From positions 1,761,001-1,825,000 of the forward strand of contig NZ_AP029018.1 of assembly GCF_037076525.1 (NCBI RefSeq): a DNA stretch of 64,000 nt, in the 5' to 3' direction. Every line of letters begins with the position of its first letter. The first letter of the stretch is position 1. This document shows positions 1 through 64,000 of the stretch, one piece after another. Source of the DNA: Selenomonas sp. TAMA-11512 (GTDB taxonomy: Bacteria > Bacillota > Negativicutes > Selenomonadales > Selenomonadaceae). The notes beneath the pieces are model-generated. The model saw nothing but the letters and a program-made list of their open reading frames with translations. It made no database searches and was not told the origin of the DNA. The position numbers and the translations under genes were made by a program.

Positions 1-54
1 ATTCTGCCCGATGAACACAGCATCTACGCTTGGCAAAAGGAAAATAAGCTTTGA
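1..54 (+). CDS. C-terminal end of an upstream protein (partial)
   Basis: An open frame runs from the window edge to a TGA at 52-54, giving 17 residues that end in YAWQKENKL. A strong hairpin terminator follows at once, which supports this being the real end of a plus-strand gene. Too little is visible to name the product. Confidence 0.45.
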   Translation: MLPDEHSIYAWQKENKL

Positions 55-66
55 TTTTTGCCGCAT

Positions 67-110
67 CCCTACCCGAAATTCGCTTTTCGGGTAGGGTCTT
101 TTTTTATTTT
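67..110 (+). terminator. Rho-independent terminator, CTACCCGAAA palindrome
   Basis: A perfect 12-bp stem (67-78 with 85-96) with a 6-base loop is followed by a T-rich tract at 97-110. The same palindrome core recurs three more times in the first 11 kb (4390, 5212, 10765), so it is also one copy of a dispersed repeat. Confidence 0.85.
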
Positions 111-160
111 CGTGCTATACTCAAAGGAGTAATGTGTATTTAGAAAGGACGTGACTATGC

Positions 161-1795
161 ATGATTCCATCCGCAGCAACCATGTGGCATAGGGGACGCA
201 TCCTCTTCCTCACGCTTCTCTTTACCGTCACCCTGCCGATCCTTGCCTTTGCCGCCGAGCATGATATCATCATCCTCCACACGAACGATATTCACTGCGG
301 CGTCAACGACAACCTCGCCTTCGCGGGTCTGGCGGAACTCAAGAAAATGGCACAGAAAGAGACTCCGAACGTCCTTCTGGTTGACGCCGGCGATGCCATC
401 CAAGGGGCGCCGATAGGCAAGCTGTCCGACGGTGAGTCCATTGTGGCCATCATGAACGCCATCGGCTATGACTTCGCCGCTCCCGGCAATCACGAGTTCG
501 ACTATGGCATGAAGCAGTTCCTCAATCTCGTCCCTCTGATGAACTACGGTCCGTACAGCGCAAACATTGTGGATCTGCGGACAGGAAAACTCCTGCTCCC
601 TCCCTACAAGATCATACAGGTCGAGGACAAGAAAATTGCTTTCGTAGGAGCCACCACACCGGAGTCTCTCAACAGCTCCTCTCCTACACACTTCCAGGAT
701 GACAAAGGCAACTTCATCTACGGTTTCTCCGAAGATGAAACGGGTGAAGCCCTCTATAAGGCTATACAGAAGTATGTCGACGAAGCGCGTGCTAAGGGCG
801 CGGACTACGTCTTCCTCGTCTCGCACCTCGGTGTCAACGGCGCGACGCCGCGTTGGTCAAGCCCTGTTGTCGCAGCGAAGACCCGCGGCATCACAGGCAT
901 CATCGACGGACACTCCCACGAGCAGTTTGAAAACTGGCATCTGCTGAACAAAGACGGCATGGAGACCTTTATTGCGCAGACCGGCACAAAGCTCCAAACC
1001 GTCGGCAAGATTGTCATCAAGCCCGACGGCACGATTACGCATGAGCTCATTCGCGATGTCGATCGCAAAGATCCGCAAATCAAGAGCCTCGTCAACAAAG
1101 AACTCGGCACCTACGCCGCCATGCTTGAAAAAGTCGTCGCCAAAAGCACCGTCACACTCTATTCCGATGACCCTGTGAAAGGCGAGCGCATTGTCCGCCA
1201 GAGAGAGTGCTCCCTGGCCGACTTCATGGCAGACGCTTTCCGTGCCGTGCTCAACACTGATGCCGCTGTCATCAACGGCGGCGCTGTGCGAAAGAACCTG
1301 CCCCCGGGCAATATCAGCTACAATTCCCTGATCGAAGCCTTCCCCTTTGAAAATATGTGCGTTGTCATCGAGACCTCGGGGCAGTCCATTCTCGACGCTC
1401 TGGAGCTAGGCGCCTCCAAATACCCGGAGGAAAACGGCGGACTTCTGCAGGTCTCCGGTATCCGCTATACCATCGACGCGACCATTCCTTCATCCGTCGT
1501 CACGGATGAGAAGGGACGCTTTGTTTCCGTCAGCGGCGCCTATCGCGTCAAAGATGTCACCATTGACGGCAAGCCTCTCGATGTCAAGAAGACGTATACC
1601 CTCGGCGGCTCTACCTACATCCTAAAAGAGGGCGGCAACGGCATGACCATGTTCCACGGAGCGAAGCTGCTGCAGGATGGTGAGATCTCCGACGTCGAGG
1701 CCGGTATCAAGTATGTCGAGGACCATCTCAACGGAGAGATTGGCGACACCTACAAGAATCCATACGGCGATGGCCGCATTACAATCAAAGAGTAA
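161..1795 (+). CDS. Secreted 5'-nucleotidase / metallophosphatase (UshA-like)
   Basis: Predicted exported nucleotidase that hydrolyses extracellular nucleotides to nucleosides and phosphate using two metal ions. A signal peptide covers roughly residues 8-32. The metallophosphatase domain shows HTNDIH (40-45), DAGD (75-78), GNHE (109-112), SHLG (about 220) and GHSH (about 250), together the full set of metal ligands. The C-terminal substrate domain carries NGGAVR and FPFEN (about 370-395). The length of 544 aa suits the family. AAAGGAC lies at 144-150, about 10 bases before the ATG at 161; a GTG at 151 is in another frame that stops quickly. An internal Met8 is a possible alternative start. 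The gene stands alone, ended by the hairpin at 1911. The family assignment is firm; the exact substrate is not known. Confidence 0.93.
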   Translation: MIPSAATMWHRGRILFLTLLFTVTLPILAFAAEHDIIILHTNDIHCGVNDNLAFAGLAELKKMAQKETPNVLLVDAGDAIQGAPIGKLSDGESIVAIMNAIGYDFAAPGNHEFDYGMKQFLNLVPLMNYGPYSANIVDLRTGKLLLPPYKIIQVEDKKIAFVGATTPESLNSSSPTHFQDDKGNFIYGFSEDETGEALYKAIQKYVDEARAKGADYVFLVSHLGVNGATPRWSSPVVAAKTRGITGIIDGHSHEQFENWHLLNKDGMETFIAQTGTKLQTVGKIVIKPDGTITHELIRDVDRKDPQIKSLVNKELGTYAAMLEKVVAKSTVTLYSDDPVKGERIVRQRECSLADFMADAFRAVLNTDAAVINGGAVRKNLPPGNISYNSLIEAFPFENMCVVIETSGQSILDALELGASKYPEENGGLLQVSGIRYTIDATIPSSVVTDEKGRFVSVSGAYRVKDVTIDGKPLDVKKTYTLGGSTYILKEGGNGMTMFHGAKLLQDGEISDVEAGIKYVEDHLNGEIGDTYKNPYGDGRITIKE

Positions 1796-1803
1796 GGAGC
1801 TGA

Positions 1804-1893
1804 ACCCGTGAAGCGCGCATCGTCCTCACGATCGACGGCGACCGCTTCTGGGATATGCTCAATGAAAAGACCTACTGGCCCGATACGAAGTAG
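1804..1893 (+). pseudogene. Possible gene remnant (C-terminal peptide without a start)
   Basis: Directly after the nucleotidase, the frame following a TGA at 1801 reads a protein-like stretch ending in DRFWDMLNEKTYWPDTK and a TAG at 1891-1893, with no start codon. The composition (aromatics, acidic residues) looks like the tail of a decayed or deleted gene. It may equally be chance. The terminator at 1911 follows it. Confidence 0.3.
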
Positions 1894-1910
1894 CTGCGCG
1901 GTATCGCCGC

Positions 1911-1951
1911 ACAATAATACCCCCCCGGTTGAACCGAGGGGGTATTATTGT
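1911..1951. terminator. Convergent hairpin terminator
   Basis: A 14-bp stem (1911-1924 with 1938-1951) carries C-rich/G-rich and AT-rich parts and encloses a short inner hairpin. It sits between two converging genes (nucleotidase on plus, methyltransferase on minus) and can serve both. Confidence 0.8.
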
Positions 1952-2007
1952 GCCTGTATGAAAATGAATCGGCTGCCGTCCGCCCGTACTTTTAAGGAAG
2001 CGACTGC

Positions 2008-2778
2008 TTATTTCCTGCTTGCCACAGCAATGTACGCGACTTCCTTCTTGTGGTCGGAGAAGAAATTGAACATCCTGCGGAATCGGTCAATATTCTCCGT
2101 ATGCAGCCCGTTTCGGATGATCTTCATCGCGCCGTCAAAGCCCTCATCCTGCACAAGTCCCACAGGGTCAAGCAGAGTCATATCGCCCGTCCGCACCTCG
2201 ACGGAAAAGCCCGCTGCGCGGAACAGTTCCTCCCACATCGTCTGCGAGAGCGGGTCGACATGCACACGGATGGCGCGCGAGATGCCCGTGCGCAGCTCCA
2301 ACGCGCGCGCCTCATCGTCTGTGCGCAGAACGACATCCTGCGTGAGAAGAACGCCGCCCGGCTTCAGCACCCGAAAGTATTCGGCAGCTGCCTTCGCCTT
2401 GTCCGCGCGCGACAGCATCGTCAGCATCGCCTCGTTGATCACGACATCGAAGCTCGCGTCGGGAAACGGCAGCGCCATCGCATTTCCCTCCACGACGTCA
2501 ATCACGCCGCCCAGACCGTGCTTCTCAATATTCGCGCGCGCCTTCTCGAGCGCGTCGGGATCCATGTCCAGCCCCGTGATGCGGCAGCCATGCTTCTCAG
2601 CGAGTGCGACCATCGTTGTCCCCATATTGCACGCCACCTCAAGCACACGCGTATCCGGCGTGAAGTCCGCGTGCGCGAGCAGCCAATCCGTCGCTTCACG
2701 CCCGCCCGGACGCAGACGCGTCTTGCCCAGGCGTGCAAGAAACTCATGCCCCATCTCGTACTTCTTCTCTTCTGCCAT
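2008..2778 (-). CDS. Class I SAM-dependent methyltransferase
   Basis: A 256-aa soluble protein with the Rossmann-type methyltransferase fold. Motif I reads VLEVACNMGTT at about residues 45-55. The acidic residue after beta-2 is in GLDMD (about 70-74), and a motif IV region with ALPFPDASFDVV lies near 100-112. This order is typical of small-molecule methyltransferases of the UbiE/Methyltransf_11 group. The substrate cannot be told from sequence. AGGAGAG stands 8-9 bases upstream of the ATG. The gene is monocistronic, converging on the nucleotidase gene and ended by the hairpin at 1911-1951. Confidence 0.85.
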   Translation of the reverse strand: MAEEKKYEMGHEFLARLGKTRLRPGGREATDWLLAHADFTPDTRVLEVACNMGTTMVALAEKHGCRITGLDMDPDALEKARANIEKHGLGGVIDVVEGNAMALPFPDASFDVVINEAMLTMLSRADKAKAAAEYFRVLKPGGVLLTQDVVLRTDDEARALELRTGISRAIRVHVDPLSQTMWEELFRAAGFSVEVRTGDMTLLDPVGLVQDEGFDGAMKIIRNGLHTENIDRFRRMFNFFSDHKKEVAYIAVASRK

Positions 2779-2874
2779 AAGTATCTCTCCTGTCTATGTC
2801 ATTGAAAATATCTATCAACTATAATGACAGTATAGATAAGGATTTCTTTTGATTCTGTCGCAAAAGTTACAAGC

Positions 2875-2919
2875 AGAAAAAAGAAGCGCGGCTGCATCAC
2901 ATGCAATCGCACTTCTTTG
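2875..2919 (-). terminator. Rho-independent terminator of the beta-helix gene
   Basis: On the minus strand an 11-bp stem (AAAGAAGTGCG with CGCGCTTCTTT, one wobble pair) is followed by T residues. It lies 23 bases after the stop of the gene at 2942-3721. Confidence 0.7.
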
Positions 2920-2941
2920 TATTAGAGAGGCACTGATACAT

Positions 2942-3721
2942 TCAAATCTCTTTCTTATACGTACCGTTTTTGACATTACTAGGGACATTGCGGAACGTGC
3001 ACCCTTTGAGCGTAACCTCGCTGTGCTCGCCCAATAAAATGGTTCTGCTGAAACTCGGCATATCTTTTAAGAGCGTGTCTTTCAAGAGCAGATTGCCATC
3101 CTTGACCCAGACTGCCCCATCGCTGCACGCACGAATCGTACAGTCCTCGATTCTCGTATTCTTCGAGTACATCGAACAAATGCCGTAGACACCGCAGCCA
3201 TAGAGATCGCAGTTCCTCATCGTAAAGTTGTCCGTCCCGTAGAGCATCACAACATCGCCGTCGCAGTAACCGGGCTCGACGGCGTGCCCCAATGTGATAC
3301 CGTCAAGAAGGATGTTCCTGCAATACATGAAGTCAAGGACATCCGGCGCCCCCTCTTCAATAACGATCTCCACAGTTCGAGAGGGGTCGGCATTGATGAT
3401 GGACAGATTTTCAATTTTCAGAAGCGTAACATAGTTGCCTCTATAGCCCGCACCATATACACCCGGCGGATTCTCCCGCCTATCCGTCGGGTATTCGGCA
3501 TACTTCTTTAATCCCGTATGGGGATGCGCCTTTCTCCACTCGGTGAGATTGTAATAGCCCGGCTCAACATGGATTTCCGTATCACTGGCAATGGCCCGCA
3601 TCAGCTCGCTTGCCGTCGAGACATGAACTCTTCTCGTCGCTGCCTCGCTTGTACTGTAAAACGATATCCATGCGAAGGCAAGACAAAGAAACACCGTAAA
3701 AAGCACATTCATCCGTTTCAA
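2942..3721 (-). CDS. Secreted right-handed beta-helix protein
   Basis: Predicted exported protein of about 260 aa. After a signal peptide (NVLFTVFLCLAFAWISFYS region) comes a parallel beta-helix with repeated coils, seen as successive runs such as NILLDGITL, NFTMRNCDL, NTRIEDCTI, NLLLKDTLL and EVTLKGCTF. Such folds are common in pectinase-like or carbohydrate-binding proteins, but no catalytic set is recognisable. The longer open frame up to 3808 has no ribosome site. GGAAGGGG lies 8 bases before a TTG at 3721, which I take as the start; ATG 3712 is the alternative. A minus-strand terminator follows. The function is unknown. Confidence 0.72.
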   Translation of the reverse strand: MKRMNVLFTVFLCLAFAWISFYSTSEAATRRVHVSTASELMRAIASDTEIHVEPGYYNLTEWRKAHPHTGLKKYAEYPTDRRENPPGVYGAGYRGNYVTLLKIENLSIINADPSRTVEIVIEEGAPDVLDFMYCRNILLDGITLGHAVEPGYCDGDVVMLYGTDNFTMRNCDLYGCGVYGICSMYSKNTRIEDCTIRACSDGAVWVKDGNLLLKDTLLKDMPSFSRTILLGEHSEVTLKGCTFRNVPSNVKNGTYKKEI

Positions 3722-3945
3722 GCTACACACCCCTTCCCTGCGCACGCTCTCAAAAGATACGTGCCCCGCGTTCACTGACCGTTTCATCCGGATTCTTACC
3801 GTGCTCATTGCGCACTTGGACAGCTGTGTATACGATGAAGATTGGCATACGCTCGTCAGAGACTGCCTGTGTCTTTTATACGAAATCGGCGTCCGATTAG
3901 GAGCTTTTCAGCCGAATAGATTCCCTCCGAAAAGCATCCGCGAAT

Positions 3946-4308
3946 TTATCTGGACTTCACCCATTTCGTGAAGAGTATTGCATTCTCACCCTCGATGCGG
4001 GTCTCTACGCGATTGTCGTACCGGCCTTTTTCTTCCAAGTAATTGCGGCAAGCGATATTGCTTGTGAAGAGATCCGTGCGGTCACCCGGCAGCTTCGCAT
4101 CGAAGTCATACTCCGCGCTCGATGTGCTCGACGGATCGAACATACGATAACCGCTCCCATATTTCATAAAGATCGCAAACTTTTTCTGCGAGAGATATCG
4201 AGCGCAATCGCTCGGACTGATCTCTCTCACGTACATCGACGCGAAGCAGGCAGTCATGGAGAGCATGAGAATCGCCATCGTCATGGCGAAAATTCTTTGG
4301 ATTTTCAT
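3946..4308 (-). CDS. Small secreted protein, unknown function
   Basis: A 120-aa protein with a clear N-terminal signal peptide (basic MKIQR, hydrophobic core to about residue 23, then ACFAS). GGAGGG lies about 6 bases before the ATG. The mature part is polar, with two cysteines (in SDCARYL and IACRNYL) that could form a disulfide. I recognise no family. It lies in a run of minus-strand genes for secreted proteins (2942-7107), most of which look like small exported products of one lineage-specific cluster. Confidence 0.75.
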   Translation of the reverse strand: MKIQRIFAMTMAILMLSMTACFASMYVREISPSDCARYLSQKKFAIFMKYGSGYRMFDPSSTSSAEYDFDAKLPGDRTDLFTSNIACRNYLEEKGRYDNRVETRIEGENAILFTKWVKSR

Positions 4309-4389
4309 ATTTTTCCCTCCTGTCTGACAAACAACTTCCGGAAACTCTCCTTTTCTCGGACAGCTTAAGCGTACTACGACGCCCGTATC

Positions 4390-4426
4390 CTGTCCCCGCC
4401 CGAAATCGGACTTTCAGGTGGGACAG
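4390..4426. repeat. Short palindromic repeat (CTACCCGAAA family)
   Basis: A hairpin of CTGTCCC with GGGACAG continues inward as GCCCGAAA against TTTCAGGT. It resembles the terminator at 67-96. It lies 68 bases downstream of the stop of the gene at 4495-5097, so it may end that transcript, although no good T tract follows. Confidence 0.5.
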
Positions 4427-4494
4427 AGAAAATTTCATCCTTTCCCTCATCCCATATCACCGGCAGGCGTTTGGGAAGATGTTTCGCCGCGCCT

Positions 4495-5097
4495 TTATCC
4501 CAAGGCTCGCCCTCGCTCGCTGAAGATATAGTCGAGAATTGCCTGCTCGGTGAAGGTGAAGTCCGGCGATTCCTCATTCTTGTACTTGCCGTCCGTCATA
4601 TGCCGAAGAATGCGCCGCACATCCTTATCTACTTTCGGCATTCTCTCCAGCCGAAGCCGAAGAATCGAGCCTGTCTCCTTGTATACAATGCGAGCCAAGG
4701 GAACTCCATATTCCGCATCTTCTGGAAAAATTTCTCGTCTCTCATCGAGAACGATATTGCCCTTCATCACCAAGCGGTCCACATGGTACAGCTCAATGGC
4801 ATTGTTGTCCGTACCTATAAGCTGACCGCGAATGCGCACATAGACGCGGCTCATGGACGGATACTTCATCTTCATCGATTGAATGTAATTTGTATCCGTC
4901 TCCGGAAACAGGACATCGGCTTGGATATATCCACGCGATGTATGTCCGATGGCAAGCGTTGCGCTGCCATCCCGATAGTACAGGCGCTGCGCCGTTCCCT
5001 CTCCCGCATGGCCGTATGCCGTAGACTCGGCGACGACAAGCCCCATGGAGAGCATTGTCACGAGCGTTACGAGCAGCGTAAAAAATCCCCTTTTCAT
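4495..5097 (-). CDS. Secreted protein, paralogue of the 5351-6187 product
   Basis: A 200-aa exported protein. The start is ATG 5097, preceded by AAAAGGAGG at the proper distance; the open frame upstream has no such site. The signal peptide is MKRGFFTLLVTLVTMLSMG and following residues. The mature part shares its order of motifs with the next gene upstream: KYPSMSRVYVRIRG here against RYPDANRILLDIHG there, and TFTEQAILDYIF against TAREEAVLRSIY near the end. The two are probably old tandem duplicates. No known domain was recognised. It is separated from the upstream gene by a short palindrome at 5212-5239. Confidence 0.75.
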   Translation of the reverse strand: MKRGFFTLLVTLVTMLSMGLVVAESTAYGHAGEGTAQRLYYRDGSATLAIGHTSRGYIQADVLFPETDTNYIQSMKMKYPSMSRVYVRIRGQLIGTDNNAIELYHVDRLVMKGNIVLDERREIFPEDAEYGVPLARIVYKETGSILRLRLERMPKVDKDVRRILRHMTDGKYKNEESPDFTFTEQAILDYIFSERGRALG

Positions 5098-5211
5098 GAT
5101 AGCCTCCTTTTCTGCACGCGGCATTCGAATCAGATACACGCCTCTTTGATATACAGCCTTCAAGCTCCCCCATATCTCCACTAAATCATAGCAAAAAAAG
5201 AAGTTCCGTCC

Positions 5212-5239
5212 CCTACCCCAAATGCGAAATTCAGGTAGG
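5212..5239. repeat. Short palindromic repeat (CTACCCGAAA family)
   Basis: CCTACC (5212-5217) pairs with GGTAGG (5234-5239) around an AAATGCGAAATT-like loop. Read on the minus strand it follows the 5351-6187 gene, so an attenuator or terminator role is plausible. A T-rich tract begins only some 15 bases further on. Confidence 0.5.
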
Positions 5240-5350
5240 AAAACAGAACTTTCCTATATTTTTCGGGCAAAACCGCACATCATCATCCGATGCACGAACG
5301 TATAAGACCGCCCCGCAAAATTTCACAGGGCGGTCCGCATACGCGCAAAT

Positions 5351-6187
5351 TCAATTCGTACTTTCCGTGCTCTCTGTACTTTCCATGCTTTCCGTACTTT
5401 CCGCGCTCTCTACACTTTTCGCGCTTTCTGTACTTTCTGCACTTTCCAAGCTCTCTGCGCTTTCCGTGCTCTCTGTACCTTCCGTTTCGGATGCGGGCGT
5501 TTCCATCTTCACGTGCGGATAGATACTGCGGAGAACGGCTTCTTCCCGCGCCGTCAGATCATCGTTTTTATCTGTGTACAATTCTTTTGTGACATGCTTC
5601 ACGAGCTTCCTGTACGGCTTCGGTATCTTGCGCCCCTTTGGAACGGACAGATCGATGCTCGTCGCTCCCATGTCTCCATCGATGCGCTTGTAGAAGAATA
5701 CGAGCCGCTCGCCTTCTTCCTGCGCATCCATCGCGGCCTTGAAGTCTGCGTCACGATCGATCGCGAGAAGTTCGTCTCCCGCGAAGACATAGCGATAGAT
5801 ATCCTGAACGATGACGGTATAGCCCCCTTCCGCCTTCTCTGTCCTGCCATGTATGTCGAGGAGGATACGATTCGCGTCCGGGTAGCGCATCTTGCGTATT
5901 TCTTTGAGAACGTCCTTATCTTGCTCAGGTGTCAGAATCTCCACCATATTATCCGACCAGCTGCGAATCAGAGTGATGTCCTTCTGCCCATAGAAGAAGA
6001 CATGCTCCGTCGGCGCGAAGTATTGACTTTTATCCGCCGCCTGCGCCGCAGGAATGCAGGTGAATACGGCAAGAATCGCCGCTGCGAAGACAGCCAGCAC
6101 TCCTGCAAATACATTTGACCTCACCTGTCGATTTCGCGAATCGGCCGCTTCCTCAAAGGAGCATACATGAAGCTTACCTTTTTCCAT
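5351..6187 (-). CDS. Secreted or membrane-anchored protein with Ser/Glu/Thr repeat tail
   Basis: A 278-aa protein. A polar N-terminus of about 25 residues precedes a hydrophobic segment (about 25-50, ending PAAQA), which acts either as a long signal peptide or as a membrane anchor. The middle part (about 52-235) is similar to the 4495-5097 product. The last 40 residues are a degenerate tripeptide-like repeat (TES, AES, LES, MES) encoded by a low-complexity DNA run at 5355-5480, likely to vary in length. AGGAGG stands 12 bases before the ATG. It is 17 bases downstream of the 6205-7107 gene, so the two are probably co-transcribed. Function unknown. Confidence 0.72.
   Translation of the reverse strand: MEKGKLHVCSFEEAADSRNRQVRSNVFAGVLAVFAAAILAVFTCIPAAQAADKSQYFAPTEHVFFYGQKDITLIRSWSDNMVEILTPEQDKDVLKEIRKMRYPDANRILLDIHGRTEKAEGGYTVIVQDIYRYVFAGDELLAIDRDADFKAAMDAQEEGERLVFFYKRIDGDMGATSIDLSVPKGRKIPKPYRKLVKHVTKELYTDKNDDLTAREEAVLRSIYPHVKMETPASETEGTESTESAESLESAESTESAKSVESAESTESMESTESTESTN
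5355..5482. repeat. Low-complexity repeat inside the coding sequence
   Basis: Irregular units close to ctgtactttc / cgtgctctc are repeated about a dozen times and encode the Ser/Glu-rich tail of the protein at 5351-6187. Such runs slip during replication, so the tail length may differ between strains. Confidence 0.75.
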
Positions 6188-6204
6188 AAATAAACGTTTC
6201 CTCC

Positions 6205-7107
6205 TTATCGAATGCTGTGTAAGAGCTTCAGATTATCCGCGGTGATGATTTCATTCAGCGGGCGATAATCCTGCTCGGCAGGTTCCACCTCATAGATGTC
6301 CTTGCCCGTCCCCTCAATGACGACGAACGTAATCGGCTCTCCGGCTTCCGTGATGCGGACAGCGAGTCCGTCCTCGAAATCCCGCCCGTACTTGGCGCCT
6401 GCATATCGGCGCACAAGCGCAAGCGACTGCTTCGTATTGTATGAAGCGTCAGCCGGATCGAGCGGATAGATCGTATACTGATAGGTCCGGTTCCACGAAA
6501 GCTTGTCGAGCGACGTGCCGATCAGATTCTCCATGCGTTGCAGGAGAAGCGCGCGATGCATCGGCTGCACTTCATCGTGCGCATACGTGTAAGTGCCCGT
6601 GAAGCGGTCGAGCACATCCTCTTCCAGCCCGAGATTTTGCGAGGTCCCGAGAGTGACCTTGAGGGTCTTGCCTGTGGCAAGATTCCCCTCAATTTCTACA
6701 ACGGGATCGGCGAGCGAGGTAATCTGTGAGTAGAGCACGGTATCCCCGTTCATAAAACGCACGCGGCGTTCCTGTAAGGTCACTCGGCTCTTCCCTGCTT
6801 CACGCTGCGTGACTTTTCCATGGTAGTTGACGATGGCCGAGGTCGCGTCCGGCTCAGAGGACATCATAATGCCTGTTCCCTCCGGGAACGCACAGCCGAT
6901 GTCCACGGATGAGGCATCGTTGGAAAGATAGACATAGTTTCCTTCCGTATGGTGCGCACGGCTCTCACTGTCCGACATCTCCCAATACGTCCCGGCATCC
7001 GTGACCGGATCGACATTGATGCGGAGCTCATCAGGGTCGGCCGCAAACACGGTCGAGACTGTAAAGAGCATCGTCAAACAGAAAACGAGTATACTTCGCT
7101 TTCGCAT
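6205..7107 (-). CDS. Secreted protein, unknown function
   Basis: A 300-aa exported protein. ATG 7107 is preceded by GGGGAG six bases away; the open frame extends six codons further to a TTG without support. The signal peptide is MRKRSILVFCLTMLFTVSTVFA. The mature protein has mixed beta-strand character, no cysteine cluster and no motif I recognise. It heads what looks like a two-gene unit with the downstream gene at 5351. Its location next to the SPFH operon may be chance, since a 118-base gap separates them. Confidence 0.75.
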   Translation of the reverse strand: MRKRSILVFCLTMLFTVSTVFAADPDELRINVDPVTDAGTYWEMSDSESRAHHTEGNYVYLSNDASSVDIGCAFPEGTGIMMSSEPDATSAIVNYHGKVTQREAGKSRVTLQERRVRFMNGDTVLYSQITSLADPVVEIEGNLATGKTLKVTLGTSQNLGLEEDVLDRFTGTYTYAHDEVQPMHRALLLQRMENLIGTSLDKLSWNRTYQYTIYPLDPADASYNTKQSLALVRRYAGAKYGRDFEDGLAVRITEAGEPITFVVIEGTGKDIYEVEPAEQDYRPLNEIITADNLKLLHSIR

Positions 7108-7225
7108 GTTACTCTCCCCTTTCAAATCTAATAGGGAGCACTTTCGTACTCCCTATCTATCATACCTGCAAACTTTTTCAAAAGCAAGGCGATTCGATTA
7201 AAAGTAGTTAAGGAAGAGATCTCCC

Positions 7226-8026
7226 TTAAAATTTACCGCCCCCGCCGCCATGGCGTGAATCCGAGCTCGTTGTCGTAACACCAGAGCTCTTCGTCGCCTG
7301 ACTTTTCGGCTCTCGCTTGATATCCGTGTAGAGGTACATATCCCTCTCTCTTGACAGCTGGAAGGAGCTGTCATCAAAGTACGCGTCCGCGTCGCTTACC
7401 GCATGAACATTGTTCATGGAGGAAATGAGACTGGAGCGGACGAGGAACGTAACGACACCTGCCAAAGCGAGTGCGATGAGGAGCTGCAGGGGCAATCCCA
7501 TCCCTTCGTCCTCCGCGTTCGCGGATGTCTTGCCGACCTCCTGCCGCCACGGCTTGCCGTTCTTCGCATAGTAATCGCAGAGCTCGCCTGTCTTCTGCGC
7601 GACAAGGACAAACGTGCCCGTGTAGTCTTTGCTCTTCAGCTTCGGCAGGAACGCCTCGGACATATAGGCAACGCCCTCCGTCTCGTAGACGACATTGCGA
7701 AGCTTGTTATCGGTCGCGACATAGAAATCTCTCGTATCCATGTTGAGGAGAAAGACCATATTTCCATTTGCGCCGCGGTTGACCTGATCGAGCAATTTAT
7801 TCGCGTAGTCGCCCAACGAGACATTTTTCGGCAGCGACGAAAGTGTAACAATGGCAATGTCCACCTGATGGGTGTCCGCAACCTTCTGGAGCTCCGCCTG
7901 TACCTGCTGCTTTTCATTTTCCTTCAGCAGCTTCGCGTCATCAAAGATAATCGGACTTGCGAACACGCTGCTCATGGAGATGAGCACAAGCGCAAGGGCA
8001 AGACAAAGTATGTATCGTATTTTCAT
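7226..8026 (-). CDS. TPM-domain membrane protein (YdjH-like)
   Basis: A 266-aa protein with a signal peptide (to about residue 23), then a TPM domain of about 130 residues with the family's IIFDDAKLL start and the DIAIVTL and RDFYVATDN strands. A transmembrane segment lies near 178-196, followed by a short cytoplasmic tail ending HGGGGGKF. TPM domains face the outside of the cytoplasmic membrane. The gene is last of three closely spaced minus-strand genes (gaps of 13 and 21 bases). The SPFH, zinc-ribbon and TPM set matches the B. subtilis YdjI/YdjG/YdjH proteins, which are known to help PspA-type envelope stress proteins; no pspA is in view. Confidence 0.85.
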   Translation of the reverse strand: MKIRYILCLALALVLISMSSVFASPIIFDDAKLLKENEKQQVQAELQKVADTHQVDIAIVTLSSLPKNVSLGDYANKLLDQVNRGANGNMVFLLNMDTRDFYVATDNKLRNVVYETEGVAYMSEAFLPKLKSKDYTGTFVLVAQKTGELCDYYAKNGKPWRQEVGKTSANAEDEGMGLPLQLLIALALAGVVTFLVRSSLISSMNNVHAVSDADAYFDDSSFQLSRERDMYLYTDIKREPKSQATKSSGVTTTSSDSRHGGGGGKF

Positions 8027-8039
8027 GATCGTGCCCTCC

Positions 8040-9143
8040 TTACCCCAGAATCAGATGAACTAGCGCAAACGCGACGACAAAGGATGCCGCCAGTGTCCCG
8101 AAGGTATACTTCGTAAGCTTTCCCTTATCGACGGGAAGCGAACCGACCATCTTGCCGGTCTGTCCGTTCATCATAAAGGTATACGGCTTTCCCTCGTACT
8201 TCGTCGTCAAAATCCAAACGGGCGCCAGCACATACTTCACGGCATTATCCTCTTTGAGAACGGTCGTTTCACCCTCGACCTCCACATGGTCATAGCCCTC
8301 GACCGTCTCTCTGAGCTTGTCCGCCGCGCTCGTCTCCAGTCGCTCATCGGCTCGCAGGCTCGCGCGCTCCGCGTCGACATCGTACTTATCGGCAAGATAT
8401 CCCGTCATGTAGGCCGGCGTAAACGGCACGAGGTCACTGTAGTCAAACGGCTCGATGCTCTCCATGAAAGCATCGTCCATCTTTTCGCTGCCGTCGACAG
8501 GAATGCGCTCAAACTTCATCTGCCCCGTACGCATGCACTGGTAATAGCTCGTACGCGTGATGTTCTCCGTGGCTGTCGAGGTTTTCTCCGTGTTGCTCGC
8601 GCGATACGTCGCGCTCGCCTCAACGGCGGCATCGAAGAACCAGAACGGCACATACATCGGCTGAATATCCTCGACGCGGTTGTTTGCCGTAAAGGCATCG
8701 GGCAGGAGCCTCTTGCCTGCATAGAAGTCTTTGAGTGCGGCAACAGCCTCCTCTTTCGTCTTCTTGAACGGGATGACGAGGTCGGGGCGCGCCATATCTT
8801 CAAATCGGCTCGGCAGCATCGTCGGATTGCCGCAATAGCAGCACTCGGTCGCCATCGTATTCTGGTCGGCGACGATCTCCGCGCCGCAGGATGAGCAGGT
8901 AAAGGCGGTCATCATCGCCGCTTCCTCCGACCCCCATTCATCGCTTCCGCTCTTCTGCCACTTGGCTTCTTTTGCCGCCTGTGCAGCGGAAGCGGCAGCT
9001 TCCTTCTCGGCAAACATCTCCTCCATCGACTGCATATCGATTTCCGCCCCGCAGTACTCGCAGGAAACGTTGGCTGCACCCGGCTGAAACGAGAGCGGTG
9101 CGCTGCAGGAAGGGCACGTATAATTTACAGAAGTACCGGCCAT
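8040..9143 (-). CDS. TFIIB-type zinc-ribbon membrane protein (YdjG-like)
   Basis: A 367-aa protein with two zinc ribbons: CPSC/CEYC at about 10-33 and CSSC/CCYC at about 83-104. The central domain contains PMYVPFWFFDA, typical of this family, and a hydrophobic segment at the extreme C-terminus (about 345-366) anchors it in the membrane. Despite the TFIIB-type ribbon there is no sign of a transcription role. It lies between the SPFH and TPM genes in one operon, and in B. subtilis the equivalent proteins form a membrane complex, which I infer here too. The start at ATG 9143 follows GAGGTG. Confidence 0.84.
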   Translation of the reverse strand: MAGTSVNYTCPSCSAPLSFQPGAANVSCEYCGAEIDMQSMEEMFAEKEAAASAAQAAKEAKWQKSGSDEWGSEEAAMMTAFTCSSCGAEIVADQNTMATECCYCGNPTMLPSRFEDMARPDLVIPFKKTKEEAVAALKDFYAGKRLLPDAFTANNRVEDIQPMYVPFWFFDAAVEASATYRASNTEKTSTATENITRTSYYQCMRTGQMKFERIPVDGSEKMDDAFMESIEPFDYSDLVPFTPAYMTGYLADKYDVDAERASLRADERLETSAADKLRETVEGYDHVEVEGETTVLKEDNAVKYVLAPVWILTTKYEGKPYTFMMNGQTGKMVGSLPVDKGKLTKYTFGTLAASFVVAFALVHLILG

Positions 9144-9164
9144 CGTTATTCACCTCGTTCCATG

Positions 9165-10577
9165 TTAGTTGGAGACATCCTGTGCGTCAAAGACATCGCC
9201 GCATTCCGGGCAAAACTTCGGCGGATTCTTCGGATCGGGCGGATTCCAGCCGCACTTGTCACACCTGTAGAGCGGTGCGCCTGCCGGTTTGGGCTTTCCG
9301 CACTGCTGGCAGAACTTGCCCTGATTGGTCGCTCCGCACCCGCATGTCCAGCCCTCCGCCGGTGCCGGCTGCGGCTTGCCGCATTCCATGCAGAACTTGC
9401 CCGTATTGCCGGACTTGCCGCACCCGCACGTCCAACCGGCGGCTGCCGCGCCTGCCACAGCGACACCCATGCCGCCCTGCGGCGATGCCGGAGGAGGCGG
9501 CTGCGGGGGCATCTGCTGCATTTGCTGTCCCTGTGCGAAGAGATTGCCGGCGTTCATGCCGCCCATCGTACCGGCCATTCCCATGCCCATAAAGGCGCCC
9601 ATAGCGCCCATGCCGCCTTCGTTCTGCGCGGCATTCTCCATGGCTGTGCTCTGCGCGGCGGCCACGCGAGCGGCTGCCATCGTGGGATCTGTATAATTTC
9701 TCGCCTCGATCGCTCTGACTCTCGTATCGACGAGCTTGTCGACCTTCTCCTTGATGCGGGCCTCGTCCTCTTCATCCGCCTTGACCGAGGATACACCGAA
9801 GGATACGATCTCGATGCCGCGAAGCTCGCCCCACTTCTTCGAGAGCACTTCATTGAGCGCCTCAGACAATTCATAGGTATGCGCCGGCAGCTCATCGTAT
9901 CCGATCTTCATTGCGGACACCTTTGCCAGGGCCGGCTGCAGGGCATTCATGAGCTCCGACTTAAGCTGGCTGTCAATTTCATCTCGTCTGTACTCGGCTG
10001 TGACGTTTCCGCCGAGATTCGTATAGAAGAGAATCGGGTTCCTAATCTTATAGCTGTATTCACCGAAGCAGCGAATATTGACGGGGAACGAGCTCTGCAG
10101 CTCTTCCACGTAGATTTTGAAAGGCACGGGGGCCGGTGTCCCGTACTTATTCCCGATGATCTCCTTCGTGTTGACGTAGTAGACCCTCTGGTTGCGCCCC
10201 GGGTCGCCGCCATGCGTGAAGCGCTTGCCGATATCGCTGAAGACCTGCTTGATGTTGCCTGCAAGATCACCGCTTGTAAACACCGACGGCGCAAGATCCG
10301 TCTGATACGTGTACTTGCCGGGCTTGTCGCAAATATCGACAACCTGCCCGTCCTCGACGATGATCATACACTGTCCGGCGTTGACCGCGATCCCCGAACC
10401 GTTCGTGATGACGTTGTCCTCACTTGACGTATTCGAGCTGCGACCCTGACTTGACAGCTGCTTCTGCCCTCTGACCATCAGCGTGTCGGCAGGAATGCTG
10501 TCACAGTAGAAATACTCTTTCCACTGATCGGCGAGTGTTCCGCCGACAGCACCCATTGCGGCATCGATAAGACCCAT
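9165..10577 (-). CDS. SPFH-domain 'virion core' protein with C-terminal zinc ribbons (YdjI-like)
   Basis: A 470-aa cytoplasmic protein. The first 290 residues are an SPFH/band-7 type domain of the YdjI (virion core) group, including VEELQSSFPVNIRCFGEYS and a helical arm. A Gly/Met-rich linker follows. Three zinc-ribbon-like elements then occur in series (WTCGCGKSG..FCMECG, WTCGCGATN..FCQQCG, YRCDKCGW..FCPECG). The start is ATG 10577 with GGGGG nine bases upstream; the open frame continues to 10661 without a ribosome site. It is the first gene of the SPFH-ribbon-TPM operon. Likely role, by family: scaffolding at the membrane during envelope stress. Confidence 0.85.
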   Translation of the reverse strand: MGLIDAAMGAVGGTLADQWKEYFYCDSIPADTLMVRGQKQLSSQGRSSNTSSEDNVITNGSGIAVNAGQCMIIVEDGQVVDICDKPGKYTYQTDLAPSVFTSGDLAGNIKQVFSDIGKRFTHGGDPGRNQRVYYVNTKEIIGNKYGTPAPVPFKIYVEELQSSFPVNIRCFGEYSYKIRNPILFYTNLGGNVTAEYRRDEIDSQLKSELMNALQPALAKVSAMKIGYDELPAHTYELSEALNEVLSKKWGELRGIEIVSFGVSSVKADEEDEARIKEKVDKLVDTRVRAIEARNYTDPTMAAARVAAAQSTAMENAAQNEGGMGAMGAFMGMGMAGTMGGMNAGNLFAQGQQMQQMPPQPPPPASPQGGMGVAVAGAAAAGWTCGCGKSGNTGKFCMECGKPQPAPAEGWTCGCGATNQGKFCQQCGKPKPAGAPLYRCDKCGWNPPDPKNPPKFCPECGDVFDAQDVSN

Positions 10578-10689
10578 TTTCATTTCCCCCTTTATGCACT
10601 GAGACATTTTGACCATTTCATCGGTATCGGCAGGAAAAAGCCCCTTTTCCCTCGTAATCATTTCACATTAGATCACATTAGAAAATTAT

Positions 10690-10789
10690 TAACAGCTTGA
10701 AAACTGTTACCGGAGTCTTCCCTGACCCATACTTCGATTTTACTACTCCGGAATGAAAAATACACTACCCGAAATTAAAAAAAGGGTAG
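10690..10789. promoter_or_regulatory. Divergent intergenic region with several inverted repeats
   Basis: The 328-base gap between the divergent SPFH operon and the lipoprotein-regulator pair holds an AACAG/CTGTT inverted repeat (10691-10708), a CCGGAGT/ACTCCGG inverted repeat (10710-10716 and 10745-10751), and a CTACCC/GGGTAG palindrome (10765-10789) of the dispersed family. A direct repeat CACATTAGA occurs twice just before. These are candidate operator sites for the downstream LuxR-type regulator. I could not pick a convincing promoter pair. Confidence 0.4.
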
Positions 10790-10905
10790 GTCGCCGCAAA
10801 GTTTCGACACCCGAGAAGACAGTCCGAACGACGCGAATCGGTCGGATATTCCGATACGAGGCCCGTATACAAGGACCTCGACAAGCATGCGAAAAAGGAG
10901 TCCCT

Positions 10906-12249
10906 ATGAAAAAGATTCTGCTGTTTCTGTCTCTCTTTTGTCCGCTCTTCTTTACCGGTTGCTTTCACACGTCCAACCTGAATCCGAATCGTCCCGTCAC
11001 ACTTACGATGTGGCATGTCTACGGCAGTCAAAAGACATCCCCTCTCAACGATGTCATCGATGAGTTCAATCGCACCAAGGGTAAAGAAAAAGGCGTCCTT
11101 GTCAACGTCGTGTCCGTCTCGGACTCCGCCTACATTGATCAGGCTCTGACGGCATCTTTAAATAAGGCGCCGGGCGCGGCGCCGCTCCCGAATCTCTTTA
11201 CAGCCTATCCCCGCGTCTACAGCATCTTCCCGTCGGACTCCCTCCTCGCTTGGGATGACTACCTGTCAAGGGAGGATCTCGACAAGTACACGCCGGCCTT
11301 CATTGAAGAGGGTCAGTTTGACGGACACCTCTATCTTTTGCCCATTGCAAAATCGACAGATATTCTTCTATTGAACAAAACCATTTTTGACCGTTTTGCG
11401 GCAGCAAAGAACATTTCTACGGACGTGCTTCGCACATTTGAAGGCTTTTTCTCCACCGCGGAGCAGTATTATGACTGGACGCAGGGCCAGCATATGTTCC
11501 AGATCAATGACTATTACAATTACTTTCTCCTCAACACGGAAAGCGTCGGCGGGCACTTTTTCAAAGACGATAAGTTCGACCTCCACAGCGAGGCCTTCCG
11601 AAAAGTCTACATGCCTGCTGCGCACGCGATCATCTATGGCGGTCTCAGCGCTGAAAAAGGATATGCCACGGATCGCTGGAAAACCGCTGAAATCATAGGT
11701 CATCTCGGATCAACCGCCGGTATCATGTACCTTAGAGAATACGTAACGTATCGCGATAACTCACGCGAGTCCATTCATCTGATTGCACTGCCATATCCGC
11801 ATTTTTCGGGCGGGACATCTTATATTCTGCAGCGCGGCACAGGCCTCTACGCCCTCAAGAATGAGGATGAGGCGCTCAATGAAGCCGCCGCCATCTTCGG
11901 CAAGTGGATCGGCGAGCCCGCGCACAACCTTGCCTTTGTCACAAACGCCGGATACGTGCCCGTGCAGACGGCTGCCGCCGAGCAGCTCTTTCAAAACGTA
12001 GACGCGGTCGAACAGCCCAGATGCCGTACGCTTTACCACGCAATGCTGCAGATGTATCAGGAAGGAGCTCAATACATGGCACTGCCTCGTCATCCGAATC
12101 TCGAAACGATGCAGCATGCCTTTGAGCGCGATTTTCGGGAGATACTCCATCAAAAGCACCTTGCTTACATTGCCGGCGGTCGAGGCGGTGACGAAAGGAT
12201 TGAGTCGCTGGCTCTTGAGGCGCTCGCCGAGCTGCAGAAAAAATATTAG
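10906..12249 (+). CDS. Extracellular solute-binding lipoprotein
   Basis: A 447-aa lipoprotein: MKKILLFLSLFCPLFFTGC is a type II signal with Cys19 as the lipidated residue. The mature part has features of the sugar-binding family 1 (TLTMWHVYG near the start, VIDEFNRTKG, LPIAKSTDILLLNKTIF in the hinge region). ATG 10906 follows AAAAAGGAG; the frame upstream to 10753 lacks support. The stop is only 5 bases from the start of a membrane-spanning LuxR-type regulator, and no permease or ATPase gene is near. I infer that it presents a ligand to that regulator instead of feeding a transporter, which is not proven. Confidence 0.85.
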   Translation: MKKILLFLSLFCPLFFTGCFHTSNLNPNRPVTLTMWHVYGSQKTSPLNDVIDEFNRTKGKEKGVLVNVVSVSDSAYIDQALTASLNKAPGAAPLPNLFTAYPRVYSIFPSDSLLAWDDYLSREDLDKYTPAFIEEGQFDGHLYLLPIAKSTDILLLNKTIFDRFAAAKNISTDVLRTFEGFFSTAEQYYDWTQGQHMFQINDYYNYFLLNTESVGGHFFKDDKFDLHSEAFRKVYMPAAHAIIYGGLSAEKGYATDRWKTAEIIGHLGSTAGIMYLREYVTYRDNSRESIHLIALPYPHFSGGTSYILQRGTGLYALKNEDEALNEAAAIFGKWIGEPAHNLAFVTNAGYVPVQTAAAEQLFQNVDAVEQPRCRTLYHAMLQMYQEGAQYMALPRHPNLETMQHAFERDFREILHQKHLAYIAGGRGGDERIESLALEALAELQKKY

Positions 12250-12254
12250 GGTAG

Positions 12255-13946
12255 ATGCAGCCTATGTTTAACATCTTTTCCGGGGTTTCCACGTCTTTCA
12301 AAAACTGTATCGATACCATACGGCACGCTTACGGGAGCCGCAACGACTCCCTGCAGGGCCGATTCGCACAGTACATCGCGCTTCTCGTAGGCGGCATCCT
12401 GTCGATTGCCGCGCTGCTCCTTGCCCTGACGGGCTTCTTGAATCCGCTGGACCGCTCGCTCACGACCTTCATGGATCAGCATCTCGACGCGCGCCACACC
12501 GAGCACAAGCGCTTCTATGACCGGCTTGCCGCGCATGGCATCATGTTCGCCGCGGAAATCGCCAAGAATACGGAGCGCACGCTCCGCCTGCATAACGCCT
12601 CCATGCAGGATCTCAATAACAATCCGGAGCTACTTATCGCCGTGGAGGCGGCGAACTTTCCTCTGCTCGAGAGCACGGTTCAGCAGAATGCCTGCAGCGG
12701 CGCTTTCTATCTTCTCAACGCGACCATCAATCCCATAAGCACGCCGAATTATCGGACTGGTCTATATGTAAAGTACATCCATCTGCACTCGGAAAACACG
12801 CTCATGAACGAGCTCACCCTATTTCGAGGCGACTACAGCATAGCACGCGCGCATGATATCAACCTGTCTACGACTTGGCAGCCGGAGATGAATATCGACA
12901 ATCTGCCGGAGATTCAAAAGCTTCTCACATCAAGTAAGGAGAAGTATCCGAAAGAACGTGTCGAAATCACTTCTCCGCATTTCCTGGTCGATACCGATGA
13001 CTATGCACGCCACCTCATTCTTCCCATCTATGATCAAAGCGGAGAGCTGATCGGCTGCTGCGGCTATGAGATCAACAGCGCCTATTATCAGGTTCGGGAA
13101 CCGGTCACCAAATATGACGGCATCACCCTTATCAGCGGCGTTATAACCCAGCTTGATGACGGTACGTATGAAGGGCAGTTTACAAACGAGGCGGCTGTCG
13201 GAAAGTCCCCCTTAACCGCCGTGGAGGACGGAGACTATACCCTCCTGAAAAGTGAGACAAATACCTTTGTCGCGCGTATGCGTCCCATCCTCATCGGTGA
13301 AAAGCCGCTTTTCCTGGTCACGATGATACCGGAAGACACCTATCATGATCTCTCCGCATCCATGCGCTTAAAGCTTGCGCTTATCCTTGCCGTCCTCCTC
13401 CTCATCTTTGTCACGGGACATCGTTTCTTTATAAAGACGTACCTGAAGCCCTTGGCGAAGCATCTGCGCGACCTCAGAAAAGAGCGAGCCGAGGCGCTTG
13501 CAAGGTATAAGCGTACGGCGACTCGTCTCAAAGACATCAACCGTGAGCAGGAAACGCTTCAAGACCGCTATAAAGAGTTAAAGTTCGAGATAATCCGGCG
13601 AGAACGGGAGCTCGCCCTCCTGCAAGAGGAAAAAAACGCGGCGGAGAAGCAATTTGAATATGCCCGTTCCACGCTGGAGAACATCTCGAAGAAAAAATGG
13701 CTCTGCATTGACGAGAAGCTCTACCGATTCTTTCTCGATAATCTCAGCGACCTCACGCCCAAGGAGCGCGCCGTCTTTGATGCCTACGCTGACGGACTGT
13801 CCTCGAAGGAGGTCATGGACGCGCTCGGCATCACGGAAAACACCATCAAATTCCACAACAAAAACATCTACAGCAAGCTCGGTGTCAAGTCGAAAAAAGA
13901 GCTCCTGCTCTACATCGACTACCGGAAAAACCACGATAAGAGCTAA
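12255..13946 (+). CDS. Membrane-spanning sensor with C-terminal LuxR-type DNA-binding domain
   Basis: A 563-aa one-component regulator. TM1 lies at about residues 38-62 (IALLVGGILSIAALLLALTG). An extracytoplasmic sensor of some 300 residues follows, probably a Cache-like fold, then TM2 at about 374-392. A long coiled coil (about 405-475) leads to a LuxR/GerE helix-turn-helix at about 495-560, seen as LTPKERAVFDAYADGLSSKEV and ITENTIKFHNKNIYSKLGV. No kinase or receiver domain is present, so the signal must pass directly from outside to DNA. It is coupled to the solute-binding lipoprotein by a 5-base gap. Targets are unknown; the divergent SPFH operon or the paralogue array directly downstream are candidates. 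Confidence 0.85.
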   Translation: MQPMFNIFSGVSTSFKNCIDTIRHAYGSRNDSLQGRFAQYIALLVGGILSIAALLLALTGFLNPLDRSLTTFMDQHLDARHTEHKRFYDRLAAHGIMFAAEIAKNTERTLRLHNASMQDLNNNPELLIAVEAANFPLLESTVQQNACSGAFYLLNATINPISTPNYRTGLYVKYIHLHSENTLMNELTLFRGDYSIARAHDINLSTTWQPEMNIDNLPEIQKLLTSSKEKYPKERVEITSPHFLVDTDDYARHLILPIYDQSGELIGCCGYEINSAYYQVREPVTKYDGITLISGVITQLDDGTYEGQFTNEAAVGKSPLTAVEDGDYTLLKSETNTFVARMRPILIGEKPLFLVTMIPEDTYHDLSASMRLKLALILAVLLLIFVTGHRFFIKTYLKPLAKHLRDLRKERAEALARYKRTATRLKDINREQETLQDRYKELKFEIIRRERELALLQEEKNAAEKQFEYARSTLENISKKKWLCIDEKLYRFFLDNLSDLTPKERAVFDAYADGLSSKEVMDALGITENTIKFHNKNIYSKLGVKSKKELLLYIDYRKNHDKS

Positions 13947-14164
13947 TCGCTTTATGGTATGCTGATAAAATTCGATCGGCGGATTGGCGAGGATTTTGTC
14001 CCGCAGCGGAGACAACCGGATGCGGAGCGCCGCTTCATGGCGGATGCGCGGACGAAGATCGCGCGGACGCCGTGCCGGAGGTAAAGTTCTGACCTCCTCC
14101 GCGGCAGCATGCCGAAAAGAGCGCTTTGCTCACCTGACAATTACACAACGAAAGGATGAGAACG

Positions 14165-15064
14165 ATGCTATCCACCTATGCAAGGAAGTGTGCACTCATT
14201 GCGGCCGCCTTCCTCACACTCTGCACGGGCACCGCATCCGCTGCCGCCGACGCCGAGCGGCAGCTTGATACCATCGCAAACGCAGACGAGGCATGGAACG
14301 AAGTGCTCGAACACCTCGCCGACGCCGACAGCCGCTATATGCGCTTTGCCGTGCATGACAGCCCCACCCTCGACATCGCCGTCACCGACCTCGACGACAA
14401 CGGACGACTCGAGGTCATCTTCCGTACGAGCCGCGTCTCAACGGAGATCGTCGCTGACGCGGACATGATGAAAAAGCCCGACGCGTACATCCGCTCCATG
14501 GAAAACGTCGCATCCGTTCCGCTCGGTGTATACGCGTTCATATATCAGGTGACGGAGGACGGCACGCGGCTTGAGCCGGTGAAGATCGATTTGCTGAACG
14601 GCGATCGCACGGCAGATTTCCCCGACCTCATGCAGCTGAAGGAGCCGCATGAAATCAGCGCCGATATGATGGGCGCGCGCCTCTACCGCATACATACCAA
14701 GGTACGCGGAAATCCCGCAGAATACGGCGCGTCGCTCGTCCCCTTCCGGCTCCTCTACCATACAGTCCGGCTCACAGGCAACACCCTCTATTGCAGGTTG
14801 GATGCCAAAGAGGAGGGGAATTACTCCGTCTACGAGGATGGCGGCATCGAGTCCTTCGTCCGGACGGTACACATGGACGGCAGAGAGGTGTCCCGGGAGG
14901 AGTTCGGGCAGTCGTCGTTTCTCAGGGAGTTCCGCACATACCCGCCCGTGCGCGGCTCGATCAAATGGGTCAGCGGCGCGCATTTCCGCGACGAGGACTT
15001 CCGCAGCACCGTCCGCACACTCCTTGCCTCTTCATGGCAGGGATTTTCCTACGGCATACGCTAA
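14165..15064 (+). CDS. Secreted paralogue array member 1 (TDLDxNGRLE protein)
   Basis: First of seven tandem paralogues, 299 aa. The signal peptide runs to about residue 27 (ASAAA). A shared element AERQLDTIANADEAW follows, then the family hallmark VTDLDDNGRLEVIF at about 73-86, an Asp-rich loop like those that bind calcium in EF-hand or dockerin domains. The end carries the family motif LASSWQGFSYG. GAAAGGA at 14150-14156 overlaps the upstream ATG 14156, so ATG 14165 is the better start. No database family was recognised. The preceding 217 bases (13947-14164) hold no gene; an 11-base match to the MITE end (GCTGATAAAAT) lies at 13961. Confidence 0.8.
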   Translation: MLSTYARKCALIAAAFLTLCTGTASAAADAERQLDTIANADEAWNEVLEHLADADSRYMRFAVHDSPTLDIAVTDLDDNGRLEVIFRTSRVSTEIVADADMMKKPDAYIRSMENVASVPLGVYAFIYQVTEDGTRLEPVKIDLLNGDRTADFPDLMQLKEPHEISADMMGARLYRIHTKVRGNPAEYGASLVPFRLLYHTVRLTGNTLYCRLDAKEEGNYSVYEDGGIESFVRTVHMDGREVSREEFGQSSFLREFRTYPPVRGSIKWVSGAHFRDEDFRSTVRTLLASSWQGFSYGIR

Positions 15065-15076
15065 AGGAGGCACACA

Positions 15077-15892
15077 ATGCTGTTCATCTTTCTCAAAAAA
15101 GGGCTGCTGACGATGCTTGCCGCGCTTCTCCTCGGCATGAGTACATCCGCCGCCGCGCCCGACGCGGAGACGCAGCTCGACATAATCGCGAGTTCACGGG
15201 ACGTATGGAAACACGAGTCTCCCTCCCTCTCCGCAGAGAATGCGATATCCCCCCGCCTTCGGAACTTTGACCCGAGCGAGACACGTGTTGCCGTCACCGA
15301 CCTCGACGCCAACGGACGTCTTGAGCTCCTCGTCCGCCACGCGGCCCGCATGAAAGGAAATGTTCCCAAATCGTTCGCCCACCTTCCGACAGCCGTGGGT
15401 ATGTCCGTCTATGAGGTCAGCGCGGATGGGCAGCTCGTAAAGCTCACAACGAACTTCCAAGACGACTGCCCCGATCTGCTCCGTTTGGGCGGGGTCAGCG
15501 AGATTGCCCCGGACGGTACACGCCGGTACAATTTCCGCACATCGATTCTCTCGAAGGACGACTCCTATGAATTTGTCATGGCCTTCCAGCAGTTTTCTAT
15601 CGCGAACGGCAGAGTACTTTGCCGCACACTTGCCGAAGAGCACGGCATATACGGCACCTATGATGGCAAACACTTTGATTTGATGCTCCGCACGGTAAAT
15701 ATCTACGATGGCGATCCATCCCACAGGGGCATGGATATCTTCGCTTTTGCTGATACGGAGTTTTTCAAGACATTTGACAATGTACTGCAGCCGGTCGGCT
15801 CCGTGCAGTGGATGACAGGCGCGGAGTTCACGGAGAATCCCCGCGCGGCGCTTGCTTCCTCGTGGCGCGGATTTTCTTACGGCGCTCGCTAA
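15077..15892 (+). CDS. Secreted paralogue array member 2
   Basis: 271 aa. ATG 15077 lies 7 bases after AAAGGAGG and 12 bases after the stop of member 1. The signal peptide is MLFIFLKKGLLTMLAALLLG and following. It carries ETQLDIIASS, the loop VTDLDANGRLELLVR at about 72-86, VSADGQLVKL, a PDLLRL element, and the C-terminal motif LASSWRGFSYG. It is closest to members 1 and 3, from which it differs mainly in the middle part. Likely exported to the periplasm or surface; no anchor is visible. Confidence 0.8.
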   Translation: MLFIFLKKGLLTMLAALLLGMSTSAAAPDAETQLDIIASSRDVWKHESPSLSAENAISPRLRNFDPSETRVAVTDLDANGRLELLVRHAARMKGNVPKSFAHLPTAVGMSVYEVSADGQLVKLTTNFQDDCPDLLRLGGVSEIAPDGTRRYNFRTSILSKDDSYEFVMAFQQFSIANGRVLCRTLAEEHGIYGTYDGKHFDLMLRTVNIYDGDPSHRGMDIFAFADTEFFKTFDNVLQPVGSVQWMTGAEFTENPRAALASSWRGFSYGAR

Positions 15893-15905
15893 AAGGAGGT
15901 GCGCG

Positions 15906-16727
15906 ATGGAACACATTTCGCTCAAAAAAACACTGGGAACTGCCTGCGTCGCCCTCACATGCGCGGCGTCCGCCGCCGCTGCCCCCCCGTCCGCTGTCCA
16001 GATCGAGACGATCGCCGCTGCCGAAGCACTCTGGCGGGACGATGCTCTTGCGGGGCAGACCGACCGGCAGGACGGCATGGCATTTGACCCTGCCCGCACG
16101 CGCTTTGCCGTCACCGACCTCGACGGGAACGGGCGGCTCGAGCTGCTGTTTTGTCACGGTACGTGGGGCGCGGAATCCATGCATACACTCCCCGAATACC
16201 TCCAAAACATGCCGACGGCGCTCGGCATGTCCGCCTACGAAATCGGCGCGGACGGCAGTCTCATCCGCCTCCCTGCCGCAGAGTTCAGCGGCGGCACGCC
16301 GAACCTGACCACGCTGGACTCCTTCCACCCTGTTGTAAAGGACGGCATACGCCGGTACAACCTCCGCACGGAGCAGCTTCACATCGACGCAGACGGCAGA
16401 ATGCGGTGCAGCAAGCGCTATCAGCGCCTCACGCTCAAAGACGGCACACTCACGTACGAACTGCTCGCCGAGAGCTGGAGTCGCGTACGCCTCGATCCCC
16501 CCTACAACGGCGGGACGGTCGGGCTGCCCTCGCAGATCTACGACGGCGACCCTGCGCACCGCGATATGCCCAGTCAGGACTTTTCCTCGACGCGCTTTAT
16601 CCTGGACTTCAATCGGAATCACTGGGTTCCCTCCGGCATCTGCTGGATGCCCGGCGAGGAACTTCTCAAGAATCCGCGCGAGGCGCTCACGACCTCGTGG
16701 TACACCTTTGCCTACCACAGCGTATAG
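15906..16727 (+). CDS. Secreted paralogue array member 3
   Basis: 273 aa. The open frame begins at 15852, but AAAAGGAGG sits 7 bases before ATG 15906, 13 bases after member 2. The signal peptide is short with an Ala-rich end (SAAAA). VTDLDGNGRLELLFC lies at about 70-84 and IGADGSLIRL further on. The C-terminal motif is altered to LTTSWYTFAYHS. A gap of 86 bases with a TTGACA box (16766-16771) follows, so a new transcript may begin there. Confidence 0.8.
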   Translation: MEHISLKKTLGTACVALTCAASAAAAPPSAVQIETIAAAEALWRDDALAGQTDRQDGMAFDPARTRFAVTDLDGNGRLELLFCHGTWGAESMHTLPEYLQNMPTALGMSAYEIGADGSLIRLPAAEFSGGTPNLTTLDSFHPVVKDGIRRYNLRTEQLHIDADGRMRCSKRYQRLTLKDGTLTYELLAESWSRVRLDPPYNGGTVGLPSQIYDGDPAHRDMPSQDFSSTRFILDFNRNHWVPSGICWMPGEELLKNPREALTTSWYTFAYHSV

Positions 16728-16813
16728 GAAGGATAAATATAACGGAGGAGCGTCGTCCCTAACATTTGACACAGCCCCTTTGTTGTACCGGTAATTCCGA
16801 AAGGAGGCATATC

Positions 16814-17794
16814 ATGAAACGACCTTCCCTGAAACAGACCGCATGCGCCGCCCTCTCCGCGCTCACCCTCACGGCGGCGCCCGCCTGTGCCGAAATCCGC
16901 CAGGAGCCCGCCCGGGGACTTGCCGGTCTCCCCGAGCCGCAGTGCTTGGGCGGCGCACCGCTCCCCGCCGCGCTCTCCCTTTGGGCGCAGCTCGATGTGA
17001 TCACATCGTCCGGTGTCCTCGATGCGGAGCTGCGTCAGCGCAGCGCACACGAAAACGGCGAATATGAGTTCTACGTCGCCGTCACCGACCTCGACTACAA
17101 CGGCAGGCTCGAAGTCCTCATCAGCCGCCACACCCTGAGCTATGAACCGTTCGTGTATGCGGGCGAAGGGCTTTCCGACAAGGCGCGCGCGGCGCTTGCC
17201 GCACTCTGTACGGAGAACCCCGTCGCGGTAGAGAGCGCGGCGTACGAAGTCAGTGCGGACGGAACGCGCCTCGAAGAGCTCACCATCACGGGCGAGAGCG
17301 GCATCGCCCCCGACTTCACCAACTTCTACACCAAGCCGCGCACAGATGCCGGCGGCTATCTCTATCACGTCTATACGCCCCGTCTTACACCGCAGCCGAC
17401 AGAGGGCGATCCGTGGTGCTATCCGATCTCGCTCGCGACACAGACCGCGCGCCTCACCGGCGGCACCATGCACCTCGCGTGGACAGCCGAGTCCGAGGGA
17501 ACGGTCGCCATCGGGCGCGATTCCTACGAGCGGGATTTCACCTCCATGGAGATTCGTGCCACCGGGGAAACAATCGACCCGCGCCGCGTCCCCGAAGAGC
17601 TGCGCCGCCGCGACGAGGGCGAGCCGCTGCCCGTCTGTGCGGGCGAAGCCATCGCCAGGGGGCAGCGCACCAAGCTGATCGAACTGTGGTGCAACTGGAC
17701 ACATCGGCAGGACATAGTAAACTACGCACGCACAGCACCCGGTATGGGTATGGGCATGGGAAGCGCCCCGCAGCTGAGCGGAGCAAGGAGGTAG
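16814..17794 (+). CDS. Secreted paralogue array member 4 (longer, Met/Gly tail)
   Basis: 326 aa, the longest member. ATG 16814 follows AAGGAGG. After the signal peptide there is an insertion (residues about 27-52) before the common AQLDVITSSGVLDAEL element. The loop is VTDLDYNGRLEVLISR at about 89-104. The usual C-terminal SW..F.Y motif is replaced by ELWCNWTHRQD followed by a GMGMGMGS tail, so the end of the protein has diverged. The stop is 1 base from the start of member 5, so the two are translationally coupled. Confidence 0.8.
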   Translation: MKRPSLKQTACAALSALTLTAAPACAEIRQEPARGLAGLPEPQCLGGAPLPAALSLWAQLDVITSSGVLDAELRQRSAHENGEYEFYVAVTDLDYNGRLEVLISRHTLSYEPFVYAGEGLSDKARAALAALCTENPVAVESAAYEVSADGTRLEELTITGESGIAPDFTNFYTKPRTDAGGYLYHVYTPRLTPQPTEGDPWCYPISLATQTARLTGGTMHLAWTAESEGTVAIGRDSYERDFTSMEIRATGETIDPRRVPEELRRRDEGEPLPVCAGEAIARGQRTKLIELWCNWTHRQDIVNYARTAPGMGMGMGSAPQLSGARR

Positions 17795-17795
17795 C

Positions 17796-18686
17796 ATGAT
17801 GAACACAGTCAAAAAAACGATGCTCTCCGTATGCGCGGCGCTCACCGCTCTCGCGCTCGGCGTGCCCACCCACGCCGCCGCCGAGATCTTTGACCCCGCC
17901 ATACAGGCGCAGATCGACATGATCGCCGCGGATCCCGCCCTTCGGGCAGAGCTCAATACCGTTCACATCCGCAACAGCAATCCGAAGGAGGACATCACCT
18001 ATCAGGTCTATGCCGCCGTCACCGACCTCGATGCCGACGGACGGCTCGAGCTGCTCTTCTGCCGGCAGACGTTCGTCCCCGCGCGCACCGCGGGCCCCGA
18101 AAGAAATCCCGACTTGGAACCGAGAGAAGAGCTTTCCAAGCTCTTCCCCCGCCATGTCCACGGCGCGGCGTACGAAGTCAACGAGGACGGCACGCGGCTT
18201 ATGCCGTTCACCATCGTGGACGCCGCGACACATAAGTCCATCCCCTATGCGGGCGGCAGCTTCCCCGACCTCACGAGTGTCCAGCTCACCCCGCGAATCG
18301 ACGGCGATAGGCGCGTCTACCGCGCCTCCTCCTCGCGAACAACCGGCGAGAAGATGGTGGAGGGCGATAGTGTGCGCTACGGCATTGTGAGCGAGGGCTA
18401 CACCCTCGAAATTCAGGGACGCGACCTCCTCGTCTCGCGCATCGGCATGAGCACGGGAACCGCCGTCATGCAGGGCGGATTCCTCGTGCCGACCTATACA
18501 CGGAGCAAAAATCTCGTGACAGGCGCGGAGTACGCGTGGGGCGACGGCCCCTTCCTCTTTCGCAGCATAGAAGACGGCAGCCTGATCGACCCCGTTTTTT
18601 GGACAGATCTCGAGCGAAATCCGCGCGAAGCGCTTGCCGCCTCCTACTACAGCTGGACGCATAGTGGAACAATGCTCCGAGGTTAG
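17796..18686 (+). CDS. Secreted paralogue array member 5
   Basis: 296 aa. AAGGAGGT precedes two consecutive ATG codons (17796 and 17799); either can start the protein. The signal peptide ends near HAAAE. IQAQIDMIAADPALRAEL is the version of the N-terminal common element, and VTDLDADGRLELLFCR lies at about 75-90. The C-terminal motif is LAASYYSWTHS. A short MITE-like copy (18687-18718) immediately follows the stop. Confidence 0.8.
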   Translation: MMNTVKKTMLSVCAALTALALGVPTHAAAEIFDPAIQAQIDMIAADPALRAELNTVHIRNSNPKEDITYQVYAAVTDLDADGRLELLFCRQTFVPARTAGPERNPDLEPREELSKLFPRHVHGAAYEVNEDGTRLMPFTIVDAATHKSIPYAGGSFPDLTSVQLTPRIDGDRRVYRASSSRTTGEKMVEGDSVRYGIVSEGYTLEIQGRDLLVSRIGMSTGTAVMQGGFLVPTYTRSKNLVTGAEYAWGDGPFLFRSIEDGSLIDPVFWTDLERNPREALAASYYSWTHSGTMLRG

Positions 18687-18718
18687 GGAACCACGGACAT
18701 CATTTTATCAGCGATTCC
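18687..18718. mobile_element. Short MITE-like copy between array members 5 and 6
   Basis: GGAACCACGGACATC joins directly to ATTTTATCAGCGATTCC, so only the two inverted ends remain. They match the ends of the elements at 39733-39787 and 43414-43573 with a few changes. Confidence 0.55.
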
Positions 18719-18742
18719 ATGGCGCACGAAAGGAGCACAACC

Positions 18743-19621
18743 ATGACCTACCGCGTACGCAAGAAAATCATCGGCGCGGCGCTTGCCGCCCTTATACTTG
18801 CCGTGCAAGCCCCCGCTGCGGCATTGCCCGTCACCCCTGACACGGAGGCACAGCTCGATGTCATGGCAGCCTCCGGCGTGATCGAGAAGGAGCTGAAAAC
18901 ACTTGCCCGCGAAGAGGCAGACCTCCGCCGCAAGGGACAGGCGGAGCGCACCTCCTATGTGTTCTTTGCCGCCGTCACCGACCTCGACGCGGACGGACGG
19001 CTTGAGCTCCTCATCAGCCGACAGCTCCTGAGCCACGACCCGCTTGTTCGCGCGGGCGCGGGCATCTCGGAGAATGTGCGGGACGGACTCAACTACATTT
19101 CCAAAATCTATCCGAGCAAGTTTGACGGGGCGGTATACGAGATCAGCGCGGACAAGACAAAGCTCGAGCCGCGGCGCGTCGCGTATCACGGGAAGCTCGG
19201 CTTCCCCGATCTCTCGCGCATCCATGTCAAGGGACACCCTGCAGACGGCGCGCGCGTCTACCACATGAATACGCAGCGTATCATTCAGAAAAAACGATTG
19301 GCGGACTACGGGAATGCGTACGAGCTGGAGCGTGAAATAGAGAGTGCCTCCCTCGACAGAGATGTGCTCACCGTCTCCCCGGACATTGTCTGCAAGGGAA
19401 CCATCGGCTTTTGGAGAAACAGCGTCGAGCCGTACCTCACCTCCATGCGTGTGCTCACCACAGGCATGGAGTACAAGCCTTACAGCGCTGAGGCGCGGCA
19501 GCTCGAGAAAGACCGCAATGCCGGACGCCGCGTCAAATACATCTCATGGGAGGAGCTGAAAAAAGACACGCGCGCCGCCCTCTCCTCCTCCTTGTACGAC
19601 TGGACATACGAAGACCGATGA
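18743..19621 (+). CDS. Secreted paralogue array member 6
   Basis: 292 aa, starting at ATG 18743 after GAAAGGAG. The signal peptide (to about residue 27) is followed by EAQLDVMAASGVIEKEL, the loop VTDLDADGRLELLISR at about 77-92 and ISADKTKLEP. The C-terminal motif is LSSSLYDWTYE. Together with member 7 it forms the most similar pair of the array, for example in the segments DGLNYISKIYPSKFDGAVYEIS and its counterpart. Confidence 0.8.
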   Translation: MTYRVRKKIIGAALAALILAVQAPAAALPVTPDTEAQLDVMAASGVIEKELKTLAREEADLRRKGQAERTSYVFFAAVTDLDADGRLELLISRQLLSHDPLVRAGAGISENVRDGLNYISKIYPSKFDGAVYEISADKTKLEPRRVAYHGKLGFPDLSRIHVKGHPADGARVYHMNTQRIIQKKRLADYGNAYELEREIESASLDRDVLTVSPDIVCKGTIGFWRNSVEPYLTSMRVLTTGMEYKPYSAEARQLEKDRNAGRRVKYISWEELKKDTRAALSSSLYDWTYEDR

Positions 19622-19661
19622 GGACACAGGATACATGCGGCGATTCCCAAGGAGGCAGACT

Positions 19662-20546
19662 ATGAAACACAGATCTCTCAAAAAAATGCTCGGCGCGACC
19701 CTCACAGCGCTTGCCGCACTCGCGCTCACCGCAGCGCCCGCTGCGGCAAAGCCGGCTGCCCTCGCTCCCGACGCGGAGGCACAGCTCGATGTGATGGCAT
19801 CATCCGGCGTAATCGCGAAGGAGCTGAATGCCCTCTATCGCACATGGGATTTCATCCTGAACAACGGCAGCGAGGAGAGGACGCACTATGTATTCTACGC
19901 CGCCGTCACCGATCTCGACCGCAACGGACGGCTCGAGCTCCTCATCAGCCGGCATTTTCTGAATAACGATCTGCTGTACTATGCAAGTGACGATGTCTCG
20001 GAGGAGCAGTGGGACGGACTCAAATACCTCTGTGAGAACTATCCGGGCGAAATCTACGGCGCGGCATATGAGATCAGCGCGGACAAGACAAGTCTCGAGC
20101 CGCTGGAGATCAACAGCGGTGAAGAGTTTCCCGACTTCACGCGCCTCCATATCAAAGGGCGCAAGACAGACGGACACCTTATCTACTACGTCGATACGCA
20201 GCGCATGCCCCGCGATGAAAGCCGGACAAGTGCGACGGATCGCTACGACATCATCCATGAGGCGCAGACGATCTGGCTCGATGCGGGTGTAATGGGCAGC
20301 GGCACGCTGGCGCGCTCGGAGGGGACGGCTGGCGTCCACGGCGACAAGGTTGAGCCGTTCTACACCTCCATGAAGCTCATCGGTACAGATAAGGACATTG
20401 ACCCTTACGGCAAGGAAGCTGATAAATTCCGGCGCAAGTACATGGATGGCGGACGCCGCGTCAGCTTCACCGCGTGGAATGAACTCGAGCAGGACACACG
20501 CGCCGCTCTCGCCTCCTCATGGCAGGGCTGGTCATACGAGAAATAA
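19662..20546 (+). CDS. Secreted paralogue array member 7
   Basis: 294 aa, starting at ATG 19662 after AAGGAGG. The signal peptide ends near APAAAKP. It has EAQLDVMASSGVIAKELN, the loop VTDLDRNGRLELLISR at about 82-97, ISADKTSLEPL, and ends with LASSWQGWSYEK. It is the last member: a rho-independent terminator follows within 20 bases. The family has no recognised name; export and possible divalent-metal binding are the only inferences I would make. Confidence 0.8.
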   Translation: MKHRSLKKMLGATLTALAALALTAAPAAAKPAALAPDAEAQLDVMASSGVIAKELNALYRTWDFILNNGSEERTHYVFYAAVTDLDRNGRLELLISRHFLNNDLLYYASDDVSEEQWDGLKYLCENYPGEIYGAAYEISADKTSLEPLEINSGEEFPDFTRLHIKGRKTDGHLIYYVDTQRMPRDESRTSATDRYDIIHEAQTIWLDAGVMGSGTLARSEGTAGVHGDKVEPFYTSMKLIGTDKDIDPYGKEADKFRRKYMDGGRRVSFTAWNELEQDTRAALASSWQGWSYEK

Positions 20547-20562
20547 TACCGATATCCGCGCA

Positions 20563-20603
20563 CAAAAACGGCGATTTGCAACGACACGCAGATCGCCGTT
20601 TTA
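20563..20603 (+). terminator. Terminator of the paralogue array
   Basis: An 11-bp stem AAAACGGCGAT (20565-20575) with ATCGCCGTTTT (20592-20602) encloses a 16-base loop. It lies directly after the last paralogue and marks the end of that transcript. Confidence 0.75.
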
Positions 20604-20743
20604 TGCTGTATCGGCATCATTTACAGTTGTTCTGTCATACGAGTACCTGCGTGATATATGCAAAGATGATGCGCATATCAGAGAAGCCCCCCTTATCTGT
20701 GTGGAAATATTGCATACTCCTGTGACAAACGCTCTTCTTCCAA

Positions 20744-20772
20744 TTGATTTTAACTCTCAATTGCGTTATAAT
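20744..20772 (+). promoter_or_regulatory. Sigma-A type promoter of the aldolase gene
   Basis: TTGATT (20744-20749), a 17-base spacer and a perfect TATAAT (20767-20772). The transcript would begin near 20779, about 50 bases before the aldolase start codon. Confidence 0.8.
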
Positions 20773-20831
20773 AAGGGCAGAATCAATTATGTTTTTATCT
20801 CGCACATTTCATACACTAGGAGGTATGCCCA

Positions 20832-21719
20832 ATGAATCAGGAACAACTCAGACGCATGGAGCATGACAAAGGCTTTATCGCGGCGCTCGACCAGAGCGGC
20901 GGCTCTACACCGAAAGCACTCAAGGCTTACGGCGTCGACGAGAGCGCTTACAGCGGCGAGGAGGAGATGTTCACGCGCGTGCACGAGATGCGCACCCGTA
21001 TCATCAAGAGCCCGTCCTTTGACAAGCATGAGATCCTCGCGGCCATCCTCTTTGAGAACACGATGGATCGCAAGATTGACAACCTCTTCACCGCAGATTT
21101 CCTCTGGGATAAGAAGGGCATTATTCCCATCCTGAAGGTCGACAAGGGTCTCGCGGAGGAAAAGGACGGCGTACAGCTCATGAAGCCGATTCCCGACCTC
21201 GATGCCCTGCTTGATCGCGCGAACGAGCGCCACATCTTCGGCACGAAAATGCGATCCGTCATCAAACAGGCGAACGAGGGCGGCATCCGTGCAATCATCG
21301 ACCAGCAGTTTGAGATCGGCATGCAGATCGTTCGCAAGGGGCTTGTCCCCATCATTGAGCCGGAGGTAGACATCCACTGCCCCGACAAGGCAAAGGCGGA
21401 GGAGATCATGCTCGGCTGCATGAAGGAGCACCTCGCGAAGCTGTCCGCAGACGCGAAGATCATGTTCAAGGTCACCATCCCGACGGTCGACAACCTCTAC
21501 GAGGGGATTATGAAGGATCCGCATGTCGTCCGTGTCGTCGCCCTCAGCGGCGGCTACTCGCAGGATGATGCAAACGAAAAGCTCGCGCGCAACCACGGCC
21601 TTATCGCCAGCTTCTCCCGCGCTCTCGCACAAGATCTGCGTGCAAACCAGAGCGATGCCGAGTTCGACTCCGTCCTCAAGAAAGCAATCGACGGCATCTA
21701 CAAGGCGTCCATCACCTGA
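20832..21719 (+). CDS. fda: Class I fructose-bisphosphate aldolase
   Basis: A 295-aa cytoplasmic glycolytic enzyme that cleaves fructose 1,6-bisphosphate through a Schiff base. The sequence is the compact bacterial class I type: [17 protein letters not shown] at about 14-30, the ILKVDKG strand at about 98-104, IEPEVD at about 174-179, FKVTIPT near 211 with the candidate Schiff-base lysine, and ALSGGYS near 237. The length suits the family. AGGAGG lies 8-9 bases before the ATG, and a strong promoter and a terminator frame the gene as a single transcription unit. Confidence 0.93.
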
Positions 21720-21764
21720 TGAATGCCTGACCGTGCCGCCCTTTCCCCATCATATTCTCACGAC

Positions 21765-21802
21765 AAATCCCCCCGCCATGCATTCGCACGACGGGGGGAT
21801 TT
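21765..21802 (+). terminator. Hairpin terminator after the aldolase gene
   Basis: AAATCCCCCCG pairs perfectly with CGGGGGGATTT (11 bp, 16-base loop). The T tract is short. It sits between two converging genes and may serve both. Confidence 0.7.
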
Positions 21803-21879
21803 GCTATGTGTATGATTTTTGTCAGTTATAACTGATGTTTTTAGACTTTCTCTTTCATGGCAAGTGGCAGCCGGCTGTT

Positions 21880-23232
21880 TCACGAATTTCCATTTTCACC
21901 GGTCTCCTCAATTTTCCCTGTTTTAGGATTGTACCCCTCTAAAAATAGCTTTGCACCATGTGCCAACAGTAAATCCTTCTGTTCCTCCTTGTATTTTTCA
22001 CCTTCGACAGCAAGGTCATCATAAACCCTACTTAACACCGATGAGCGAATGTACCACTCATATCGCGTACAGCACATATCATCAAAATTGGTGTTGAAAT
22101 TGGGGTCGGCCCCTCTGCTCAATAAAAATTCCATAACACGCGCGTCCGGGATATAGGCCGATTCACATAGAGGAGTACATAAGCATCCAAAGCCGTACAA
22201 ATTTATATCAGCACCATGCTGAAGGAGGTAATCAACGCACTCCTTCATTCGGGATATTTTTTTCTTCCACATATCCATCGACTTTTCAGAATCGATTTCA
22301 TCCAAGCAATGATACTTGACGGCTTCAACACATTTACAGAGCGGGGTCTCTCCGTTCTGATTTATTGCCAGTACACTTGCTCCCTCTTGAATAGCATTAC
22401 GTATGACGTTTATGTCAAGGTTCGCGCAAGCATCAAATAACGGTACGTCCTTTTCCGTGAAACGATTTATCTTCTTGCCGTGGAGCAATTCCATATCCTT
22501 GAGGGAAAGTATCGTAAAATAATCTTTTATATCATCCCACCCATAAGAAATGTCTTTTAATTTGCATCTGCTCTGATTGAGCAAATTATGTGCTTTGTAA
22601 ACTTTTTCTACATCATCCGTATCGATGATGATATTCACAACGGGATCGGGAGTCATACCAAATGACAGATCTTCAATAAAAATCAACTCTTTTATTTGAT
22701 ATTCAGTGGAAACCGTATAGCCTTCGGAAACCTTTATAATTCCTGATTCTGCAATTGACTTCATAATTTCATACAATGCGGCAATCGCATCATCAGAATT
22801 TCCATTTTTGTAAACTAACTTGTTAAAGGAATCGTTTATAGGCACCCATTTCAAATCAAAGGCAGATGAATATTTACGCTTCAATACTCCTAACGACATC
22901 ACCATAACCTGCATGGCATAGTACAGCTTAAGCGATATAACGCGATTAAGAATCGATGCGTCAAAGGGAAAGTCATCATGCGTTAGGCCATAAATCTTGA
23001 TGGTTTCTCCAGGTCTGCTTATGGCTATGGGAAGATACCCGCAATTATAAGTCCTTATATCCGCATTTCGCAGACAATCATTCACGCTATAAAGATTGGA
23101 AATATTCATATCATACTGTCTCCTACAATACCATCGAGGCATGATGTTCGTTCGAAGATAAGAGCGGATATCGGCGTTACACTCTTTATCGAACTTCGCT
23201 TCACATGCAGCCTCGTCTTCGTCAAAGGACAT
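21880..23232 (-). CDS. Ankyrin-repeat protein
   Basis: A 450-aa protein without signal peptide. The N-terminal 260 residues are not recognised. The C-terminal part holds ankyrin-type repeats (about 268-430) with VPLFDACANLDINVIRNAI, ETPLCKCVEA, CVDYLLQHGADINLYG, TPLCESAYIPDARVMEFLLS and RGADPN. The gene is AT-richer than its neighbours, suggesting transfer. The ATG begins 6 bases after the stop of a broken gene on the same strand, so it was probably translated by coupling. Ankyrin proteins next to small broken genes are often effectors or immunity-type proteins, but nothing here proves that. Confidence 0.75.
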   Translation of the reverse strand: MSFDEDEAACEAKFDKECNADIRSYLRTNIMPRWYCRRQYDMNISNLYSVNDCLRNADIRTYNCGYLPIAISRPGETIKIYGLTHDDFPFDASILNRVISLKLYYAMQVMVMSLGVLKRKYSSAFDLKWVPINDSFNKLVYKNGNSDDAIAALYEIMKSIAESGIIKVSEGYTVSTEYQIKELIFIEDLSFGMTPDPVVNIIIDTDDVEKVYKAHNLLNQSRCKLKDISYGWDDIKDYFTILSLKDMELLHGKKINRFTEKDVPLFDACANLDINVIRNAIQEGASVLAINQNGETPLCKCVEAVKYHCLDEIDSEKSMDMWKKKISRMKECVDYLLQHGADINLYGFGCLCTPLCESAYIPDARVMEFLLSRGADPNFNTNFDDMCCTRYEWYIRSSVLSRVYDDLAVEGEKYKEEQKDLLLAHGAKLFLEGYNPKTGKIEETGENGNS

Positions 23233-23238
23233 CAGATT

Positions 23239-23601
23239 TCATTCGAGCCATTCTTTAAAATATGCCTTCACATCATACAGTAAGTCATGGAAGAACTGCC
23301 TCATGGTGACATTAATGGTTGTTTCTTCACGGTTTTCGCCGTCATTAAAATTTATACTGCAAGAGTTACCGTAAACCGTACACTTAAAAGGGCCCGGTTC
23401 GTAATCTGCTTTGACGGCGAAGGTTCCCCCCGTCCGCAGCTCCCGGATGAAAGCCTTAATCCATCCGTGGGGATATCATTGAATATATCTCTCAAATGGT
23501 ATTTCTGGTGACCAAGGCTGAAATATGTCTATCCGCTCTTCGGTTTGCTCAACATTGTCAAAATGCTCCGTCTGCTGTGCGGAAAATTTTGTCAGGTGCA
23601 T
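23239..23601 (-). pseudogene. Broken gene with an in-frame TGA, upstream of the ankyrin gene
   Basis: One minus-strand frame stays protein-like from about 23601 to the stop at 23239-23241 except for a TGA at 23476-23478. Before it the frame reads EERIDIFQPWSPEIPFERYI; after it YPHGWIKAFIRELRTGG, then EPGPFKCTVYG and MRQFFHDLLYDVKAYFKEW. Composition is convincing on both sides, so I read this as one protein of about 120 aa interrupted by a nonsense codon. No selenocysteine insertion hairpin is obvious. The 5' end overlaps the 39-bp repeats, so the true start may be lost. Family unknown. Confidence 0.55.
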
Positions 23602-23673
23602 CTGACAGATTTGCATTTTTTCATTTTTTGTCAGTTGCATCTGACAAAAATCTATTTTTCCCTTGTATGTCAG
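23590..23673. repeat. 39-bp tandem repeat with TGTCAG-N6-CTGACA palindromes
   Basis: TGTCAGGTGCATCTGACA (23590-23607) and TGTCAGTTGCATCTGACA (23629-23646) are 39 bases apart, and a third half-site TGTCAGTTACG begins at 23668, again exactly 39 bases on. Each full copy is an inverted repeat, like an operator. The array stands directly before the ATPase remnant. Confidence 0.7.
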
Positions 23674-23679
23674 TTACGA

Positions 23680-23972
23680 ATATCTCAAAAGCGAACAGTG
23701 AAAAACTGCGCCGCGGCTGGCAAGTCACTGTAGGAAAATCCGATGTGCGTGAGATCGACTTCATTGCCAAAAAGGACGGCACACGCATCTACATCCAGGT
23801 CGCCTATCTCCTCGCCGCAGATGAAACCGTCGCGCACGCGTTCACTCCTCTCGAGAGCATCCGTGACAACTATCCGAAATACGTGCTCTCTCTGGACGAG
23901 TTCGACCGCAGCCGAAACGGCATCCGCCACTTCAATATCCGCGATTTTTTGCTCATGGAGGCGTGGGGATGA
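23680..23972 (+). pseudogene. C-terminal remnant of an AAA ATPase with DUF4143 domain
   Basis: The last 95 or so residues of the frame ending at 23972 match the C-terminal nuclease-like part of the COG1373 ATPase family: RRGWQVTVGKSDVREIDFIA, then RIYIQVAYLLAADETV, RDNYPKYVLSLDE and IRHFNIRDFLL. The N-terminal ATPase (Walker motifs) is absent and the sequence before about 23690 is the 39-bp repeat. The gene is therefore a deletion remnant. Such ATPases are frequent in accessory islands and often decay. Confidence 0.65.
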
Positions 23973-24010
23973 AATTCTAATGCGCATACTTGCTTCTCAC
24001 AGACACTTCA

Positions 24011-24856
24011 TCAATGCACAACCTCCGCCCTTCCGCGCATAAGCATCGCAAGCTGCATTTCCAGCTCTTCGCTCCCCATTTGATATTGCGCAATCTGATT
24101 TTTCAGCTCACGCTTTCGCTCGTCTATCGCGGCCGGATTTTTGAGCAGGTCGACGAATTTGAACGGGTGCTCTTTCTCGATACCTTCCAAAGCGGCGACG
24201 CACTTCGTAATCTGCTCTTCTGTCTTTGTAATCTGTGCGCGCATGGCTTCAATGGCGGAATCGGTCACGGGATTCTGCTCTTCCCCTGCCTCGGCATCTT
24301 TCACGGCGCACTTTGATTCCACAATCGCGACAAGGATTTCAAGCCGCTCGAGATCGCCGAGCGCATAGGCGGCTGTCACCTGATTCCACAGCCTCTTCAT
24401 CTCGTCGGTTCGCTCGGGATGGAGGTCCGAATGCACCCGCTTTGCGATCTGTCGATAGAGATGCTTAAACCGCTTCGCATCCTCGTCACTCATTCTCTTC
24501 CCCTTGAGAATCTGCGCGGCACGCGCCCGTTCCTTCTCCATGTTACGGAGCTTTTCCTCGTATTCCCGAAACTCCTTTGCGATCTGTGCATCCATCTCCG
24601 CCGCGTCCGGCTCCGCGCCACGATTCAGATACGCACGTGTGAGAGCGATCCTGCGGCGCAGCTCCGAGCTTTGAACAAAGGCGGCATAGCATGCCTGCTC
24701 GAGCGCACCGAACGCTTCCATGTACTTTGCTTCAAGCCGCGGTTTTTGCTGCAAAATCATATCATCATAGGCGCAGAGCAGCGTACTCAACCGCTCAAGC
24801 GCAGCGCTCTGCGCCTCCTTCAGGCGTGCATGCTCCTCATGAAGTACAATATCCAT
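24011..24856 (-). CDS. Coiled-coil protein with J-domain-like segment
   Basis: 281 aa, largely helical and charged. Around residues 126-165 the sequence FKHLYRQIAKRVHSDLHPE...LWNQVTAAYALGD follows the J-domain pattern (helix II, an HPD-like turn with SDLHPE, helix III), so it may recruit DnaK. Coiled coil flanks it on both sides. The start is 4 bases after the stop of the HIRAN gene, which in turn follows hsdR by 10 bases; all three are one operon. I infer an accessory role to the restriction system. What it does there is unknown. Confidence 0.68.
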   Translation of the reverse strand: MDIVLHEEHARLKEAQSAALERLSTLLCAYDDMILQQKPRLEAKYMEAFGALEQACYAAFVQSSELRRRIALTRAYLNRGAEPDAAEMDAQIAKEFREYEEKLRNMEKERARAAQILKGKRMSDEDAKRFKHLYRQIAKRVHSDLHPERTDEMKRLWNQVTAAYALGDLERLEILVAIVESKCAVKDAEAGEEQNPVTDSAIEAMRAQITKTEEQITKCVAALEGIEKEHPFKFVDLLKNPAAIDERKRELKNQIAQYQMGSEELEMQLAMLMRGRAEVVH

Positions 24857-24860
24857 TCCT

Positions 24861-25238
24861 CTACTCCCGCATAAATAGATCCAGCTCCATCACGAGCTCC
24901 GGCGCATTGACTTTTGTGATCTTAACGTACAGCAGCTTCCTCGCATCCATGAGGCGTGCTGGGATGTGGTTCATGCGGCGCGGCATATAGCCGAGCTTTC
25001 GCCTTTCGGCATCGACGACCTGTATCGCAAATCTGTCCTGCACATTCTCCGGCTCGCGCAGGAGATTCAGCAGATCGCCCGTCTTCATCTCCGCAGCAAT
25101 AGCTCCCCAGCCGTCCACATAGATCGCTCCCGCAAGTTGGAAATGCGTCAAATAGATTTCCTGCACGAACGGCGCGGGCGGCATCTCCCCGCCCCATATC
25201 CCCACCAGCGCCGCAGGCATAGTCTTCGTCAGCTGCAT
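24861..25238 (-). CDS. HIRAN-domain protein
   Basis: 125 aa, essentially one HIRAN domain: REPENVQDRFAIQVVDAE and KLGYMPRRMNHIPARLMD are the hallmark segments (about 61-100). HIRAN domains bind 3' ends of single-stranded DNA in eukaryotic HLTF and occur alone in bacterial restriction or repair operons. Here the gene lies between hsdR and the J-like gene with gaps of 10 and 4 bases. This fits a role in recognising DNA ends made by the restriction complex, an inference from family and position. Confidence 0.8.
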   Translation of the reverse strand: MQLTKTMPAALVGIWGGEMPPAPFVQEIYLTHFQLAGAIYVDGWGAIAAEMKTGDLLNLLREPENVQDRFAIQVVDAERRKLGYMPRRMNHIPARLMDARKLLYVKITKVNAPELVMELDLFMRE

Positions 25239-25248
25239 GGAATGTCCC

Positions 25249-28200
25249 TCACTCCCCCACTATTCCCATGAACTTCTCAAAAAAGCCCTTGAGCTTTTCG
25301 ATTACGGAGCGTTTCTTTTCTGCGCGACCGCCGCCGAAACGGCGAACGGGCGGGAGGATGGCATCGATGGCAGTGCCGGTGATCTTGAACCGCCCGTCGC
25401 GGAAGGTGCTCGCAACGAACTTCTCGGTCTCGTCGGGTTTCAGGTTCTCTTCCACGACGATGGAGGCAAGCGCCTTTTCCTTTTCCTCGGTGACGTAGGC
25501 GCGCCAGTCCTCCATGACGCGCGTATCCGTGTTGACGGTCGCGATGAAGCCGTCGATCAGCTCCTTCTTACTGCGGAGCTCGGGGCTTGCGCCGATCGCG
25601 CGGTCAATCGCGCCGATAATGCTCTTGTCCGCGCCGTTCGAGGCGTGGTACTTCTCCACAAGCATCAATATATAGTCGATGTTGATGTCCACCTGCCGAA
25701 TGAGTTCGAGTTCAAAGACGACATCGTCGTTGATGTTCTCCTTCTCCGCTTTTCCCTTCCTCGTCAGCTCATTGTATATATCCAGGTAGGCGCTCTGGTA
25801 GTCCTGCAGGTCGCGCGGCGGCAGCAGAGGATCGTCCTCCGCGAAGTCGTCAAACGCCGTGAGGATGTTGCGGAGGCGCAGGATGCTGCCGAAGATCCGC
25901 ACGAAATCCTTCTGCGCCGTCTCTCCCATGATAGGCTCGCCCACAGCGAATCGCGCGCGCAGCTCCGCGATCAGCTCCGCGTAGCCCTTGTGGTGCTGCC
26001 CCTTCTCATCGTCGTACCCGTCGTAGTAGTCACGGAATCCGCGCAGCAGCACGACGCTCTCGGCGTTTTCGTCGCCAAAGAGCGAGATCGCGTCGTCCGT
26101 CGCCTTCGCGAGGTTGCGGAACGCGACGATGTTGCCGAACGTCTTGACCGAGTTCAGAATGCGGTTCGTGCGCGAGAACGCCTGAATCAGTCCATGATAT
26201 TTCAAATTTTTGTCCACCCAGAGCGTATTGAGCGTCGTCGCGTCAAAGCCCGTGAGAAACATATTCACCACGATGAGGAGGTCGATCTCGCGCTTCTTCA
26301 TGCGCTGTGAGAGATCTTTGTAGTAGTTCTGGAACGAATCGCCGTCCGTACTGAAATTCGTGTGAAACTGCGCGTTGTAGTCCGCAATCGCATCCGCGAG
26401 GAAATCGCGGCTCGTACGGTCAAGGCTCGCCGTACCAAAATCCTCATCGGGCAGAGCTTCCTCGGGATCATCCTCGTTCGCCGCATAGCTGAAAATCGTC
26501 GCAACCGTGAGACTCCGTCCCGCCTCCTCCAGTTGTCTGCGAAATTCCTCATAGTACGCCATGCACACGGGAATCGACGCGACGGCAAACATGGAGTTAA
26601 AGCCGAGCACGCGCTGTCCCTTGAGCGAATACGCCTTGCTCCGCATCGTCTTCTGGTCGAAATGCGCGAGGATGTACTCCGTCACGGCACGGATGCGCTC
26701 GGGCGCGGCGAGCGCTTTTTCGCGGTCGATAGCGCGCACCTCCTTGTCCTCGATCTCCGCCTTGCTCTTCATCGTATTGATGTAGTCGATGCGGAATGGC
26801 AGAACATTGCCGTCATTGATCGCGTTCACAATCGTATAGGTGTGCAGCTTGTCCCCGAAGAGCTGCGGCGTCGTGCGCGCCGACGGCTTTCCCGCGCCCG
26901 CCGCGTTCGGCGCGAAGATCGGCGTCCCCGTGAAACCGAAGAGATGATATTTCTTAAATACCTTCGTGATCGCCGTGTGCATGTCGCCGAACTGCGAGCG
27001 GTGGCACTCGTCAAAAATGAAAACAATGTGCTTTTCATAGATGGTGTGCGTTCGATTCTGTCGGATGAAGTTCGCAAGTTTCTGGATCGTCGTCACCACG
27101 ATGCGCGCCGTATCATCCTTGAGCTGTCCCGCGAGCACGCGCGTCGATGTGTTGCCGTTTGCCGCACCCTTCTCGAAGCGGTCGTACTCCCTCATTGTCT
27201 GATAGTCTAGATCTTTGCGGTCGACCACGAACAGCACCTTGTCGATCTCCGGCATCGCGGAGGCGAGCTGCGCCGTCTTGAACGAGGTCAGCGTCTTGCC
27301 CGAGCCCGTCGTGTGCCAAATGTAGCCGCCGCCCTCGATGCGCCCCCACGTCTTGTAATTGGACGAAATCCTGATACGGTTGAGAATGCGCTCCGTCGCC
27401 GCGATCTGATACGGACGCATGAGCATCAGCATCTCTTCCGTGGTAAAAATAGAGTAGCGCGTAAGGATAGAGAGCAGCGTATGCCGCGCGAGGAACGTCC
27501 GCCCGAAATCCATGAGGTCGGTGATGAGACGGTTACCCGCGTCTGCCCAGTAGGACGTGAACTCGAAACTGTTGCTCGTCTTCCTGCTCGCCTTGCGTCC
27601 CGCCGCGTCCATCTCGCGGATGTGGCTCGCGCGCGTCGTGTTGGAATAGTATTTCGTATTCGTCCCGTTCGAGATCACAAAAATTTGGACATACTCATAC
27701 AGCCCCACACCCGCCCAAAAGCTGTCACGCTGATACCGCTTGATCTGGTTGAACGCCTGCCGTATCTCCACACCGCGCCGTTTCAGCTCAATATGCACGA
27801 GCGGCAGACCGTTTACGAGGATCGTCACATCATAGCGGTTCGTGTGCGCCGCCGCATTCTCGGCGAAAGCATCCGCGCCGCCCTCCATCGCATATTGATT
27901 GATGACCTGCAGGCGATTGTTGTGGATATGCTCCTTATCGATCAGTCGGATATTCTTCGTCGTACCGTCATCACGCTTGAGATTCTGAATATAGTCCGTC
28001 TGGATGCGTCGTGTCTTCTCGACGATACCATCGCTCGCGGGTGCAATCGATGTTTTGAAGAACCGCTCCCACTCCGCATCCGTGAAATCATAGTCATTCA
28101 ACGCCGAAAGCTGCGTGCGGAGATTCGCCACAAGCTCCGCCTCATCGTGAATGGGGAGATGCGCATAGCCCTCCTCTTCCAGGAGACGGATGAGCGCCCC

Positions 28201-28308
28201 CTCGAGCGCCGCCTCCGACTGATAAGCCCCATAAGGCGCCCGCTCCTCGCGAACATACTGCGCAAGCACCGTACTCTCCTCTGCGCTCGCGATGAGATTG
28301 TAGTACAT
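25249..28308 (-). CDS. hsdR: Type I restriction enzyme R subunit (HsdR)
   Basis: 1019-aa motor and nuclease subunit. The N-terminal PD-(D/E)xK nuclease shows YDVTILVNGLPLVHIELKRRG (about 155-175). The helicase follows with Walker A HTTGSGKT (about 322-329), DECH in FIFDECHRSQFGD (about 430), FGFTGTP motif III, and the motif V-VI region FLTGFDATTLNTLWVDK and AFSRTNR. The frame begins at TTG 28329, but ACGAGGG precedes ATG 28308, which I choose. The subunit looks intact. Its partner hsdM is interrupted and hsdS is split, so the enzyme probably cannot assemble as a working type I complex. Confidence 0.92.
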   Translation of the reverse strand: MYYNLIASAEESTVLAQYVREERAPYGAYQSEAALEGALIRLLEEEGYAHLPIHDEAELVANLRTQLSALNDYDFTDAEWERFFKTSIAPASDGIVEKTRRIQTDYIQNLKRDDGTTKNIRLIDKEHIHNNRLQVINQYAMEGGADAFAENAAAHTNRYDVTILVNGLPLVHIELKRRGVEIRQAFNQIKRYQRDSFWAGVGLYEYVQIFVISNGTNTKYYSNTTRASHIREMDAAGRKASRKTSNSFEFTSYWADAGNRLITDLMDFGRTFLARHTLLSILTRYSIFTTEEMLMLMRPYQIAATERILNRIRISSNYKTWGRIEGGGYIWHTTGSGKTLTSFKTAQLASAMPEIDKVLFVVDRKDLDYQTMREYDRFEKGAANGNTSTRVLAGQLKDDTARIVVTTIQKLANFIRQNRTHTIYEKHIVFIFDECHRSQFGDMHTAITKVFKKYHLFGFTGTPIFAPNAAGAGKPSARTTPQLFGDKLHTYTIVNAINDGNVLPFRIDYINTMKSKAEIEDKEVRAIDREKALAAPERIRAVTEYILAHFDQKTMRSKAYSLKGQRVLGFNSMFAVASIPVCMAYYEEFRRQLEEAGRSLTVATIFSYAANEDDPEEALPDEDFGTASLDRTSRDFLADAIADYNAQFHTNFSTDGDSFQNYYKDLSQRMKKREIDLLIVVNMFLTGFDATTLNTLWVDKNLKYHGLIQAFSRTNRILNSVKTFGNIVAFRNLAKATDDAISLFGDENAESVVLLRGFRDYYDGYDDEKGQHHKGYAELIAELRARFAVGEPIMGETAQKDFVRIFGSILRLRNILTAFDDFAEDDPLLPPRDLQDYQSAYLDIYNELTRKGKAEKENINDDVVFELELIRQVDINIDYILMLVEKYHASNGADKSIIGAIDRAIGASPELRSKKELIDGFIATVNTDTRVMEDWRAYVTEEKEKALASIVVEENLKPDETEKFVASTFRDGRFKITGTAIDAILPPVRRFGGGRAEKKRSVIEKLKGFFEKFMGIVGE

Positions 28309-28344
28309 GATGTCCCTCGTTTCTTTCAAAAATACATCTCCATC

Positions 28345-28373
28345 TTTACAAGTCAGAAAATATAAGCTAGACT
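28345..28373 (+). promoter_or_regulatory. Promoter of the candidate small RNA
   Basis: TTTACA (28345-28350), a 17-base spacer and TAGACT (28368-28373) on the plus strand, antisense to the hsd operon. The predicted start near 28380 coincides with the start of the fold described in the next entry. Confidence 0.5.
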
Positions 28374-28379
28374 AAAAGC

Positions 28380-28536
28380 AAGAAGCAGACGATTATTTGA
28401 GGTGGTAAATTTCGTCCGAACCACACGCCGACGGTATGACAGGGGCAACCCGAGAGATGCAGGAGAAGCGGACGCCTGCCAAATAATTGTCTGTCAACGA
28501 GGGAAGTGCGCGCAGAGATGTGGGCGCTTCTTTTTT
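28380..28536 (+). ncRNA. Candidate structured small RNA between hsdS and hsdR
   Basis: About 157 nt. A 13-bp closing helix (28386-28398 with 28481-28493, one G-U pair) encloses three small hairpins: GTGGT/ACCAC, GGG/CCC around CAA, and GCAGG/CCTGC. This gives a four-way junction. A GAAGTGC/GCGCTTC hairpin with a T8 tract ends it at 28536, and a plausible promoter precedes it. No open frame explains the segment, no plus-strand gene follows, and I could not match it to a riboswitch, SRP, 6S or tmRNA consensus. It lies in an unusually long (400-base) gap inside a restriction operon. Confidence 0.45.
28503..28536 (+). terminator. Rho-independent terminator of the candidate RNA
   Basis: A 7-bp stem (GAAGTGC with GCGCTTC, one wobble pair) with a loop of about 14 bases, followed by eight T residues. 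It works only for plus-strand transcripts. Confidence 0.65.
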
Positions 28537-28553
28537 CATGCCTCAGACGTTCA

Positions 28554-28702
28554 AGGCGCCCCTTCCACCGCTTCGCGGTCTACACGTTCCGCGCACAGGC
28601 CCCTCCACCGCTGTGGCAGGGGAGACTTAGGATAAGGGCAGATCCACCTCTCCCGTCGCGGACGGGGGAGGTGGCGAACGCAGTGAGTCGGTAGGGGCGC
28701 CC
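28554..28702. repeat. Palindromic intergenic repeat between hsdS and the small RNA
   Basis: About 150 bp whose ends GGCGCCCCTTCCACCG and CGGTAGGGGCGCC are imperfect inverted repeats. Internal hairpins include CCCCTCCACCGCTGTGGCAGGGG and CCACCTCTCCC with GGGGGAGGTGG. GC-rich repeats of this kind are non-coding and dispersed in many Firmicutes genomes. The copy ends six bases before the hsdS stop codon. Confidence 0.6.
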
Positions 28703-28707
28703 GTATC

Positions 28708-29391
28708 TCATGCGCCCTTCCGCGGAAAGGTGAGAAGTTTGTCGCGGTAGTATTCGTACTGTTTTTTGCGTGCGGCGATCTCGGCGGGGAGTCCCTGTGT
28801 GAGGTCATTGCAGAGGGCGTCGAAGCGGTCGAGAATGGAGACGATTTTTTGCTGAACGGCGAGCGGCGGGATGGGAATCTTTATATTTTTAATAGCCGGA
28901 ACACTGGAATGAACAACCTTGCTCTTTACTTTCCCTTTGCTTTTCTGTTTCTGTGCCATTTCAGTAGATAAAACATACGAAATATATTTCGGGTTTTGTT
29001 CATGTTTTAGAACAACAATATCTCCTCCTGCCAAACACCTTTCATTTCCAATATATGCTGTTGATTTTGCAATCTCATCAACATTCTCGCCCGTAATTGC
29101 AAACAAAATATCACCATACTCAAAGTATTTCGGTGTTGAGGTGGGCGGCTTTTCTGTATGGAAAAAGCATGAATCAAACCAAATTCCATATTTTGTATAG
29201 ATTTCACCATAGCGAACACAAGGAATTCCTTTCTTCGTCACTTCATCTCGACGAATCCCTGTCCCACGAAAAATATCCGTTGCAATTTCCCCTAATGTTT
29301 TCCACTCAACTTCGACCGCTTTTTTCAGTAGGCCAATTTTACCGCTTCTTAGAGCTGTCTGTCTGAACGATTGTATCATCCACATGGACAA
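28708..29391 (-). CDS. hsdS: Type I specificity subunit, second half (HsdS fragment)
   Basis: 227 aa in a frame different from the first half, overlapping it by 53 bases. It holds one target recognition domain (WKTLGEIATDIFRGTGI to YISYVLSTEMA) and the closing conserved helix IPPLAVQQKIVSILDRFDALC, ending in KKQYEYYRDKLLTF. A normal HsdS has two such halves in one chain of about 400-450 aa. Real homology starts near GLLKKAVEVEWKTLGEI; the first 20 residues are probably not natural. So either the gene is frameshifted near 29345, or two half-subunits are made separately. I favour a frameshift. Confidence 0.75.
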   Translation of the reverse strand: MSMWMIQSFRQTALRSGKIGLLKKAVEVEWKTLGEIATDIFRGTGIRRDEVTKKGIPCVRYGEIYTKYGIWFDSCFFHTEKPPTSTPKYFEYGDILFAITGENVDEIAKSTAYIGNERCLAGGDIVVLKHEQNPKYISYVLSTEMAQKQKSKGKVKSKVVHSSVPAIKNIKIPIPPLAVQQKIVSILDRFDALCNDLTQGLPAEIAARKKQYEYYRDKLLTFPRKGA

Positions 29392-30016
29392 AGTTCAAAA
29401 GACTGTCACGATAAAAATTATACTGCTTTTTTCGTAACAAGTGTTCCGCTGTTAGCTCCGTTGTCAGCTTCGCTGTTAGCTCCGTAAAATTGTCTAGCAA
29501 TTTTACGATTTCATCTTGGATGGATCGCGGCGGGACGGGAATGAGCGCTTGCCCCACTCCATTCGCTGAAATTGATGATATTTTTCCTGTCGTAATATAT
29601 TTCTTCAACTGTCGATGATAGTCTTCTGTTCGTAAAATATACGAAATAAACACAGGGTTTAATTCATGATGTAAAATATAACAAGCATCATGAACTGCTA
29701 CCTCTGCTGTTCCCAGCCAAGCTACACCAATACCTATATCTTCGATTGTTTCACCCGCCCCAACAATGACAATATCATTCGGCTGCGCGTATCTCATTTT
29801 GGAAGCAATTTCTGACCGTATGTGTGTTTTCGTTGTATTGGCAGTAATGCCATAATATGTATAAAGTTCTCCATAATGGATTGCAGGTACACCATCGTCT
29901 GTAAAATCATTTTTTACGAAGCGTTTCCCTCGGGTAAGTGTTCCAATCTCCCCCAACTTCTTATACTCCACGCCCTCAGGACACATTTCTTTTATCATCT
30001 CACTCAACTTACTCAC
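29339..30016 (-). CDS. hsdS: Type I specificity subunit, first half (HsdS fragment)
   Basis: 225 aa with the N-terminal target recognition domain. It begins MCPEGVEYKKLGEIGTLTRG, runs through IHYGELYTYYGI and ISYILRTEDY, and reaches the central conserved helix IPVPPRSIQDEIVKLLDNF and KKQYNFYRDSLLNF. The frame ends at QTDSSKKR where a complete HsdS would continue into the second recognition domain. The start overlaps the end of the hsdM C-terminal fragment by 4 bases, the normal hsdM-hsdS coupling. Confidence 0.75.
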   Translation of the reverse strand: MSKLSEMIKEMCPEGVEYKKLGEIGTLTRGKRFVKNDFTDDGVPAIHYGELYTYYGITANTTKTHIRSEIASKMRYAQPNDIVIVGAGETIEDIGIGVAWLGTAEVAVHDACYILHHELNPVFISYILRTEDYHRQLKKYITTGKISSISANGVGQALIPVPPRSIQDEIVKLLDNFTELTAKLTTELTAEHLLRKKQYNFYRDSLLNFVHVDDTIVQTDSSKKR

Positions 30017-30921
30017 AGCTCCATTCCCTCCTCTCCCTCGATCTCAGCGATGATGCGCTCGATCTCGTCACGCAGGACAGCCTCGCGTGCGACGATTTCC
30101 CGTATCTCCTCGTTGAGCTTCACGATGTCGATGACTTCGCGGGTATCCTCGGGCTCGACGTAGGTACTGACGGAGAGGTTGTAGTCCTCGGCGGCGATTT
30201 CCGCGCCCTTCACCGTGCGCACGATATGTGCGACATCCGCGCGATCCGTATAGAATTTCAGAATATGCTCAATATTTTCCTGCGTGAGCTTGTTGTTGTT
30301 TATGATCTTGACGAATTCCTTCGACGCGTCAATGAAGAGGGTTTTCGTGTCCGGCTTCGACTTCTTGAGCACCATGATGCAGGTCGCGATGCTCGTGCCG
30401 AAGAAGAGGTTCGCGGGGAGCTGGATGACGGCATCGACATAGTTGCTGTCAATAAGATACTGTCGGATTTTCTTCTCCGCGCCGCCGCGATACATGATGC
30501 CGGGGAAGCAGACGATCGCTGCCGTACCGTTACTCGCAAGCCACGCGAGCGCGTGCATGATAAAGGCAAGGTCTGCCTTCGATGGTGGAGCAAGGATACC
30601 TGCCGGAGCAAAGCGAGGGTCGTTGATAAGCGTTGGATTATTCTTTCCCTCCCAGCGAATCGCATATGGCGGATTCGACACAATCGCCTCAAACGGCTCA
30701 TCGTCCCAGTGCTGCGGAGCGGTCAACGTGTCCCCGCGCGCGATGTCAAAGTCATCGAAGTTGATGTCGTGCAGGAACATATTGATGCGGCAGAGGTTGT
30801 AGGTGGTGATGTTGATCTCCTGCCCATAGAAGGCGTTCCGCACATTATCCTTGCCGAGCACCTTCGCGAACTTGAGTAAGAGGGAGCCACTTCCACTTGT
30901 GAAATCATATAGTAATTTCAA
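30013..30921 (-). pseudogene. hsdM: Type I methyltransferase HsdM, C-terminal fragment
   Basis: The frame from 30921 begins in an AT-rich stretch reading LLYDFTSGSGSLLL. From GSGSLLLKFAKVLGKDN onward it is normal HsdM: FYGQEINITTYNLCRINMF, the catalytic NPPY in AIVSNPPYAIRW, and the helical C-terminus. The missing N-terminal 230 or so residues lie 4.7 kb away at 35575-36426. The first base given is only where the frame opens; a TTG there has no convincing ribosome site. The gene is split by an AT-rich insert exactly inside SAM motif I. Confidence 0.85.
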
Positions 30922-31045
30922 CGCTTGTAGATGTAAATAATCTATCTATTCAGGTGGATTACTAATACAACAATATGAGAGTTACAATAATTTATTATAT
31001 CAAATATTAATTTAAATAAATCGTTTACACATTTTTTAAGTATAC

Positions 31046-32785
31046 TTATTGGAACTCATCAAATTCAAATTCTATCGCAATCATCTCATCAGTTGATGTA
31101 AGTGGTTTTCCCTTCGCTGTAGTCCTACCTTGTTCCGAAAATAAATATAAATTTTTCTTTGCTCGTGAGCAAACCACGTATAGCAATTTTTTAGTTTCAT
31201 CTTCTCGATATTGTTTTGATTGCCGAATTATCGTATCCCAGTGTGGAATATATCCATTTAGAATACCAAATGCTATAACTGTATCATATTCTTCTCCTTT
31301 CACACCATGAAATGTATTTATTACCACACCTTCTTTTTCTTTGAAGCATTGTTTAAAAGTATCAATACTTGTAGATAAATCATAGCGCTGTACTCTATCA
31401 TTAATTTTTGCAATAAAACTTTCATAGGATCTTTGTAGAAATTGCTCCTGACTCAAATTAACTCCAAAAATATGAAAGAACTTAATAATCGACCTTTGAA
31501 GATAATCCAAGCCATTCTCTTCTTCACATAATAAAGAATTAACTACCTTTAAAATCATATATGTATCTACTTTTTCGTGTAGTTCTATTTTGTACTCTTC
31601 CGATAAAATCTTAACTATTTCATTTGCAATTTTTTTTCTAATCCATGTCTTTTTTCCAGGTTCAGTAAATAATAGCCTTGCAAACAGAAAAAATACATTC
31701 ATAGGATCATACTTTATTGGAGTAATATCCGGTGCATCAAATTTTACATCAGGTAAAAGTGTCTTCATTTGTTTTGATAATGGAAATAATAACCACCATT
31801 GTGGGGCAATAATACATATTTCGTTCTCTGGAATCCCCTCAGATATCTGCCTTTTTACAATTTGAGCTATTCCTTCAAACAAATCTGTTTTATTAATTGT
31901 ATTATTATAAACTAAGCAACCCATTTCATCTTTAATTTCAGAAACTGCATATATTGGAACATACTTCAGCTGAAAATTAGAATAATAATTAATTATGCGC
32001 TGAGTTGTGCGATAACAACCATCTAATTTTTCTTCTTTAAAAGCAACCCCAAACTCTAATTCTAATTCTTCAGATGTTTTTGCAATACCACCAAGTGCAC
32101 CATAAATAGCTTGATCTGTGTCTCCTACAAAAGTTAATAATATTTTTTTATTAGCCGATACTATACAGCCCAATATACCATACTGCAATTCATTCGTATC
32201 TTGATACTCGTCAACTAAGATTGATCTTGTAACTCCACCAATATTCTCTGCAATAAATGGACAGGTCTTAACTAACTCAAAGGATATTTTTAATATATCA
32301 TTAAAGTCAATCTCTTTCTCAGCTAATAACTTTTCTTCATACTTGTTCACAATTTCCGGAAAATCAAATGGTTTATTATAACCAATGTCTATACCAAGAT
32401 TCTTAACAATTTCATCTACATATTGACTTTGTACATACTCATCAATAATATGATATCCTTTTTTTAATCGGTTATGGTACATTGTATACGGTCTGATAAT
32501 AAATTCAAGGCAAAACTGATGTATTGTCCCTACCCACACTTTATCTTCCGGAATATCCATTTTCTCCAACCGCTCTCTGATTTCATCAGCAGCTCTATTT
32601 GTGTATGTAATTGCAATATTTATTTTTTTTGAAAGCTCATATTTTCTTATTATATATGCTAGCTTATAAGCTAATGTTCTTGTTTTACCACTTCCTGGAC
32701 AAGCCTTAAGCAAAATGTTACTACCTTCAATACATACCTTTTTCTGTTGTGGATTCAATTGCTCTAAAAAAGGCATATCTTCCAT
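31046..32785 (-). CDS. gajB: UvrD/Rep-like helicase, Gabija GajB-like
   Basis: 579 aa superfamily 1A helicase. Q-motif LNPQQKKVC (about 10-18), Walker A ACPGSGKTRT (about 28-37), motif Ia ITYTNRAADEI, Walker B ILVDEYQDTN (about 189-198), motif III FVGDTDQAIYG, motif IV GCYRTTQRI, motif V INTFHGVKGEEYDTVI and motif VI YVVCSRAKKNLYLF are all present. The start codon overlaps the stop of the OLD-type gene by one base (TAATG), so they are made together. A class 2 OLD nuclease followed by such a helicase is the Gabija anti-phage arrangement. Low GC marks it as acquired. The 124 bases after it hold nothing recognisable. Confidence 0.82.
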   Translation of the reverse strand: MEDMPFLEQLNPQQKKVCIEGSNILLKACPGSGKTRTLAYKLAYIIRKYELSKKINIAITYTNRAADEIRERLEKMDIPEDKVWVGTIHQFCLEFIIRPYTMYHNRLKKGYHIIDEYVQSQYVDEIVKNLGIDIGYNKPFDFPEIVNKYEEKLLAEKEIDFNDILKISFELVKTCPFIAENIGGVTRSILVDEYQDTNELQYGILGCIVSANKKILLTFVGDTDQAIYGALGGIAKTSEELELEFGVAFKEEKLDGCYRTTQRIINYYSNFQLKYVPIYAVSEIKDEMGCLVYNNTINKTDLFEGIAQIVKRQISEGIPENEICIIAPQWWLLFPLSKQMKTLLPDVKFDAPDITPIKYDPMNVFFLFARLLFTEPGKKTWIRKKIANEIVKILSEEYKIELHEKVDTYMILKVVNSLLCEEENGLDYLQRSIIKFFHIFGVNLSQEQFLQRSYESFIAKINDRVQRYDLSTSIDTFKQCFKEKEGVVINTFHGVKGEEYDTVIAFGILNGYIPHWDTIIRQSKQYREDETKKLLYVVCSRAKKNLYLFSEQGRTTAKGKPLTSTDEMIAIEFEFDEFQ

Positions 32786-34950
32786 TATTCACACCAACTT
32801 TCACAATATTTATCAACCTCAATTAATAATTTTGATACAACACCGTCTTCATATGCATCTCTAAAATTCTGAATACAACATTTTTTGTCTGTAACATCTG
32901 TTAGCATCTGAAATTTTTCTTTTAATTTAATACTGTCCTCAGTTTCCTCATACTGATTTAATGAATATTCAACCATCTTAAATATAATATCAACATTTAT
33001 TATTTCTCTACTTGCAAATGCAATAGCAGCTAATATATACTGTGGTATGCAAACCGCACTATCAATATAATTTGATAAAATGGTTGCATACCAACCTTTT
33101 CCCATATCTCTTGCTAACGTTAAAATCGTATTAGCACAATCTGCATCAGAGCCAGTATCTATATTATTTTTATGTTCTTTTCTTGTACAATCTATACTAT
33201 AATTCAACTCTATAACTTCATTGATATATTCCTTATTTTGCCTATTATTCGTCAAAGCAAAATCAATTTCTAAGGTATGAGGAGCATAGAAAGACTTTAC
33301 CCATATATTTCTGTCATATAGCATTTCTAGCTTTTCTTTTCTACTTTCTCCTCTTTTTTGAGCTTGCATCTTATAAAAACTACTAGTACTTTCTACTATT
33401 TGAACATCTTCATCAGTAACAATTGCGCATGATCTATTTATTCTTATATCTGCAAATAGACTCGCAATATATTCAAAGGATACACTTCCTACATTTATGA
33501 GTCCAATTCCAAGCTCATCCAAAGAAACTCCAAAAGCACTCTTTACAATATTAGGAATTAAAATTTCTTCTCCATCTCCTTCTACTAAAATAACCCCTTT
33601 CGAAAAGAGCAATACTGTGCGCTTTGCATCCAGATAGCGTTCAATACAATTTGATAATGTTAAGTTCTTTAGGTTAAGAAATTCTTCACCAAACTCGTCT
33701 AGCCCATTATTGGGTTGCATTGAAATACTTTTATTATCCAAAGATTTCAAAATATTTATATTTTTAATATTCGAAACTTCAGCCAAATGTGTTGAATGGG
33801 TAGTAGTTATTATTTGGGTATAATCCTTTGCAACTTTTAACTTATCAAACAAAGTTCTTTGAATATGTGTATGAATATGTGCCTCTGGCTCCTCAATAAT
33901 CATAATGTTTATAAGTTCTCTCGTTCTATTGATTTCATATTCAACTATTTTCAAAGCCATATAAATCATATTTAGATGTCCTAATCCTAAAGATTCTATA
34001 TCATTCTGTTTTGATGGTTTTAAAAATAAATATCGTGATAATGATTTTAAATCATCCTTCATTCCAGATTCTAAAATTATTTCTGGAGAATACACCATTC
34101 CTATCATGTCCAATAATTTCTCATTAATTTTCTTACCAACAAGTTCTACTTGCTCGACTTTAGATATGGATTTGTTCAAATTCATAATTTCGTCTTTAAT
34201 TGAGCTGATTTCTGATTCTTTTATCAATGATTCTACTGATTCAATAATTCTTCTGATAGGGTTTTTAGGCTTTTTTAATTCACTTTCTACATCTCGTAAA
34301 GCATCAACAAATACCACTGATATATGATCCTGTACATCCGCTATATTTAATTTACATCCTAAAATTTCATCATCATCTTCGTCAGGATTTGTACATTGTC
34401 CGTTATCTAAATCTCCAACAATTTTTTTGTATATTGTTTCATTTATAAAATCCGTTTGTGCTCGACTTGTAAAATAAAATTCATAATCTGCAATTCTTAT
34501 TTTATTCCGCTCTTTTTCAAATTCTATCGGATTGGTAATTTCACTTAATTTTTTTCTTATTTGCTTTTGTGGACGAATAAAAAGAGAAATTACACCAATA
34601 TTATCATCTCCACTTTTTATATAGGATTTCAGAAAATCCTCATTCTCATTACTAGGCACTAGTTCTGCACATATCTCCGTTTGTTTATCCACAGATGTAA
34701 TGTTTCCAAATATTGCCGAAAAAATTATCCAATGTCCTTTCCAGTTATTCAAAGTGTCCGAAAAATCATTATCCTTAAGTCTTTTTGTGTTATAGTAGTA
34801 TGAATCATCCAACAATATGCGAAGAGCTGTCATTGCATTTGATTTTCCAGAATCATTTTCCCCAATAATTGTATTTACTCCTTCAACGAAAGAAAAATGT
34901 GTAGCTCTTAAATTTTTGTAATTTACAACTTGAAAATGATTTAAATACAT
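32785..34950 (-). CDS. gajA: OLD-family ATPase/TOPRIM nuclease, Gabija GajA-like
   Basis: 721 aa. The ABC-type ATPase has Walker A GENDSGKS at about 30-37, a long coiled insertion, a signature-like LGLGHLNMIYMAL, Walker B IMIIEEPEAH and the H-loop TTTHSTHL. The C-terminal TOPRIM nuclease shows VILVEGDGEEIL (conserved Glu) and AIVTDEDV (Asp-x-Asp). This domain order defines OLD nucleases; the adjacent helicase makes it class 2, that is Gabija. It is longer than the classical GajA of about 580 aa. ATG 34950 follows AAAGGGG; the frame opens at a GTG seven codons earlier. Confidence 0.82.
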   Translation of the reverse strand: MYLNHFQVVNYKNLRATHFSFVEGVNTIIGENDSGKSNAMTALRILLDDSYYYNTKRLKDNDFSDTLNNWKGHWIIFSAIFGNITSVDKQTEICAELVPSNENEDFLKSYIKSGDDNIGVISLFIRPQKQIRKKLSEITNPIEFEKERNKIRIADYEFYFTSRAQTDFINETIYKKIVGDLDNGQCTNPDEDDDEILGCKLNIADVQDHISVVFVDALRDVESELKKPKNPIRRIIESVESLIKESEISSIKDEIMNLNKSISKVEQVELVGKKINEKLLDMIGMVYSPEIILESGMKDDLKSLSRYLFLKPSKQNDIESLGLGHLNMIYMALKIVEYEINRTRELINIMIIEEPEAHIHTHIQRTLFDKLKVAKDYTQIITTTHSTHLAEVSNIKNINILKSLDNKSISMQPNNGLDEFGEEFLNLKNLTLSNCIERYLDAKRTVLLFSKGVILVEGDGEEILIPNIVKSAFGVSLDELGIGLINVGSVSFEYIASLFADIRINRSCAIVTDEDVQIVESTSSFYKMQAQKRGESRKEKLEMLYDRNIWVKSFYAPHTLEIDFALTNNRQNKEYINEVIELNYSIDCTRKEHKNNIDTGSDADCANTILTLARDMGKGWYATILSNYIDSAVCIPQYILAAIAFASREIINVDIIFKMVEYSLNQYEETEDSIKLKEKFQMLTDVTDKKCCIQNFRDAYEDGVVSKLLIEVDKYCESWCE

Positions 34951-34989
34951 ATATTCAACCCCTTTTTTCACTTTAATTTTATCTCCCCC

Positions 34990-35561
34990 ACCAACTCATT
35001 CACCGTTTTAAACGATCACATCTCTGATGGCGTCTACTTGCATATTTATAGGATAGCTGTTCGTTGGTAAGATCTTTTAAGCGATACTCTTTAATTGCCT
35101 CTGTATGGATTTTATAGTTAATCTTTGAAATTTCTCGATTAAGATTTCAACCTAATGATAATTTTTAGTTTTCATATGATTTAAGTCTTTTGTAATCTTG
35201 AATTACACGCATCTTAAATCAAGCAAAAATCCATGAAGCAAATTCAAAAACAATATCTGTATGTGCAAATTCACCACCATATCTTCCACCTTTTGAAATA
35301 ATTCCAATAGCTTCTGCTTTCTCTACCCATTTTTAGGAGACAATGTAAAGGAATTAAATTCATGTTGTTTAAGCTTTCTCATAAACCAAGAAATTAAATT
35401 GTATCTTTTCTTCTCATCCAATTTTTGAATACATCACTTGGTTCATCACTTTTATATCTAGCAATATCCGTTAGACTTATATAGTCGTTTTTAAAGTCTT
35501 CAGTATAAATTTGAATAGCAAAACCTTTTGCTTCAATCGTGTCTTTTTTCGCCTTAGACAT
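34990..35561 (-). pseudogene. KilA-N domain protein, multiply broken
   Basis: ATG 35561 follows AAAGGAGG and opens a frame reading KKDTIEAKGFAIQIYTEDF, then YISLTDIARYK and VFKNWMRRKDTI, before a TAA. Homology continues in other frames: FLGLWEKL-like residues, then EAIGIISKGGRYGGEFAHTD and IVFEFASWIF, then INYKIHTEAIKE near the end. At least three frameshifts or stops are needed. This is the phage-type KilA-N family. It fills the 600 bases between gajA and the hsdM N-terminal fragment, and supports a phage or island origin of the insert. Confidence 0.8.
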
Positions 35562-35574
35562 ATGAGTTCCTCCT

Positions 35575-36426
35575 TTATGCTGATGTACTGTTTACAATAT
35601 TTTTTTTCATAAAACTCTCCTGCATAGCACACCAACAATTCATTTTTCTAGCTTTAAACTTTGGTAGAAGCTCTAAAACCCTTGTGTTTACTTGACTATT
35701 TGCCTGTGTCATTATTATGACACGAAACCCACACGCGGGATCGTATACCTTGTTGACCTGCTCCTTGCCGATGACAGTGAGGCGCGTGAGGAGTTCGGAG
35801 ACCTCCTGCGGCGTGTAGTATTCACCTCCGCTCTTACCTGCGTTTGATGCGTACATGCCCATCAGGTACTCATACGCGTCGCCGAAAGCGTCGATGGTAT
35901 TGTCCTGGTAGTGTCCGAGGCTCATGTCCCCGACACCGTCGAGCAGCTTGACGAGTTTCGCGTTGCGCTCCTTCACCGTCGCGCCAAGCTTATTGCTGTT
36001 GACATCGAGATCTTCAAACAGACCTTCCAAATCGCCCTCGCTCACCGTTCCCGCCGCCGAACATTCGATGTTATGAAAGACTTTTTCGAGCGTCTCGTTG
36101 AGGTTTTCATTCGCGGCGACATTTTTCCGCACATTCTGAAACAGTTCGCTCGGCGGGATGAAATAGCCCTGCTCTTCAACGAGGCTCGCGCGCTCCCTCT
36201 CCGCCTCCGCATCAGACAGCGCGGCATAGTCAAAGTCCGCATCGCCCGCCTCGCGTGCCTCTTCGTTGAGGTAGTTCGTCAGTTTCTCCGAGATATAGCG
36301 ATAGAACAGCGTGCCGAGCACATACTGCTTGAAGTCCCAGCCGTCCACGCTCCCGCGCAGGTCGTTCGCAATCTGCCAGATGGCGCGGTGCAGCTCCGCA
36401 CGCTCCATTTCCTTCTTATTGTCCAT
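35575..36426 (-). pseudogene. hsdM: Type I methyltransferase HsdM, N-terminal fragment
   Basis: 283 codons. The first 235 or so are a normal HsdM N-terminus: the helical bundle (LHRAIWQIANDLRGSVDGWDF), GEYYTPQEVSELLTRLTV, and VYDPACG, which is the start of SAM motif I. After that the frame runs into unrelated AT-rich sequence (MTQANSQVNTRVLELLPKF) and stops. AAGGGAG precedes the ATG. The rest of the protein is encoded at 30013-30921. The methyltransferase cannot be active from this fragment because the SAM and catalytic motifs are missing. Confidence 0.88.
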
Positions 36427-36600
36427 GTCTTCGCTCCCTTGCTGTACGTTCGTTCATTTTTCTTTATGCGCTTCTTAATTCGCTGCATACAAACTTTTGT
36501 CCTGCTTTTTATACTGTCGGATCTCATAAACGGGAGCGTTCAGCTGCAATTAAAATTTCTGTTTGTATATCAGCGACCGATGTAATGGCGGTAAGTGTCC

Positions 36601-36628
36601 TTGCATTCCACTTGCAGGGTGATATAAT
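36601..36628 (+). promoter_or_regulatory. Promoter of the amidohydrolase gene
   Basis: TTGCAT (36601-36606), a 16-base spacer and TATAAT (36623-36628), about 30 bases upstream of the start codon at 36659. The hsd operon is transcribed divergently from the same region. Confidence 0.65.
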
Positions 36629-36658
36629 GAAAGCAAATAGAAAAGGAGTGATGCAGCG

Positions 36659-37903
36659 ATGATCAATCAGGAGCGTCTGGCACAGGATTTCAATGTAATG
36701 CGGGGGATTACGGCGCCCGGCGAAGGGATTAACCGCCTCGCGTTCACGGACAGCGACTGGGAGGGGCGCGCTTATCTCATGCGTCAGATGGAGGCGGCGG
36801 GACTGACTCTGCGTACGGACGCCTTCGGAAACGTCCTCGGCCGTCTTGCGGGAAAGGACAACAGCCTCCCCGCCGTCATGTGCGGCTCGCACAGCGACAG
36901 CGTTCCGCGCGGCGGCAACTACGACGGTCTAGCGGGCGTGCTCGCGGCGCTCGAAACCGTACGCAGCATGCGCGAGGACGGGTTTCAGCCGGATCACCCC
37001 ATCGAGGTTGTCCTCTTCATGTGTGAGGAGTCTAGCCGCTTTTCCGCCGCGACGCTCGGCAGCCGCGCCATGCGCGGCGAGCTCTCGTCCGAGGACCTGC
37101 AGCATCTGCACGACAAAGAGGGAAAGACGCTCTTCTCTGTGCTGAAGGAGCGCGGACTTGATCCTGAGAACATCGCGGGAGCGAAGTACACGCAGCCGCT
37201 CAAGGCGATGCTCGAGCTGCACATCGAACAGGGCAAGGTGCTTGAGCATGAGGGGATTCCTGTCGGCATCGTCACAGGCATCGCCGCACCCGCCCGCTTT
37301 TACTGTGACATTCACGGAGCCGCGGATCACAGCGGCGCGACGCCCATGCCTCTGCGCCATGACGCGCTCTGCGCGGCGGCGGAGATCATCCTCGCGGTGG
37401 AGCGCGCCGCCGGCGCGCAGGCAGATCCGCCCGTCGTCGGCACGGTCGGCGTCGTTGATGTCACCCCGGGCGTGATGAACGTCATCCCCGGCGACGTATC
37501 GCTTGGCGTCGACCTGCGAAGCATTGACGCAAATGCGCGTGAGCAGGTCGAGCAAACGGTCCGCAGCGAGATTGAAGCCATCACGCGCGCACGCGGACTC
37601 CGTTATGAGATTCGCCCCGTCAGCAAGGAGAGTCCCGCACGCATGGCCCCTGCCCTCGTCGACCTCATCGCCGCCGAGGCGGAGAAGGCAGGCATTCCCT
37701 ATCGCAGGATGCCAAGCGGCGCGGGGCATGACAGCATGCACTGGGCGGACTACGCGCCGACGGGCATGATCTTCATCCCCTGCCGGGACGGCATCAGCCA
37801 CAATCCCGCCGAGTACGCGAGCATCGAGCAGATTGTCACAGGCGTTCAGCTCTATTCCGCGGTCATGCGCCGTCTTGCCGTGCGCGGGGAGGATATATCG
37901 TAG
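36659..37903 (+). CDS. M20-type amidohydrolase (N-carbamoyl-amino acid hydrolase / allantoate amidohydrolase family)
   Basis: 414-aa metal-dependent hydrolase that cleaves a carbamoyl or ureido group. The metal ligands are visible: GSHSDSV (His, about 81), GGNYDGLAGVLAAL (Asp), EESSRF (Glu-Glu, about 127), LELHIEQG (His, about 190) and SGAGHDSMHW near 365, with ISHNPAEY (His, about 386) closing the site. The dimerisation domain lies at about 210-325. AAAAGGAG is 10 bases before the ATG. The exact substrate (carbamoyl amino acid, ureidoglycolate or allantoate) cannot be told. Its 3' end is partly duplicated about 1 kb downstream. Confidence 0.88.
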   Translation: MINQERLAQDFNVMRGITAPGEGINRLAFTDSDWEGRAYLMRQMEAAGLTLRTDAFGNVLGRLAGKDNSLPAVMCGSHSDSVPRGGNYDGLAGVLAALETVRSMREDGFQPDHPIEVVLFMCEESSRFSAATLGSRAMRGELSSEDLQHLHDKEGKTLFSVLKERGLDPENIAGAKYTQPLKAMLELHIEQGKVLEHEGIPVGIVTGIAAPARFYCDIHGAADHSGATPMPLRHDALCAAAEIILAVERAAGAQADPPVVGTVGVVDVTPGVMNVIPGDVSLGVDLRSIDANAREQVEQTVRSEIEAITRARGLRYEIRPVSKESPARMAPALVDLIAAEAEKAGIPYRRMPSGAGHDSMHWADYAPTGMIFIPCRDGISHNPAEYASIEQIVTGVQLYSAVMRRLAVRGEDIS

Positions 37904-38013
37904 TGTAAAGGCAACGGCAGCCCCTTTTCATGTAAAAATGTGTATTTTGTGTCCTCTTGTCAATCCCTGCCCTTTCATTGTAAAATAAAGGCAGAAGGGA
38001 GCGTACCCTAAAT

Positions 38014-38829
38014 ATGGCACGAATCAAAGAGTGGGAAGAACTCACCATCTGTGACAACTTCCTCTTTCAGAAAGTCATGCAGAACAAGCGGCTCTGCAAG
38101 CGCCTTATTCAGAAACTACTGAGAATCAAGGTCAAGAATATCATTTATCCTGTGGCAGAGAAGAGCATTGCCATCGGAGCCACCAGCAAGGCCGTTCGGC
38201 TGGATCTCTATGTCGAAACGGACGATGGCACCATCATAGATATCGAAATTCAGACCACGGATGATATTGACGGCTGGCTCCCCAAGCGCACAAGATACTA
38301 TCAAGCCATGATTGACCTTGATGTACTGGGCACGGGCAGGGATTACATCGAGCTCAAGAAGTCTTATATCATCTTCATCTGCACCTTTGACCCGTTTGAC
38401 TTGGGAGAGAAAGTCTATACCTTTTCCAATTGCTGCCACGAGCTTAATGACCTGGAGCTTGGCGATGAGACCACAAAAATCTTCCTAAACGCCAAGGGTA
38501 CCAAGGGCAATGTGGATAAGGACATCGAGAGTTTCCTGGCATATGTAGACGGCAAAGCCGCCGAGGGTAAATTCACGCAGGACATAGCAGCCGAAGTAGA
38601 GCGTGTAAAGCAACATAACGAAACGAGGGTGGAGTATATGACGCTTATGATGGAACTCAAACAACAGAGACGTGAGGGCTATGCCGAGGGCGAAGCATCG
38701 GGCAAGGATTCTGAACGTCTTAATTCCATTCGCAATTTGATGGACTCACTGCATTGGACTGCGCAGCAGGCAATGGACGCATTGAAAATCCCTGCCGCGG
38801 AGCAGGGCAAGTATGCGGCACAGCTTTAA
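38014..38829 (+). CDS. Rpn-family PD-(D/E)xK nuclease / putative transposase
   Basis: 271 aa. The nuclease core is RLDLYVETDDGTIIDIEIQT at about 66-85 (Asp, then Glu-x-Gln), with the family's N-terminal DNFLFQKVMQNKRL and the YYQAMIDLDVLGTG segment. The C-terminus is a charged coil with KDSERLNSIRNLMDSL. Rpn proteins promote RecA-independent recombination and are widespread as accessory genes. A possible promoter, TTGTCA-18-TAAAAT, lies at 37957-37986. A repeat of the amidohydrolase 3' end immediately downstream suggests that it came in by a duplication or insertion event. Confidence 0.85.
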   Translation: MARIKEWEELTICDNFLFQKVMQNKRLCKRLIQKLLRIKVKNIIYPVAEKSIAIGATSKAVRLDLYVETDDGTIIDIEIQTTDDIDGWLPKRTRYYQAMIDLDVLGTGRDYIELKKSYIIFICTFDPFDLGEKVYTFSNCCHELNDLELGDETTKIFLNAKGTKGNVDKDIESFLAYVDGKAAEGKFTQDIAAEVERVKQHNETRVEYMTLMMELKQQRREGYAEGEASGKDSERLNSIRNLMDSLHWTAQQAMDALKIPAAEQGKYAAQL

Positions 38830-38872
38830 GGAAGCACTTCCTCCTCCGTAAGGTGCATATCCGTTGTTACCA

Positions 38873-38920
38873 TATCGCAGGATGCCAAGCGGCGCGGGGA
38901 AGATTTATCGTAGTGTAAAG
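38873..38920 (+). repeat. Rearranged duplicate of the amidohydrolase 3' end
   Basis: Bases 38873-38899 are identical to 37700-37726. Bases 38892-38920 match 37882-37910 with two differences. The two parts are fused at their common GCGCGGGG, so a duplicated gene end has lost the 150 or so bases between these points. The Rpn gene lies between the original and the copy. Confidence 0.85.
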
Positions 38921-38922
38921 AG

Positions 38923-38973
38923 AAAGAGGATGCCGCGCGAAAGCAGCGCGCGGCATCCTCTTTATTTTTTTTG
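38923..38973. terminator. Strong bidirectional terminator
   Basis: A perfect 17-bp stem (38923-38939 with 38947-38963), a 7-base loop and a long T tract on the plus strand, with A residues on the other side. It can end both the plus-strand transcript and the converging flavodoxin gene. Confidence 0.9.
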
Positions 38974-39020
38974 CTGCGCTCCTGCGAGCGCAGTCTTTTT
39001 ATGCTCTTGTCACGCCCACA

Positions 39021-39707
39021 TTACAGGGAGTCGTCTTTGCCAAGCCCTTCGAGCCAGTTATCGACTTCCGCCTTGGCCTCGTCCCGCTCCTTTTGCGCCT
39101 TGGTGCCGCGCATCTCCAGCGGAGGCAGGAGCCCCAGCGGCCGCGTGAGCTGCACGATCGTTTCCGGCGTGCTTCCGATGCCGCTGCCCTCATGCGTGCA
39201 GAAGGGGACAATGATCTTCCCTCGGAAGCTCTCATGCTCCAAGAAGGTGTAGACTGTCATGGGGAGATCGCCCCACCAGATGGGATAGCCAAGGAAGATG
39301 ACATCGTATCCCGACAGGTCGGGAATCTCGCCCTTGACTGCCGGTCTCGCGTTCTTTGCCTTTTCCTCTTTGGCGACGTCGGTCGCCTCTTTATAGTCCT
39401 TCGGATAGGGCTTTTCCGGCTCTATCTTGTAGATATCCGCCCCCAGATCTTCTGCGATACGCTCGGCAAGTATCTCGGTATTGCCCTTCTCAATGACGCC
39501 CACGCCCGTATTCTCATCGGCGCGCGAGTAGTAAGCCACCATGATTTTCTTGCCCTTCAGCTTGCCGAAATCCCTGTCGGCCGGCGCTTCCGCCTTTCCC
39601 GCGTCAGGCGCGGGCTGTTCCATCGCGGTCTCACTGCCGCAGCCCGCGAGAAGCGCGAGCGCGACGACAAGCGCTGTCAAAAGCGAGCAGAATTTCATAC
39701 GATTCAT
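39021..39707 (-). CDS. Flavodoxin-like lipoprotein
   Basis: 228 aa. The signal peptide ends in the lipobox LLAGC, so the protein is a lipoprotein. The mature part is a flavodoxin fold: MVAYYSRADENTGVG is the phosphate-binding loop region, followed by GYDVIFLGYPIWWGDLPM (FMN ring region) and IIVPFCTHEGSGIG. Flavodoxins exported as lipoproteins are usual in anaerobic Firmicutes and Negativicutes and may work in extracytoplasmic electron transfer. The start is taken at ATG 39707, after GGCAGG; the frame is open to 39740, where it runs into a MITE-like element. Confidence 0.82.
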   Translation of the reverse strand: MNRMKFCSLLTALVVALALLAGCGSETAMEQPAPDAGKAEAPADRDFGKLKGKKIMVAYYSRADENTGVGVIEKGNTEILAERIAEDLGADIYKIEPEKPYPKDYKEATDVAKEEKAKNARPAVKGEIPDLSGYDVIFLGYPIWWGDLPMTVYTFLEHESFRGKIIVPFCTHEGSGIGSTPETIVQLTRPLGLLPPLEMRGTKAQKERDEAKAEVDNWLEGLGKDDSL

Positions 39708-39732
39708 AGAGGTACCTGCCTTCCTTATAATA

Positions 39733-39787
39733 GGAAACACGGATAAATCTGCACCCAGCTGACAGACTTCATTTTATCGGCGCTTCC
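39733..39787. mobile_element. MITE-like element, 55 bp
   Basis: GGAAACACGGATAAAT at the left and ATTTTATCGGCGCTTCC at the right are inverted repeats with few mismatches. The flanks share ATA. The right half also carries CTGACAGACTTC, as in the 160-bp copy at 43414. It is non-coding and sits upstream of the flavodoxin gene. Confidence 0.65.
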
Positions 39788-39898
39788 ATAAACAAAAAAG
39801 CCGACAGAAACACGTTCCGCGTTTCCATCGACCCTCATCCGTCTTTTCCTCGCCGAATCTCATGAAGTCCGCCGGATTCTCATGGGACGCGAGGCGGT

Positions 39899-40645
39899 TT
39901 AACGAGCCTGATCCTGGATATCCATGGCGTCGTGCATCCGACGATTGATGGAGCTGAGCCCCCGGTAGACGGTATTGATATCAATATCGTCGCCTCGTGT
40001 ATCCATGTATCGCTCCAGCTTGCGCTTGACGCGCTGCAGGGCATTGTCGATCGACTTGACATGGCGATCGAGATCGCCCGCAATCTCCTGATAGGACTTC
40101 CCGTCGAGATAACTCATCAACACACGCCATTCGAGATCGGAGAGTATCTCCTCCATCTTGGCCTCGATATCGATGAACTCCTCCTGGCAGATGACCAGCT
40201 CTTCCGGATCGGAGATGCGCGCCCCCGGCAATACGTCGAGCAGGGTGCGATCGGATTCCTCGTCGTAGATGGGCTTGTTGAGCGATATATAGGAGTTCAG
40301 GGGTATGTGTTTCTGTCTTGTCGCCGTCTTGATGGCAGTGATGATCTGTCGTGTCACACACAGCTCTGCAAAAGCACGGAACGAGGAGAGCTTGTCGTTG
40401 CGAAAATCGCGAATCGCTTTATAGAGCCCGATCATGCCTTCCTGCACGATATCTTCACGATCCGCACCGATGAGAAAGTAGGAGCGTGCCTTTGCCCGAA
40501 CGAAGTTGCGATATTTATTAATCAGGTAGTCCAGAGCAGCACCGTTGCAGTTCTCCTTGATGTCGGCAACCACATCCTCATCTGTCATATCGTCGAGATT
40601 GGCGTAGAGAGAGTCCGTGCTGTTCTCTTTTCCTTCTGCTTCCAT
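39899..40645 (-). CDS. sigH: RNA polymerase sigma factor SigH
   Basis: 248 aa sigma-70 family factor of the sigma-H type. Region 2 holds LDYLINKYRNFVRAKARSYF and DIVQEGMIGLYKAIRDFR (about 39-85), with FRAFAELCVTRQIITAIKTA. Region 4 has LDGKSYQEIAGDLDRHVKSIDNALQRVKRKL (about 180-210). In spore formers SigH controls early stationary-phase genes; in Negativicutes its role is less clear. It is preceded by a very good promoter and its position beside yacP, rlmB, thyX, mrnC and cysS is the classic Firmicutes order. GGAG stands 8 bases before the ATG. Confidence 0.93.
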   Translation of the reverse strand: MEAEGKENSTDSLYANLDDMTDEDVVADIKENCNGAALDYLINKYRNFVRAKARSYFLIGADREDIVQEGMIGLYKAIRDFRNDKLSSFRAFAELCVTRQIITAIKTATRQKHIPLNSYISLNKPIYDEESDRTLLDVLPGARISDPEELVICQEEFIDIEAKMEEILSDLEWRVLMSYLDGKSYQEIAGDLDRHVKSIDNALQRVKRKLERYMDTRGDDIDINTVYRGLSSINRRMHDAMDIQDQAR

Positions 40646-40689
40646 TTCATCGACTCCATTACATTGACAAAATCTTTACTGCATGTCTG

Positions 40690-40718
40690 ATTATAACGCA
40701 AGTCCTAAAAGGCGTCAA
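40690..40718 (-). promoter_or_regulatory. Promoter of sigH
   Basis: On the minus strand TTGACG, a 17-base spacer and a perfect TATAAT. It lies in the 107-base gap between yacP and sigH, so sigH can be transcribed apart from the upstream genes. Confidence 0.8.
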
Positions 40719-40752
40719 GTATGGGCGTCATAGGAAGTTTGGACTATATGCT

Positions 40753-41280
40753 TTAAAATCCTTTTCTGAGTGCATCTAATTTTTTAAGCGTTTCTTCATC
40801 CAGTCTGCCGCCGACTTCATTGCGAACAAGCGGCAGCGTGACCTCCCCCAGATAGTCTCGGTGGAGCTTCTTCTTCACTCTCTTGACGCGTCTCTCCAGC
40901 TCCCGGCTCGGTATGCGATAGGCGCCCGCGCCCAATGCCACGCCCTGTTCCGCGCTGTCGGAAGTGACGACATAGACTTCCTTCCGAAGCGACAGCGCAT
41001 AGGCGAGCCGTTCAATGACGGTATCCGCCGTCTCACCGGCTCCCGTATAGATGATGGAGAGATACCTGTCGTACCTCTCTTCCTTTGCCTGCTCCTCGGT
41101 ATACGGCGCATCAAAGACGACGGTGATATCCGCTCTTTCATAGGCTCCGTACTCGGACAGGAGAAAGACGAGTCTGTCTCTTGCAAGGGAGAGATCGTCC
41201 ATCAGGGAGGAGAGCTCCTTCCACGCATGGATGACGTTATAGCCGTCGATGAGATAGTGACTTTTTCGTCCCGCCCTCAT
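40753..41280 (-). CDS. yacP: NYN-domain ribonuclease, YacP/Rae1 family
   Basis: 175 aa with the PIN-like NYN fold: YLIDGYNVIHAW at about 9-20 provides the first acidic residue, ITVVFDAPY the second, and YVVTSDSAEQ the third. B. subtilis Rae1 (YacP) is a ribosome-associated endoribonuclease that cuts mRNA in the A site. The C-terminus is basic. The start overlaps the end of rlmB by 4 bases, matching the standard operon. Confidence 0.88.
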   Translation of the reverse strand: MRAGRKSHYLIDGYNVIHAWKELSSLMDDLSLARDRLVFLLSEYGAYERADITVVFDAPYTEEQAKEERYDRYLSIIYTGAGETADTVIERLAYALSLRKEVYVVTSDSAEQGVALGAGAYRIPSRELERRVKRVKKKLHRDYLGEVTLPLVRNEVGGRLDEETLKKLDALRKGF

Positions 41281-42206
41281 TTTGCACCGCCCTCGACTAT
41301 CTTCCTGCTCGTGCGCTGGCGGAGGCTCTCGTACATCAGCAGAGCTCCCGCAACCGACGCGTTGAGGGATGTGATGCTTCCCCGCATCGGAATACGCACG
41401 AGAAAATCACAGTTTTCCTTGACGAGGCGACCGATTCCCTTGCCTTCGCTGCCGATGACGATGAGCAGAGCGCCTGTCAAATCCGCCTCATAGTAGAGGC
41501 TTTCCCCCGCCATATCGGTGCCGACGATCCAGAACCCCTTCTCTTTGAGCTCCCGTATCGTACGGACACTGTTGCCGATCTTCGCCACGGGGACATGCTC
41601 GACAGCTCCCGCCGAGGTCTTCGCGACGGTTGCCGTAAGAGATGCGCTGCGTCTCGCGGGAAGGAGCACGCCGTGGACACCTGCCGCGTCCGCCGTGCGA
41701 AGGACGGCGCCCACGTTATGCGGATCTTCTATGCCGTCGAGCAGGATGAGCAGAGGGCTTTCGCCTTTCCGCGCCGCCGTCTCCAGCATATCGTCGAGGC
41801 TCGTATAGGCGACAGGCGAGACATACGCAAGCACGCCCTGATGATGGAGCGCGCCGCCCAATTCGTCGAGCTTTTCCTTCGGGCGAAAGAGCACGGGGAT
41901 GTGCCGCTCCGCCGCCGCCGCCTTGATATCATCCACCCCCTGCGCCTGGTCGGACAGGAGCACGCGGTTGACGCGGTTCTTTTCCGCGGTAAGCGCCTCG
42001 AAGACAGCGTTGCGCCCGCCGATGAGATCGTCCGGCGTCTCCGATGCGGATGTCTCCGGCGGCGGTGTCATGCGCGCGTCACGCTCGCGTGCCGGCCTCT
42101 CGCGGCGAGCTCTTTCCTTCTGCGCGCGAGGCTTCAGTCTCGCCGATTCGGCGTGCGGGGATTTTCCCGCGGCGCTCTCTTTGCGCTTGGCATCTCGTCT
42201 ATTCAT
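41277..42206 (-). CDS. rlmB: 23S rRNA (guanosine-2'-O-)-methyltransferase RlmB
   Basis: 309-aa SpoU-family enzyme that methylates the ribose of G2251 in 23S rRNA. A basic, unstructured N-terminal extension of about 58 residues ([19 protein letters not shown] region) precedes the substrate-binding domain starting at [10 protein letters not shown]. The knotted SPOUT domain has [20 protein letters not shown] (motif 1), [13 protein letters not shown] (motif 2) and [19 protein letters not shown] (motif 3). It overlaps thyX by 8 bases and yacP by 4. The N-terminal extension could be shorter if an internal start is used. Confidence 0.92.
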
Positions 42207-42900
42207 GAATATCCGGCTCTCTCAGCTTGATCATCTCGGCAAATTTCCCGCAGGTGAGGCTGCCCTCGGGGCAGCGTCCGGTATTGACGCAGCTCGCCCC
42301 CGCGTTGTGGAAGAGGGTCGGCGCGACCGCCTTGACTTCCTCGAGCATCTTGTACGCCATGTCGCGAATCTCCCACTGCGCGCGAAGACAGCAGCGAAGG
42401 TTGAAAAAGTGCAGCAGCGAGCGCGCGTTCATCGTGATGAGGATCTTCGTCTCGGCGGCGTTGGCGAGAACGTAGCGCGCATCCTCCTGCGGGACGCCGA
42501 GCTCCACGAGGTCGTCATACGCCTTGCGGATATCCTCCAGGAGCGCGTCATACCGCTCTTTTGCCGCCGCATTCTCCGCGATGGAAGGAGGCGTAATGTA
42601 CTGGAAGCCGTGGGACTTCACATAGCGCTGCGACTGCTGGTCATAGGAGGCGATGCGATGGCGCACGAGCTGGTGGGTCAGAACGCGCGACACCCCCTCC
42701 ACCCCGAAGGTGAATGAGGCATGCTCGATCGTCGAAGCATGCCCCAGCTTGACCATCTTTCGGACCATGCGGCGCACCTCCGCATCGTCCATGCGCTCCG
42801 CGAGCTCCGCGGCTCCGCTCGCCGAGTAGCACAGCCGCGCCGCCATAGCGACGACTCGCTCCGGTTCCGGTGTATATTCCAGGAGCTTGACATTCAGCAC
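42199..42900 (-). CDS. thyX: FAD-dependent thymidylate synthase ThyX
   Basis: 233-aa enzyme making dTMP from dUMP with methylenetetrahydrofolate and NAD(P)H. The ThyX motif [14 protein letters not shown] occupies residues 80-93; the usual Asn of the motif is Asp here. [13 protein letters not shown] (about 160) and the substrate-binding [11 protein letters not shown] segment near the end also fit. The gene overlaps mrnC upstream by 7 bases and rlmB downstream by 8. Confidence 0.93.
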
Positions 42901-43391
42901 GTAGCATTCTCTCCTTTTCGTTTCTTCCGCATCTCTCTTACAATCACCTGAAAAGCGGCTTCGGACAGCGCCTCCGCCCGCTCGCGCTTTCCCTCCAGGC
43001 AGAGCACGCCCAGAAGCGCCTCAAAGCCGGTGCTCCGATGGTATTCTCCGACGGTCGCGCTGCGCGGGGCATGGCTCTTGGCGTTGCGCCCGCGGCGAAA
43101 AACCGCTTTTTCCCCCTCGGTGAGCATCGGCTCAATTCCCTGATAGGCACGGCTCTGCCAGACGGCGGAGACCATCTCCGCCCCCAGGCGGCTCATGACC
43201 TGCACATTCGACTGCTCAAAGGAAAGCAGCCGCACGCGGATAAAGAGATGAAAATAGGCGTCGCCGATGTAGGCAAGCACGAGCGGCGAAAGCGCGGACG
43301 GCTTCGTCGCGTCATGGCGCTCCAGCAGCGCTCCCGCCTCGTCAAAGGTGAACATTTGATCAACGAGCGTTTGAAATCCGGTAAACTTCAT
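42894..43391 (-). CDS. mrnC: Mini-ribonuclease III (MrnC)
   Basis: 165 aa, a single RNase III catalytic domain without the double-stranded RNA-binding domain. [19 protein letters not shown] is the signature helix with the catalytic Asp, and [13 protein letters not shown] (about 130) supplies the Glu. In B. subtilis the enzyme matures 23S rRNA. The position between cysS and rlmB/thyX is the usual one. A 160-bp MITE-like element now separates it from cysS. Confidence 0.92.
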
Positions 43392-43413
43392 GCAGTTAAT
43401 AACCCTTACCTAT

Positions 43414-43573
43414 GGAAGCACCGATAAATGCAGCACAGCCATCTTGGCGCATCTTTTCCGCTCTCTCTGCGTCGGCAAATCCTCCACAGAGCACCACTCT
43501 GCGTCCGGTTTGCCTCCTTGATAGAACGAAAAATCCACACCAATCTGACAGACTTCATTTTATCAGCGCTTCC
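43414..43573. mobile_element. MITE-like element, 160 bp, between cysS and mrnC
   Basis: The ends GGAAGCACCGATAAAT and TTTTATCAGCGCTTCC are inverted repeats. CTAT occurs on both sides and may be a target duplication. There is no coding capacity. Segments ATGCAGC...ATCTTGGCGCA near the left end and CTGACAGACTTCATTTTATC near the right end recur at 52614 and 39733. It breaks the compact housekeeping operon. Confidence 0.72.
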
Positions 43574-43650
43574 CTATATGTCTTCGTGAACCCCGATGCA
43601 CGCTTCGTCTCCCGCGGAGACTGTCCCCCGATGAGGGACGCCGCTTTGTG

Positions 43651-45093
43651 TCAGAGTTTCTTCCAATTCACGCCCTGCGGCGTGTCTTCGATGGCAATGC
43701 CGATATTCTTCAGCTCGTCGCGAATCTTATCGGAGAGCGTCCAGTTCTTCTCTGCGCGCGCATCCTGTCGGATGGAGAGGAGCACGCCCATCAGGCCCTC
43801 GACCAGCGCGTCGTCCGCCTGCCCCGCCTCTTCCTTCTCAAGAATACCGAGGATGGACGTCATCTCCGTAAAGATGTCGAATGCCGTCCGGAATCCTTCA
43901 CGATCAAACACGACACCCCTCGACTTGACATCGCCGGCATAGGTGTTGAACTCCTTGATGAGCGGGAACAGGCATCCGATGGCAAGTGCGGTATTGAAGT
44001 CATCGTCCATCGCCTCAAAGAAGGCCTTCTTAGCCTCCTTCGCCTTTTCCAGAAGTGCCTTCGCCGTCTCCGGGCCCGCGGCGCTCCCATCCGCGTTTTC
44101 GAGCAGATCCTCCGCAGTCTTTTTCGCATTGACAAGCCGCTTGTAAGCACTCTGCGCCTCCGCGACGCGCTCATCGGAAAAATCGAGCGGACTGCGATAC
44201 TGCGCACCGAGAATGAAGTAGCGAATCACCTCTCCCGAATAGCGCTTTAAAAGTTCATGGACGAGGAAGACGTTCCCCAGCGACTTGGACATCTTCTCTT
44301 CCTTGATGGTGATGAATCCGTTGTGCAGCCAATAGCGCGCGAAGCCGTCGCTGTGGCCGATGTATGCCTCCGACTGAGCGATTTCATTCTCGTGATGAGG
44401 AAAGATGAGATCGCTGCCGCCGCCATGCATATCAAAGGATTCACCCAAATACTTCATGGACAGCGCCGAGCACTCGATGTGCCAGCCCGGACGCCCCTTT
44501 CCCCACGGGCTGTCCCATGAGGGCTCTCCCGGCTTCGCCGCCTTCCAGAGCGCGAAGTCCATCGGGTTGTACTTGCGGTCATCGACTTCGACGCGAGCAC
44601 CCGCTTCCATGTCCTCAAGCCTGCGGCCGGAGAGCTTGCCGTAGTCCTTGAACTTCTCCACACTGTAGTAGACATCCCCCTCAAGAGGATAGGCATACCC
44701 CTCGACGACAAGGTGCTTGATCATCTCGGTGATCGCATCCATGTTCTCCGAGACCTTCGGATAGACATCGGCAGCCCAGATGTTGAGCGCCTCCAGCGTA
44801 TCCATGTAAATTTTGATATAGCGATCCGCGATTTCCTCCGCGGTCGTGTTTTCCTCTTTGGCGCGCTGAATGATCTTGTCATCGATATCCGTGAAGTTCT
44901 GCACATAGCGGACCTTGTAGCCGATCGCCTTCAAATAGCGACGGACGACATCCCAGAAGACGGCGGGACGCGCGTTGCCGATATGTGCGTAGTTATAGGG
45001 AGTTATACCGCAGCAGTAGATGCTGACTTTGCCCTCTGTGAGCGGCTGAAATTCTTCTTTCCTACGCGTCAGCGTATTGTATATATGCAGCAT
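43651..45093 (-). CDS. cysS: Cysteinyl-tRNA synthetase
   Basis: 480-aa class Ia synthetase that charges tRNA-Cys. The HIGH-type motif is in GITPYNYAHIGNARP (about 30-44), KMSKS in EEKMSKSLGN (about 275), and the zinc site uses YCCG, WHIECSAL and HHENE. ATG 45093 follows GAAAGGAAAG; the frame continues to 45162 without a ribosome site. No T-box leader is seen: the 115-base gap upstream holds only a small GTCGGTCC hairpin. Confidence 0.95.
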   Translation of the reverse strand: MLHIYNTLTRRKEEFQPLTEGKVSIYCCGITPYNYAHIGNARPAVFWDVVRRYLKAIGYKVRYVQNFTDIDDKIIQRAKEENTTAEEIADRYIKIYMDTLEALNIWAADVYPKVSENMDAITEMIKHLVVEGYAYPLEGDVYYSVEKFKDYGKLSGRRLEDMEAGARVEVDDRKYNPMDFALWKAAKPGEPSWDSPWGKGRPGWHIECSALSMKYLGESFDMHGGGSDLIFPHHENEIAQSEAYIGHSDGFARYWLHNGFITIKEEKMSKSLGNVFLVHELLKRYSGEVIRYFILGAQYRSPLDFSDERVAEAQSAYKRLVNAKKTAEDLLENADGSAAGPETAKALLEKAKEAKKAFFEAMDDDFNTALAIGCLFPLIKEFNTYAGDVKSRGVVFDREGFRTAFDIFTEMTSILGILEKEEAGQADDALVEGLMGVLLSIRQDARAEKNWTLSDKIRDELKNIGIAIEDTPQGVNWKKL

Positions 45094-45208
45094 ATTCTTT
45101 CCTTTCTGTATCCGCTGTAGCATACCTGACCCGTCAGTCCTTCGGACCGACACTTTCTCCATGAGAAACGGCTTCCTTTCGAAACGCGAATGCGACTTTC
45201 GAGGCAGG

Positions 45209-45679
45209 CTATTCTATGCTTACCACGGCATATGCCGACATTCCCTCTTCCGATCCCGTAAAGCCGAGCCGCTCTTCCGTCGTTGCCTTGACGTTCACGG
45301 CATCGATATCGACGGCTAACGTGCAGGCGATCGTCTCGCGCATCGCTTCGATATAGGGTGCGAGCTTCGGCTTTTGCGCCACGACGGTCGCATCGATATT
45401 GCCGATGCGATAGCCCTTGCCTTCTACAAGGCGTTTAACCTCCGCCAGAAGGACAAGGCTGTCTGCCCCCTTGTAGCGCTCATCCGTATCGGGAAAATGC
45501 CTGCCGATGTCCCCCAGCGCCGCAGCGCCCAAGAGGGCATCAGATATGGCATGCAGAAGCACATCGGCGTCCGAATGCCCTAAAAGACCGAGCGTATGCG
45601 GCACCTCTACGCCGCCCAAGATCAGCTTGCGCCCCTCCACGAGGCGATGCACATCATAGCCCATGCCGAAACGAGTCAT
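45209..45679 (-). CDS. ispF: 2-C-methyl-D-erythritol 2,4-cyclodiphosphate synthase
   Basis: 156-aa zinc enzyme of the MEP isoprenoid pathway. GMGYDVHRL near the start gives the Asp-x-His metal pair, and [21 protein letters not shown] supplies the next His. [10 protein letters not shown] and [14 protein letters not shown] complete the family pattern. AGGAG is eight bases before ATG 45679; the frame opens three codons earlier at GTG. It follows ispD by 25 bases, so the two successive enzyme functions are co-expressed. Confidence 0.95.
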
Positions 45680-45704
45680 TGCTTTCACTCCTATACGTTC
45701 TTCC

Positions 45705-46466
45705 CTATGTACGATGCAGTTTTACCTTCAATTTTGCCGCGGCAAAGTTAAGCGCCGTCTCCGCTACTCCCTTCGCATGGGAAAGCGTCCTATCGCCCAG
45801 CAGGGCCTCCGCCAGCAAGAGATCCTCCGGCGTCGTAATCTTGACATTCCGATAGTCGCTCTCAACGACTTTGACATCCACGCCCATGCGCTCCACAAGG
45901 CTTGCATCATCCGTACCGAGGAATCCGTCCTCTTTCGCCTTTTGATAGGCACGGTACAGGATATCTCTTCGGAAGCCCTGCGGCGTCTGTACCTCCCAAA
46001 GGGTTTCGCGGGGTATCGTATCCTTGACGATGCGGTTTTCATCGACGATCTTGACCGTGTACTTTTCCGGCACGGCGGCAATTGCCGCACCGGTACATCG
46101 TGCCGTCTTGATGACATTCTCTATCGTCTCCGGGCTCACCAGGGGACGTGCCGCATCGTGGACGAGGATGACCTCCGCCGCCGGGTCCACGAGCTCGAGC
46201 CCGTTGGCAATCGAGTATTGACGTTCACTGCCGCCCGTCGCTACACGATATGGCTTCAGCCCGTGTATGCCGCGAAGCAGCTCCTCTATATACGTCTCCT
46301 CACCCGCGGCTACAACGACGATGAGTTCCGAAATGGAGGGACAATCCGAAAATTTTAAAAGCGTATGCACGAGAATGGGCTTTTCCGCGAGCTCCAAAAA
46401 CACCTTGTTGCGATCCGCCCGCATTCTCCGGCCGGCACCGGCTGCGGGAAAGACAACACTGACCAT
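45705..46466 (-). CDS. ispD: 2-C-methyl-D-erythritol 4-phosphate cytidylyltransferase
   Basis: 253-aa enzyme that joins CTP and methylerythritol phosphate. [21 protein letters not shown] is the nucleotide-binding loop at the start. [14 protein letters not shown] (about 100-113), [12 protein letters not shown] and the closing [15 protein letters not shown] are family features. GAGGGAG precedes ATG 46466; an upstream in-frame ATG at 46484 lacks a site. The last 20 residues extend past the usual end. Confidence 0.94.
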
Positions 46467-46551
46467 ACGCTCCCTCTCTTTCATCGACCGTCGTCAAACA
46501 TCCGTCTGTTACACTTACTTAGTTTACTACATATACCCTTTTCCGTCCAAT

Positions 46552-46597
46552 CAAAAATGCTCAAAGACTTGTACCTCTTTGAGCAAATCTTTGAGCA
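46552..46597 (-). terminator. Terminator after yacL with a triple repeat
   Basis: TGCTCAAAGA pairs with TCTTTGAGCA, and the latter occurs twice (46576-46585 and 46588-46597), so two alternative hairpins can form. On the minus strand a T5 tract follows. It separates yacL from ispD. Confidence 0.7.
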
Positions 46598-46631
46598 TTT
46601 TCTCGCAATTCAGTTGAATCGGGGCAAAGCA

Positions 46632-47759
46632 TTACGCCTTGGGCTTCGCAAAAATCATGCGTCCCGCGGCCGTCTGCAGCGCTGACGTGACCTCGACATC
46701 GACCGTCTCATTCATGAGACGCCGGCCGTTTTCGATGACGATCATCGTGCCGTCGTCGAGATAGGCAATCCCCTGCCCATGCTCCTTGCCCTCCTTGACG
46801 ACGGTGACACGCATGGACTCGCCGGGGATGACGACGGGCTTGACCGCGTTGGAAAGCTCATTGATGTTCAGGACCGATACCCCTCTGAGCTCCGATACCT
46901 TGTTGAGGTTGTAGTCGTTTGTAATCAGCTTGCCGCCGAGCTCCTGCGCAAGACGCACAAGCTTCGTATCGACCTCCGGCACATCCTCGAAGTCCCTGTC
47001 CGTAATCTCGACCGTGATTCCCTTCATCGTCTGGATGCGCTGAAGGATGTCGAGCCCGCGGCGTCCCCGGACGCGCTTCAGAGAATCCGCGGAGTCGGCA
47101 ATGTGCTGCAGCTCATCGAGTACAAAGTCCGGAATCAGGACGATGCCGTCGATGAAGCCCGTCTCCAGGATATCCGCGATGCGCCCGTCGATGATGACAC
47201 TCGTATCCAACACCTTGTATATCTTCTCGGTCCGCGGTTCATTCTTTTTCGATTCCCGCAGGCGCCCCATGTCGCGGACACGCACCGGAATCGACCCTAT
47301 AAGACCTGTAATATCCTTTTGTTTCTTTATGACAATATGAATCCCCAAATAACCGAATACAATGCTGAATGCGACCGGGAGATACGCCCCTACCAAAGGA
47401 ATATTGGAAAACGCGGCGCCTAATAAATTTGCTATAATAAGTCCAATCGCGAGTCCCGCCACACCGGCGATCACATCGCTTGTGGGCATCTTGCCGAGCT
47501 GCCCCTCCACCCAGATCGTAAACCTCTTGAGCCAACGCGTAAGCACGGGTGTCACGGCATAGCCGACGGCACCGCCGAGCAGCGCGCCGACAACGATGCA
47601 CAGAATGCCCGCGAGCGTCAGCTTCATCTCACCGAGGCTCAAAGACAAGACCTCTGTCGTGATGTAGTCCGTCAGCACCGGGCTCGCCAGGCGCATCAGC
47701 GCAGCGCCCGCTACTGCCAGCACCATGGTGATAAAAAAACGCAATACCTTCTCGAGCAA
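46632..47759 (-). CDS. yacL: PIN/TRAM-domain membrane protein YacL
   Basis: 375 aa. Four hydrophobic segments fill the first 165 residues, a PIN nuclease domain follows (VLDTSVIIDGRIADIL, IPDFVLDELQ, ITNDYNLNKV), then a TRAM domain (VVIPGESMRVTVVKEG to TSALQTAAGRMIFA). The family is conserved beside ispD in Firmicutes; its substrate is not established. AGGAGGAGG stands 5-7 bases before a TTG at 47759, which I take as the start. ATG 47780 is an alternative, and the open frame beyond is not supported. Confidence 0.88.
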   Translation of the reverse strand: MLEKVLRFFITMVLAVAGAALMRLASPVLTDYITTEVLSLSLGEMKLTLAGILCIVVGALLGGAVGYAVTPVLTRWLKRFTIWVEGQLGKMPTSDVIAGVAGLAIGLIIANLLGAAFSNIPLVGAYLPVAFSIVFGYLGIHIVIKKQKDITGLIGSIPVRVRDMGRLRESKKNEPRTEKIYKVLDTSVIIDGRIADILETGFIDGIVLIPDFVLDELQHIADSADSLKRVRGRRGLDILQRIQTMKGITVEITDRDFEDVPEVDTKLVRLAQELGGKLITNDYNLNKVSELRGVSVLNINELSNAVKPVVIPGESMRVTVVKEGKEHGQGIAYLDDGTMIVIENGRRLMNETVDVEVTSALQTAAGRMIFAKPKA

Positions 47760-47882
47760 TCGATCCTCCTCCTCTCTCATGATACCTGCAGGACAAACGG
47801 AGAGCCAGCGAGTGTGCACACGCTGGCTCATCGACGGGGTGCATATCTGCACCTCCACAAATCAATATCTGTGTCCGATTCC

Positions 47883-48374
47883 TCAGTGCTGCTGATTTTC
47901 CGACAGCACGCCATACATCCAGTCCTCAACCTCTTGTGGTGATTTACTGCAAGCATAGACCAACTCGCTGACTAAAATCTGCTTTGCCAAATCTAAAAGT
48001 TTTCTCTCTCCGCTTGAAATCTTCTTTATGCGGTCCTGCAGGACAAGATTCCTCGCCACGGCAGCCACATCACGAATATCTCCGGACTTCATTCTGGAGA
48101 GATGTGCCTGGAACCGCTTATTCCAACTCCCCACGGATTTTTCGAGCGGCTCTTTTAAGACCGCTTGCACCTCCTGAAGCTGCTCTTCATTGATCACATC
48201 TCGCAATTTCAAATTTTCCACGTTATCCGTCGGGAGCATGACCTTCATATTGCCGATCGGCATCTCCAAAATATAATACGATCTGTCCTCACCCAAGACC
48301 TCATGCTTTTCAACACCGGCAATCACCCCGGCTCCATGCATCGGATAGACGACCGTATCCCCAATCTGCAGCAA
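47883..48374 (-). CDS. carD: CarD-family transcription regulator
   Basis: 163 aa. The N-terminal RNA polymerase-interacting domain reads LQIGDTVVYPMHGAGVIAGV and YYILEMPIGNMKVMLP. A helical C-terminal domain follows (VGSWNKRFQAHLSRMKSGD, RKLLDLAKQILVSEL). CarD binds RNA polymerase beta and stabilises open promoter complexes. AGGAGG lies 7 bases before TTG 48374; the open frame to 48413 is not needed. A promoter is visible just upstream. Confidence 0.9.
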   Translation of the reverse strand: MLQIGDTVVYPMHGAGVIAGVEKHEVLGEDRSYYILEMPIGNMKVMLPTDNVENLKLRDVINEEQLQEVQAVLKEPLEKSVGSWNKRFQAHLSRMKSGDIRDVAAVARNLVLQDRIKKISSGERKLLDLAKQILVSELVYACSKSPQEVEDWMYGVLSENQQH

Positions 48375-48432
48375 ACTGACACCTCCTGTCTCAAGAATAT
48401 CAAAAATCCGCATACTTCTCCTTGTGCTTACC

Positions 48433-48461
48433 AGTATAGCACAAAGAATGATTTTTGAAAA
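48433..48461 (-). promoter_or_regulatory. Promoter of carD
   Basis: On the minus strand TTTTCA, a 17-base spacer and TATACT (+ strand 48433-48438). A second pair, TTGACA-17-TAGAGT, lies 34 bases further upstream (48467-48495). Both would read into carD. Confidence 0.6.
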
Positions 48462-48543
48462 GTATTACTCTACCACATTGAAAAATACGTGTCAATACGC
48501 GAATGCACTTTTTCGCGGAGCTGCCAGTGTCACTGAAGGCTCG

Positions 48544-48777
48544 TCACTCGACGGCGCCGTCCGATAGCGCGTGCTCGCCGTGATCGTGCGTATGCCCGAG
48601 CGCTGCCGCTACCTCATGGCTGATGTGTCCGCCATGGACAAAGAGCTCCACGATGCGCTCATTGATCTCCCGATGAAGCGCGGGCACCTCCTTGTCCTCA
48701 CCGCGGCGTACGCGATCGTGATACGATTTCTTCAGCTGGCGGTTGATGCGATAGTACTGTTGTGCGCGAAAATACAT
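48544..48777 (-). CDS. Small protein with histidine-rich end, unknown function
   Basis: 77 aa, basic and helical at the N-terminus (MYFRAQQYYRINRQLKKSYHDR), ending with GHTHDHGEHALSDGAVE. AGGAGG is about 9 bases before the ATG. The His/Asp tail might bind a metal ion. It is located 49 bases after tsaD on the same strand. No family recognised; I accept it because of the ribosome site and the clean frame. Confidence 0.65.
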   Translation of the reverse strand: MYFRAQQYYRINRQLKKSYHDRVRRGEDKEVPALHREINERIVELFVHGGHISHEVAAALGHTHDHGEHALSDGAVE

Positions 48778-48826
48778 AAACCATGCCTCCTTTTCTTCCT
48801 TCCCTGCGGGGACATCGTTCGCGGAG

Positions 48827-49852
48827 CTATAATCGCAGTCCGGGAACGGCGTTCAGCGAGACGTCTGCAAAATCTCCATTGAGTGACTGATAGTATCCGC
48901 GGCAGGCGATCATAGCGGCGTTGTCCGTGCACAGCTTTTGGCTCGGTCGGCGGAATCGGATTCCTCTCTCGTCCGCGGCCTGCTGCAGTCTCTCCACGAG
49001 CGCGTGATTCGCGGCGACACCGCCGGCAAGCACGAGCGTATCGCGGCCTGCCGTCTCCACCGCCTCGATCGTCTTCTTGACGAGCACCTCGACAACCGCC
49101 TTTTGAAACGACGCCGCCACATCCGCCTTGGGGATCTCGATACGCTTCATCTTCATGGCGTTGAGATAGTTCAGGACGGCCGACTTCAATCCGCTGAAGC
49201 TGAACTCATAATTTCCGTCCTCCATGAGCGCCTTCGGAAAGTCGATGGCATCTGGATCGCCCTCTCGCGCCAGCTTGTCAATCTGCGGCCCTCCGGGATA
49301 CGGAAGCCCCATGACACGCGCTATTTTATCGAACGCCTCGCCCGCCGCGTCATCGCGCGTCTCCCCCAGCAGCGAAAACGCGTTGTAATCGCGCACATCC
49401 ACGAGAGACGTGTGGCCGCCGGAGACAACGAGCGCGGTAAAGGGCGGCTCAAGCGCGGGATCGCTCAAAAAGTTCGCAAAGATGTGCCCCTCCAGGTGAT
49501 TGACTCCGATCAGCGGCACATCGAGCGCATAGGCAAGGGACTTGCCCGCGGACACCCCTACGAGAAGCGCGCCGACGAGCCCCGGCCCGTAGGTGACCGC
49601 AACCTGATCGATATCCTGCTTTTCCATGCCGGCTTCCTTCAGCGCCGCGTCGATCACAGGAAGGATATTGACAATGTGACGGCGCGAAGCGATCTCCGGT
49701 ACGACCCCGCCGTATTTTTGATGATCCGGTATCTGCGTATCGATGACATTCGACAGGAGCTCACGTCCGCCGCGCAGGACAGCCGCCGCTGTCTCATCGC
49801 AGCTCGACTCGATGCCGAGTGTGACGATGTTGTTTATATCTTTGTGTTCCAT
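48827..49852 (-). CDS. tsaD: tRNA N6-adenosine threonylcarbamoyltransferase TsaD
   Basis: 341 aa. It transfers the threonylcarbamoyl group to A37 of ANN-decoding tRNAs, together with TsaB and TsaE. LGIESSCDETAAAV opens the ASKHA fold, and NHLEGHIFANF carries the two iron-binding histidines (about 112-116). VVSGGHTSL, LPYPGGPQIDKLA and FSFSGLKSAV follow. The length is typical. It overlaps rimI by 19 bases. Confidence 0.95.
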   Translation of the reverse strand: MEHKDINNIVTLGIESSCDETAAAVLRGGRELLSNVIDTQIPDHQKYGGVVPEIASRRHIVNILPVIDAALKEAGMEKQDIDQVAVTYGPGLVGALLVGVSAGKSLAYALDVPLIGVNHLEGHIFANFLSDPALEPPFTALVVSGGHTSLVDVRDYNAFSLLGETRDDAAGEAFDKIARVMGLPYPGGPQIDKLAREGDPDAIDFPKALMEDGNYEFSFSGLKSAVLNYLNAMKMKRIEIPKADVAASFQKAVVEVLVKKTIEAVETAGRDTLVLAGGVAANHALVERLQQAADERGIRFRRPSQKLCTDNAAMIACRGYYQSLNGDFADVSLNAVPGLRL

Positions 49853-50280
49853 AGTATATCCGCGTCCTCCACCGGCGCCGTATAGTACTTCGGGCGAATC
49901 CCGACGCTCTTAAAGCCGTATTTTTCATATAATTTGCGGGCCGCATCATTGGATACGCGCATTTCAAGCGTAGCGGATGCCGCCCCCCGCTCCTTCATCG
50001 CGCGGATGAGGTTTTCCAAAAGGGCGCTGCCTATGCCCTGTCCGCGATGCGCGGGATCGACGGCGACATTGGAGATATGCCCCTCCGTGCCGAGAATCCA
50101 TACGCCCGCATAGCCGATGATCTCCTCCCCCGCCAGCGCTACCAGATAGCAGGCATCCTTTTGCGATGCCTCTTCCCAAAAGGATGCACGGGACCACGGC
50201 ACGGAAAAACACCGCTTCTCCAAGACGGAAACGGCGTCCGCATCATCGGGCGTCATCCTCCGAACGTGTATATCGGTCAT
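49834..50280 (-). CDS. rimI: Ribosomal protein S18-alanine N-acetyltransferase RimI
   Basis: 148-aa GNAT acetyltransferase. ISNVAVDPAHRGQGIGSALL (about 68-87) is the acetyl-CoA-binding motif A with the RGQGIG loop, and ATLEMRVSNDAARKLYEKYGF is motif B. The location between tsaB and tsaD is the standard one for RimI, which acetylates the N-terminus of ribosomal protein S18. Confidence 0.9.
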   Translation of the reverse strand: MTDIHVRRMTPDDADAVSVLEKRCFSVPWSRASFWEEASQKDACYLVALAGEEIIGYAGVWILGTEGHISNVAVDPAHRGQGIGSALLENLIRAMKERGAASATLEMRVSNDAARKLYEKYGFKSVGIRPKYYTAPVEDADILWNTKI

Positions 50281-50301
50281 AGCTGTTCAACCTCATCAAT
50301 A

Positions 50302-50317
50302 GGAAGCACGGATAAAA
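50302..50317. mobile_element. Single end of a MITE-like element
   Basis: GGAAGCACGGATAAAA is identical in plan to the left end of the elements at 39733 and 43414. The other end is not seen; the tsaB coding sequence begins its last codons 16 bases further on. Confidence 0.45.
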
Positions 50318-50332
50318 CAAATCTGTATGCCG

Positions 50333-51043
50333 TCAGGAAGGATTCGTCCGCGATTTATGCCGTTCTTCCCACAGCACTTCCGCCTCGGAGCGGCGAATAT
50401 AGAGAGGCTCCGCCATCATCGCGTCCGCGGTTCTTCCCGCCCGAAGATCTGCCAATCCGAGCCGGGCTACCGTCGCCGCCCGCGGCATGATGAGCTCAGG
50501 CGGCGCGATGGACACGCCTTTCGGGCATGCGAGTCCTGCCCGCTTCTTCTGCGGCAGATCGCCGACAAGCACAACGGGTGCATGTTCCTCAAGTGATGCG
50601 ATGAAGTCCTGATACACGGCGACACAAGGCTCGATGATCGGACGCAGTTCGCCATGCTCATGCGCGTAAAGCGCCGCGTACGCGTGCTTCTTCTGCGCGT
50701 CCAGCAGGACTCCGACACGCGCTCCCTCCATGGGGAAGTGCGCCGCTAAGGCCTCCATGGTCGACACCGTCACAAGAGGAATCGACAGACCGTAGGAGAG
50801 CGCCTTTGCCGTCGAAAGCCCTATGCGTAGCCCCGTAAAGGAGCCGGGACCGATGGAAACCGCCACCGCGTCCAGCTCCTTTTTTGTACGACCCGCCATC
50901 AGAAGAATCTGCTCGATGTGCGCGAGCAGCGTCTCCGAATGCGTATTCCCCGTCTCTACCGTCAGCTCCGCCTCCAGGCGTCCCTCCGTGGCAAGCGCGA
51001 CACTCGACGCCATCGTCGCCGTATCAATGGCAAGAACCAACAA
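50333..51043 (-). CDS. tsaB: t6A biosynthesis protein TsaB
   Basis: 236-aa partner of TsaD. LAIDTATMASSVALATEGRL is the opening strand of the ASKHA-like fold, HSETLLAHIEQIL and IGPGSFTGLRIGLSTAKAL are the conserved interface region, and the C-terminal part is more variable. The start overlaps tsaE by 20 bases, which supports co-translation. Confidence 0.93.
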   Translation of the reverse strand: MLVLAIDTATMASSVALATEGRLEAELTVETGNTHSETLLAHIEQILLMAGRTKKELDAVAVSIGPGSFTGLRIGLSTAKALSYGLSIPLVTVSTMEALAAHFPMEGARVGVLLDAQKKHAYAALYAHEHGELRPIIEPCVAVYQDFIASLEEHAPVVLVGDLPQKKRAGLACPKGVSIAPPELIMPRAATVARLGLADLRAGRTADAMMAEPLYIRRSEAEVLWEERHKSRTNPS

Positions 51044-51500
51044 TCAGCCCAACCTCCTCAAAAAATTTCTCCCATCGGCAGCCGACAAGCGTAAATGTGA
51101 TCTGCCGCTGATCCTCCGCATCATCAAGACGCTCCAACTCCACAAGGATGTAATCGTCCGGCAGCCAATCCATATACGCATCCGGCCATTCGACGATCGT
51201 AACCGCCGCGTCATTTTCAAGCGATTCGCCGAAGCCGATGCCCTCAAGCTCCTCCTCGTGCGCAATGCGGTAGAGATCAAAATGCTGCACATCAAGGCTC
51301 CCCTGATAGACATTCATGAGGCAGAATGTCGGACTGTTCACGCCCGTAATGCCGAGAGGAAGTAATAGATTCTGCGTAAAGAGCGTCTTCCCCGCCCCTA
51401 AATCCCCCTTCAGCGCGAGCACCAGCCCACCGGTAAGCCGCGTTCCTATCGCGCGCGCGAGAGCCGCCGTCTCTTCCGGACTCGTCGATCTGTACTGCAT
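51024..51500 (-). CDS. tsaE: t6A biosynthesis ATPase TsaE
   Basis: 158-aa ATPase needed for turnover of the TsaBD complex. The Walker A motif is LKGDLGAGKTLFTQNLL (about 30-46), and SPTFCLMNVYQG with HFDLYR and VEWPD are family motifs. ATG 51500 follows AAGGAGAG; the longer frame to 51560 has no site. It heads the minus-strand tsaE-tsaB-rimI-tsaD series. Confidence 0.93.
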   Translation of the reverse strand: MQYRSTSPEETAALARAIGTRLTGGLVLALKGDLGAGKTLFTQNLLLPLGITGVNSPTFCLMNVYQGSLDVQHFDLYRIAHEEELEGIGFGESLENDAAVTIVEWPDAYMDWLPDDYILVELERLDDAEDQRQITFTLVGCRWEKFFEEVGLIVGSCH

Positions 51501-51585
51501 TGTCTTTCTCTCCTTACATACATATATGTGCATGATACCACATTGCACCCCGCAGAGCAAAGAAAAGTCTTCAATTGCTAAAAAT

Positions 51586-51630
51586 AGATAATCGTTATTT
51601 GTAAATAATTATTTTGATATATTGTATAAT
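51586..51630 (+). promoter_or_regulatory. AT-rich promoter region of the rubrerythrin gene
   Basis: A TATAAT box at 51625-51630 is preceded by an AT-rich inverted-repeat-like stretch beginning GATAATCGTTAT, similar in kind to Fur/PerR operators. No good -35 box is at the right distance. The transcript would have a leader of some 210 bases before the rubrerythrin start. Confidence 0.45.
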
Positions 51631-51651
51631 GTAAAGATTATTGAAGGAAAT

Positions 51652-51735
51652 ATGAGATATGTAGATTTATTTTATATATATGATGATTTTTACACATTCC
51701 CTTTTTGTCCTAAAAAAATTATACTAAGAATATAG
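51652..51735 (+). CDS. Possible 27-residue leader peptide
   Basis: GAAGGAAAT precedes an ATG that opens 27 codons rich in aromatic residues (VDLFYIYDDFYTFPF). It lies in the rubrerythrin leader, just before a hairpin whose closing helix begins at its stop codon. AT-rich sequence gives such frames by chance, so this is tentative. Confidence 0.25.
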   Translation: MRYVDLFYIYDDFYTFPFCPKKIILRI

Positions 51736-51797
51736 CAAATGACCTGTACAAATGTGTGAAGAGTCGCGATACAGCGGCGACAGGCGCGGTTTGCTAT
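51732..51797 (+). promoter_or_regulatory. Structured leader upstream of rubrerythrin
   Basis: ATAGCAAA (51732-51739) pairs perfectly with TTTGCTAT (51790-51797). Inside, CCTGT pairs with ACAGG, or alternatively GTCGC pairs with GCGAC, so two mutually exclusive inner folds are possible. This is a candidate regulatory RNA fold; no known riboswitch class was recognised. Confidence 0.4.
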
Positions 51798-51849
51798 AAC
51801 GTGTGTGTTGAGATTTTCAAAGTATTATATTTAACAGGGAGGAATTTTC

Positions 51850-52395
51850 ATGAAAAAGTTTGTCTGCACGGTTTGCGGTTATGTTCATGAAGGCGATCAG
51901 CCGCCGGAGGCATGTCCCATCTGCAAGGCGCCGGCTTCCAAGTTCAATGAGCAGACCGGCGACCTTGCCTTTGCCGATCAGCACGTTGTCGGTGTTGCCA
52001 AGGATGCCGATCCACGCATCATCGAGGGTCTTCGTCAGAACTTCACGGGCGAGTGCTCCGAGGTCGGCATGTATCTTGCCATGAGCCGTGTCGCTGATCG
52101 TGAGGGCTATCCGGAGATTGCCGAAGCCTTCAAGCGCTACGCATTTGAAGAGGCTGAGCACGCGGCGAAGTTTGCCGAGCTTCTCGGTGAGGTCCTTACG
52201 GACAGCACGAAGAAGAATCTCCAGATGCGCATTGAAGCCGAGCACGGCGCCTGCGCCGGCAAAAAGGATCTCGCAGTCCTCGCAAAGCAGCTCAACCTGG
52301 ACGCCGTTCATGATACGGTTCATGAGATGGCAAAGGATGAGGCTCGTCACGGCTGCGGCTTTAAGGGCCTTTTTGACCGCTATTTCGGCAAGTAA
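51850..52395 (+). CDS. Reverse-type rubrerythrin (NADH peroxidase family)
   Basis: 181 aa. The rubredoxin-like FeS4 centre is at the N-terminus (CTVC at 6-9, CPIC at 23-26), and the diiron four-helix domain follows ([54 protein letters not shown]). The reversed order of the two domains is typical of anaerobes. The protein reduces hydrogen peroxide to water. AGGGAGGA precedes the ATG, and a strong terminator follows. The long AT-rich leader suggests regulation by oxidative stress or metal. Confidence 0.92.
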
Positions 52396-52455
52396 CGCTT
52401 CTATTTCCCCGGCAAGAAGAAAAACTTCTTTCCCCAAGTTTTTCTCTTGATATAT

Positions 52456-52490
52456 CACGGACTCCATTCCCCTCGGAGTCCGTGTTTTTT
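52456..52490 (+). terminator. Terminator after rubrerythrin
   Basis: CACGGACTCC pairs with GGAGTCCGTG around a 9-base loop, followed by TTTTTT. Confidence 0.88.
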
Positions 52491-52576
52491 ATTTCGTCTA
52501 AGCGGGCACAAGGATGATATCCGTCCTATCCATGCGTTCACCTGCGCGTCAACCGCCTCGTAATCTGTATGCGCGG

Positions 52577-52605
52577 TTTTATTTTTCCGCGATTTCGTGT
52601 ATAAT
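52577..52605 (+). promoter_or_regulatory. Possible promoter of the HAD phosphatase gene
   Basis: A perfect TATAAT (52600-52605) has only a weak -35 box (TTTTAT, 17-base spacer). It lies just before a degraded MITE-like copy. Confidence 0.4.
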
Positions 52606-52613
52606 ACTGCTGG

Positions 52614-52673
52614 GGAAATAAGTATACATGCAGCGCCGCTATCTTGGCGCACTTCATTTTATCCGTGATTTTC
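52614..52673. mobile_element. Degraded MITE-like copy
   Basis: ATGCAGC...CTATCTTGGCGCA and CTTCATTTTATC match inner and terminal parts of the 160-bp element at 43414-43573. The outermost bases have diverged. It forms part of the leader of the HAD gene. Confidence 0.5.
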
Positions 52674-52706
52674 TGGATGATCAACAGCTTTTTGAGGAGG
52701 CATTTC

Positions 52707-53357
52707 ATGCGGGCATTTATCTTTGACATGGACGGTGTCATCGTAGATACACAGGGCATGCATACTGCGGCGACGACGAAGGCCTTAAATGAATTCGGCG
52801 TTCCGGTTACGCAGGAAGAAATACAGAAGTACGCCGGCACGGCAAACGGCCTGGCATACCGAGAATCGGTCAAAAAGTACCGCGTGGAAATCCCTATCCG
52901 GGAGGTCATCGCCCGAAAAAGCGCGCTCTTTCACGCCATGCTCGACGAAGCCATCGACAGCGGCCGGCTGCAGCCCATCGAGGGCATTCCCGAGCTGCTC
53001 GCACAGCTGAACGAGCAGCATATCCCGACAGCGATCGCCTCCTCGAGCAGCAAGGAGATGATTCATCACATTGTGGACACATTTCATCTGCGCGACAGCT
53101 TCGCTGCACTCATCACGGGACGCGATCTCCCCATGTCCAAGCCGGATCCCGCGGTCTACACGTGGACGGCCGGCTATCTCAAAACCCCGCCGCGGGACTG
53201 CGTCGTCCTGGAGGACGCGCACATGGGCGTCCGAGCGGCAAAGGCTGCAGGCATGACCTGCATAGGCTTTCAGAATCCGACCTCCGGCAATCAGGATCTG
53301 TCGCAGGCGGATTTCATCGTGCACAAGATCTCCGAAATCGATATCGGCAGACTGTAA
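52707..53357 (+). CDS. HAD-family phosphatase / beta-phosphoglucomutase-like
   Basis: 216 aa. Motif I is FDMDGVIVDTQ (5-15), with Asp nucleophile and Asp acid/base. A helical cap follows, motif II is IASSSS (about 111), motif III contains KPDPAVYTW, and motif IV is VLEDAHMGVRAAKAAGM. This is the subfamily of beta-phosphoglucomutase and related sugar-phosphate phosphatases; the substrate is not known. ATG 52707 follows GAGGAGG; the frame upstream lies within a MITE-like copy. Confidence 0.88.
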   Translation: MRAFIFDMDGVIVDTQGMHTAATTKALNEFGVPVTQEEIQKYAGTANGLAYRESVKKYRVEIPIREVIARKSALFHAMLDEAIDSGRLQPIEGIPELLAQLNEQHIPTAIASSSSKEMIHHIVDTFHLRDSFAALITGRDLPMSKPDPAVYTWTAGYLKTPPRDCVVLEDAHMGVRAAKAAGMTCIGFQNPTSGNQDLSQADFIVHKISEIDIGRL

Positions 53358-53408
53358 GAGAAAAGCGCCTCCTCATCCGCAGGTATATGCGTGAAAGGAG
53401 GTGTTGCT

Positions 53409-53558
53409 GTGAGCGATTTACTGTCTTCCTTCGGCAGCTACGGCTTCCCCATGGCCGTGACCGCATTTCTTCTCGTACGCATCGAAGGAAAGCTCAGTGC
53501 GCTCAATGACAGCATCCTGCTCTTGACGCAGACCATCAAGAGCAAGCCGCCTGTCTGA
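53409..53558 (+). CDS. YvrJ-family small membrane protein
   Basis: 49 aa starting at GTG 53409, preceded by AAAGGAGG with 7 bases between. The N-terminal half is a hydrophobic helix (GSYGFPMAVTAFLLVRIEGKL) and the second half is a short amphipathic helix ending KSKPPV, the pattern of YvrJ-family peptides. The function of the family is unknown. It lies 51 bases after the HAD gene and directly before a strong terminator. Confidence 0.75.
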   Translation: MSDLLSSFGSYGFPMAVTAFLLVRIEGKLSALNDSILLLTQTIKSKPPV

Positions 53559-53580
53559 ACCGCATCATGCCCGCAATCCT

Positions 53581-53622
53581 CAAACGAGCCGGACGATTCA
53601 ATCGTCCGGCTCGTTTGTTTTC
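53581..53622. terminator. Bidirectional terminator
   Basis: A perfect 17-bp stem (53581-53597 with 53601-53617) with a 3-base loop and a T-rich tract. It ends the YvrJ transcript and probably also the converging SGNH gene, whose stop is 5 bases away. Confidence 0.88.
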
Positions 53623-53626
53623 CGAT

Positions 53627-54847
53627 TCAGCCGTCGGCGGGGCGCAGCAGCTTCGGAAAGGTAATCTCCAAATACTCTTTGACGCGCCCGCCGATATACC
53701 GCTTGCCTTCCGTATCAATCTGTACGCCGTCGCTCGTATACTCCGACCGGAGGAGTCCCTTCTCATCGGTCAGAACGCTGTCGACATCGACGACGTACTC
53801 CTGCGTGAGCAGCCACGCATTGACCTCGCGGCGTATCGAATCCCACGCGTAGGCGGGTCTCTCTCCGATGCCCGTGCGGGCAATCGCCTCCGGACATATC
53901 GGCGGCAATGTCAGGAATACTGGGATGATGCCATACTCTTCAGAACGGTCACGCAGCTCGGCGAGGTCTTCAATAATCTTCCCGCTCGCCGTGCCTCGAC
54001 GATAGTCTTCGCCGCCCGCCATGATGATGAGCACCCGCGGCGCAAATGGCGGCACATCGCGGTCAAACCGCTCCAGCATCGCCTCGACCGTGTCCCCCGT
54101 ATGCCCCAGATTCTTGACGGGCATCCCCGTATAGCTTTCCCAATCGTACATCGGCCGATCGGCTCCATGCACAACGGCGCCGCCGCCATGCGTAATCCCG
54201 TCGCCTATCGCCGCGACAGCTGTCGGTGTCGTGACTTCAAACGGCACGGGCTCCGACCACGTACCGACGGGCTGCTTGTGCTCATCCAGCGAGCGCACGC
54301 GCCAGAAATAACTCCCCGGGCGCGTAAAGCCCGCATACTCATACAGGGTGATATCATCCGTATAGAGAAGGTGTATGAGGTCGTTCTCCCGGCGTTTGGG
54401 ATTCCGATACCAGACCGCGACCTCGTATTCTGCCGCCTCCAGCGTCTTCACCCACGAATACACCGGGTAGAGGAGCGCATATCCGGGCGCGTATGGCTCC
54501 GATGTCGGGTACGGGGACGTCGTATCCTGCTCTCCCGCTCCCAGCGCCCAAGGCTCCGAAAAGCTCCCGACAGCTCTCCCCTGCGCATCGAGCGGGCACA
54601 CGCGATAGAAGTGGTTCCCGTCCAGGAGCCCCTCGTGAAAGACCCGCAGCTCATAGCCGTTGTTATAGACGAAGTCGTCCGCATAGACAACGGGCGCGTC
54701 CGCCTTGTCGCCGCGCGTGACAACGAATTGATACCGCACGGCATTAGGGACAGGCTCCCAGATAAATCGGAGCTTTTGCGGCGCGGCTTCCGCAAAGGAG
54801 GAAACGAGGATCGTGAACACCAGAATCACAGGAACTAAACAGCGCAT
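53627..54847 (-). CDS. Secreted SGNH-hydrolase-like protein with fibronectin-type N-terminal half
   Basis: 406 aa. After a signal peptide (to about 22) come two beta-sandwich modules with FIWEPVPNAVRYQFVV, YRVCPLDAQGRAVGSFSEPW, SYFWRVRSLDEHKQPVGTWSEP, like fibronectin III repeats. An SGNH fold follows from about residue 213. Block I is AAIGDGITHGGG, where the catalytic Ser of GDSxT is Gly. Block III is GGEDYR instead of GGND. The last block is SDGVQID, without the usual His. The protein is therefore probably not an esterase of the classical type, but a binding protein or an altered enzyme. AGGAGAT precedes ATG 54847. Confidence 0.75.
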   Translation of the reverse strand: MRCLVPVILVFTILVSSFAEAAPQKLRFIWEPVPNAVRYQFVVTRGDKADAPVVYADDFVYNNGYELRVFHEGLLDGNHFYRVCPLDAQGRAVGSFSEPWALGAGEQDTTSPYPTSEPYAPGYALLYPVYSWVKTLEAAEYEVAVWYRNPKRRENDLIHLLYTDDITLYEYAGFTRPGSYFWRVRSLDEHKQPVGTWSEPVPFEVTTPTAVAAIGDGITHGGGAVVHGADRPMYDWESYTGMPVKNLGHTGDTVEAMLERFDRDVPPFAPRVLIIMAGGEDYRRGTASGKIIEDLAELRDRSEEYGIIPVFLTLPPICPEAIARTGIGERPAYAWDSIRREVNAWLLTQEYVVDVDSVLTDEKGLLRSEYTSDGVQIDTEGKRYIGGRVKEYLEITFPKLLRPADG

Positions 54848-54911
54848 AGGATCTCCTAAAAACATGAACATGAGCCTCGCCGCGACGCGCGGAGAGACAG
54901 TTTTTTGCCGA

Positions 54912-56192
54912 TTATGCTATACAGGCGGCGATAGATGCGCCGAGCCCGGATCCGTCATTTTCCAGCACGATGCGTATGCTGGCCGCATCCGCACCCAGGA
55001 GCTCGTCAAACGTGTTTCGGAGCTCTTCCTTGACAAGGGGCATCTTCTCATAGACCGATCCGTCAATCGCAATCGTCTGCTCCGTGATCTCACCGTTGCC
55101 CGTCAGGTGCAGGAGGATGCCGACATAGCTTGCCGCTACGAGACGCGCCGAGCGGACGATGATCGCCGCCGCAAGCTGCTGCAGGAGCACGCATTCCGGC
55201 TGGCTGAAGCGCTCACCCGTCTCTCGCTCCAGAATCTCCGCCGCGAGGTGTCGGTCGAGATACGCATCTTCCACAATCGCGGAGAGATCGATGCTGGTGA
55301 AGTTATATGCCGAATCGCTTCCCAGCAGATCCGCGAGTGCGAGACTGTAGAGCACCCCCATATAGCGTCCCGCAACCATCTTTTCCATGCGCTGCTCGCC
55401 GGCCTTTTCCGACGCCGCGTCAAGGATCTCGTCGTACTTCGACGGCATGATCTTTGAGAATCCGCCCGATTCCATATTGATGATCATGGCTCTCTCCGAT
55501 GTCCCTGTAAAAGGCTCGAGATAGCAGGTATTCTGTCCCGTCGCGTAAATGGAGCCGATATAAGTATCCGGAGTCTTATACGCGGCCGCCAAAAGCGTCG
55601 CCACCGTGTCATTGATGACGGCGACCGGTCGGACGTTCAACGCGCCTATACGATCGAGCGCGGCCTTCAGGAGATCGTTGACGATCTCTCCCTCTACGCC
55701 CTTCGTCGCAAACTCTTTCGTCCATGTGATGAGTCGCGCATCGTATAGATTTGTCTGCGCGGACGGAAAGGAAAAGGTGTGGCCGAGGAGGTACGGCGTT
55801 TCATGATTTTCCTCAATGACTTCGTCAATGAGACCCGCGATGAAGTCGAACTGGTCCTTCGCCTCGGACGCAGCCGAGACGAAATCATAAACGCCTTCGA
55901 ATACAAGCGGCTTTGTGACCTTCTTCAGCACCTCGTAATCGCCACCGCCCTTTAAGAGGATGCGCAGCGCACGCACATTTGTGCCGCCGAAATCCAGTGC
56001 CAGAAACTCTCCCGTCTCTTTTCCCGTCGGCAGTCCCACATAGGATTTGAGCATGCGCATGGAAGACGCCGGATCACCCGCCAGCCCTTTTCGCATATCC
56101 GCCTGAAAATCTTCAGCGATCTTCCGCAGCGCATCCTGACGGACATCAAACGCCTCTATGATCTCCGCGCACTTCTCCTTATCTATCGCCAT
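54912..56192 (-). CDS. Hexokinase (eukaryotic-type family)
   Basis: 426-aa sugar kinase. LALDFGGTNVRALRI (about 64-78) is the phosphate-1 motif, LGHTFSFPSAQTNLYDARLI the sugar-binding segment, VINDTVATLLAAAY the catalytic-Asp region, and GSIYATGQNTCYLE the phosphate-2 region. The chain length and the LGHTFSFP segment place it with the hexokinase family proper rather than the shorter bacterial glucokinases. GGAGGGG is six bases before ATG 56192; the open frame to 56561 is only a shadow of the next gene. Confidence 0.9.
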   Translation of the reverse strand: MAIDKEKCAEIIEAFDVRQDALRKIAEDFQADMRKGLAGDPASSMRMLKSYVGLPTGKETGEFLALDFGGTNVRALRILLKGGGDYEVLKKVTKPLVFEGVYDFVSAASEAKDQFDFIAGLIDEVIEENHETPYLLGHTFSFPSAQTNLYDARLITWTKEFATKGVEGEIVNDLLKAALDRIGALNVRPVAVINDTVATLLAAAYKTPDTYIGSIYATGQNTCYLEPFTGTSERAMIINMESGGFSKIMPSKYDEILDAASEKAGEQRMEKMVAGRYMGVLYSLALADLLGSDSAYNFTSIDLSAIVEDAYLDRHLAAEILERETGERFSQPECVLLQQLAAAIIVRSARLVAASYVGILLHLTGNGEITEQTIAIDGSVYEKMPLVKEELRNTFDELLGADAASIRIVLENDGSGLGASIAACIA

Positions 56193-56226
56193 ACGTACCC
56201 CTCCTCCTGACTTGGAACCTTGCTTC

Positions 56227-56592
56227 TCAGCCCCGCGGCGGCAGAATCTCGATCCAATAGCCGTCCGGATCGGCAATGAAGTAAATGCCCATAGCCGTAT
56301 TCTCAAAGCAGATGACGCCCATCTCCTCATGCTTTTTGTGCGCGGCCTCAAAGTTATCCGCCTGAAGCGCAAGATGGAATTCATTCTCTCCGAGATTGTA
56401 AGGCTCCTTGCGGTCCGCCAGCCATGTGAGCTCGAGTTCATGCGGCGTCTTGCCGTCGCCCATGAAGACCAGCGTAAATCCCTCTCCCTCTCGGCGGCGC
56501 TGCTCCTTGAGTCCCAGCGCCTCCTCATAGAAGGCAATCGACTTGTCGAGGTCAAGCACATTGAAATTGTTGTGTAAAAAGTGGAAGTTCAT
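56227..56592 (-). CDS. VOC-family protein (glyoxalase I-like)
   Basis: 121 aa with two beta-alpha-beta-beta-beta modules: NFHFLHNNFNVLDLDKSIAFY at the start with the first metal-binding His, HELELTW with a Glu, FHLALQADNFEAAH with the second His, and GIYFIADPDGYWIEIL with the last Glu. This set of four ligands fits lactoylglutathione lyase. AGGAG precedes paired ATG codons (56595 and 56592). It lies 17 bases after the helicase gene on the same strand. Confidence 0.85.
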   Translation of the reverse strand: MNFHFLHNNFNVLDLDKSIAFYEEALGLKEQRRREGEGFTLVFMGDGKTPHELELTWLADRKEPYNLGENEFHLALQADNFEAAHKKHEEMGVICFENTAMGIYFIADPDGYWIEILPPRG

Positions 56593-56608
56593 CATTTTCT
56601 CCTTTATA

Positions 56609-58864
56609 CTATACCGGTTCCGCATACTCATGCTGAAAATCAATTTGGAAAAAGTCAAAGTTTTTCCCGTAGTCCATGACGAGACAGTGCGTCTTGTCCT
56701 TTCCCCTGCCGTAAAGATTCGGGCACAGGCGCTCGCCGCGCCCGAGCATCTGACGGAATTTTGCCAGTGAATGCACCTTTGTGAAGAAGACGAGATTGAC
56801 AATTTCAGGTATGTCAATGCCCGTATCGAGAACACCGGCGGAGACGGCGACGCGCGGAGACGCGTCGGCGACGGCAAATGTGTCGATCGCGTCTGTAAGC
56901 CCGTGACTCTGCAGATCAAGCGGCATCATGAAATTCACTTCATAGTCCGGGTGCATGCGCTGGAAGACGCATGAAATCGTCCTCGCATGCAGACTGTTCT
57001 TTGCGAAGATAATCGTCTTGCCCAGCTCTCCGTCGGCTGTCCTCTCTCCTCTTTCCATGAGGTTTGACAGCATGTTCCGAATGCTCCGCTCATCGAGCAG
57101 CCACGCATCGACTGTCGGTGATTCCAGCGCCCGTATTGCCGGCACATCGGTATCCGAATATTCGAGGGACAGCAGCGTGCGCTTCTCCTCCGATATCTCC
57201 GCATAGCGGACATCATTGTCCATAATCCCGGGCGGAGCCGCATCGATGACCTTCCAGCCGACCGTCCAGCCGTCGGCAATCGACCGCACGGTCGTGTAGT
57301 GGAAGACGGGCTTCCACTGTCCGTCGAGCTCATAGATCTCCGTCTGCCCCGCGGCATCGGGCGGCAAAGAGGAAAATCCCAGCCATATCGCATCAAAGAA
57401 GCGCAGCACATCGATGTAGTTCTTATAGATGCTCGTATGCGAATCATCGATGATGATGATGTCAAAGTGCGAGGGATCAAAGAGCCGCGCCCCCGACTCT
57501 GTACGGCGGTCATCAATGGCATCGAGGATCTGCGCATACGTGGAAAAGACGACGGCCGCATCGCCTTCCTCTCTCTTCGGCGCATTCGTCAGGTGAACAA
57601 GGCTCCAGTCGGGAAGCATTGCCCGAAACTTCCGTTTCGCCTGTATGGCAAGCTCGTCGCTGTCGGTCAGAAACAGGGCGGCTCCGATGACGTTCTGGTG
57701 ACGCAGCGCTTCGACGGCACTCGCCGCGACATGCGTCTTGCCCGAGCCCGGCGGCATCGCCGCGAGAATCTGACGTTCACCGAGACGGATCGCCTCGCAG
57801 ATATTCCACACCGCAGTCATCTGATAGGGACGCCCCGCGATATCATCACGGATGTTGGGATGCGCCGACGGGTTCCGCGTGTACCGCAGCTTCATGCGCC
57901 GCTGCAGCCCCTCGCGGGAAAAGCAGCCATGTACGGGGCGAAACGCGTTCGCGCTCGAATAGTCCGAAAACCAGTAGCCGCTTTCACGAAGCACAAAAAG
58001 GAACGGCTTCTGGACGTACTTCTTCTCGAGAAGCAGCGCCTGTGCCTCCGCTTTTTCCATGCCGGCCTGTAGGTTTTGTCCCGATTCCTTGAGCTCCGTA
58101 ATGGCAAGCGGGCGTTCATCCTCACCGAAGAAAATTGAGTCGACCGTCACTGTTTCTTGCGTACCGGGAATCTCGGAGACTTCATAGTCAATGAAGCATC
58201 CATTGCCGAGCACCCAGCCTGCCTGCGCACCGTCTACAAGCAGCTGGCGTTCACGCACGCGCTTGAAAAGGCGTTCATCAAAGCGGAATCCCTTTCCGTT
58301 TTTCCGGCTCTTGCGACGCTCTGTCAGCATCTTGACTGTCGCCTGCTCACGCCGTCTCGCTGTCGGCAGGCTCACTCGATCCTCTGCGCTGCGATAGGCC
58401 GTCAGCAGCTCCTCTTTTGAAACTCGCCGCCTCCCCGTCCGCGGCAGCAGATCTTCACGAAAAGCGGCGCTGTTCGGAGTTTCCGCCCAAGCCGCATCCA
58501 TCCAGCAGGCATACGCATGCAACACCCGCAGAGCCACCACCGCACCGGCTCTCGAGATGGTCTCCCCCCGATATGCCGTCATATTGGCAAGCTGCATGAC
58601 ATAGCGAAGCAGCGGAACAAGCATCGGCGGCAGAATATCCAAAAACGTCGACTCGCGAACCAATCGAGATACAGACTCCCGACGAGGTATTGCCGGATAC
58701 GCATCGTGTATGAACACCCATCGAATCCCCGCCTCCAACGCCTTCGCGGCGCGTACCGCACACATGGAGGGCGATTCCTCCAGTGCTTTTTCAGCATCCG
58801 CCATCGCTGCCGCTACAGGCGCCAAAGCCTCTTCTTTTCGTAGAAAAGCAAAATTTGATGCCAC
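56609..58864 (-). CDS. Orphan HsdR-like nuclease-helicase with degenerate motif II
   Basis: 751 aa. A helical N-terminal part resembles the DUF4145-type domain of type I R subunits. The nuclease core is VDSIFFGEDERPLAITELKE (about 245-264; Asp and Glu-x-Lys present). The helicase has Walker A PPGSGKTHVA (about 380-389). Motif II reads IIIIDDSHTS where DECH or DEAH is expected, and motif III reads GFSSLPPD where TATP is usual. Motifs V-VI (VLDTGIDIPEIVNLVFFTK, FRQMLGRGERLCP) are kept. No hsdM or hsdS gene is near. AGGAGG is six bases before GTG 58864, the preferred start. Confidence 0.8.
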   Translation of the reverse strand: MASNFAFLRKEEALAPVAAAMADAEKALEESPSMCAVRAAKALEAGIRWVFIHDAYPAIPRRESVSRLVRESTFLDILPPMLVPLLRYVMQLANMTAYRGETISRAGAVVALRVLHAYACWMDAAWAETPNSAAFREDLLPRTGRRRVSKEELLTAYRSAEDRVSLPTARRREQATVKMLTERRKSRKNGKGFRFDERLFKRVRERQLLVDGAQAGWVLGNGCFIDYEVSEIPGTQETVTVDSIFFGEDERPLAITELKESGQNLQAGMEKAEAQALLLEKKYVQKPFLFVLRESGYWFSDYSSANAFRPVHGCFSREGLQRRMKLRYTRNPSAHPNIRDDIAGRPYQMTAVWNICEAIRLGERQILAAMPPGSGKTHVAASAVEALRHQNVIGAALFLTDSDELAIQAKRKFRAMLPDWSLVHLTNAPKREEGDAAVVFSTYAQILDAIDDRRTESGARLFDPSHFDIIIIDDSHTSIYKNYIDVLRFFDAIWLGFSSLPPDAAGQTEIYELDGQWKPVFHYTTVRSIADGWTVGWKVIDAAPPGIMDNDVRYAEISEEKRTLLSLEYSDTDVPAIRALESPTVDAWLLDERSIRNMLSNLMERGERTADGELGKTIIFAKNSLHARTISCVFQRMHPDYEVNFMMPLDLQSHGLTDAIDTFAVADASPRVAVSAGVLDTGIDIPEIVNLVFFTKVHSLAKFRQMLGRGERLCPNLYGRGKDKTHCLVMDYGKNFDFFQIDFQHEYAEPV

Positions 58865-58924
58865 GTTTTTCCTCCTCATGGCGTATACCGAAATTTATTT
58901 CTATCCGTTTCGTCTTTTTCCTGC

Positions 58925-60361
58925 TTATCTATCTTTGTAGCGTTCAGCAGCCGCTCTCTTCGCCGCCTCGACCTTTTTCTTATTCTCCTCATGGCGCTGC
59001 GATTCCATCCTCCTTTTCATCGCTATATCAACGATCTCCTCATGCTTTTCAAGAAGCGGTTTCTTGAGCTGTACCAGCACGCGGGTAATGCGAACGCCGG
59101 CGATTTCCTCGACGAAGAACTCCGTCCCTTCATAGCTCGCCTTTTGTCCGACACGCACGGGATTCTCCACCTGCGCGGACAGCCATCCGCCCACCGAGTC
59201 GATTTTCTCCTCCGGGATATCGACCTCCAGAATATCCTCCAGTTCTTCCAGAAGCATCTTGCCATCGACGGAGAACAGCTTTTCATTGCGCTGTTCGACA
59301 AGCGGACGATCCTCGTCAAACTCATCTTGAATATCTCCGACAATTTCTTCAACGATATCCTCAATCGTTACCATGCCTGACGTACCGCCGTATTCATCCA
59401 CGACGATCGCGAGCTGCGAGCGCTCCTGCTGCATCATCTTCAGGAGATGACTGACGGCCATGACCTCCGGCACGACGAGCGCGCGGCGCGCCATTTTTTC
59501 AAGGTTGATCGGCCTGTGCTTATAGATGTTTTGCAGAAAATCTTTGATGTGCAGAAAGCCGATGATGTTGTCCTTATCCTCATCGCAGATGGGATAGCGT
59601 GTCATCTGCTCCTGCATCGCTGTCCGGATGCTCTCCTCCAGCGGGTCTTCCAAGTAGAGACAAACCATCTCCGTCCGCGGAATCATGATCTCACGCACGG
59701 ACATGTCGGCGAAGTCAAAGACATTATCGACGAAATCCAGCTCCGTCTTATCAATGAACCCCTGCTTGTGACTTTCCTCCATCAGGATGCGGATCTCGTC
59801 CTCGGTATGCGCCACGTCCTCTTCATGTCCGGCAACTTCCACGCCTATCCACGAGGCGGCCTTATTTGCAAAGGAGTTGAGTGCCCATACAAAGGGATAC
59901 ATGACGCGCTGAAAGATGAGCAGCGGCAGACTGATCGTTAAGACGACGGACTCCACCTTATGGATGGCGATATTCTTCGGTATCAGCTCACCGGCTACGA
60001 TGTGAAGCGCCGTAATGATGGAAAAGGCAAGAACAAACGCCACTGTATGCGACAGTGCCTCCGGCAGTCCCGTCCACTGAAAGATCGGCCGCAAAAGGTT
60101 GGCGACTACCGGCTCGCCGAGCCATCCGAGACCGAGGGATACGATCGTGATGCCGAGCTGCGTGACGGAGAGGGCAACATCGATGTGATCAATGAGCTCT
60201 TTCGCGTAGACCGCCCGGCGATTTCCCTGTGATATGAGAAGGTCGATGCGTGAGTCCCGCATCTTGACAATCGAGAACTCCGCCGCGACAAAAAATGCGT
60301 TGCCGAAGACAAGCAGAGCCACGAGAAACAGTTTGCCGATAAGTAATAACGGATCATCCAA
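58925..60361 (-). CDS. CNNM/CorC-type membrane transporter
   Basis: 478 aa. The DUF21 membrane domain fills the first 190 residues ([55 protein letters not shown]). A pair of CBS domains follows ([14 protein letters not shown] to [20 protein letters not shown], about 220-335), then a CorC/HlyC domain and a basic coiled tail. Related proteins export magnesium or cobalt. The start is TTG 60361 after GGGAGAG. Confidence 0.9.
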
Positions 60362-60406
60362 AAAAAGTCACTCTCCCGTTCAATCTTTCTCATACAATCA
60401 ATGGAG

Positions 60407-62857
60407 TCAAAGAATCGGTTTTCCATTATCGTCATCAAACGTCGCCGTACAGCGGGGATACTTCCCGCACCCCCAGAACGCTCCGTTGCGTCCCTGCATC
60501 AAGCGCAGAAATCCTTCTCTGCAGCGAGGGCAGGCATACCCGCTTGTCGCCTTTTCACCCGCCTGTTCCATGGCGGCTGCGGGAGGCTTCGATGTGCGGC
60601 TCTTGTCTCTCATCGATGGCGTGCCGCGCGCAAATGAGGACGAATACAAAGAACTGTCCTGCATGTATTCTGCGGTAAAGGCCGCCATTTCCTCCTCCGA
60701 CAGATAGGGTGACGCCGCGCGGCCGCTCGGTCTTCCTGCCGCAATCTTTTGCGTGCTCCCCACCGCGCGTATGCCGGCAGGCGGCTCGCGATCGTAAGCG
60801 CTCACCGTAAAGGAGGTATTCGCGCTCTGCCGCCGCGCGGCAAGATCCGGCTTTCCGGCGGCATCCGGCGCGGTCATGCGGCACTGAGGGAAATTCGTAC
60901 AGCCCCAAAATGCGCCGTGCTTTCCCTCTCTCTTCTCCAGCATGCCCTTTTGACATCGGGGACACACGATGCCGTCTTCCGTCTTGATGACTTCGTCGGC
61001 CGCTTTTTCGACAATCGATGTCAGCAGCTCCACCTGTCCCCGAAGGAACGCGTCCATATCTCCCTCGCCCTCCGCCATGGAGTGCAGGGCATCCTCCCAG
61101 ACGGCCGTCGTATCGGGATAGAGCAGTTCTTCCGGCAGGGCATCGACGAGCATATATCCCGTCTCTGTCGGATACAGCTCCTTTTTCTTCCCCTTTGCGC
61201 GCAGGAATTTCCGCTTGATGAGATCTTCTATGATACTCGCGCGCGTCGCCTCTGTACCGATTCCATAGACGGCCTTCAGCTTCTTCTTCGCCGTCTCATC
61301 CTTGACGTACTTATGGATCTCTTTCATCCCCTGCAGCAGGGTGGACGGCGTAAAGCGCGAGGGCGACTTTGTCGCCTTCTCCTGCAGTTCTCCCTCCGTG
61401 TAGCGGACGGAAGCCCCTTTTTTCAACGGTGGCAACGAGGTCTCATCGTCTTCACCCGCTTCATCCCCGTCCTCTTCCGCGCTCCCCTCCTTTGTTCCCT
61501 TCACCTTCTTCCGATAGAGCGCACGCCAGCCCGGGTCGACCTCTGTGCGGCCGCTCGCGCGGAAGACCTCCTCATGACAGGTGACTTCCAGCTTCGTCTG
61601 CTCATAGCGGTGCACGGGATAAAATTGCGCGATGTACGCCTGCGCCACGAGAAAGTAAATATTCCGCTCCATGTCCGATAGTTTGTCCGGCGCCGGCTTT
61701 ACCCGCGTCGGAATGATGGCGTGGTGCGCCGATATCTTCTTGTCGTTCCACGCGCGGCTCTTGATGTCCGTATCGGCTCCCTGCGCCCACACGGCAAGAT
61801 CACCGTCAAGCGCCGTGAGGTGTTCGAGAATCGCGGCAGCATCCCCCCTCTGACTTTCGGGGAGGTATTCGCTGTCCGATCGGGGATACGTCGTCAGTTT
61901 TTTCTCATAGAGCTTCTGTGCCGTATCCAGGACCTGCTGCGGCTCAAGACCGTATCGTTTCCCTGCCGCGACCTGCAACGACGAGAGCGAATACGGCAAG
62001 CGCTGCGGCTCCTCTTTCTTCGCCTTCTGATACAGGGTAATCTTTCCTTCCGTCTCCTTGTGCGCATCGAAATCCGCCAGACGCTCTTTTGCGTATTCGA
62101 TGTCGAGAAGGCGTCCCGCCGCGTCGAGCCCGGGCATATCCTCCTTAAGCTTCCAAATGGCGGAGAAGCTTCCGCTCTCCGCTTGAAAGTTCGCCTTGAT
62201 GCCGTAGTGCGACACGCTCTTGAAATTTTCTATTTCACGCTCTCGGCGCACGACAAGCGCCAGTGTCGGCGTCTTGACACGGCCGACAGGCAGCACGAGC
62301 TTCGCGTGCCCGCCGCGCTGCGCCGCCAGCGTATAGGCGCGCGAGAGATTCATCCCGATGAGCCAGTCCGCTCTTGCTCTCGCGAGTGCCGACTGCTTCA
62401 GGGGATGAAATACATCGTTGTCCTGCATGGAGGACAGCGCTTTTCGGATGCTCATCTCATCAAGTGCATTGAGGAGCAGGCGCTTCACGGGACGCTCGTT
62501 GTGCAGATAGTCCAGGATTTCATCGATGAGGAGCTGCCCCTCGCGATCCGGATCACCCGCATGGACGATTTCGTCCGCTTTCTGCATGAGCCCGGCAATG
62601 AGGCGAAACTGCTTCTCCGACGACTTCACTATGACAAGCCGCCACGAAGCGGGAACGATGGGAAGATCCTCCGCGCGCCAGCGTCCATAGCGCTCATCGT
62701 ACTCCTCCGGCTCCGCCTGCCGCAGGATATGTCCGAAGGCCCACGTGACGATGCCTTCCCCCGTCTCCAGGTAGCCGTCATGACGCCGCACGGGTCCCTT
62801 TAAGCACTTGGCAATCTCCGCTCCCATGGACGGCTTCTCCGCAATAAATAAACGCAC
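60407..62857 (-). CDS. topB: DNA topoisomerase III
   Basis: 816-aa type IA topoisomerase. The Toprim domain has LFIAEKPSMGAEIAK and HAGDPDREGQLLIDEIL. The catalytic tyrosine is in KLTTYPRSDSEYL (about 327). PVGRVKTPTLALVVRRE is the conserved core segment. Two C-terminal zinc ribbons (CPRCQKGML...CTNFPQC and CPRCREGFL...CGKYPRC) flank a low-complexity stretch. AGGTGATGAG precedes GTG 62857, the start. Confidence 0.93.
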   Translation of the reverse strand: MRLFIAEKPSMGAEIAKCLKGPVRRHDGYLETGEGIVTWAFGHILRQAEPEEYDERYGRWRAEDLPIVPASWRLVIVKSSEKQFRLIAGLMQKADEIVHAGDPDREGQLLIDEILDYLHNERPVKRLLLNALDEMSIRKALSSMQDNDVFHPLKQSALARARADWLIGMNLSRAYTLAAQRGGHAKLVLPVGRVKTPTLALVVRREREIENFKSVSHYGIKANFQAESGSFSAIWKLKEDMPGLDAAGRLLDIEYAKERLADFDAHKETEGKITLYQKAKKEEPQRLPYSLSSLQVAAGKRYGLEPQQVLDTAQKLYEKKLTTYPRSDSEYLPESQRGDAAAILEHLTALDGDLAVWAQGADTDIKSRAWNDKKISAHHAIIPTRVKPAPDKLSDMERNIYFLVAQAYIAQFYPVHRYEQTKLEVTCHEEVFRASGRTEVDPGWRALYRKKVKGTKEGSAEEDGDEAGEDDETSLPPLKKGASVRYTEGELQEKATKSPSRFTPSTLLQGMKEIHKYVKDETAKKKLKAVYGIGTEATRASIIEDLIKRKFLRAKGKKKELYPTETGYMLVDALPEELLYPDTTAVWEDALHSMAEGEGDMDAFLRGQVELLTSIVEKAADEVIKTEDGIVCPRCQKGMLEKREGKHGAFWGCTNFPQCRMTAPDAAGKPDLAARRQSANTSFTVSAYDREPPAGIRAVGSTQKIAAGRPSGRAASPYLSEEEMAAFTAEYMQDSSLYSSSFARGTPSMRDKSRTSKPPAAAMEQAGEKATSGYACPRCREGFLRLMQGRNGAFWGCGKYPRCTATFDDDNGKPIL

Positions 62858-62908
62858 CTCATCACCTCACTTTCAACGCCGTCTTATATATACGCACAAA
62901 GCGCTCCG

Positions 62909-64000
62909 TCAATCCCACACAACGACCAACGGCTTCCCCATCTCTGCCTTGCACTGTTTCGCGACGGACTGAATTTCCAGGTCAGCCGCTCTATGATTGT
63001 GTTTTCCGTCCTTTGTGAGGAGATGCAGGACGACGGCATCTGCCCGCTCCTCCGCCTCCAGCCTTTCGACGAAGCCCTCGTATGTTACGTCGGCGGCCTC
63101 CGCAATCGCAAGCAACAAGGAAAGCCGACGCACCGTCTTCCACTCCTCCTGCGAAAGCATCATAGAATAGCGGTAGGATCGCACCGTCTTGTTGCTGATG
63201 CCATGATGGAAGCCGGCAATGTAGGCTGCCATCAGCTGTTCTCTGTGTGTCATGCCGTAAAGCGGCGCATGCCCGATGATGAACGCGGAATGTCGCGCAT
63301 GGTCATAGTAGTTGATGATTTTCCCCGCATCGTGCAGCCATGCCGCAATCGACAGGATTTCCCCGGCTCGCTTGTCCGCCCCGTGGAGCTTCGGCAGCTG
63401 CTCAAACAGGGAGCCGGTCAGACGATGAACGAGCTCCAGATGTCCCATGCGTCGATTCGTGCGCAGAAGATAGTTCTGCACGGAGAAGTTCAGCACATCT
63501 TCAACGACGGGCGACCCGTTCCCGTATTTTTCTCCATAGTATTCATAAAAAGCACCGTCTCGAAGGCCGCAGCCGGAGACGATGATATCTCGTCCTCCGC
63601 TGAACCGCAGCAGCGCGCGGATGATCGCCGCGCCGCCGGCAATGATATCCGCGCGCTCAGGAGAGAGCCCTCTGATTTTCTTGCGGCTGCCATAGGAGGA
63701 CTTGATGAGCGCCTGATACGTATCATTGAACCGATTGTAAGGGATGACATAATTATGGATTCGGGAGAGCTGATACCTGACTTTGGACATATCCATTTTG
63801 GCGAGGGTTCGCACGGTTCCGCCGACGCCTATAACGGGAAGCCTCTTCCCTTTCGCCCACGGAATCGACTCTTTAAACGCCCTTTCGATAAACTTCGTGC
63901 ACTTCTCCATGTCCACCGGCGTGACAGTTCCATGGAGTGCAAACTGATCCGTCAGCGTCACGGTGCCGATGGGCACGGAGACGGACTTTTCAATCCTGCG
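62909..64000 (-). CDS. Ppx/GppA phosphatase with C-terminal HD domain (5' end outside the window)
   Basis: About 363 codons are visible; the N-terminal nucleotide-binding part lies beyond 64000, because the frame is open to the edge (RIEKSVSVPIGTVTLTDQF). The Ppx half shows VIGVGGTVRTLAKMD and LSPERADIIAGGAAIIRALL. The HD domain follows with AWLHDAGKII, HARHSAFIIGHAPLYGMT and GFHHG. Such enzymes hydrolyse polyphosphate or pppGpp. It is followed on the same strand by topB. Confidence 0.9.
   Translation of the reverse strand, partial: RRIEKSVSVPIGTVTLTDQFALHGTVTPVDMEKCTKFIERAFKESIPWAKGKRLPVIGVGGTVRTLAKMDMSKVRYQLSRIHNYVIPYNRFNDTYQALIKSSYGSRKKIRGLSPERADIIAGGAAIIRALLRFSGGRDIIVSGCGLRDGAFYEYYGEKYGNGSPVVEDVLNFSVQNYLLRTNRRMGHLELVHRLTGSLFEQLPKLHGADKRAGEILSIAAWLHDAGKIINYYDHARHSAFIIGHAPLYGMTHREQLMAAYIAGFHHGISNKTVRSYRYSMMLSQEEWKTVRRLSLLLAIAEAADVTYEGFVERLEAEERADAVVLHLLTKDGKHNHRAADLEIQSVAKQCKAEMGKPLVVVWD

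Follow-up and report, generated by a model that had tools for sequence, protein, structure and literature searches.

A tandem array of seven exported paralogues with a putative calcium-binding hairpin in Selenomonas sp. TAMA-11512, and its apparent remodelling among related species

The window, a stretch of 64,000 nucleotides from Selenomonas sp. TAMA-11512 (contig NZ_AP029018.1, positions 1,761,001 to 1,825,000), contains seven tandem genes on the plus strand, extending from 14156 (or 14165, depending on the start of the first gene) to 20546. All seven were found where the first-pass annotation had placed them, and the sizes that it gave are correct, with 271–326 residues from the chosen starts and intergenic gaps of 1–86 bases. 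A Shine-Dalgarno-like AGGAG/AAAGG run lies directly 5′ of each start. The array and the gene that follows it are composed of:

14156–15064, plus strand: array member 1, 302 residues, start possibly at 14165; loop DLDDNGRLE at 14387–14413
15077–15892, plus strand: array member 2, 271 residues; loop DLDANGRLE at 15299–15325
15906–16727, plus strand: array member 3, 273 residues from the ATG at 15906; loop DLDGNGRLE at 16116–16142; part of an exchanged cassette
16814–17794, plus strand: array member 4, 326 residues, with an altered C-terminal end; loop DLDYNGRLE at 17087–17113; part of the same cassette
17796–18686, plus strand: array member 5, 296 residues; loop DLDADGRLE at 18024–18050
18743–19621, plus strand: array member 6, 292 residues; loop DLDADGRLE at 18980–19006
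19662–20546, plus strand: array member 7, 294 residues; loop DLDRNGRLE at 19911–19937; the member type found last in most related arrays, adjoining the aldolase
20832–21719, plus strand: class I-type fructose-bisphosphate aldolase, named from sequence; conserved downstream anchor of the array and not a family member

The array has a higher GC content than the window (0.61 versus 0.53), and most related arrays are likewise GC-richer than their own loci. Promoter and terminator scans gave results near chance, and no family copy beyond these seven is present in the genome, a single contig of 2,593,422 bases.

Each of the seven proteins carries the signal peptide initially noted: judged by simple patterns of hydropathy and cleavage, it has a hydrophobic stretch at its N-terminus together with AXA-type cleavage sites. 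None of them has an evident second membrane segment, and inspection of the seven starts revealed no lipobox of the kind carried by Lpl/Csa1. Their sequences thus describe what appear to be Sec-exported paralogues of one family. Because the signals are type I-like and lack a lipobox, and because the organism is a diderm Firmicute, the periplasm is the default and most likely location. This default argues against a surface antigenic repertoire, varying for host immune evasion or for adhesion to different partners as do the staphylococcal Lpl proteins. Tandem exported paralogues with mosaic evolution and the oral origin of several relatives would suit such a role, but no lipobox, sortase, SLH or other anchor is seen in the window members and their dN/dS is well below 1, which makes this reading improbable.

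The seven paralogues share only 25–47% identity (25–33% to member 1), the closest pair being members 6 and 7 with 47%. Set against this low overall identity, the conservation of a single block, AVTDLDx[ND]GRLE, appears from the alignment to be far beyond chance: it is present in all seven and identical save at the x and [ND] positions, which bears out the earlier reading of a VTDLDxNGRLELL loop with the ligand spacing of the Dx[DN]xDG type. At the DNA level, too, the loop is better conserved than any other block of the paralogues (45 nt at 83% against an average of 47%). In an alignment of 47 diverse family members, where mean column identity is 32%, the loop residues A49, D52, L53, D54, R58 and E60 are invariant, and the only near-invariant positions outside the block are Q9, Y104, E105 and S254; this alignment displays no near-invariant His or Cys and no obvious active site. 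The two other elements reported for all seven are less regular. The QLDxIA/QLDVMA element is not uniform, being QIETIA in member 3, QLDVIT in member 4 and QIDMIA in member 5, while the LASSWxGFSY-type end is clear in members 1, 2 and 7 (SWQGWSY), degenerate in members 3, 5 and 6 and absent from member 4. Nor do members 1–3 form one clade, as had been suggested: in the tree, members 2 and 3 group together (support 99/96), whereas member 1 pairs, with weak placement, with the first array gene (G159.1) of G159, a species of another genus. Members 4–7 group together (support 100/99).

In agreement with the initial view that no named family is involved, Pfam and NCBIfam searches, divergent relatives included, returned no covering family, no characterised family was found, and a PDB sequence search gave no family match. 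A scan of 84,980 species genomes recovered 28 loci, from oral Selenomonas and Centipeda, rumen Selenomonadaceae and Schwartzia, and Acidaminococcaceae, together with two Clostridiales/Lachnospiraceae proteins that carry lipoprotein-like signals. With one genome compared per species, the family is matched in 56 of 380 genomes of the class and in 5 of 398 genomes of a spread phylum sample that apparently holds no Lachnospiraceae. Ten of the 14 species of the sister genus (oral Selenomonas/Centipeda) have one to seven copies and the other four have none; one other Selenomonadaceae genus has two to five scattered copies. Searches of phage, plasmid and viral contigs for a carrier of the family gave no match. 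Within one genus of rumen Acidaminococcaceae the gene is common, but as a single copy. This occurrence suggests that it has a conserved core function for which repertoire diversity does not account; these loci share no neighbouring gene with an obvious functional implication. As read from their sequences, the rumen single-copy members (loci L013, L015–L018 and L022) adjoin a rubrerythrin-like gene (898–1467 in L017).

AlphaFold2 models were built with 47 sequences for member 7 (pLDDT 93.2, pTM 0.90) and member 2 (mec1600308b3c; pLDDT 88.7, pTM 0.87). Both models run through the same succession of elements, from two helices at the N-terminus through a long antiparallel β-meander to helices at the C-terminus. 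Members 7 and 2 thus share one predicted fold, and unrelated folds, set beforehand as the result that would speak against a single family, were not seen. When compared by Foldseek with the PDB and with viral models, neither structure gave a match at E ≤ 0.001 in these two libraries. The best TM-scores were about 0.25 and many of the matches were propeller or barrel entries; since propeller entries reach TM ≤ 0.25 against both models, the fold is not assigned to the β-propellers. The 50 top-ranking PDB fold matches for members 7 and 2 included no recognisable immunity protein, and the Csa1B structure (4big) scores a TM of 0.15 (query-normalised).

In the model of member 7, the conserved loop lies in the first hairpin of the meander, between strands 42–51 and 60–69. 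The D, D, G and later E of the Dx[DN]xDG motif are conserved; position 5 of the loop is mostly Asn, and Asp in members 5 and 6. Most likely, a structural calcium ion would sit in this loop. The published motif is mostly extracytoplasmic and is found in strand-loop-strand settings (PMC3123361), and the array loop resembles the calcium-blade hairpins of FG-GAP/integrin proteins in its Asp-x-Asp-x-(Asn/Asp)-Gly sequence, its downstream acidic residue, its strand-loop-strand context and its extracytoplasmic setting (PMC3123361). Two sub-threshold matches fall on the loop and thereby fit a calcium-blade-like hairpin: Pfam FG-GAP, whose best score on the array members is 12.7 bits against a cut-off of 22.1 (member 6, residues 84–100; E 0.12), and a cartilage acidic protein chain from the PDB sequence search (E 0.13). 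Unlike calcium-blade proteins, the array members carry a single loop each, with position 5 mostly Asn where the published motif has Asp, with an invariant Arg after the Gly and with no sign of a whole β-propeller.

In the oral Selenomonas/Centipeda genus the array sits between sucCD and the class I aldolase, both named from sequence. In three species of this genus that have no array (G158, G008 and G161), sucD and the aldolase are near neighbours, forming an empty site. In the genome of the window the aldolase follows the array in the same way, but sucC is about 85 kb away. Among the genes flanking the arrays of relatives, those with a Pfam match encode TPM, LemA, PAS-GGDEF and DUF6630 proteins. 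LemA and TPM genes both lie beside several of these arrays, but LemA is absent from this genome, and a functional link with them was rejected. The membrane-spanning regulator that the first-pass annotation saw next to the array is real, a LuxR-type membrane protein at 12255–13946, yet its link to the array is unsupported: it does not stand beside the arrays of relatives, where only its DNA-binding domain is matched, elsewhere in the genomes. As this neighbour is not conserved, a regulatory link was rejected. The flanking genes scanned, here and in relatives, included no recognisable toxin or secretion gene.

Other genes around the array were noted in passing. At 10753–13946, a solute-binding lipoprotein-type gene is followed six bases later by the membrane protein with its C-terminal LuxR-type DNA-binding domain, and the two are possibly a sensing pair. 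A minus-strand run of exported or membrane-associated genes (5351–10661) includes a TPM-domain protein (7226–8026) and an SPFH/Band 7 protein with zinc-ribbon-like CxxC repeats (9165–10661). Just downstream of the aldolase, an ankyrin-repeat protein is encoded on the minus strand (21880–23232). Further on, a minus-strand type I restriction-modification region (28708–36426) has a split hsdM, with N6_Mtase positions 2–63 in 35575–36426 and 50–310 in 30013–30921. Between the pieces lies a low-GC (0.30–0.34) Gabija pair, GajA at 32785–34971 and GajB at 31046–32785, both on the minus strand, and a short stretch near 35560 reads as a KilA-N-like remnant. Two consecutive half-size HsdS reading frames (227 and 225 residues; 28708–30016, minus strand) replace a single full-length HsdS and accompany HsdR at 25249–28329.

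Comparison of the array with that of G159 reveals a segment of unusual similarity:

about 15925–17800, plus strand: two-gene cassette of members 3 and 4, mostly 82–100% identical per 50 nt to G159, with flanks at 28–78%

Members 3 and 4 are 94–96% identical in DNA to their G159 counterparts, with dS values of 0.106 and 0.060, against 0.78 for the aldolase and 0.88 for member 1, whose 64% identical orthologue opens the G159 array. Such values point to a recent exchange of the cassette between genera. A right end at the loop of member 5 was considered, as the blastn alignment ran to 18060, and was rejected: the 50-nt profile drops at about 17800, so that the cassette ends near the gene ends and not at the loop. 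Between other species, many array pairs similarly have a dS of 0.10–0.18 against 0.43–1.05 for housekeeping genes, exceptions including FOBRC6.3/OT892.4 (0.41) and infelix.1/OT892.2 (0.56).

In the tree, the members of each array fall in different clades, indicating that most duplications predate the species, and in most arrays the final gene comes from one and the same clade. Several genes of relatives are mosaic. FOBRC6.2 resembles OT892.2 up to about residue 75 and OT892.3 thereafter; it is 85–97% identical to the former over the first 80 codons and 82–100% identical to the latter from codon 52 almost to the end. Because FOBRC6 has one gene fewer, fusion by deletion is the simplest reading. 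In massiliensis.3, a start resembling periodontii.3 is fused to a body resembling G159.7, itself a mosaic gene; for all three genes the mosaic statistics were reached in none of 20,000 permutations. The breakpoints coincide with the conserved loop or fall slightly 5′ of it, and the DNA of the loop is the most conserved of the seven paralogues. This agreement is only suggestive of a role in recombination because clear independent chimeras are so few; the conservation of the loop DNA may simply follow that of the protein. In G167, one copy is frameshifted and split across two frames. With copy numbers of zero to seven and mosaic genes among relatives, the locus has the features of a recombining tandem array.

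The set had been proposed to be under diversifying pressure. Selection was assessed by gene-wide pairwise dN/dS alone and, in the sense of dN/dS > 1, the proposal failed: values are 0.14–0.53 in 13 orthologue pairs, against 0.06–0.15 for the flanking enzymes. The array genes are under relaxed purifying selection, with no gene-wide positive selection. The set is diversified instead by exchange between species and recombination within genes. Purifying selection, single-copy conservation in the rumen genus and the recurrence of TPM and LemA beside oral arrays could each be accommodated by a conserved structural or stress-related periplasmic protein serving envelope maintenance, duplicated in oral species for dosage, with mosaics and exchange as by-products of tandem repeats in naturally recombining populations. 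We consider this unlikely, as the paralogues within the array have diverged further than copies kept for dosage would, and the set of neighbours varies, LemA being missing here.

Exported location, interspecies exchange, empty sites and the frameshifted copy all fit a different role, protection against competing oral bacteria: each protein would counter a different one of their periplasm-acting toxins, and the array would expand and mix in step with changes in those toxins. The immunity genes esaG and tipC offer a precedent, since their strings of non-identical paralogues vary by recombination at conserved blocks (PMC9484751). The flanks devoid of recognised toxin and secretion genes, the common single-copy members of the rumen genus and the lack of Pfam matches to immunity families all weigh against it; given the first two, an immunity or decoy repertoire is retained as a rival of low probability and not as the main claim.

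Conserved export, a conserved loop of metal-binding type, the lack of a recognisable set of catalytic residues and a repertoire that is shuffled together favour binding proteins whose variety matters. We therefore put at about one in two the probability that the array encodes an unnamed family of calcium-stabilised extracytoplasmic binding proteins with a repertoire reshuffled by recombination. The proteins would be exported via Sec, most likely to the periplasm, where a structural calcium would staple the β-hairpin loop Dx[DN]x[ND]GxxE, and they would most likely bind a protein or envelope ligand rather than catalyse a reaction. In oral Selenomonas/Centipeda relatives, homologous recombination remodels the array at its fixed site beside the aldolase: whole-gene cassettes move between species, and neighbouring paralogues fuse in frame, at the loop or slightly 5′ of it, so that each species has a repertoire of its own. 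The benefit of the array may lie in this diversity. More speculatively, and with low probability, the proteins may represent an undescribed fold and family that serves diderm Firmicutes as a recombining set of periplasmic recognition proteins, the variable face of each calcium-stapled β-sheet binding its own toxin or ligand, with cassettes exchanged between oral species. In either case, this is a defined unnamed family with a confident model and no PDB match, in bacteria of the human mouth, and the empty sites and natural chimeras make both its function and the role of recombination directly testable.

The evolutionary pattern of the array matches that reported for the esaG, tipC and lpl strings (PMC9484751). 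Like the lpl cluster of S. aureus (νSaα; Csa1), it consists of tandem exported paralogues with copy-number variation (PMC9484751), and recombination in lpl is summarised in PMC9484751 as acting on a conserved central segment of about 130 nt. Unlike Lpl proteins, which are lipoproteins encoded on a genomic island of a monoderm, the array proteins bear soluble type I-like signals and are encoded at a chromosomal site beside the aldolase, and they have no Pfam match to the Lpl/Csa1 family. Like the type VII secretion immunity strings esaG and tipC, the array consists of non-identical paralogues that expand, contract and form mosaics by way of conserved blocks (PMC9484751); it differs from them in that the scan of flanking genes revealed no recognisable toxin or secretion gene, and neither Pfam nor NCBIfam matches its members to EsaG/TipC-type immunity families. 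The array behaves as do the best-studied Gram-positive gene strings that evolve by shuffling, although its host is a Firmicute with an outer membrane and it has no known partner.

What the first reader, a model, noticed from the sequence alone, without database searches (positions are those of the whole stretch)
28345..28536. Candidate small RNA gene antisense inside the hsd operon
A promoter-like pair (TTTACA-17-TAGACT), a 13-bp closing helix around three hairpins, and a terminator with a T8 tract follow each other in the right order on the plus strand within a 400-base gap that is odd for an hsd operon. No coding frame or known RNA class explains it. It could regulate the restriction genes or be an RNA from a mobile element.
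Basis: seen in the sequence. Interest (0 to 1): 0.68.

Follow-up and report, generated by a model that had tools for sequence, protein, structure and literature searches.

The report
Orphan skipping-rope RNA, likely toxin antidote
The small RNA in this restriction operon belongs to a known but unexplained RNA family that almost always sits directly beside genes for a phage-type RNA-cutting toxin, so it is probably the toxin's RNA antidote, and here the toxin gene has been deleted and only the antidote is left.

Summary
A promoter, a folded RNA and a terminator lie at 28345-28536, but the RNA is a member of Rfam RF02924, "skipping-rope", function unknown (55.4 bits, cut-off 36.7). New here is its partner. 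In 189 genomes of the window's family, 43 of 49 PBECR2 (predicted RNase, BECR fold) matches have a skipping-rope RNA within 87 bp. In viral contigs fetched by PBECR2/3 protein alone, 33 of 34 have one; the 34th is cut by its contig end. There the nuclease is usually the C-terminus of a capsid protein (19 of 20 scanned). The RNA has its own promoter and terminator and a covarying pseudoknot. Toxin remnants beside kept RNAs are common. In relative G026 a PBECR2 gene sits between hsdR and the RNA; in the window it is deleted except its last codons. Best reading: skipping-rope RNAs are RNA antitoxins of PBECR nucleases, and the window copy is a solitary antitoxin. Inhibition itself is inferred, not shown.

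The parts
28341..28370 (+). last codons of the deleted PBECR2 toxin gene (HLYKSENIS-stop)
   Evidence: aligns with the end of the L291 (G026) PBECR2 gene...VLYKSKNIG-stop; L291 9330-9863 has no counterpart in the window
28345..28373 (+). sigma-70-like promoter TTTACA-17-TAGACT of the RNA
   Evidence: conserved position in the family
28386..28399 (+). closing helix P1, 5' arm (pairs with 28480-28493)
   Evidence: 11 of the 12 P1 pairs counted change on both sides somewhere in the alignment
28480..28493 (+). closing helix P1, 3' arm
28392..28487 (+). skipping-rope RNA, RF02924 match
   Evidence: 55.4 bits, gathering 36.7
28402..28424 (+). hairpin P2 (28402-28406/28420-28424)
   Evidence: 99.7% of cells paired
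28413..28418 (+). pseudoknot 5' side CGTCCG (P2 loop)
   Evidence: pairs with 28469-28474; 5 of 6 pairs change on both sides, 96.9% of cells paired
28469..28474 (+). pseudoknot 3' side CGGACG (P5 loop)
28427..28435 (+). short hairpin P3
   Evidence: weak covariation; one pair varies on one side
28443..28451 (+). hairpin P4
   Evidence: all 3 pairs change on both sides; 85.6% of cells paired
28459..28479 (+). hairpin P5
   Evidence: 100% of cells paired
28499..28536 (+). Rho-independent terminator hairpin and T6 run
   Evidence: terminator-like sites follow 115 of 149 distinct family RNAs
25249..28329 (-). hsdR, type I restriction subunit (host operon of the module)
28708..30016 (-). hsdS, in two frames (28708-29391 and 29339-30016)
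   Evidence: single 457-aa frame in L291

Best explanation
Skipping-rope (RF02924) is the RNA half of a two-part toxin-antitoxin or immunity system whose protein half is a phage-type BECR-fold nuclease (PBECR2 or PBECR3). The RNA is made from its own promoter, which overlaps the toxin's last codons, folds into a long closing helix with kissing hairpins, and most likely binds and blocks the nuclease. In phages the nuclease is mostly the C-terminal domain of a capsid protein, so it can be carried in the virion and injected; the RNA would protect the producing or lysogenic cell. In bacteria, free-standing toxin+RNA pairs sit in restriction operons and elsewhere. In the window the toxin between hsdR and the RNA has been deleted and the intact RNA remains as a solitary antitoxin. 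Shown: RNA family, structure, promoter and terminator signals, near-obligatory linkage, toxin fold class (predicted), loss of the toxin here. Inferred: nuclease activity, direct inhibition by the RNA, and any benefit of the solitary copy.
For: (1) 43 of 49 PBECR2 matches in 189 genomes lie at most 87 bp from an RF02924 match; about 0.01 expected by my arithmetic. (2) 33 of 34 viral loci found by protein alone carry the RNA beside it, and so does the one annotated-phage record found. (3) RNA subtype follows toxin subtype: type A with PBECR2 76 of 77, type B with PBECR3 26 of 26 (18 further toxin-linked RNAs of unsorted type C left out). (4) One-sided loss: 16 of 28 RNAs not near a Pfam-level PBECR keep pieces or divergent copies of one within 2 kb; of the over-cut-off, uninterrupted PBECR2 frames not cut by a contig end, none lacks an RNA on its contig, though in one it lies 1,359 bp away. 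(5) Own promoter and terminator signals, and 12 toxin matches in convergent orientation, so the RNA is not just a piece of the toxin mRNA. (6) Pseudoknotted structure with strong covariation. (7) PBECR2 model (pLDDT 92) is closest to BrnT, CDI and RelE/YoeB-type toxins; the histidines and the Ser/Thr position named for PBECR are kept. (8) In orthologous hsd operons the same slot holds RelB-YafQ, HTH and Gp49-like (HigB-like) genes, or Abi_2.
Against: No experiment. The RNA lies after the toxin, single or double, unlike the repeat arrays in front of known type III toxins. RNA and toxin divergence correlate only weakly within PBECR2 pairs (Mantel r 0.243, 3 of 2000 permutations as high, n=59). 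17 of 76 RNAs in the family and 27 of 53 outside have no PBECR detectable by my profiles within 2.5 kb. Nine PBECR3-only matches, several in very large proteins, have no RNA match on their contig. Foldseek alone gives no significant PDB match.
Confidence: 0.72

Rival explanations
1. The RNA controls synthesis of the nuclease instead of its activity: an antisense (type I-like) RNA or a processed 3' UTR element of the toxin mRNA.
For: Toxin stop codon lies typically 20-31 nt before the RNA on the same strand, so transcripts can run through.
Against: Own promoter and terminator signals; 12 convergent matches; predicted duplexes with its own toxin mRNA are no better than with other toxins' mRNAs (median rank 20 of 45; 45 of 74 pairs used); solitary RNAs persist.
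Confidence: 0.1
2. The RNA is a cofactor, guide or packaging partner of the nuclease, needed for its action or loading into the virion, not an inhibitor.
For: Nearly every PBECR2 has one; in phages it follows capsid-fused nucleases.
Against: RNAs survive where the toxin is truncated or lost (window), which is expected of antitoxins, not of cofactors; free-standing pairs occur in restriction operons (L291, L331).
Confidence: 0.1
3. The window copy is a functionless leftover of the deleted module, now decaying.
For: The toxin is deleted, hsdM is interrupted and hsdS is split; no PBECR2/3 match anywhere in this genome.
Against: Promoter, all helices, pseudoknot and terminator are intact; against L291 the RNA match itself differs at 2 of 96 positions, both in loops, and the P1 extension differs only by pair-preserving changes, but the loss may be recent.
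Confidence: 0.25
4. It is an sRNA that regulates the hsd genes.
For: Position between hsdR and hsdS.
Against: RF02924 occurs in 50 of 189 family genomes in many contexts; its constant partner is PBECR; the slot carries unrelated modules in relatives.
Confidence: 0.02

Closest known systems
Rfam RF02924 skipping-rope RNA
   Same: The window RNA is a member by score, structure and pseudoknot; Rfam shows a pk_1 pseudoknot (figure legend in PMC7779021, passage read).
   Different: No function is given in what I could read; the PBECR partner, promoter position and antitoxin role are added here.
Type III toxin-antitoxin systems (ToxIN and relatives)
   Same: RNase-like protein toxin beside a small pseudoknotted RNA.
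   Different: The toxin is PBECR2/3 (BECR fold); one RNA (sometimes two) after the gene, with its own promoter, or convergent; no repeat array in front.
MuF polymorphic toxins of temperate phages (Jamet 2017, PMC5576092, passages read)
   Same: Toxin domain at the C-terminus of a phage head protein, thought to be injected with the DNA.
   Different: Immunity there is taken to be a small downstream protein; here an RNA lies directly downstream.
PBECR domains of polyvalent proteins (Iyer 2017, PMC5512222, passages read)
   Same: Same nuclease families, capsid fusions and solo forms.
   Different: No RNA or immunity partner is mentioned in the passages read; the authors suggest mRNA or CRISPR RNA as targets.
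AbiF with RCd22 RNA (PMC12373285, passages read)
   Same: Phage-carried defence protein with an adjacent structured RNA motif from the same 2017 screen.
   Different: Different RNA family (RF03085), different protein, RNA upstream of the gene.

Membership tests
RF02924 skipping-rope RNA | covariance-model score over the gathering cut-off | tested here: met
   55.4 against 36.7 bits, positions 1-80 of 80
RF02924 skipping-rope RNA | conserved helices and pseudoknot with covariation | tested here: met
   95.6% of cells paired against 81.0% shuffled; pseudoknot 5 of 6 pairs change on both sides (65 of 80 distinct type A sequences)
Type III toxin-antitoxin | RNA gene adjacent to a protein toxin gene | tested here: met
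   43 of 49, 33 of 34; in the window only toxin remnants
Type III toxin-antitoxin | antitoxin RNA is a repeat array in front of the toxin gene (recalled; repeats also in the PMC8860590 abstract) | tested here: not met
   RNA single or double and behind or convergent with the gene
Type III toxin-antitoxin | toxin of the ToxN/CptN/TenpN kind (recalled) | tested here: not met
   Pfam gives PBECR2/PBECR3
Type III toxin-antitoxin | RNA binds and inhibits the toxin | not testable with these tools
   needs binding and co-expression assays
PBECR2/PBECR3 nuclease | Pfam score over cut-off; [quoted passage not shown]
   L316, L326 and others over 27.1 bits. The window itself keeps only the last codons
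PBECR2/PBECR3 nuclease | BECR fold | tested here: inconclusive
   AF2 pLDDT 92; VIA Z 7.3 (rmsd 4.0, 90 aligned), 6.9 (2.9, 76) and 5.9 (3.9, 91) to TA and CDI toxins; Foldseek not significant
MuF polymorphic toxin | head-protein domain followed by a C-terminal toxin | tested here: met
   19 of 20 viral proteins scanned, of 34 loci; free-standing bacterial pairs lack it
MuF polymorphic toxin | small immunity ORF downstream | not tested
   the space directly behind the toxin is taken by the RNA; ORFs further on were not examined

The most novel reading that the evidence does not exclude
Skipping-rope RNAs are RNA immunity factors against virion-delivered phage nucleases. A phage carries a capsid-fused PBECR RNase and protects its own lysogens with this RNA, and bacteria keep solitary copies, as in this restriction operon, as a shield against incoming effectors.
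Probability: 0.35. Interest if true: 0.9.

Novelty: new variant of a known kind. Interest (0 to 1): 0.78.

Why it matters
It proposes a function, and a directly testable partner, for an RNA family that has had none that I could find. It would add a protein-RNA toxin-antitoxin kind with a new toxin fold for that class, and it would mean that immunity to some injected phage effectors is an RNA, not a protein, which protein-based searches for immunity genes cannot see.

Tried and rejected
No solved-structure relative of PBECR2 by sequence. tblastn with one PBECR3 found nothing in annotated phages. The antisense idea was tested and not supported. Within PBECR2 pairs the RNA-toxin co-divergence is weak. 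The 177-bp stretch 28536-28712, behind the RNA, was searched for further copies in the own genome; none. Target duplications or terminal repeats of the Gabija insertion in hsdM were looked for and not found. Literature: searches gave no paper linking skipping-rope to PBECR; the founding paper (Weinberg 2017) is not held, so its text and supplement were not seen. Rows dropped: the covariation alignment uses 65 of 80 distinct type A RNAs (15 with long inserts or shorter middle parts left out); promoter and terminator counts use 149 of 165 RNAs (duplicates and those near contig ends left out); the co-divergence test uses 59 distinct toxins of 70 pairs; the duplex test 45 of 74 pairs. Remnant finds include weak ones (L277, L310, L311) and a full-length divergent or displaced copy in some (L270, L283, L292). 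Related loci are not independent (for example L331, L333, L334, L335 look like one orthologous place).

Full report
What is there. The plus strand at 28345-28536 holds a sigma-70-like promoter, an RNA that folds far better than shuffled sequence (z -3.7) and a terminator hairpin. Rfam assigns 28392-28487 to RF02924, skipping-rope, at 55.4 bits against a cut-off of 36.7; it is the only RNA-family match in the window.

How common it is. RF02924 is found in 50 of 189 genomes of the window's family (76 matches, 17 of 30 genera), 56 of 300 genomes drawn from the class and 28 of 398 from the phylum. These draws overlap with the family set. The window's genome has one copy.

The partner. I fetched up to 20 kb round each of the 76 family matches (the window itself for its own), called open frames and clustered them. 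One cluster of about 125-130 aa lay beside the RNA again and again, its stop codon about 20 nt before the RNA. Pfam names it PBECR2 (PF18810) or PBECR3 (PF18812), phage BECR-fold nucleases. Searched the other way round, 49 PBECR2 matches were found in the same 189 genomes, and 43 of the 49 have an RF02924 match within 87 bp, in nine genera. One more has it 1,359 bp away. The other five: one has an internal stop; one lies 51 bases from the contig end on the side where the RNA would be; one is a weak match 84 bases from a contig end; two are below Pfam's cut-off. A permissive scan round four of these five found no RNA (the fifth, G001, was not scanned). Nine matches to PBECR3 only, four of them in frames of more than 1,100 aa, have no RNA match on their contig; two of these nine were scanned permissively without a find. 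The linkage therefore covers PBECR2 and the short PBECR3, not every PBECR3.

Independent check in viruses. With the PBECR2 and PBECR3 protein alignments alone I found 30 and 4 loci in viral contigs. Rfam finds skipping-rope beside or behind the nuclease in 33 of the 34. The 34th (L531) ends three bases after the match. In L508 the RNA is 2.27 kb further on; L513, L516 and L525 have two RNAs in a row. The single annotated-phage record with a match (MT835941) has it too. Of 20 of these viral proteins scanned, 19 begin with a phage head domain (Phage_min_cap2 or Phage_Mu_F) and end with PBECR2. Two bacterial loci (L320, L329) show the same fusion.

Types match. Sorting RNAs by sequence and toxins by profile, type A RNAs with a toxin have PBECR2 in 76 of 77 and type B have PBECR3 in 26 of 26; 18 toxin-linked RNAs of unsorted type C are left out of this count. 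For 83 of 84 RNAs with PBECR2 the gene is upstream on the same strand; for 12 of 37 RNAs with PBECR3 it is downstream and convergent. Outside the family 26 of 53 RNAs have a PBECR within 2.5 kb. Within PBECR2 pairs, however, RNA and toxin distances correlate only weakly (r 0.243, n 59), so I do not claim tight one-to-one co-evolution.

Structure. On 65 type A RNAs, 95.6% of cells pair (81.0% after shuffling, 0 of 500 shuffles as high), 25 of 34 pairs change on both sides, and sliding the partner by one to three columns drops the covariation score from 0.466 to at most 0.112. The kissing pseudoknot keeps pairing through many different sequences, for example CGTCCG/CGGACG in the window, CGTGTC/GGCACG and CGTTGC/GCGACG elsewhere.

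An RNA gene of its own. A promoter-like pair of at least 9/12 lies within 60 nt upstream in 113 of 149 distinct sequences; control windows give 7, 8 and 5, and shuffles a mean of 13.9. A terminator-like hairpin follows in 115 of 149, against 16 and 9 in control windows and 4.1 in shuffles. The window's -35 hexamer lies in the toxin's last codons.

What happened in the window. Relative G026 (L291) has the same restriction operon. Window 25265-28327 matches its hsdR at 86%, and window 28343-28541 matches its RNA region at 90%. The 534 bp between, holding the PBECR2 gene (L291 9445-9891) except its end, are missing from the window. Window 28341-28370 still reads HLYKSENIS-stop where L291 reads VLYKSKNIG-stop. 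The genome has no PBECR2 or PBECR3 match. Elsewhere too the toxin is worn down beside a kept RNA: 16 of 28 RNAs without a Pfam-level toxin nearby have pieces or divergent copies of one within 2 kb, in L286 and L328 only the last 31 and 23 residues, while 12 of 28, the window among them, show none at that threshold. Loss of the toxin with the RNA kept, and hardly ever the reverse, is what a toxin-antitoxin pair predicts.

The slot. In relatives with hsdR 80-92% identical, the space between hsdR and hsdS carries other modules: Abi_2 in G027, an ATPase-domain protein in G031 and a like frame in G029 (the G029 protein was not scanned), a helix-turn-helix protein in G141 and a Gp49-like toxin frame in G142, whose loci look alike, and RelB with YafQ toxin in G177. 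Of the 26 hsdR loci, the PBECR profiles hit only G026, and only the window and G026 have an RF02924 match there. PBECR2 plus skipping-rope thus sits where ordinary toxin-antitoxin pairs sit.

Mechanism. The histidines and the Ser/Thr position named for PBECR active sites are kept, and the predicted fold (pLDDT 92) is nearest to BrnT, CDI and RelE/YoeB-type toxins (Z 7.3 to 4.7), though such Z values are middling and Foldseek alone is not significant. I infer an RNase that the pseudoknotted RNA binds and blocks. Own-mRNA pairing is no better than with other toxins' mRNAs, which speaks against an antisense mode. Inhibition has not been shown.

Known and new. The RNA family, the nuclease families and capsid-toxin fusions are known. 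In the passages I read, PBECR has no named immunity partner and MuF toxin immunity is taken to be a small protein. Phage fragments carrying skipping-rope RNAs were noted in passing in PMC8501573 (passage). No paper found joins the two; the founding RNA paper could not be read. The result works like a type III toxin-antitoxin system but does not meet two of that class's defining features, so I file it as a new variant.

Noticed in passing
window 30888-35729: A 4.84-kb insertion with a complete Gabija pair (GajA 32785-34971, GajB 31046-32785) splits hsdM into 35575-36426 and 30013-30921; hsdM is whole in L291. No terminal repeats or target duplication seen.
   Followed up: partly
window 28708-30016: hsdS is in two overlapping frames, a single 457-aa frame in L291; with hsdM split, this type I system is probably dead.
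   Followed up: no
window 28542-28709: About 168 bases absent from L291 between the RNA's terminator and hsdS, with short CCACCGC repeats; no second copy in the genome.
   Followed up: partly
L539, L540, L542, L543, L544, L545 (hsdR-hsdS interval): The same slot of orthologous hsd operons carries Abi_2, an ATPase-domain protein, HTH plus Gp49-like, or RelB-YafQ: a site of exchangeable modules.
   Followed up: partly
L280, L295, L306, L319, L513, L516, L525: Two skipping-rope RNAs in a row behind one nuclease gene; in the four bacterial pairs the two have different pseudoknot sequences.
   Followed up: no
L518 6757-6817; L519 1530-1593: GP20-b RNA (RF03003) lies a few hundred bases behind the nuclease and skipping-rope RNA in two viral contigs.
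   Followed up: no
L293, L474, L484: RNAs without a PBECR follow other conflict-type genes closely: KilA-N (L293), a nucleotidyltransferase (L474) and a weak HicA-like frame below cut-off (L484). Perhaps other partners.
   Followed up: partly
L306 8647-11298 and frames of the same cluster in L272, L273, L313: An MmeI-type restriction-methylase (Pfam on L306 only) lies near PBECR2/RNA modules.
   Followed up: no
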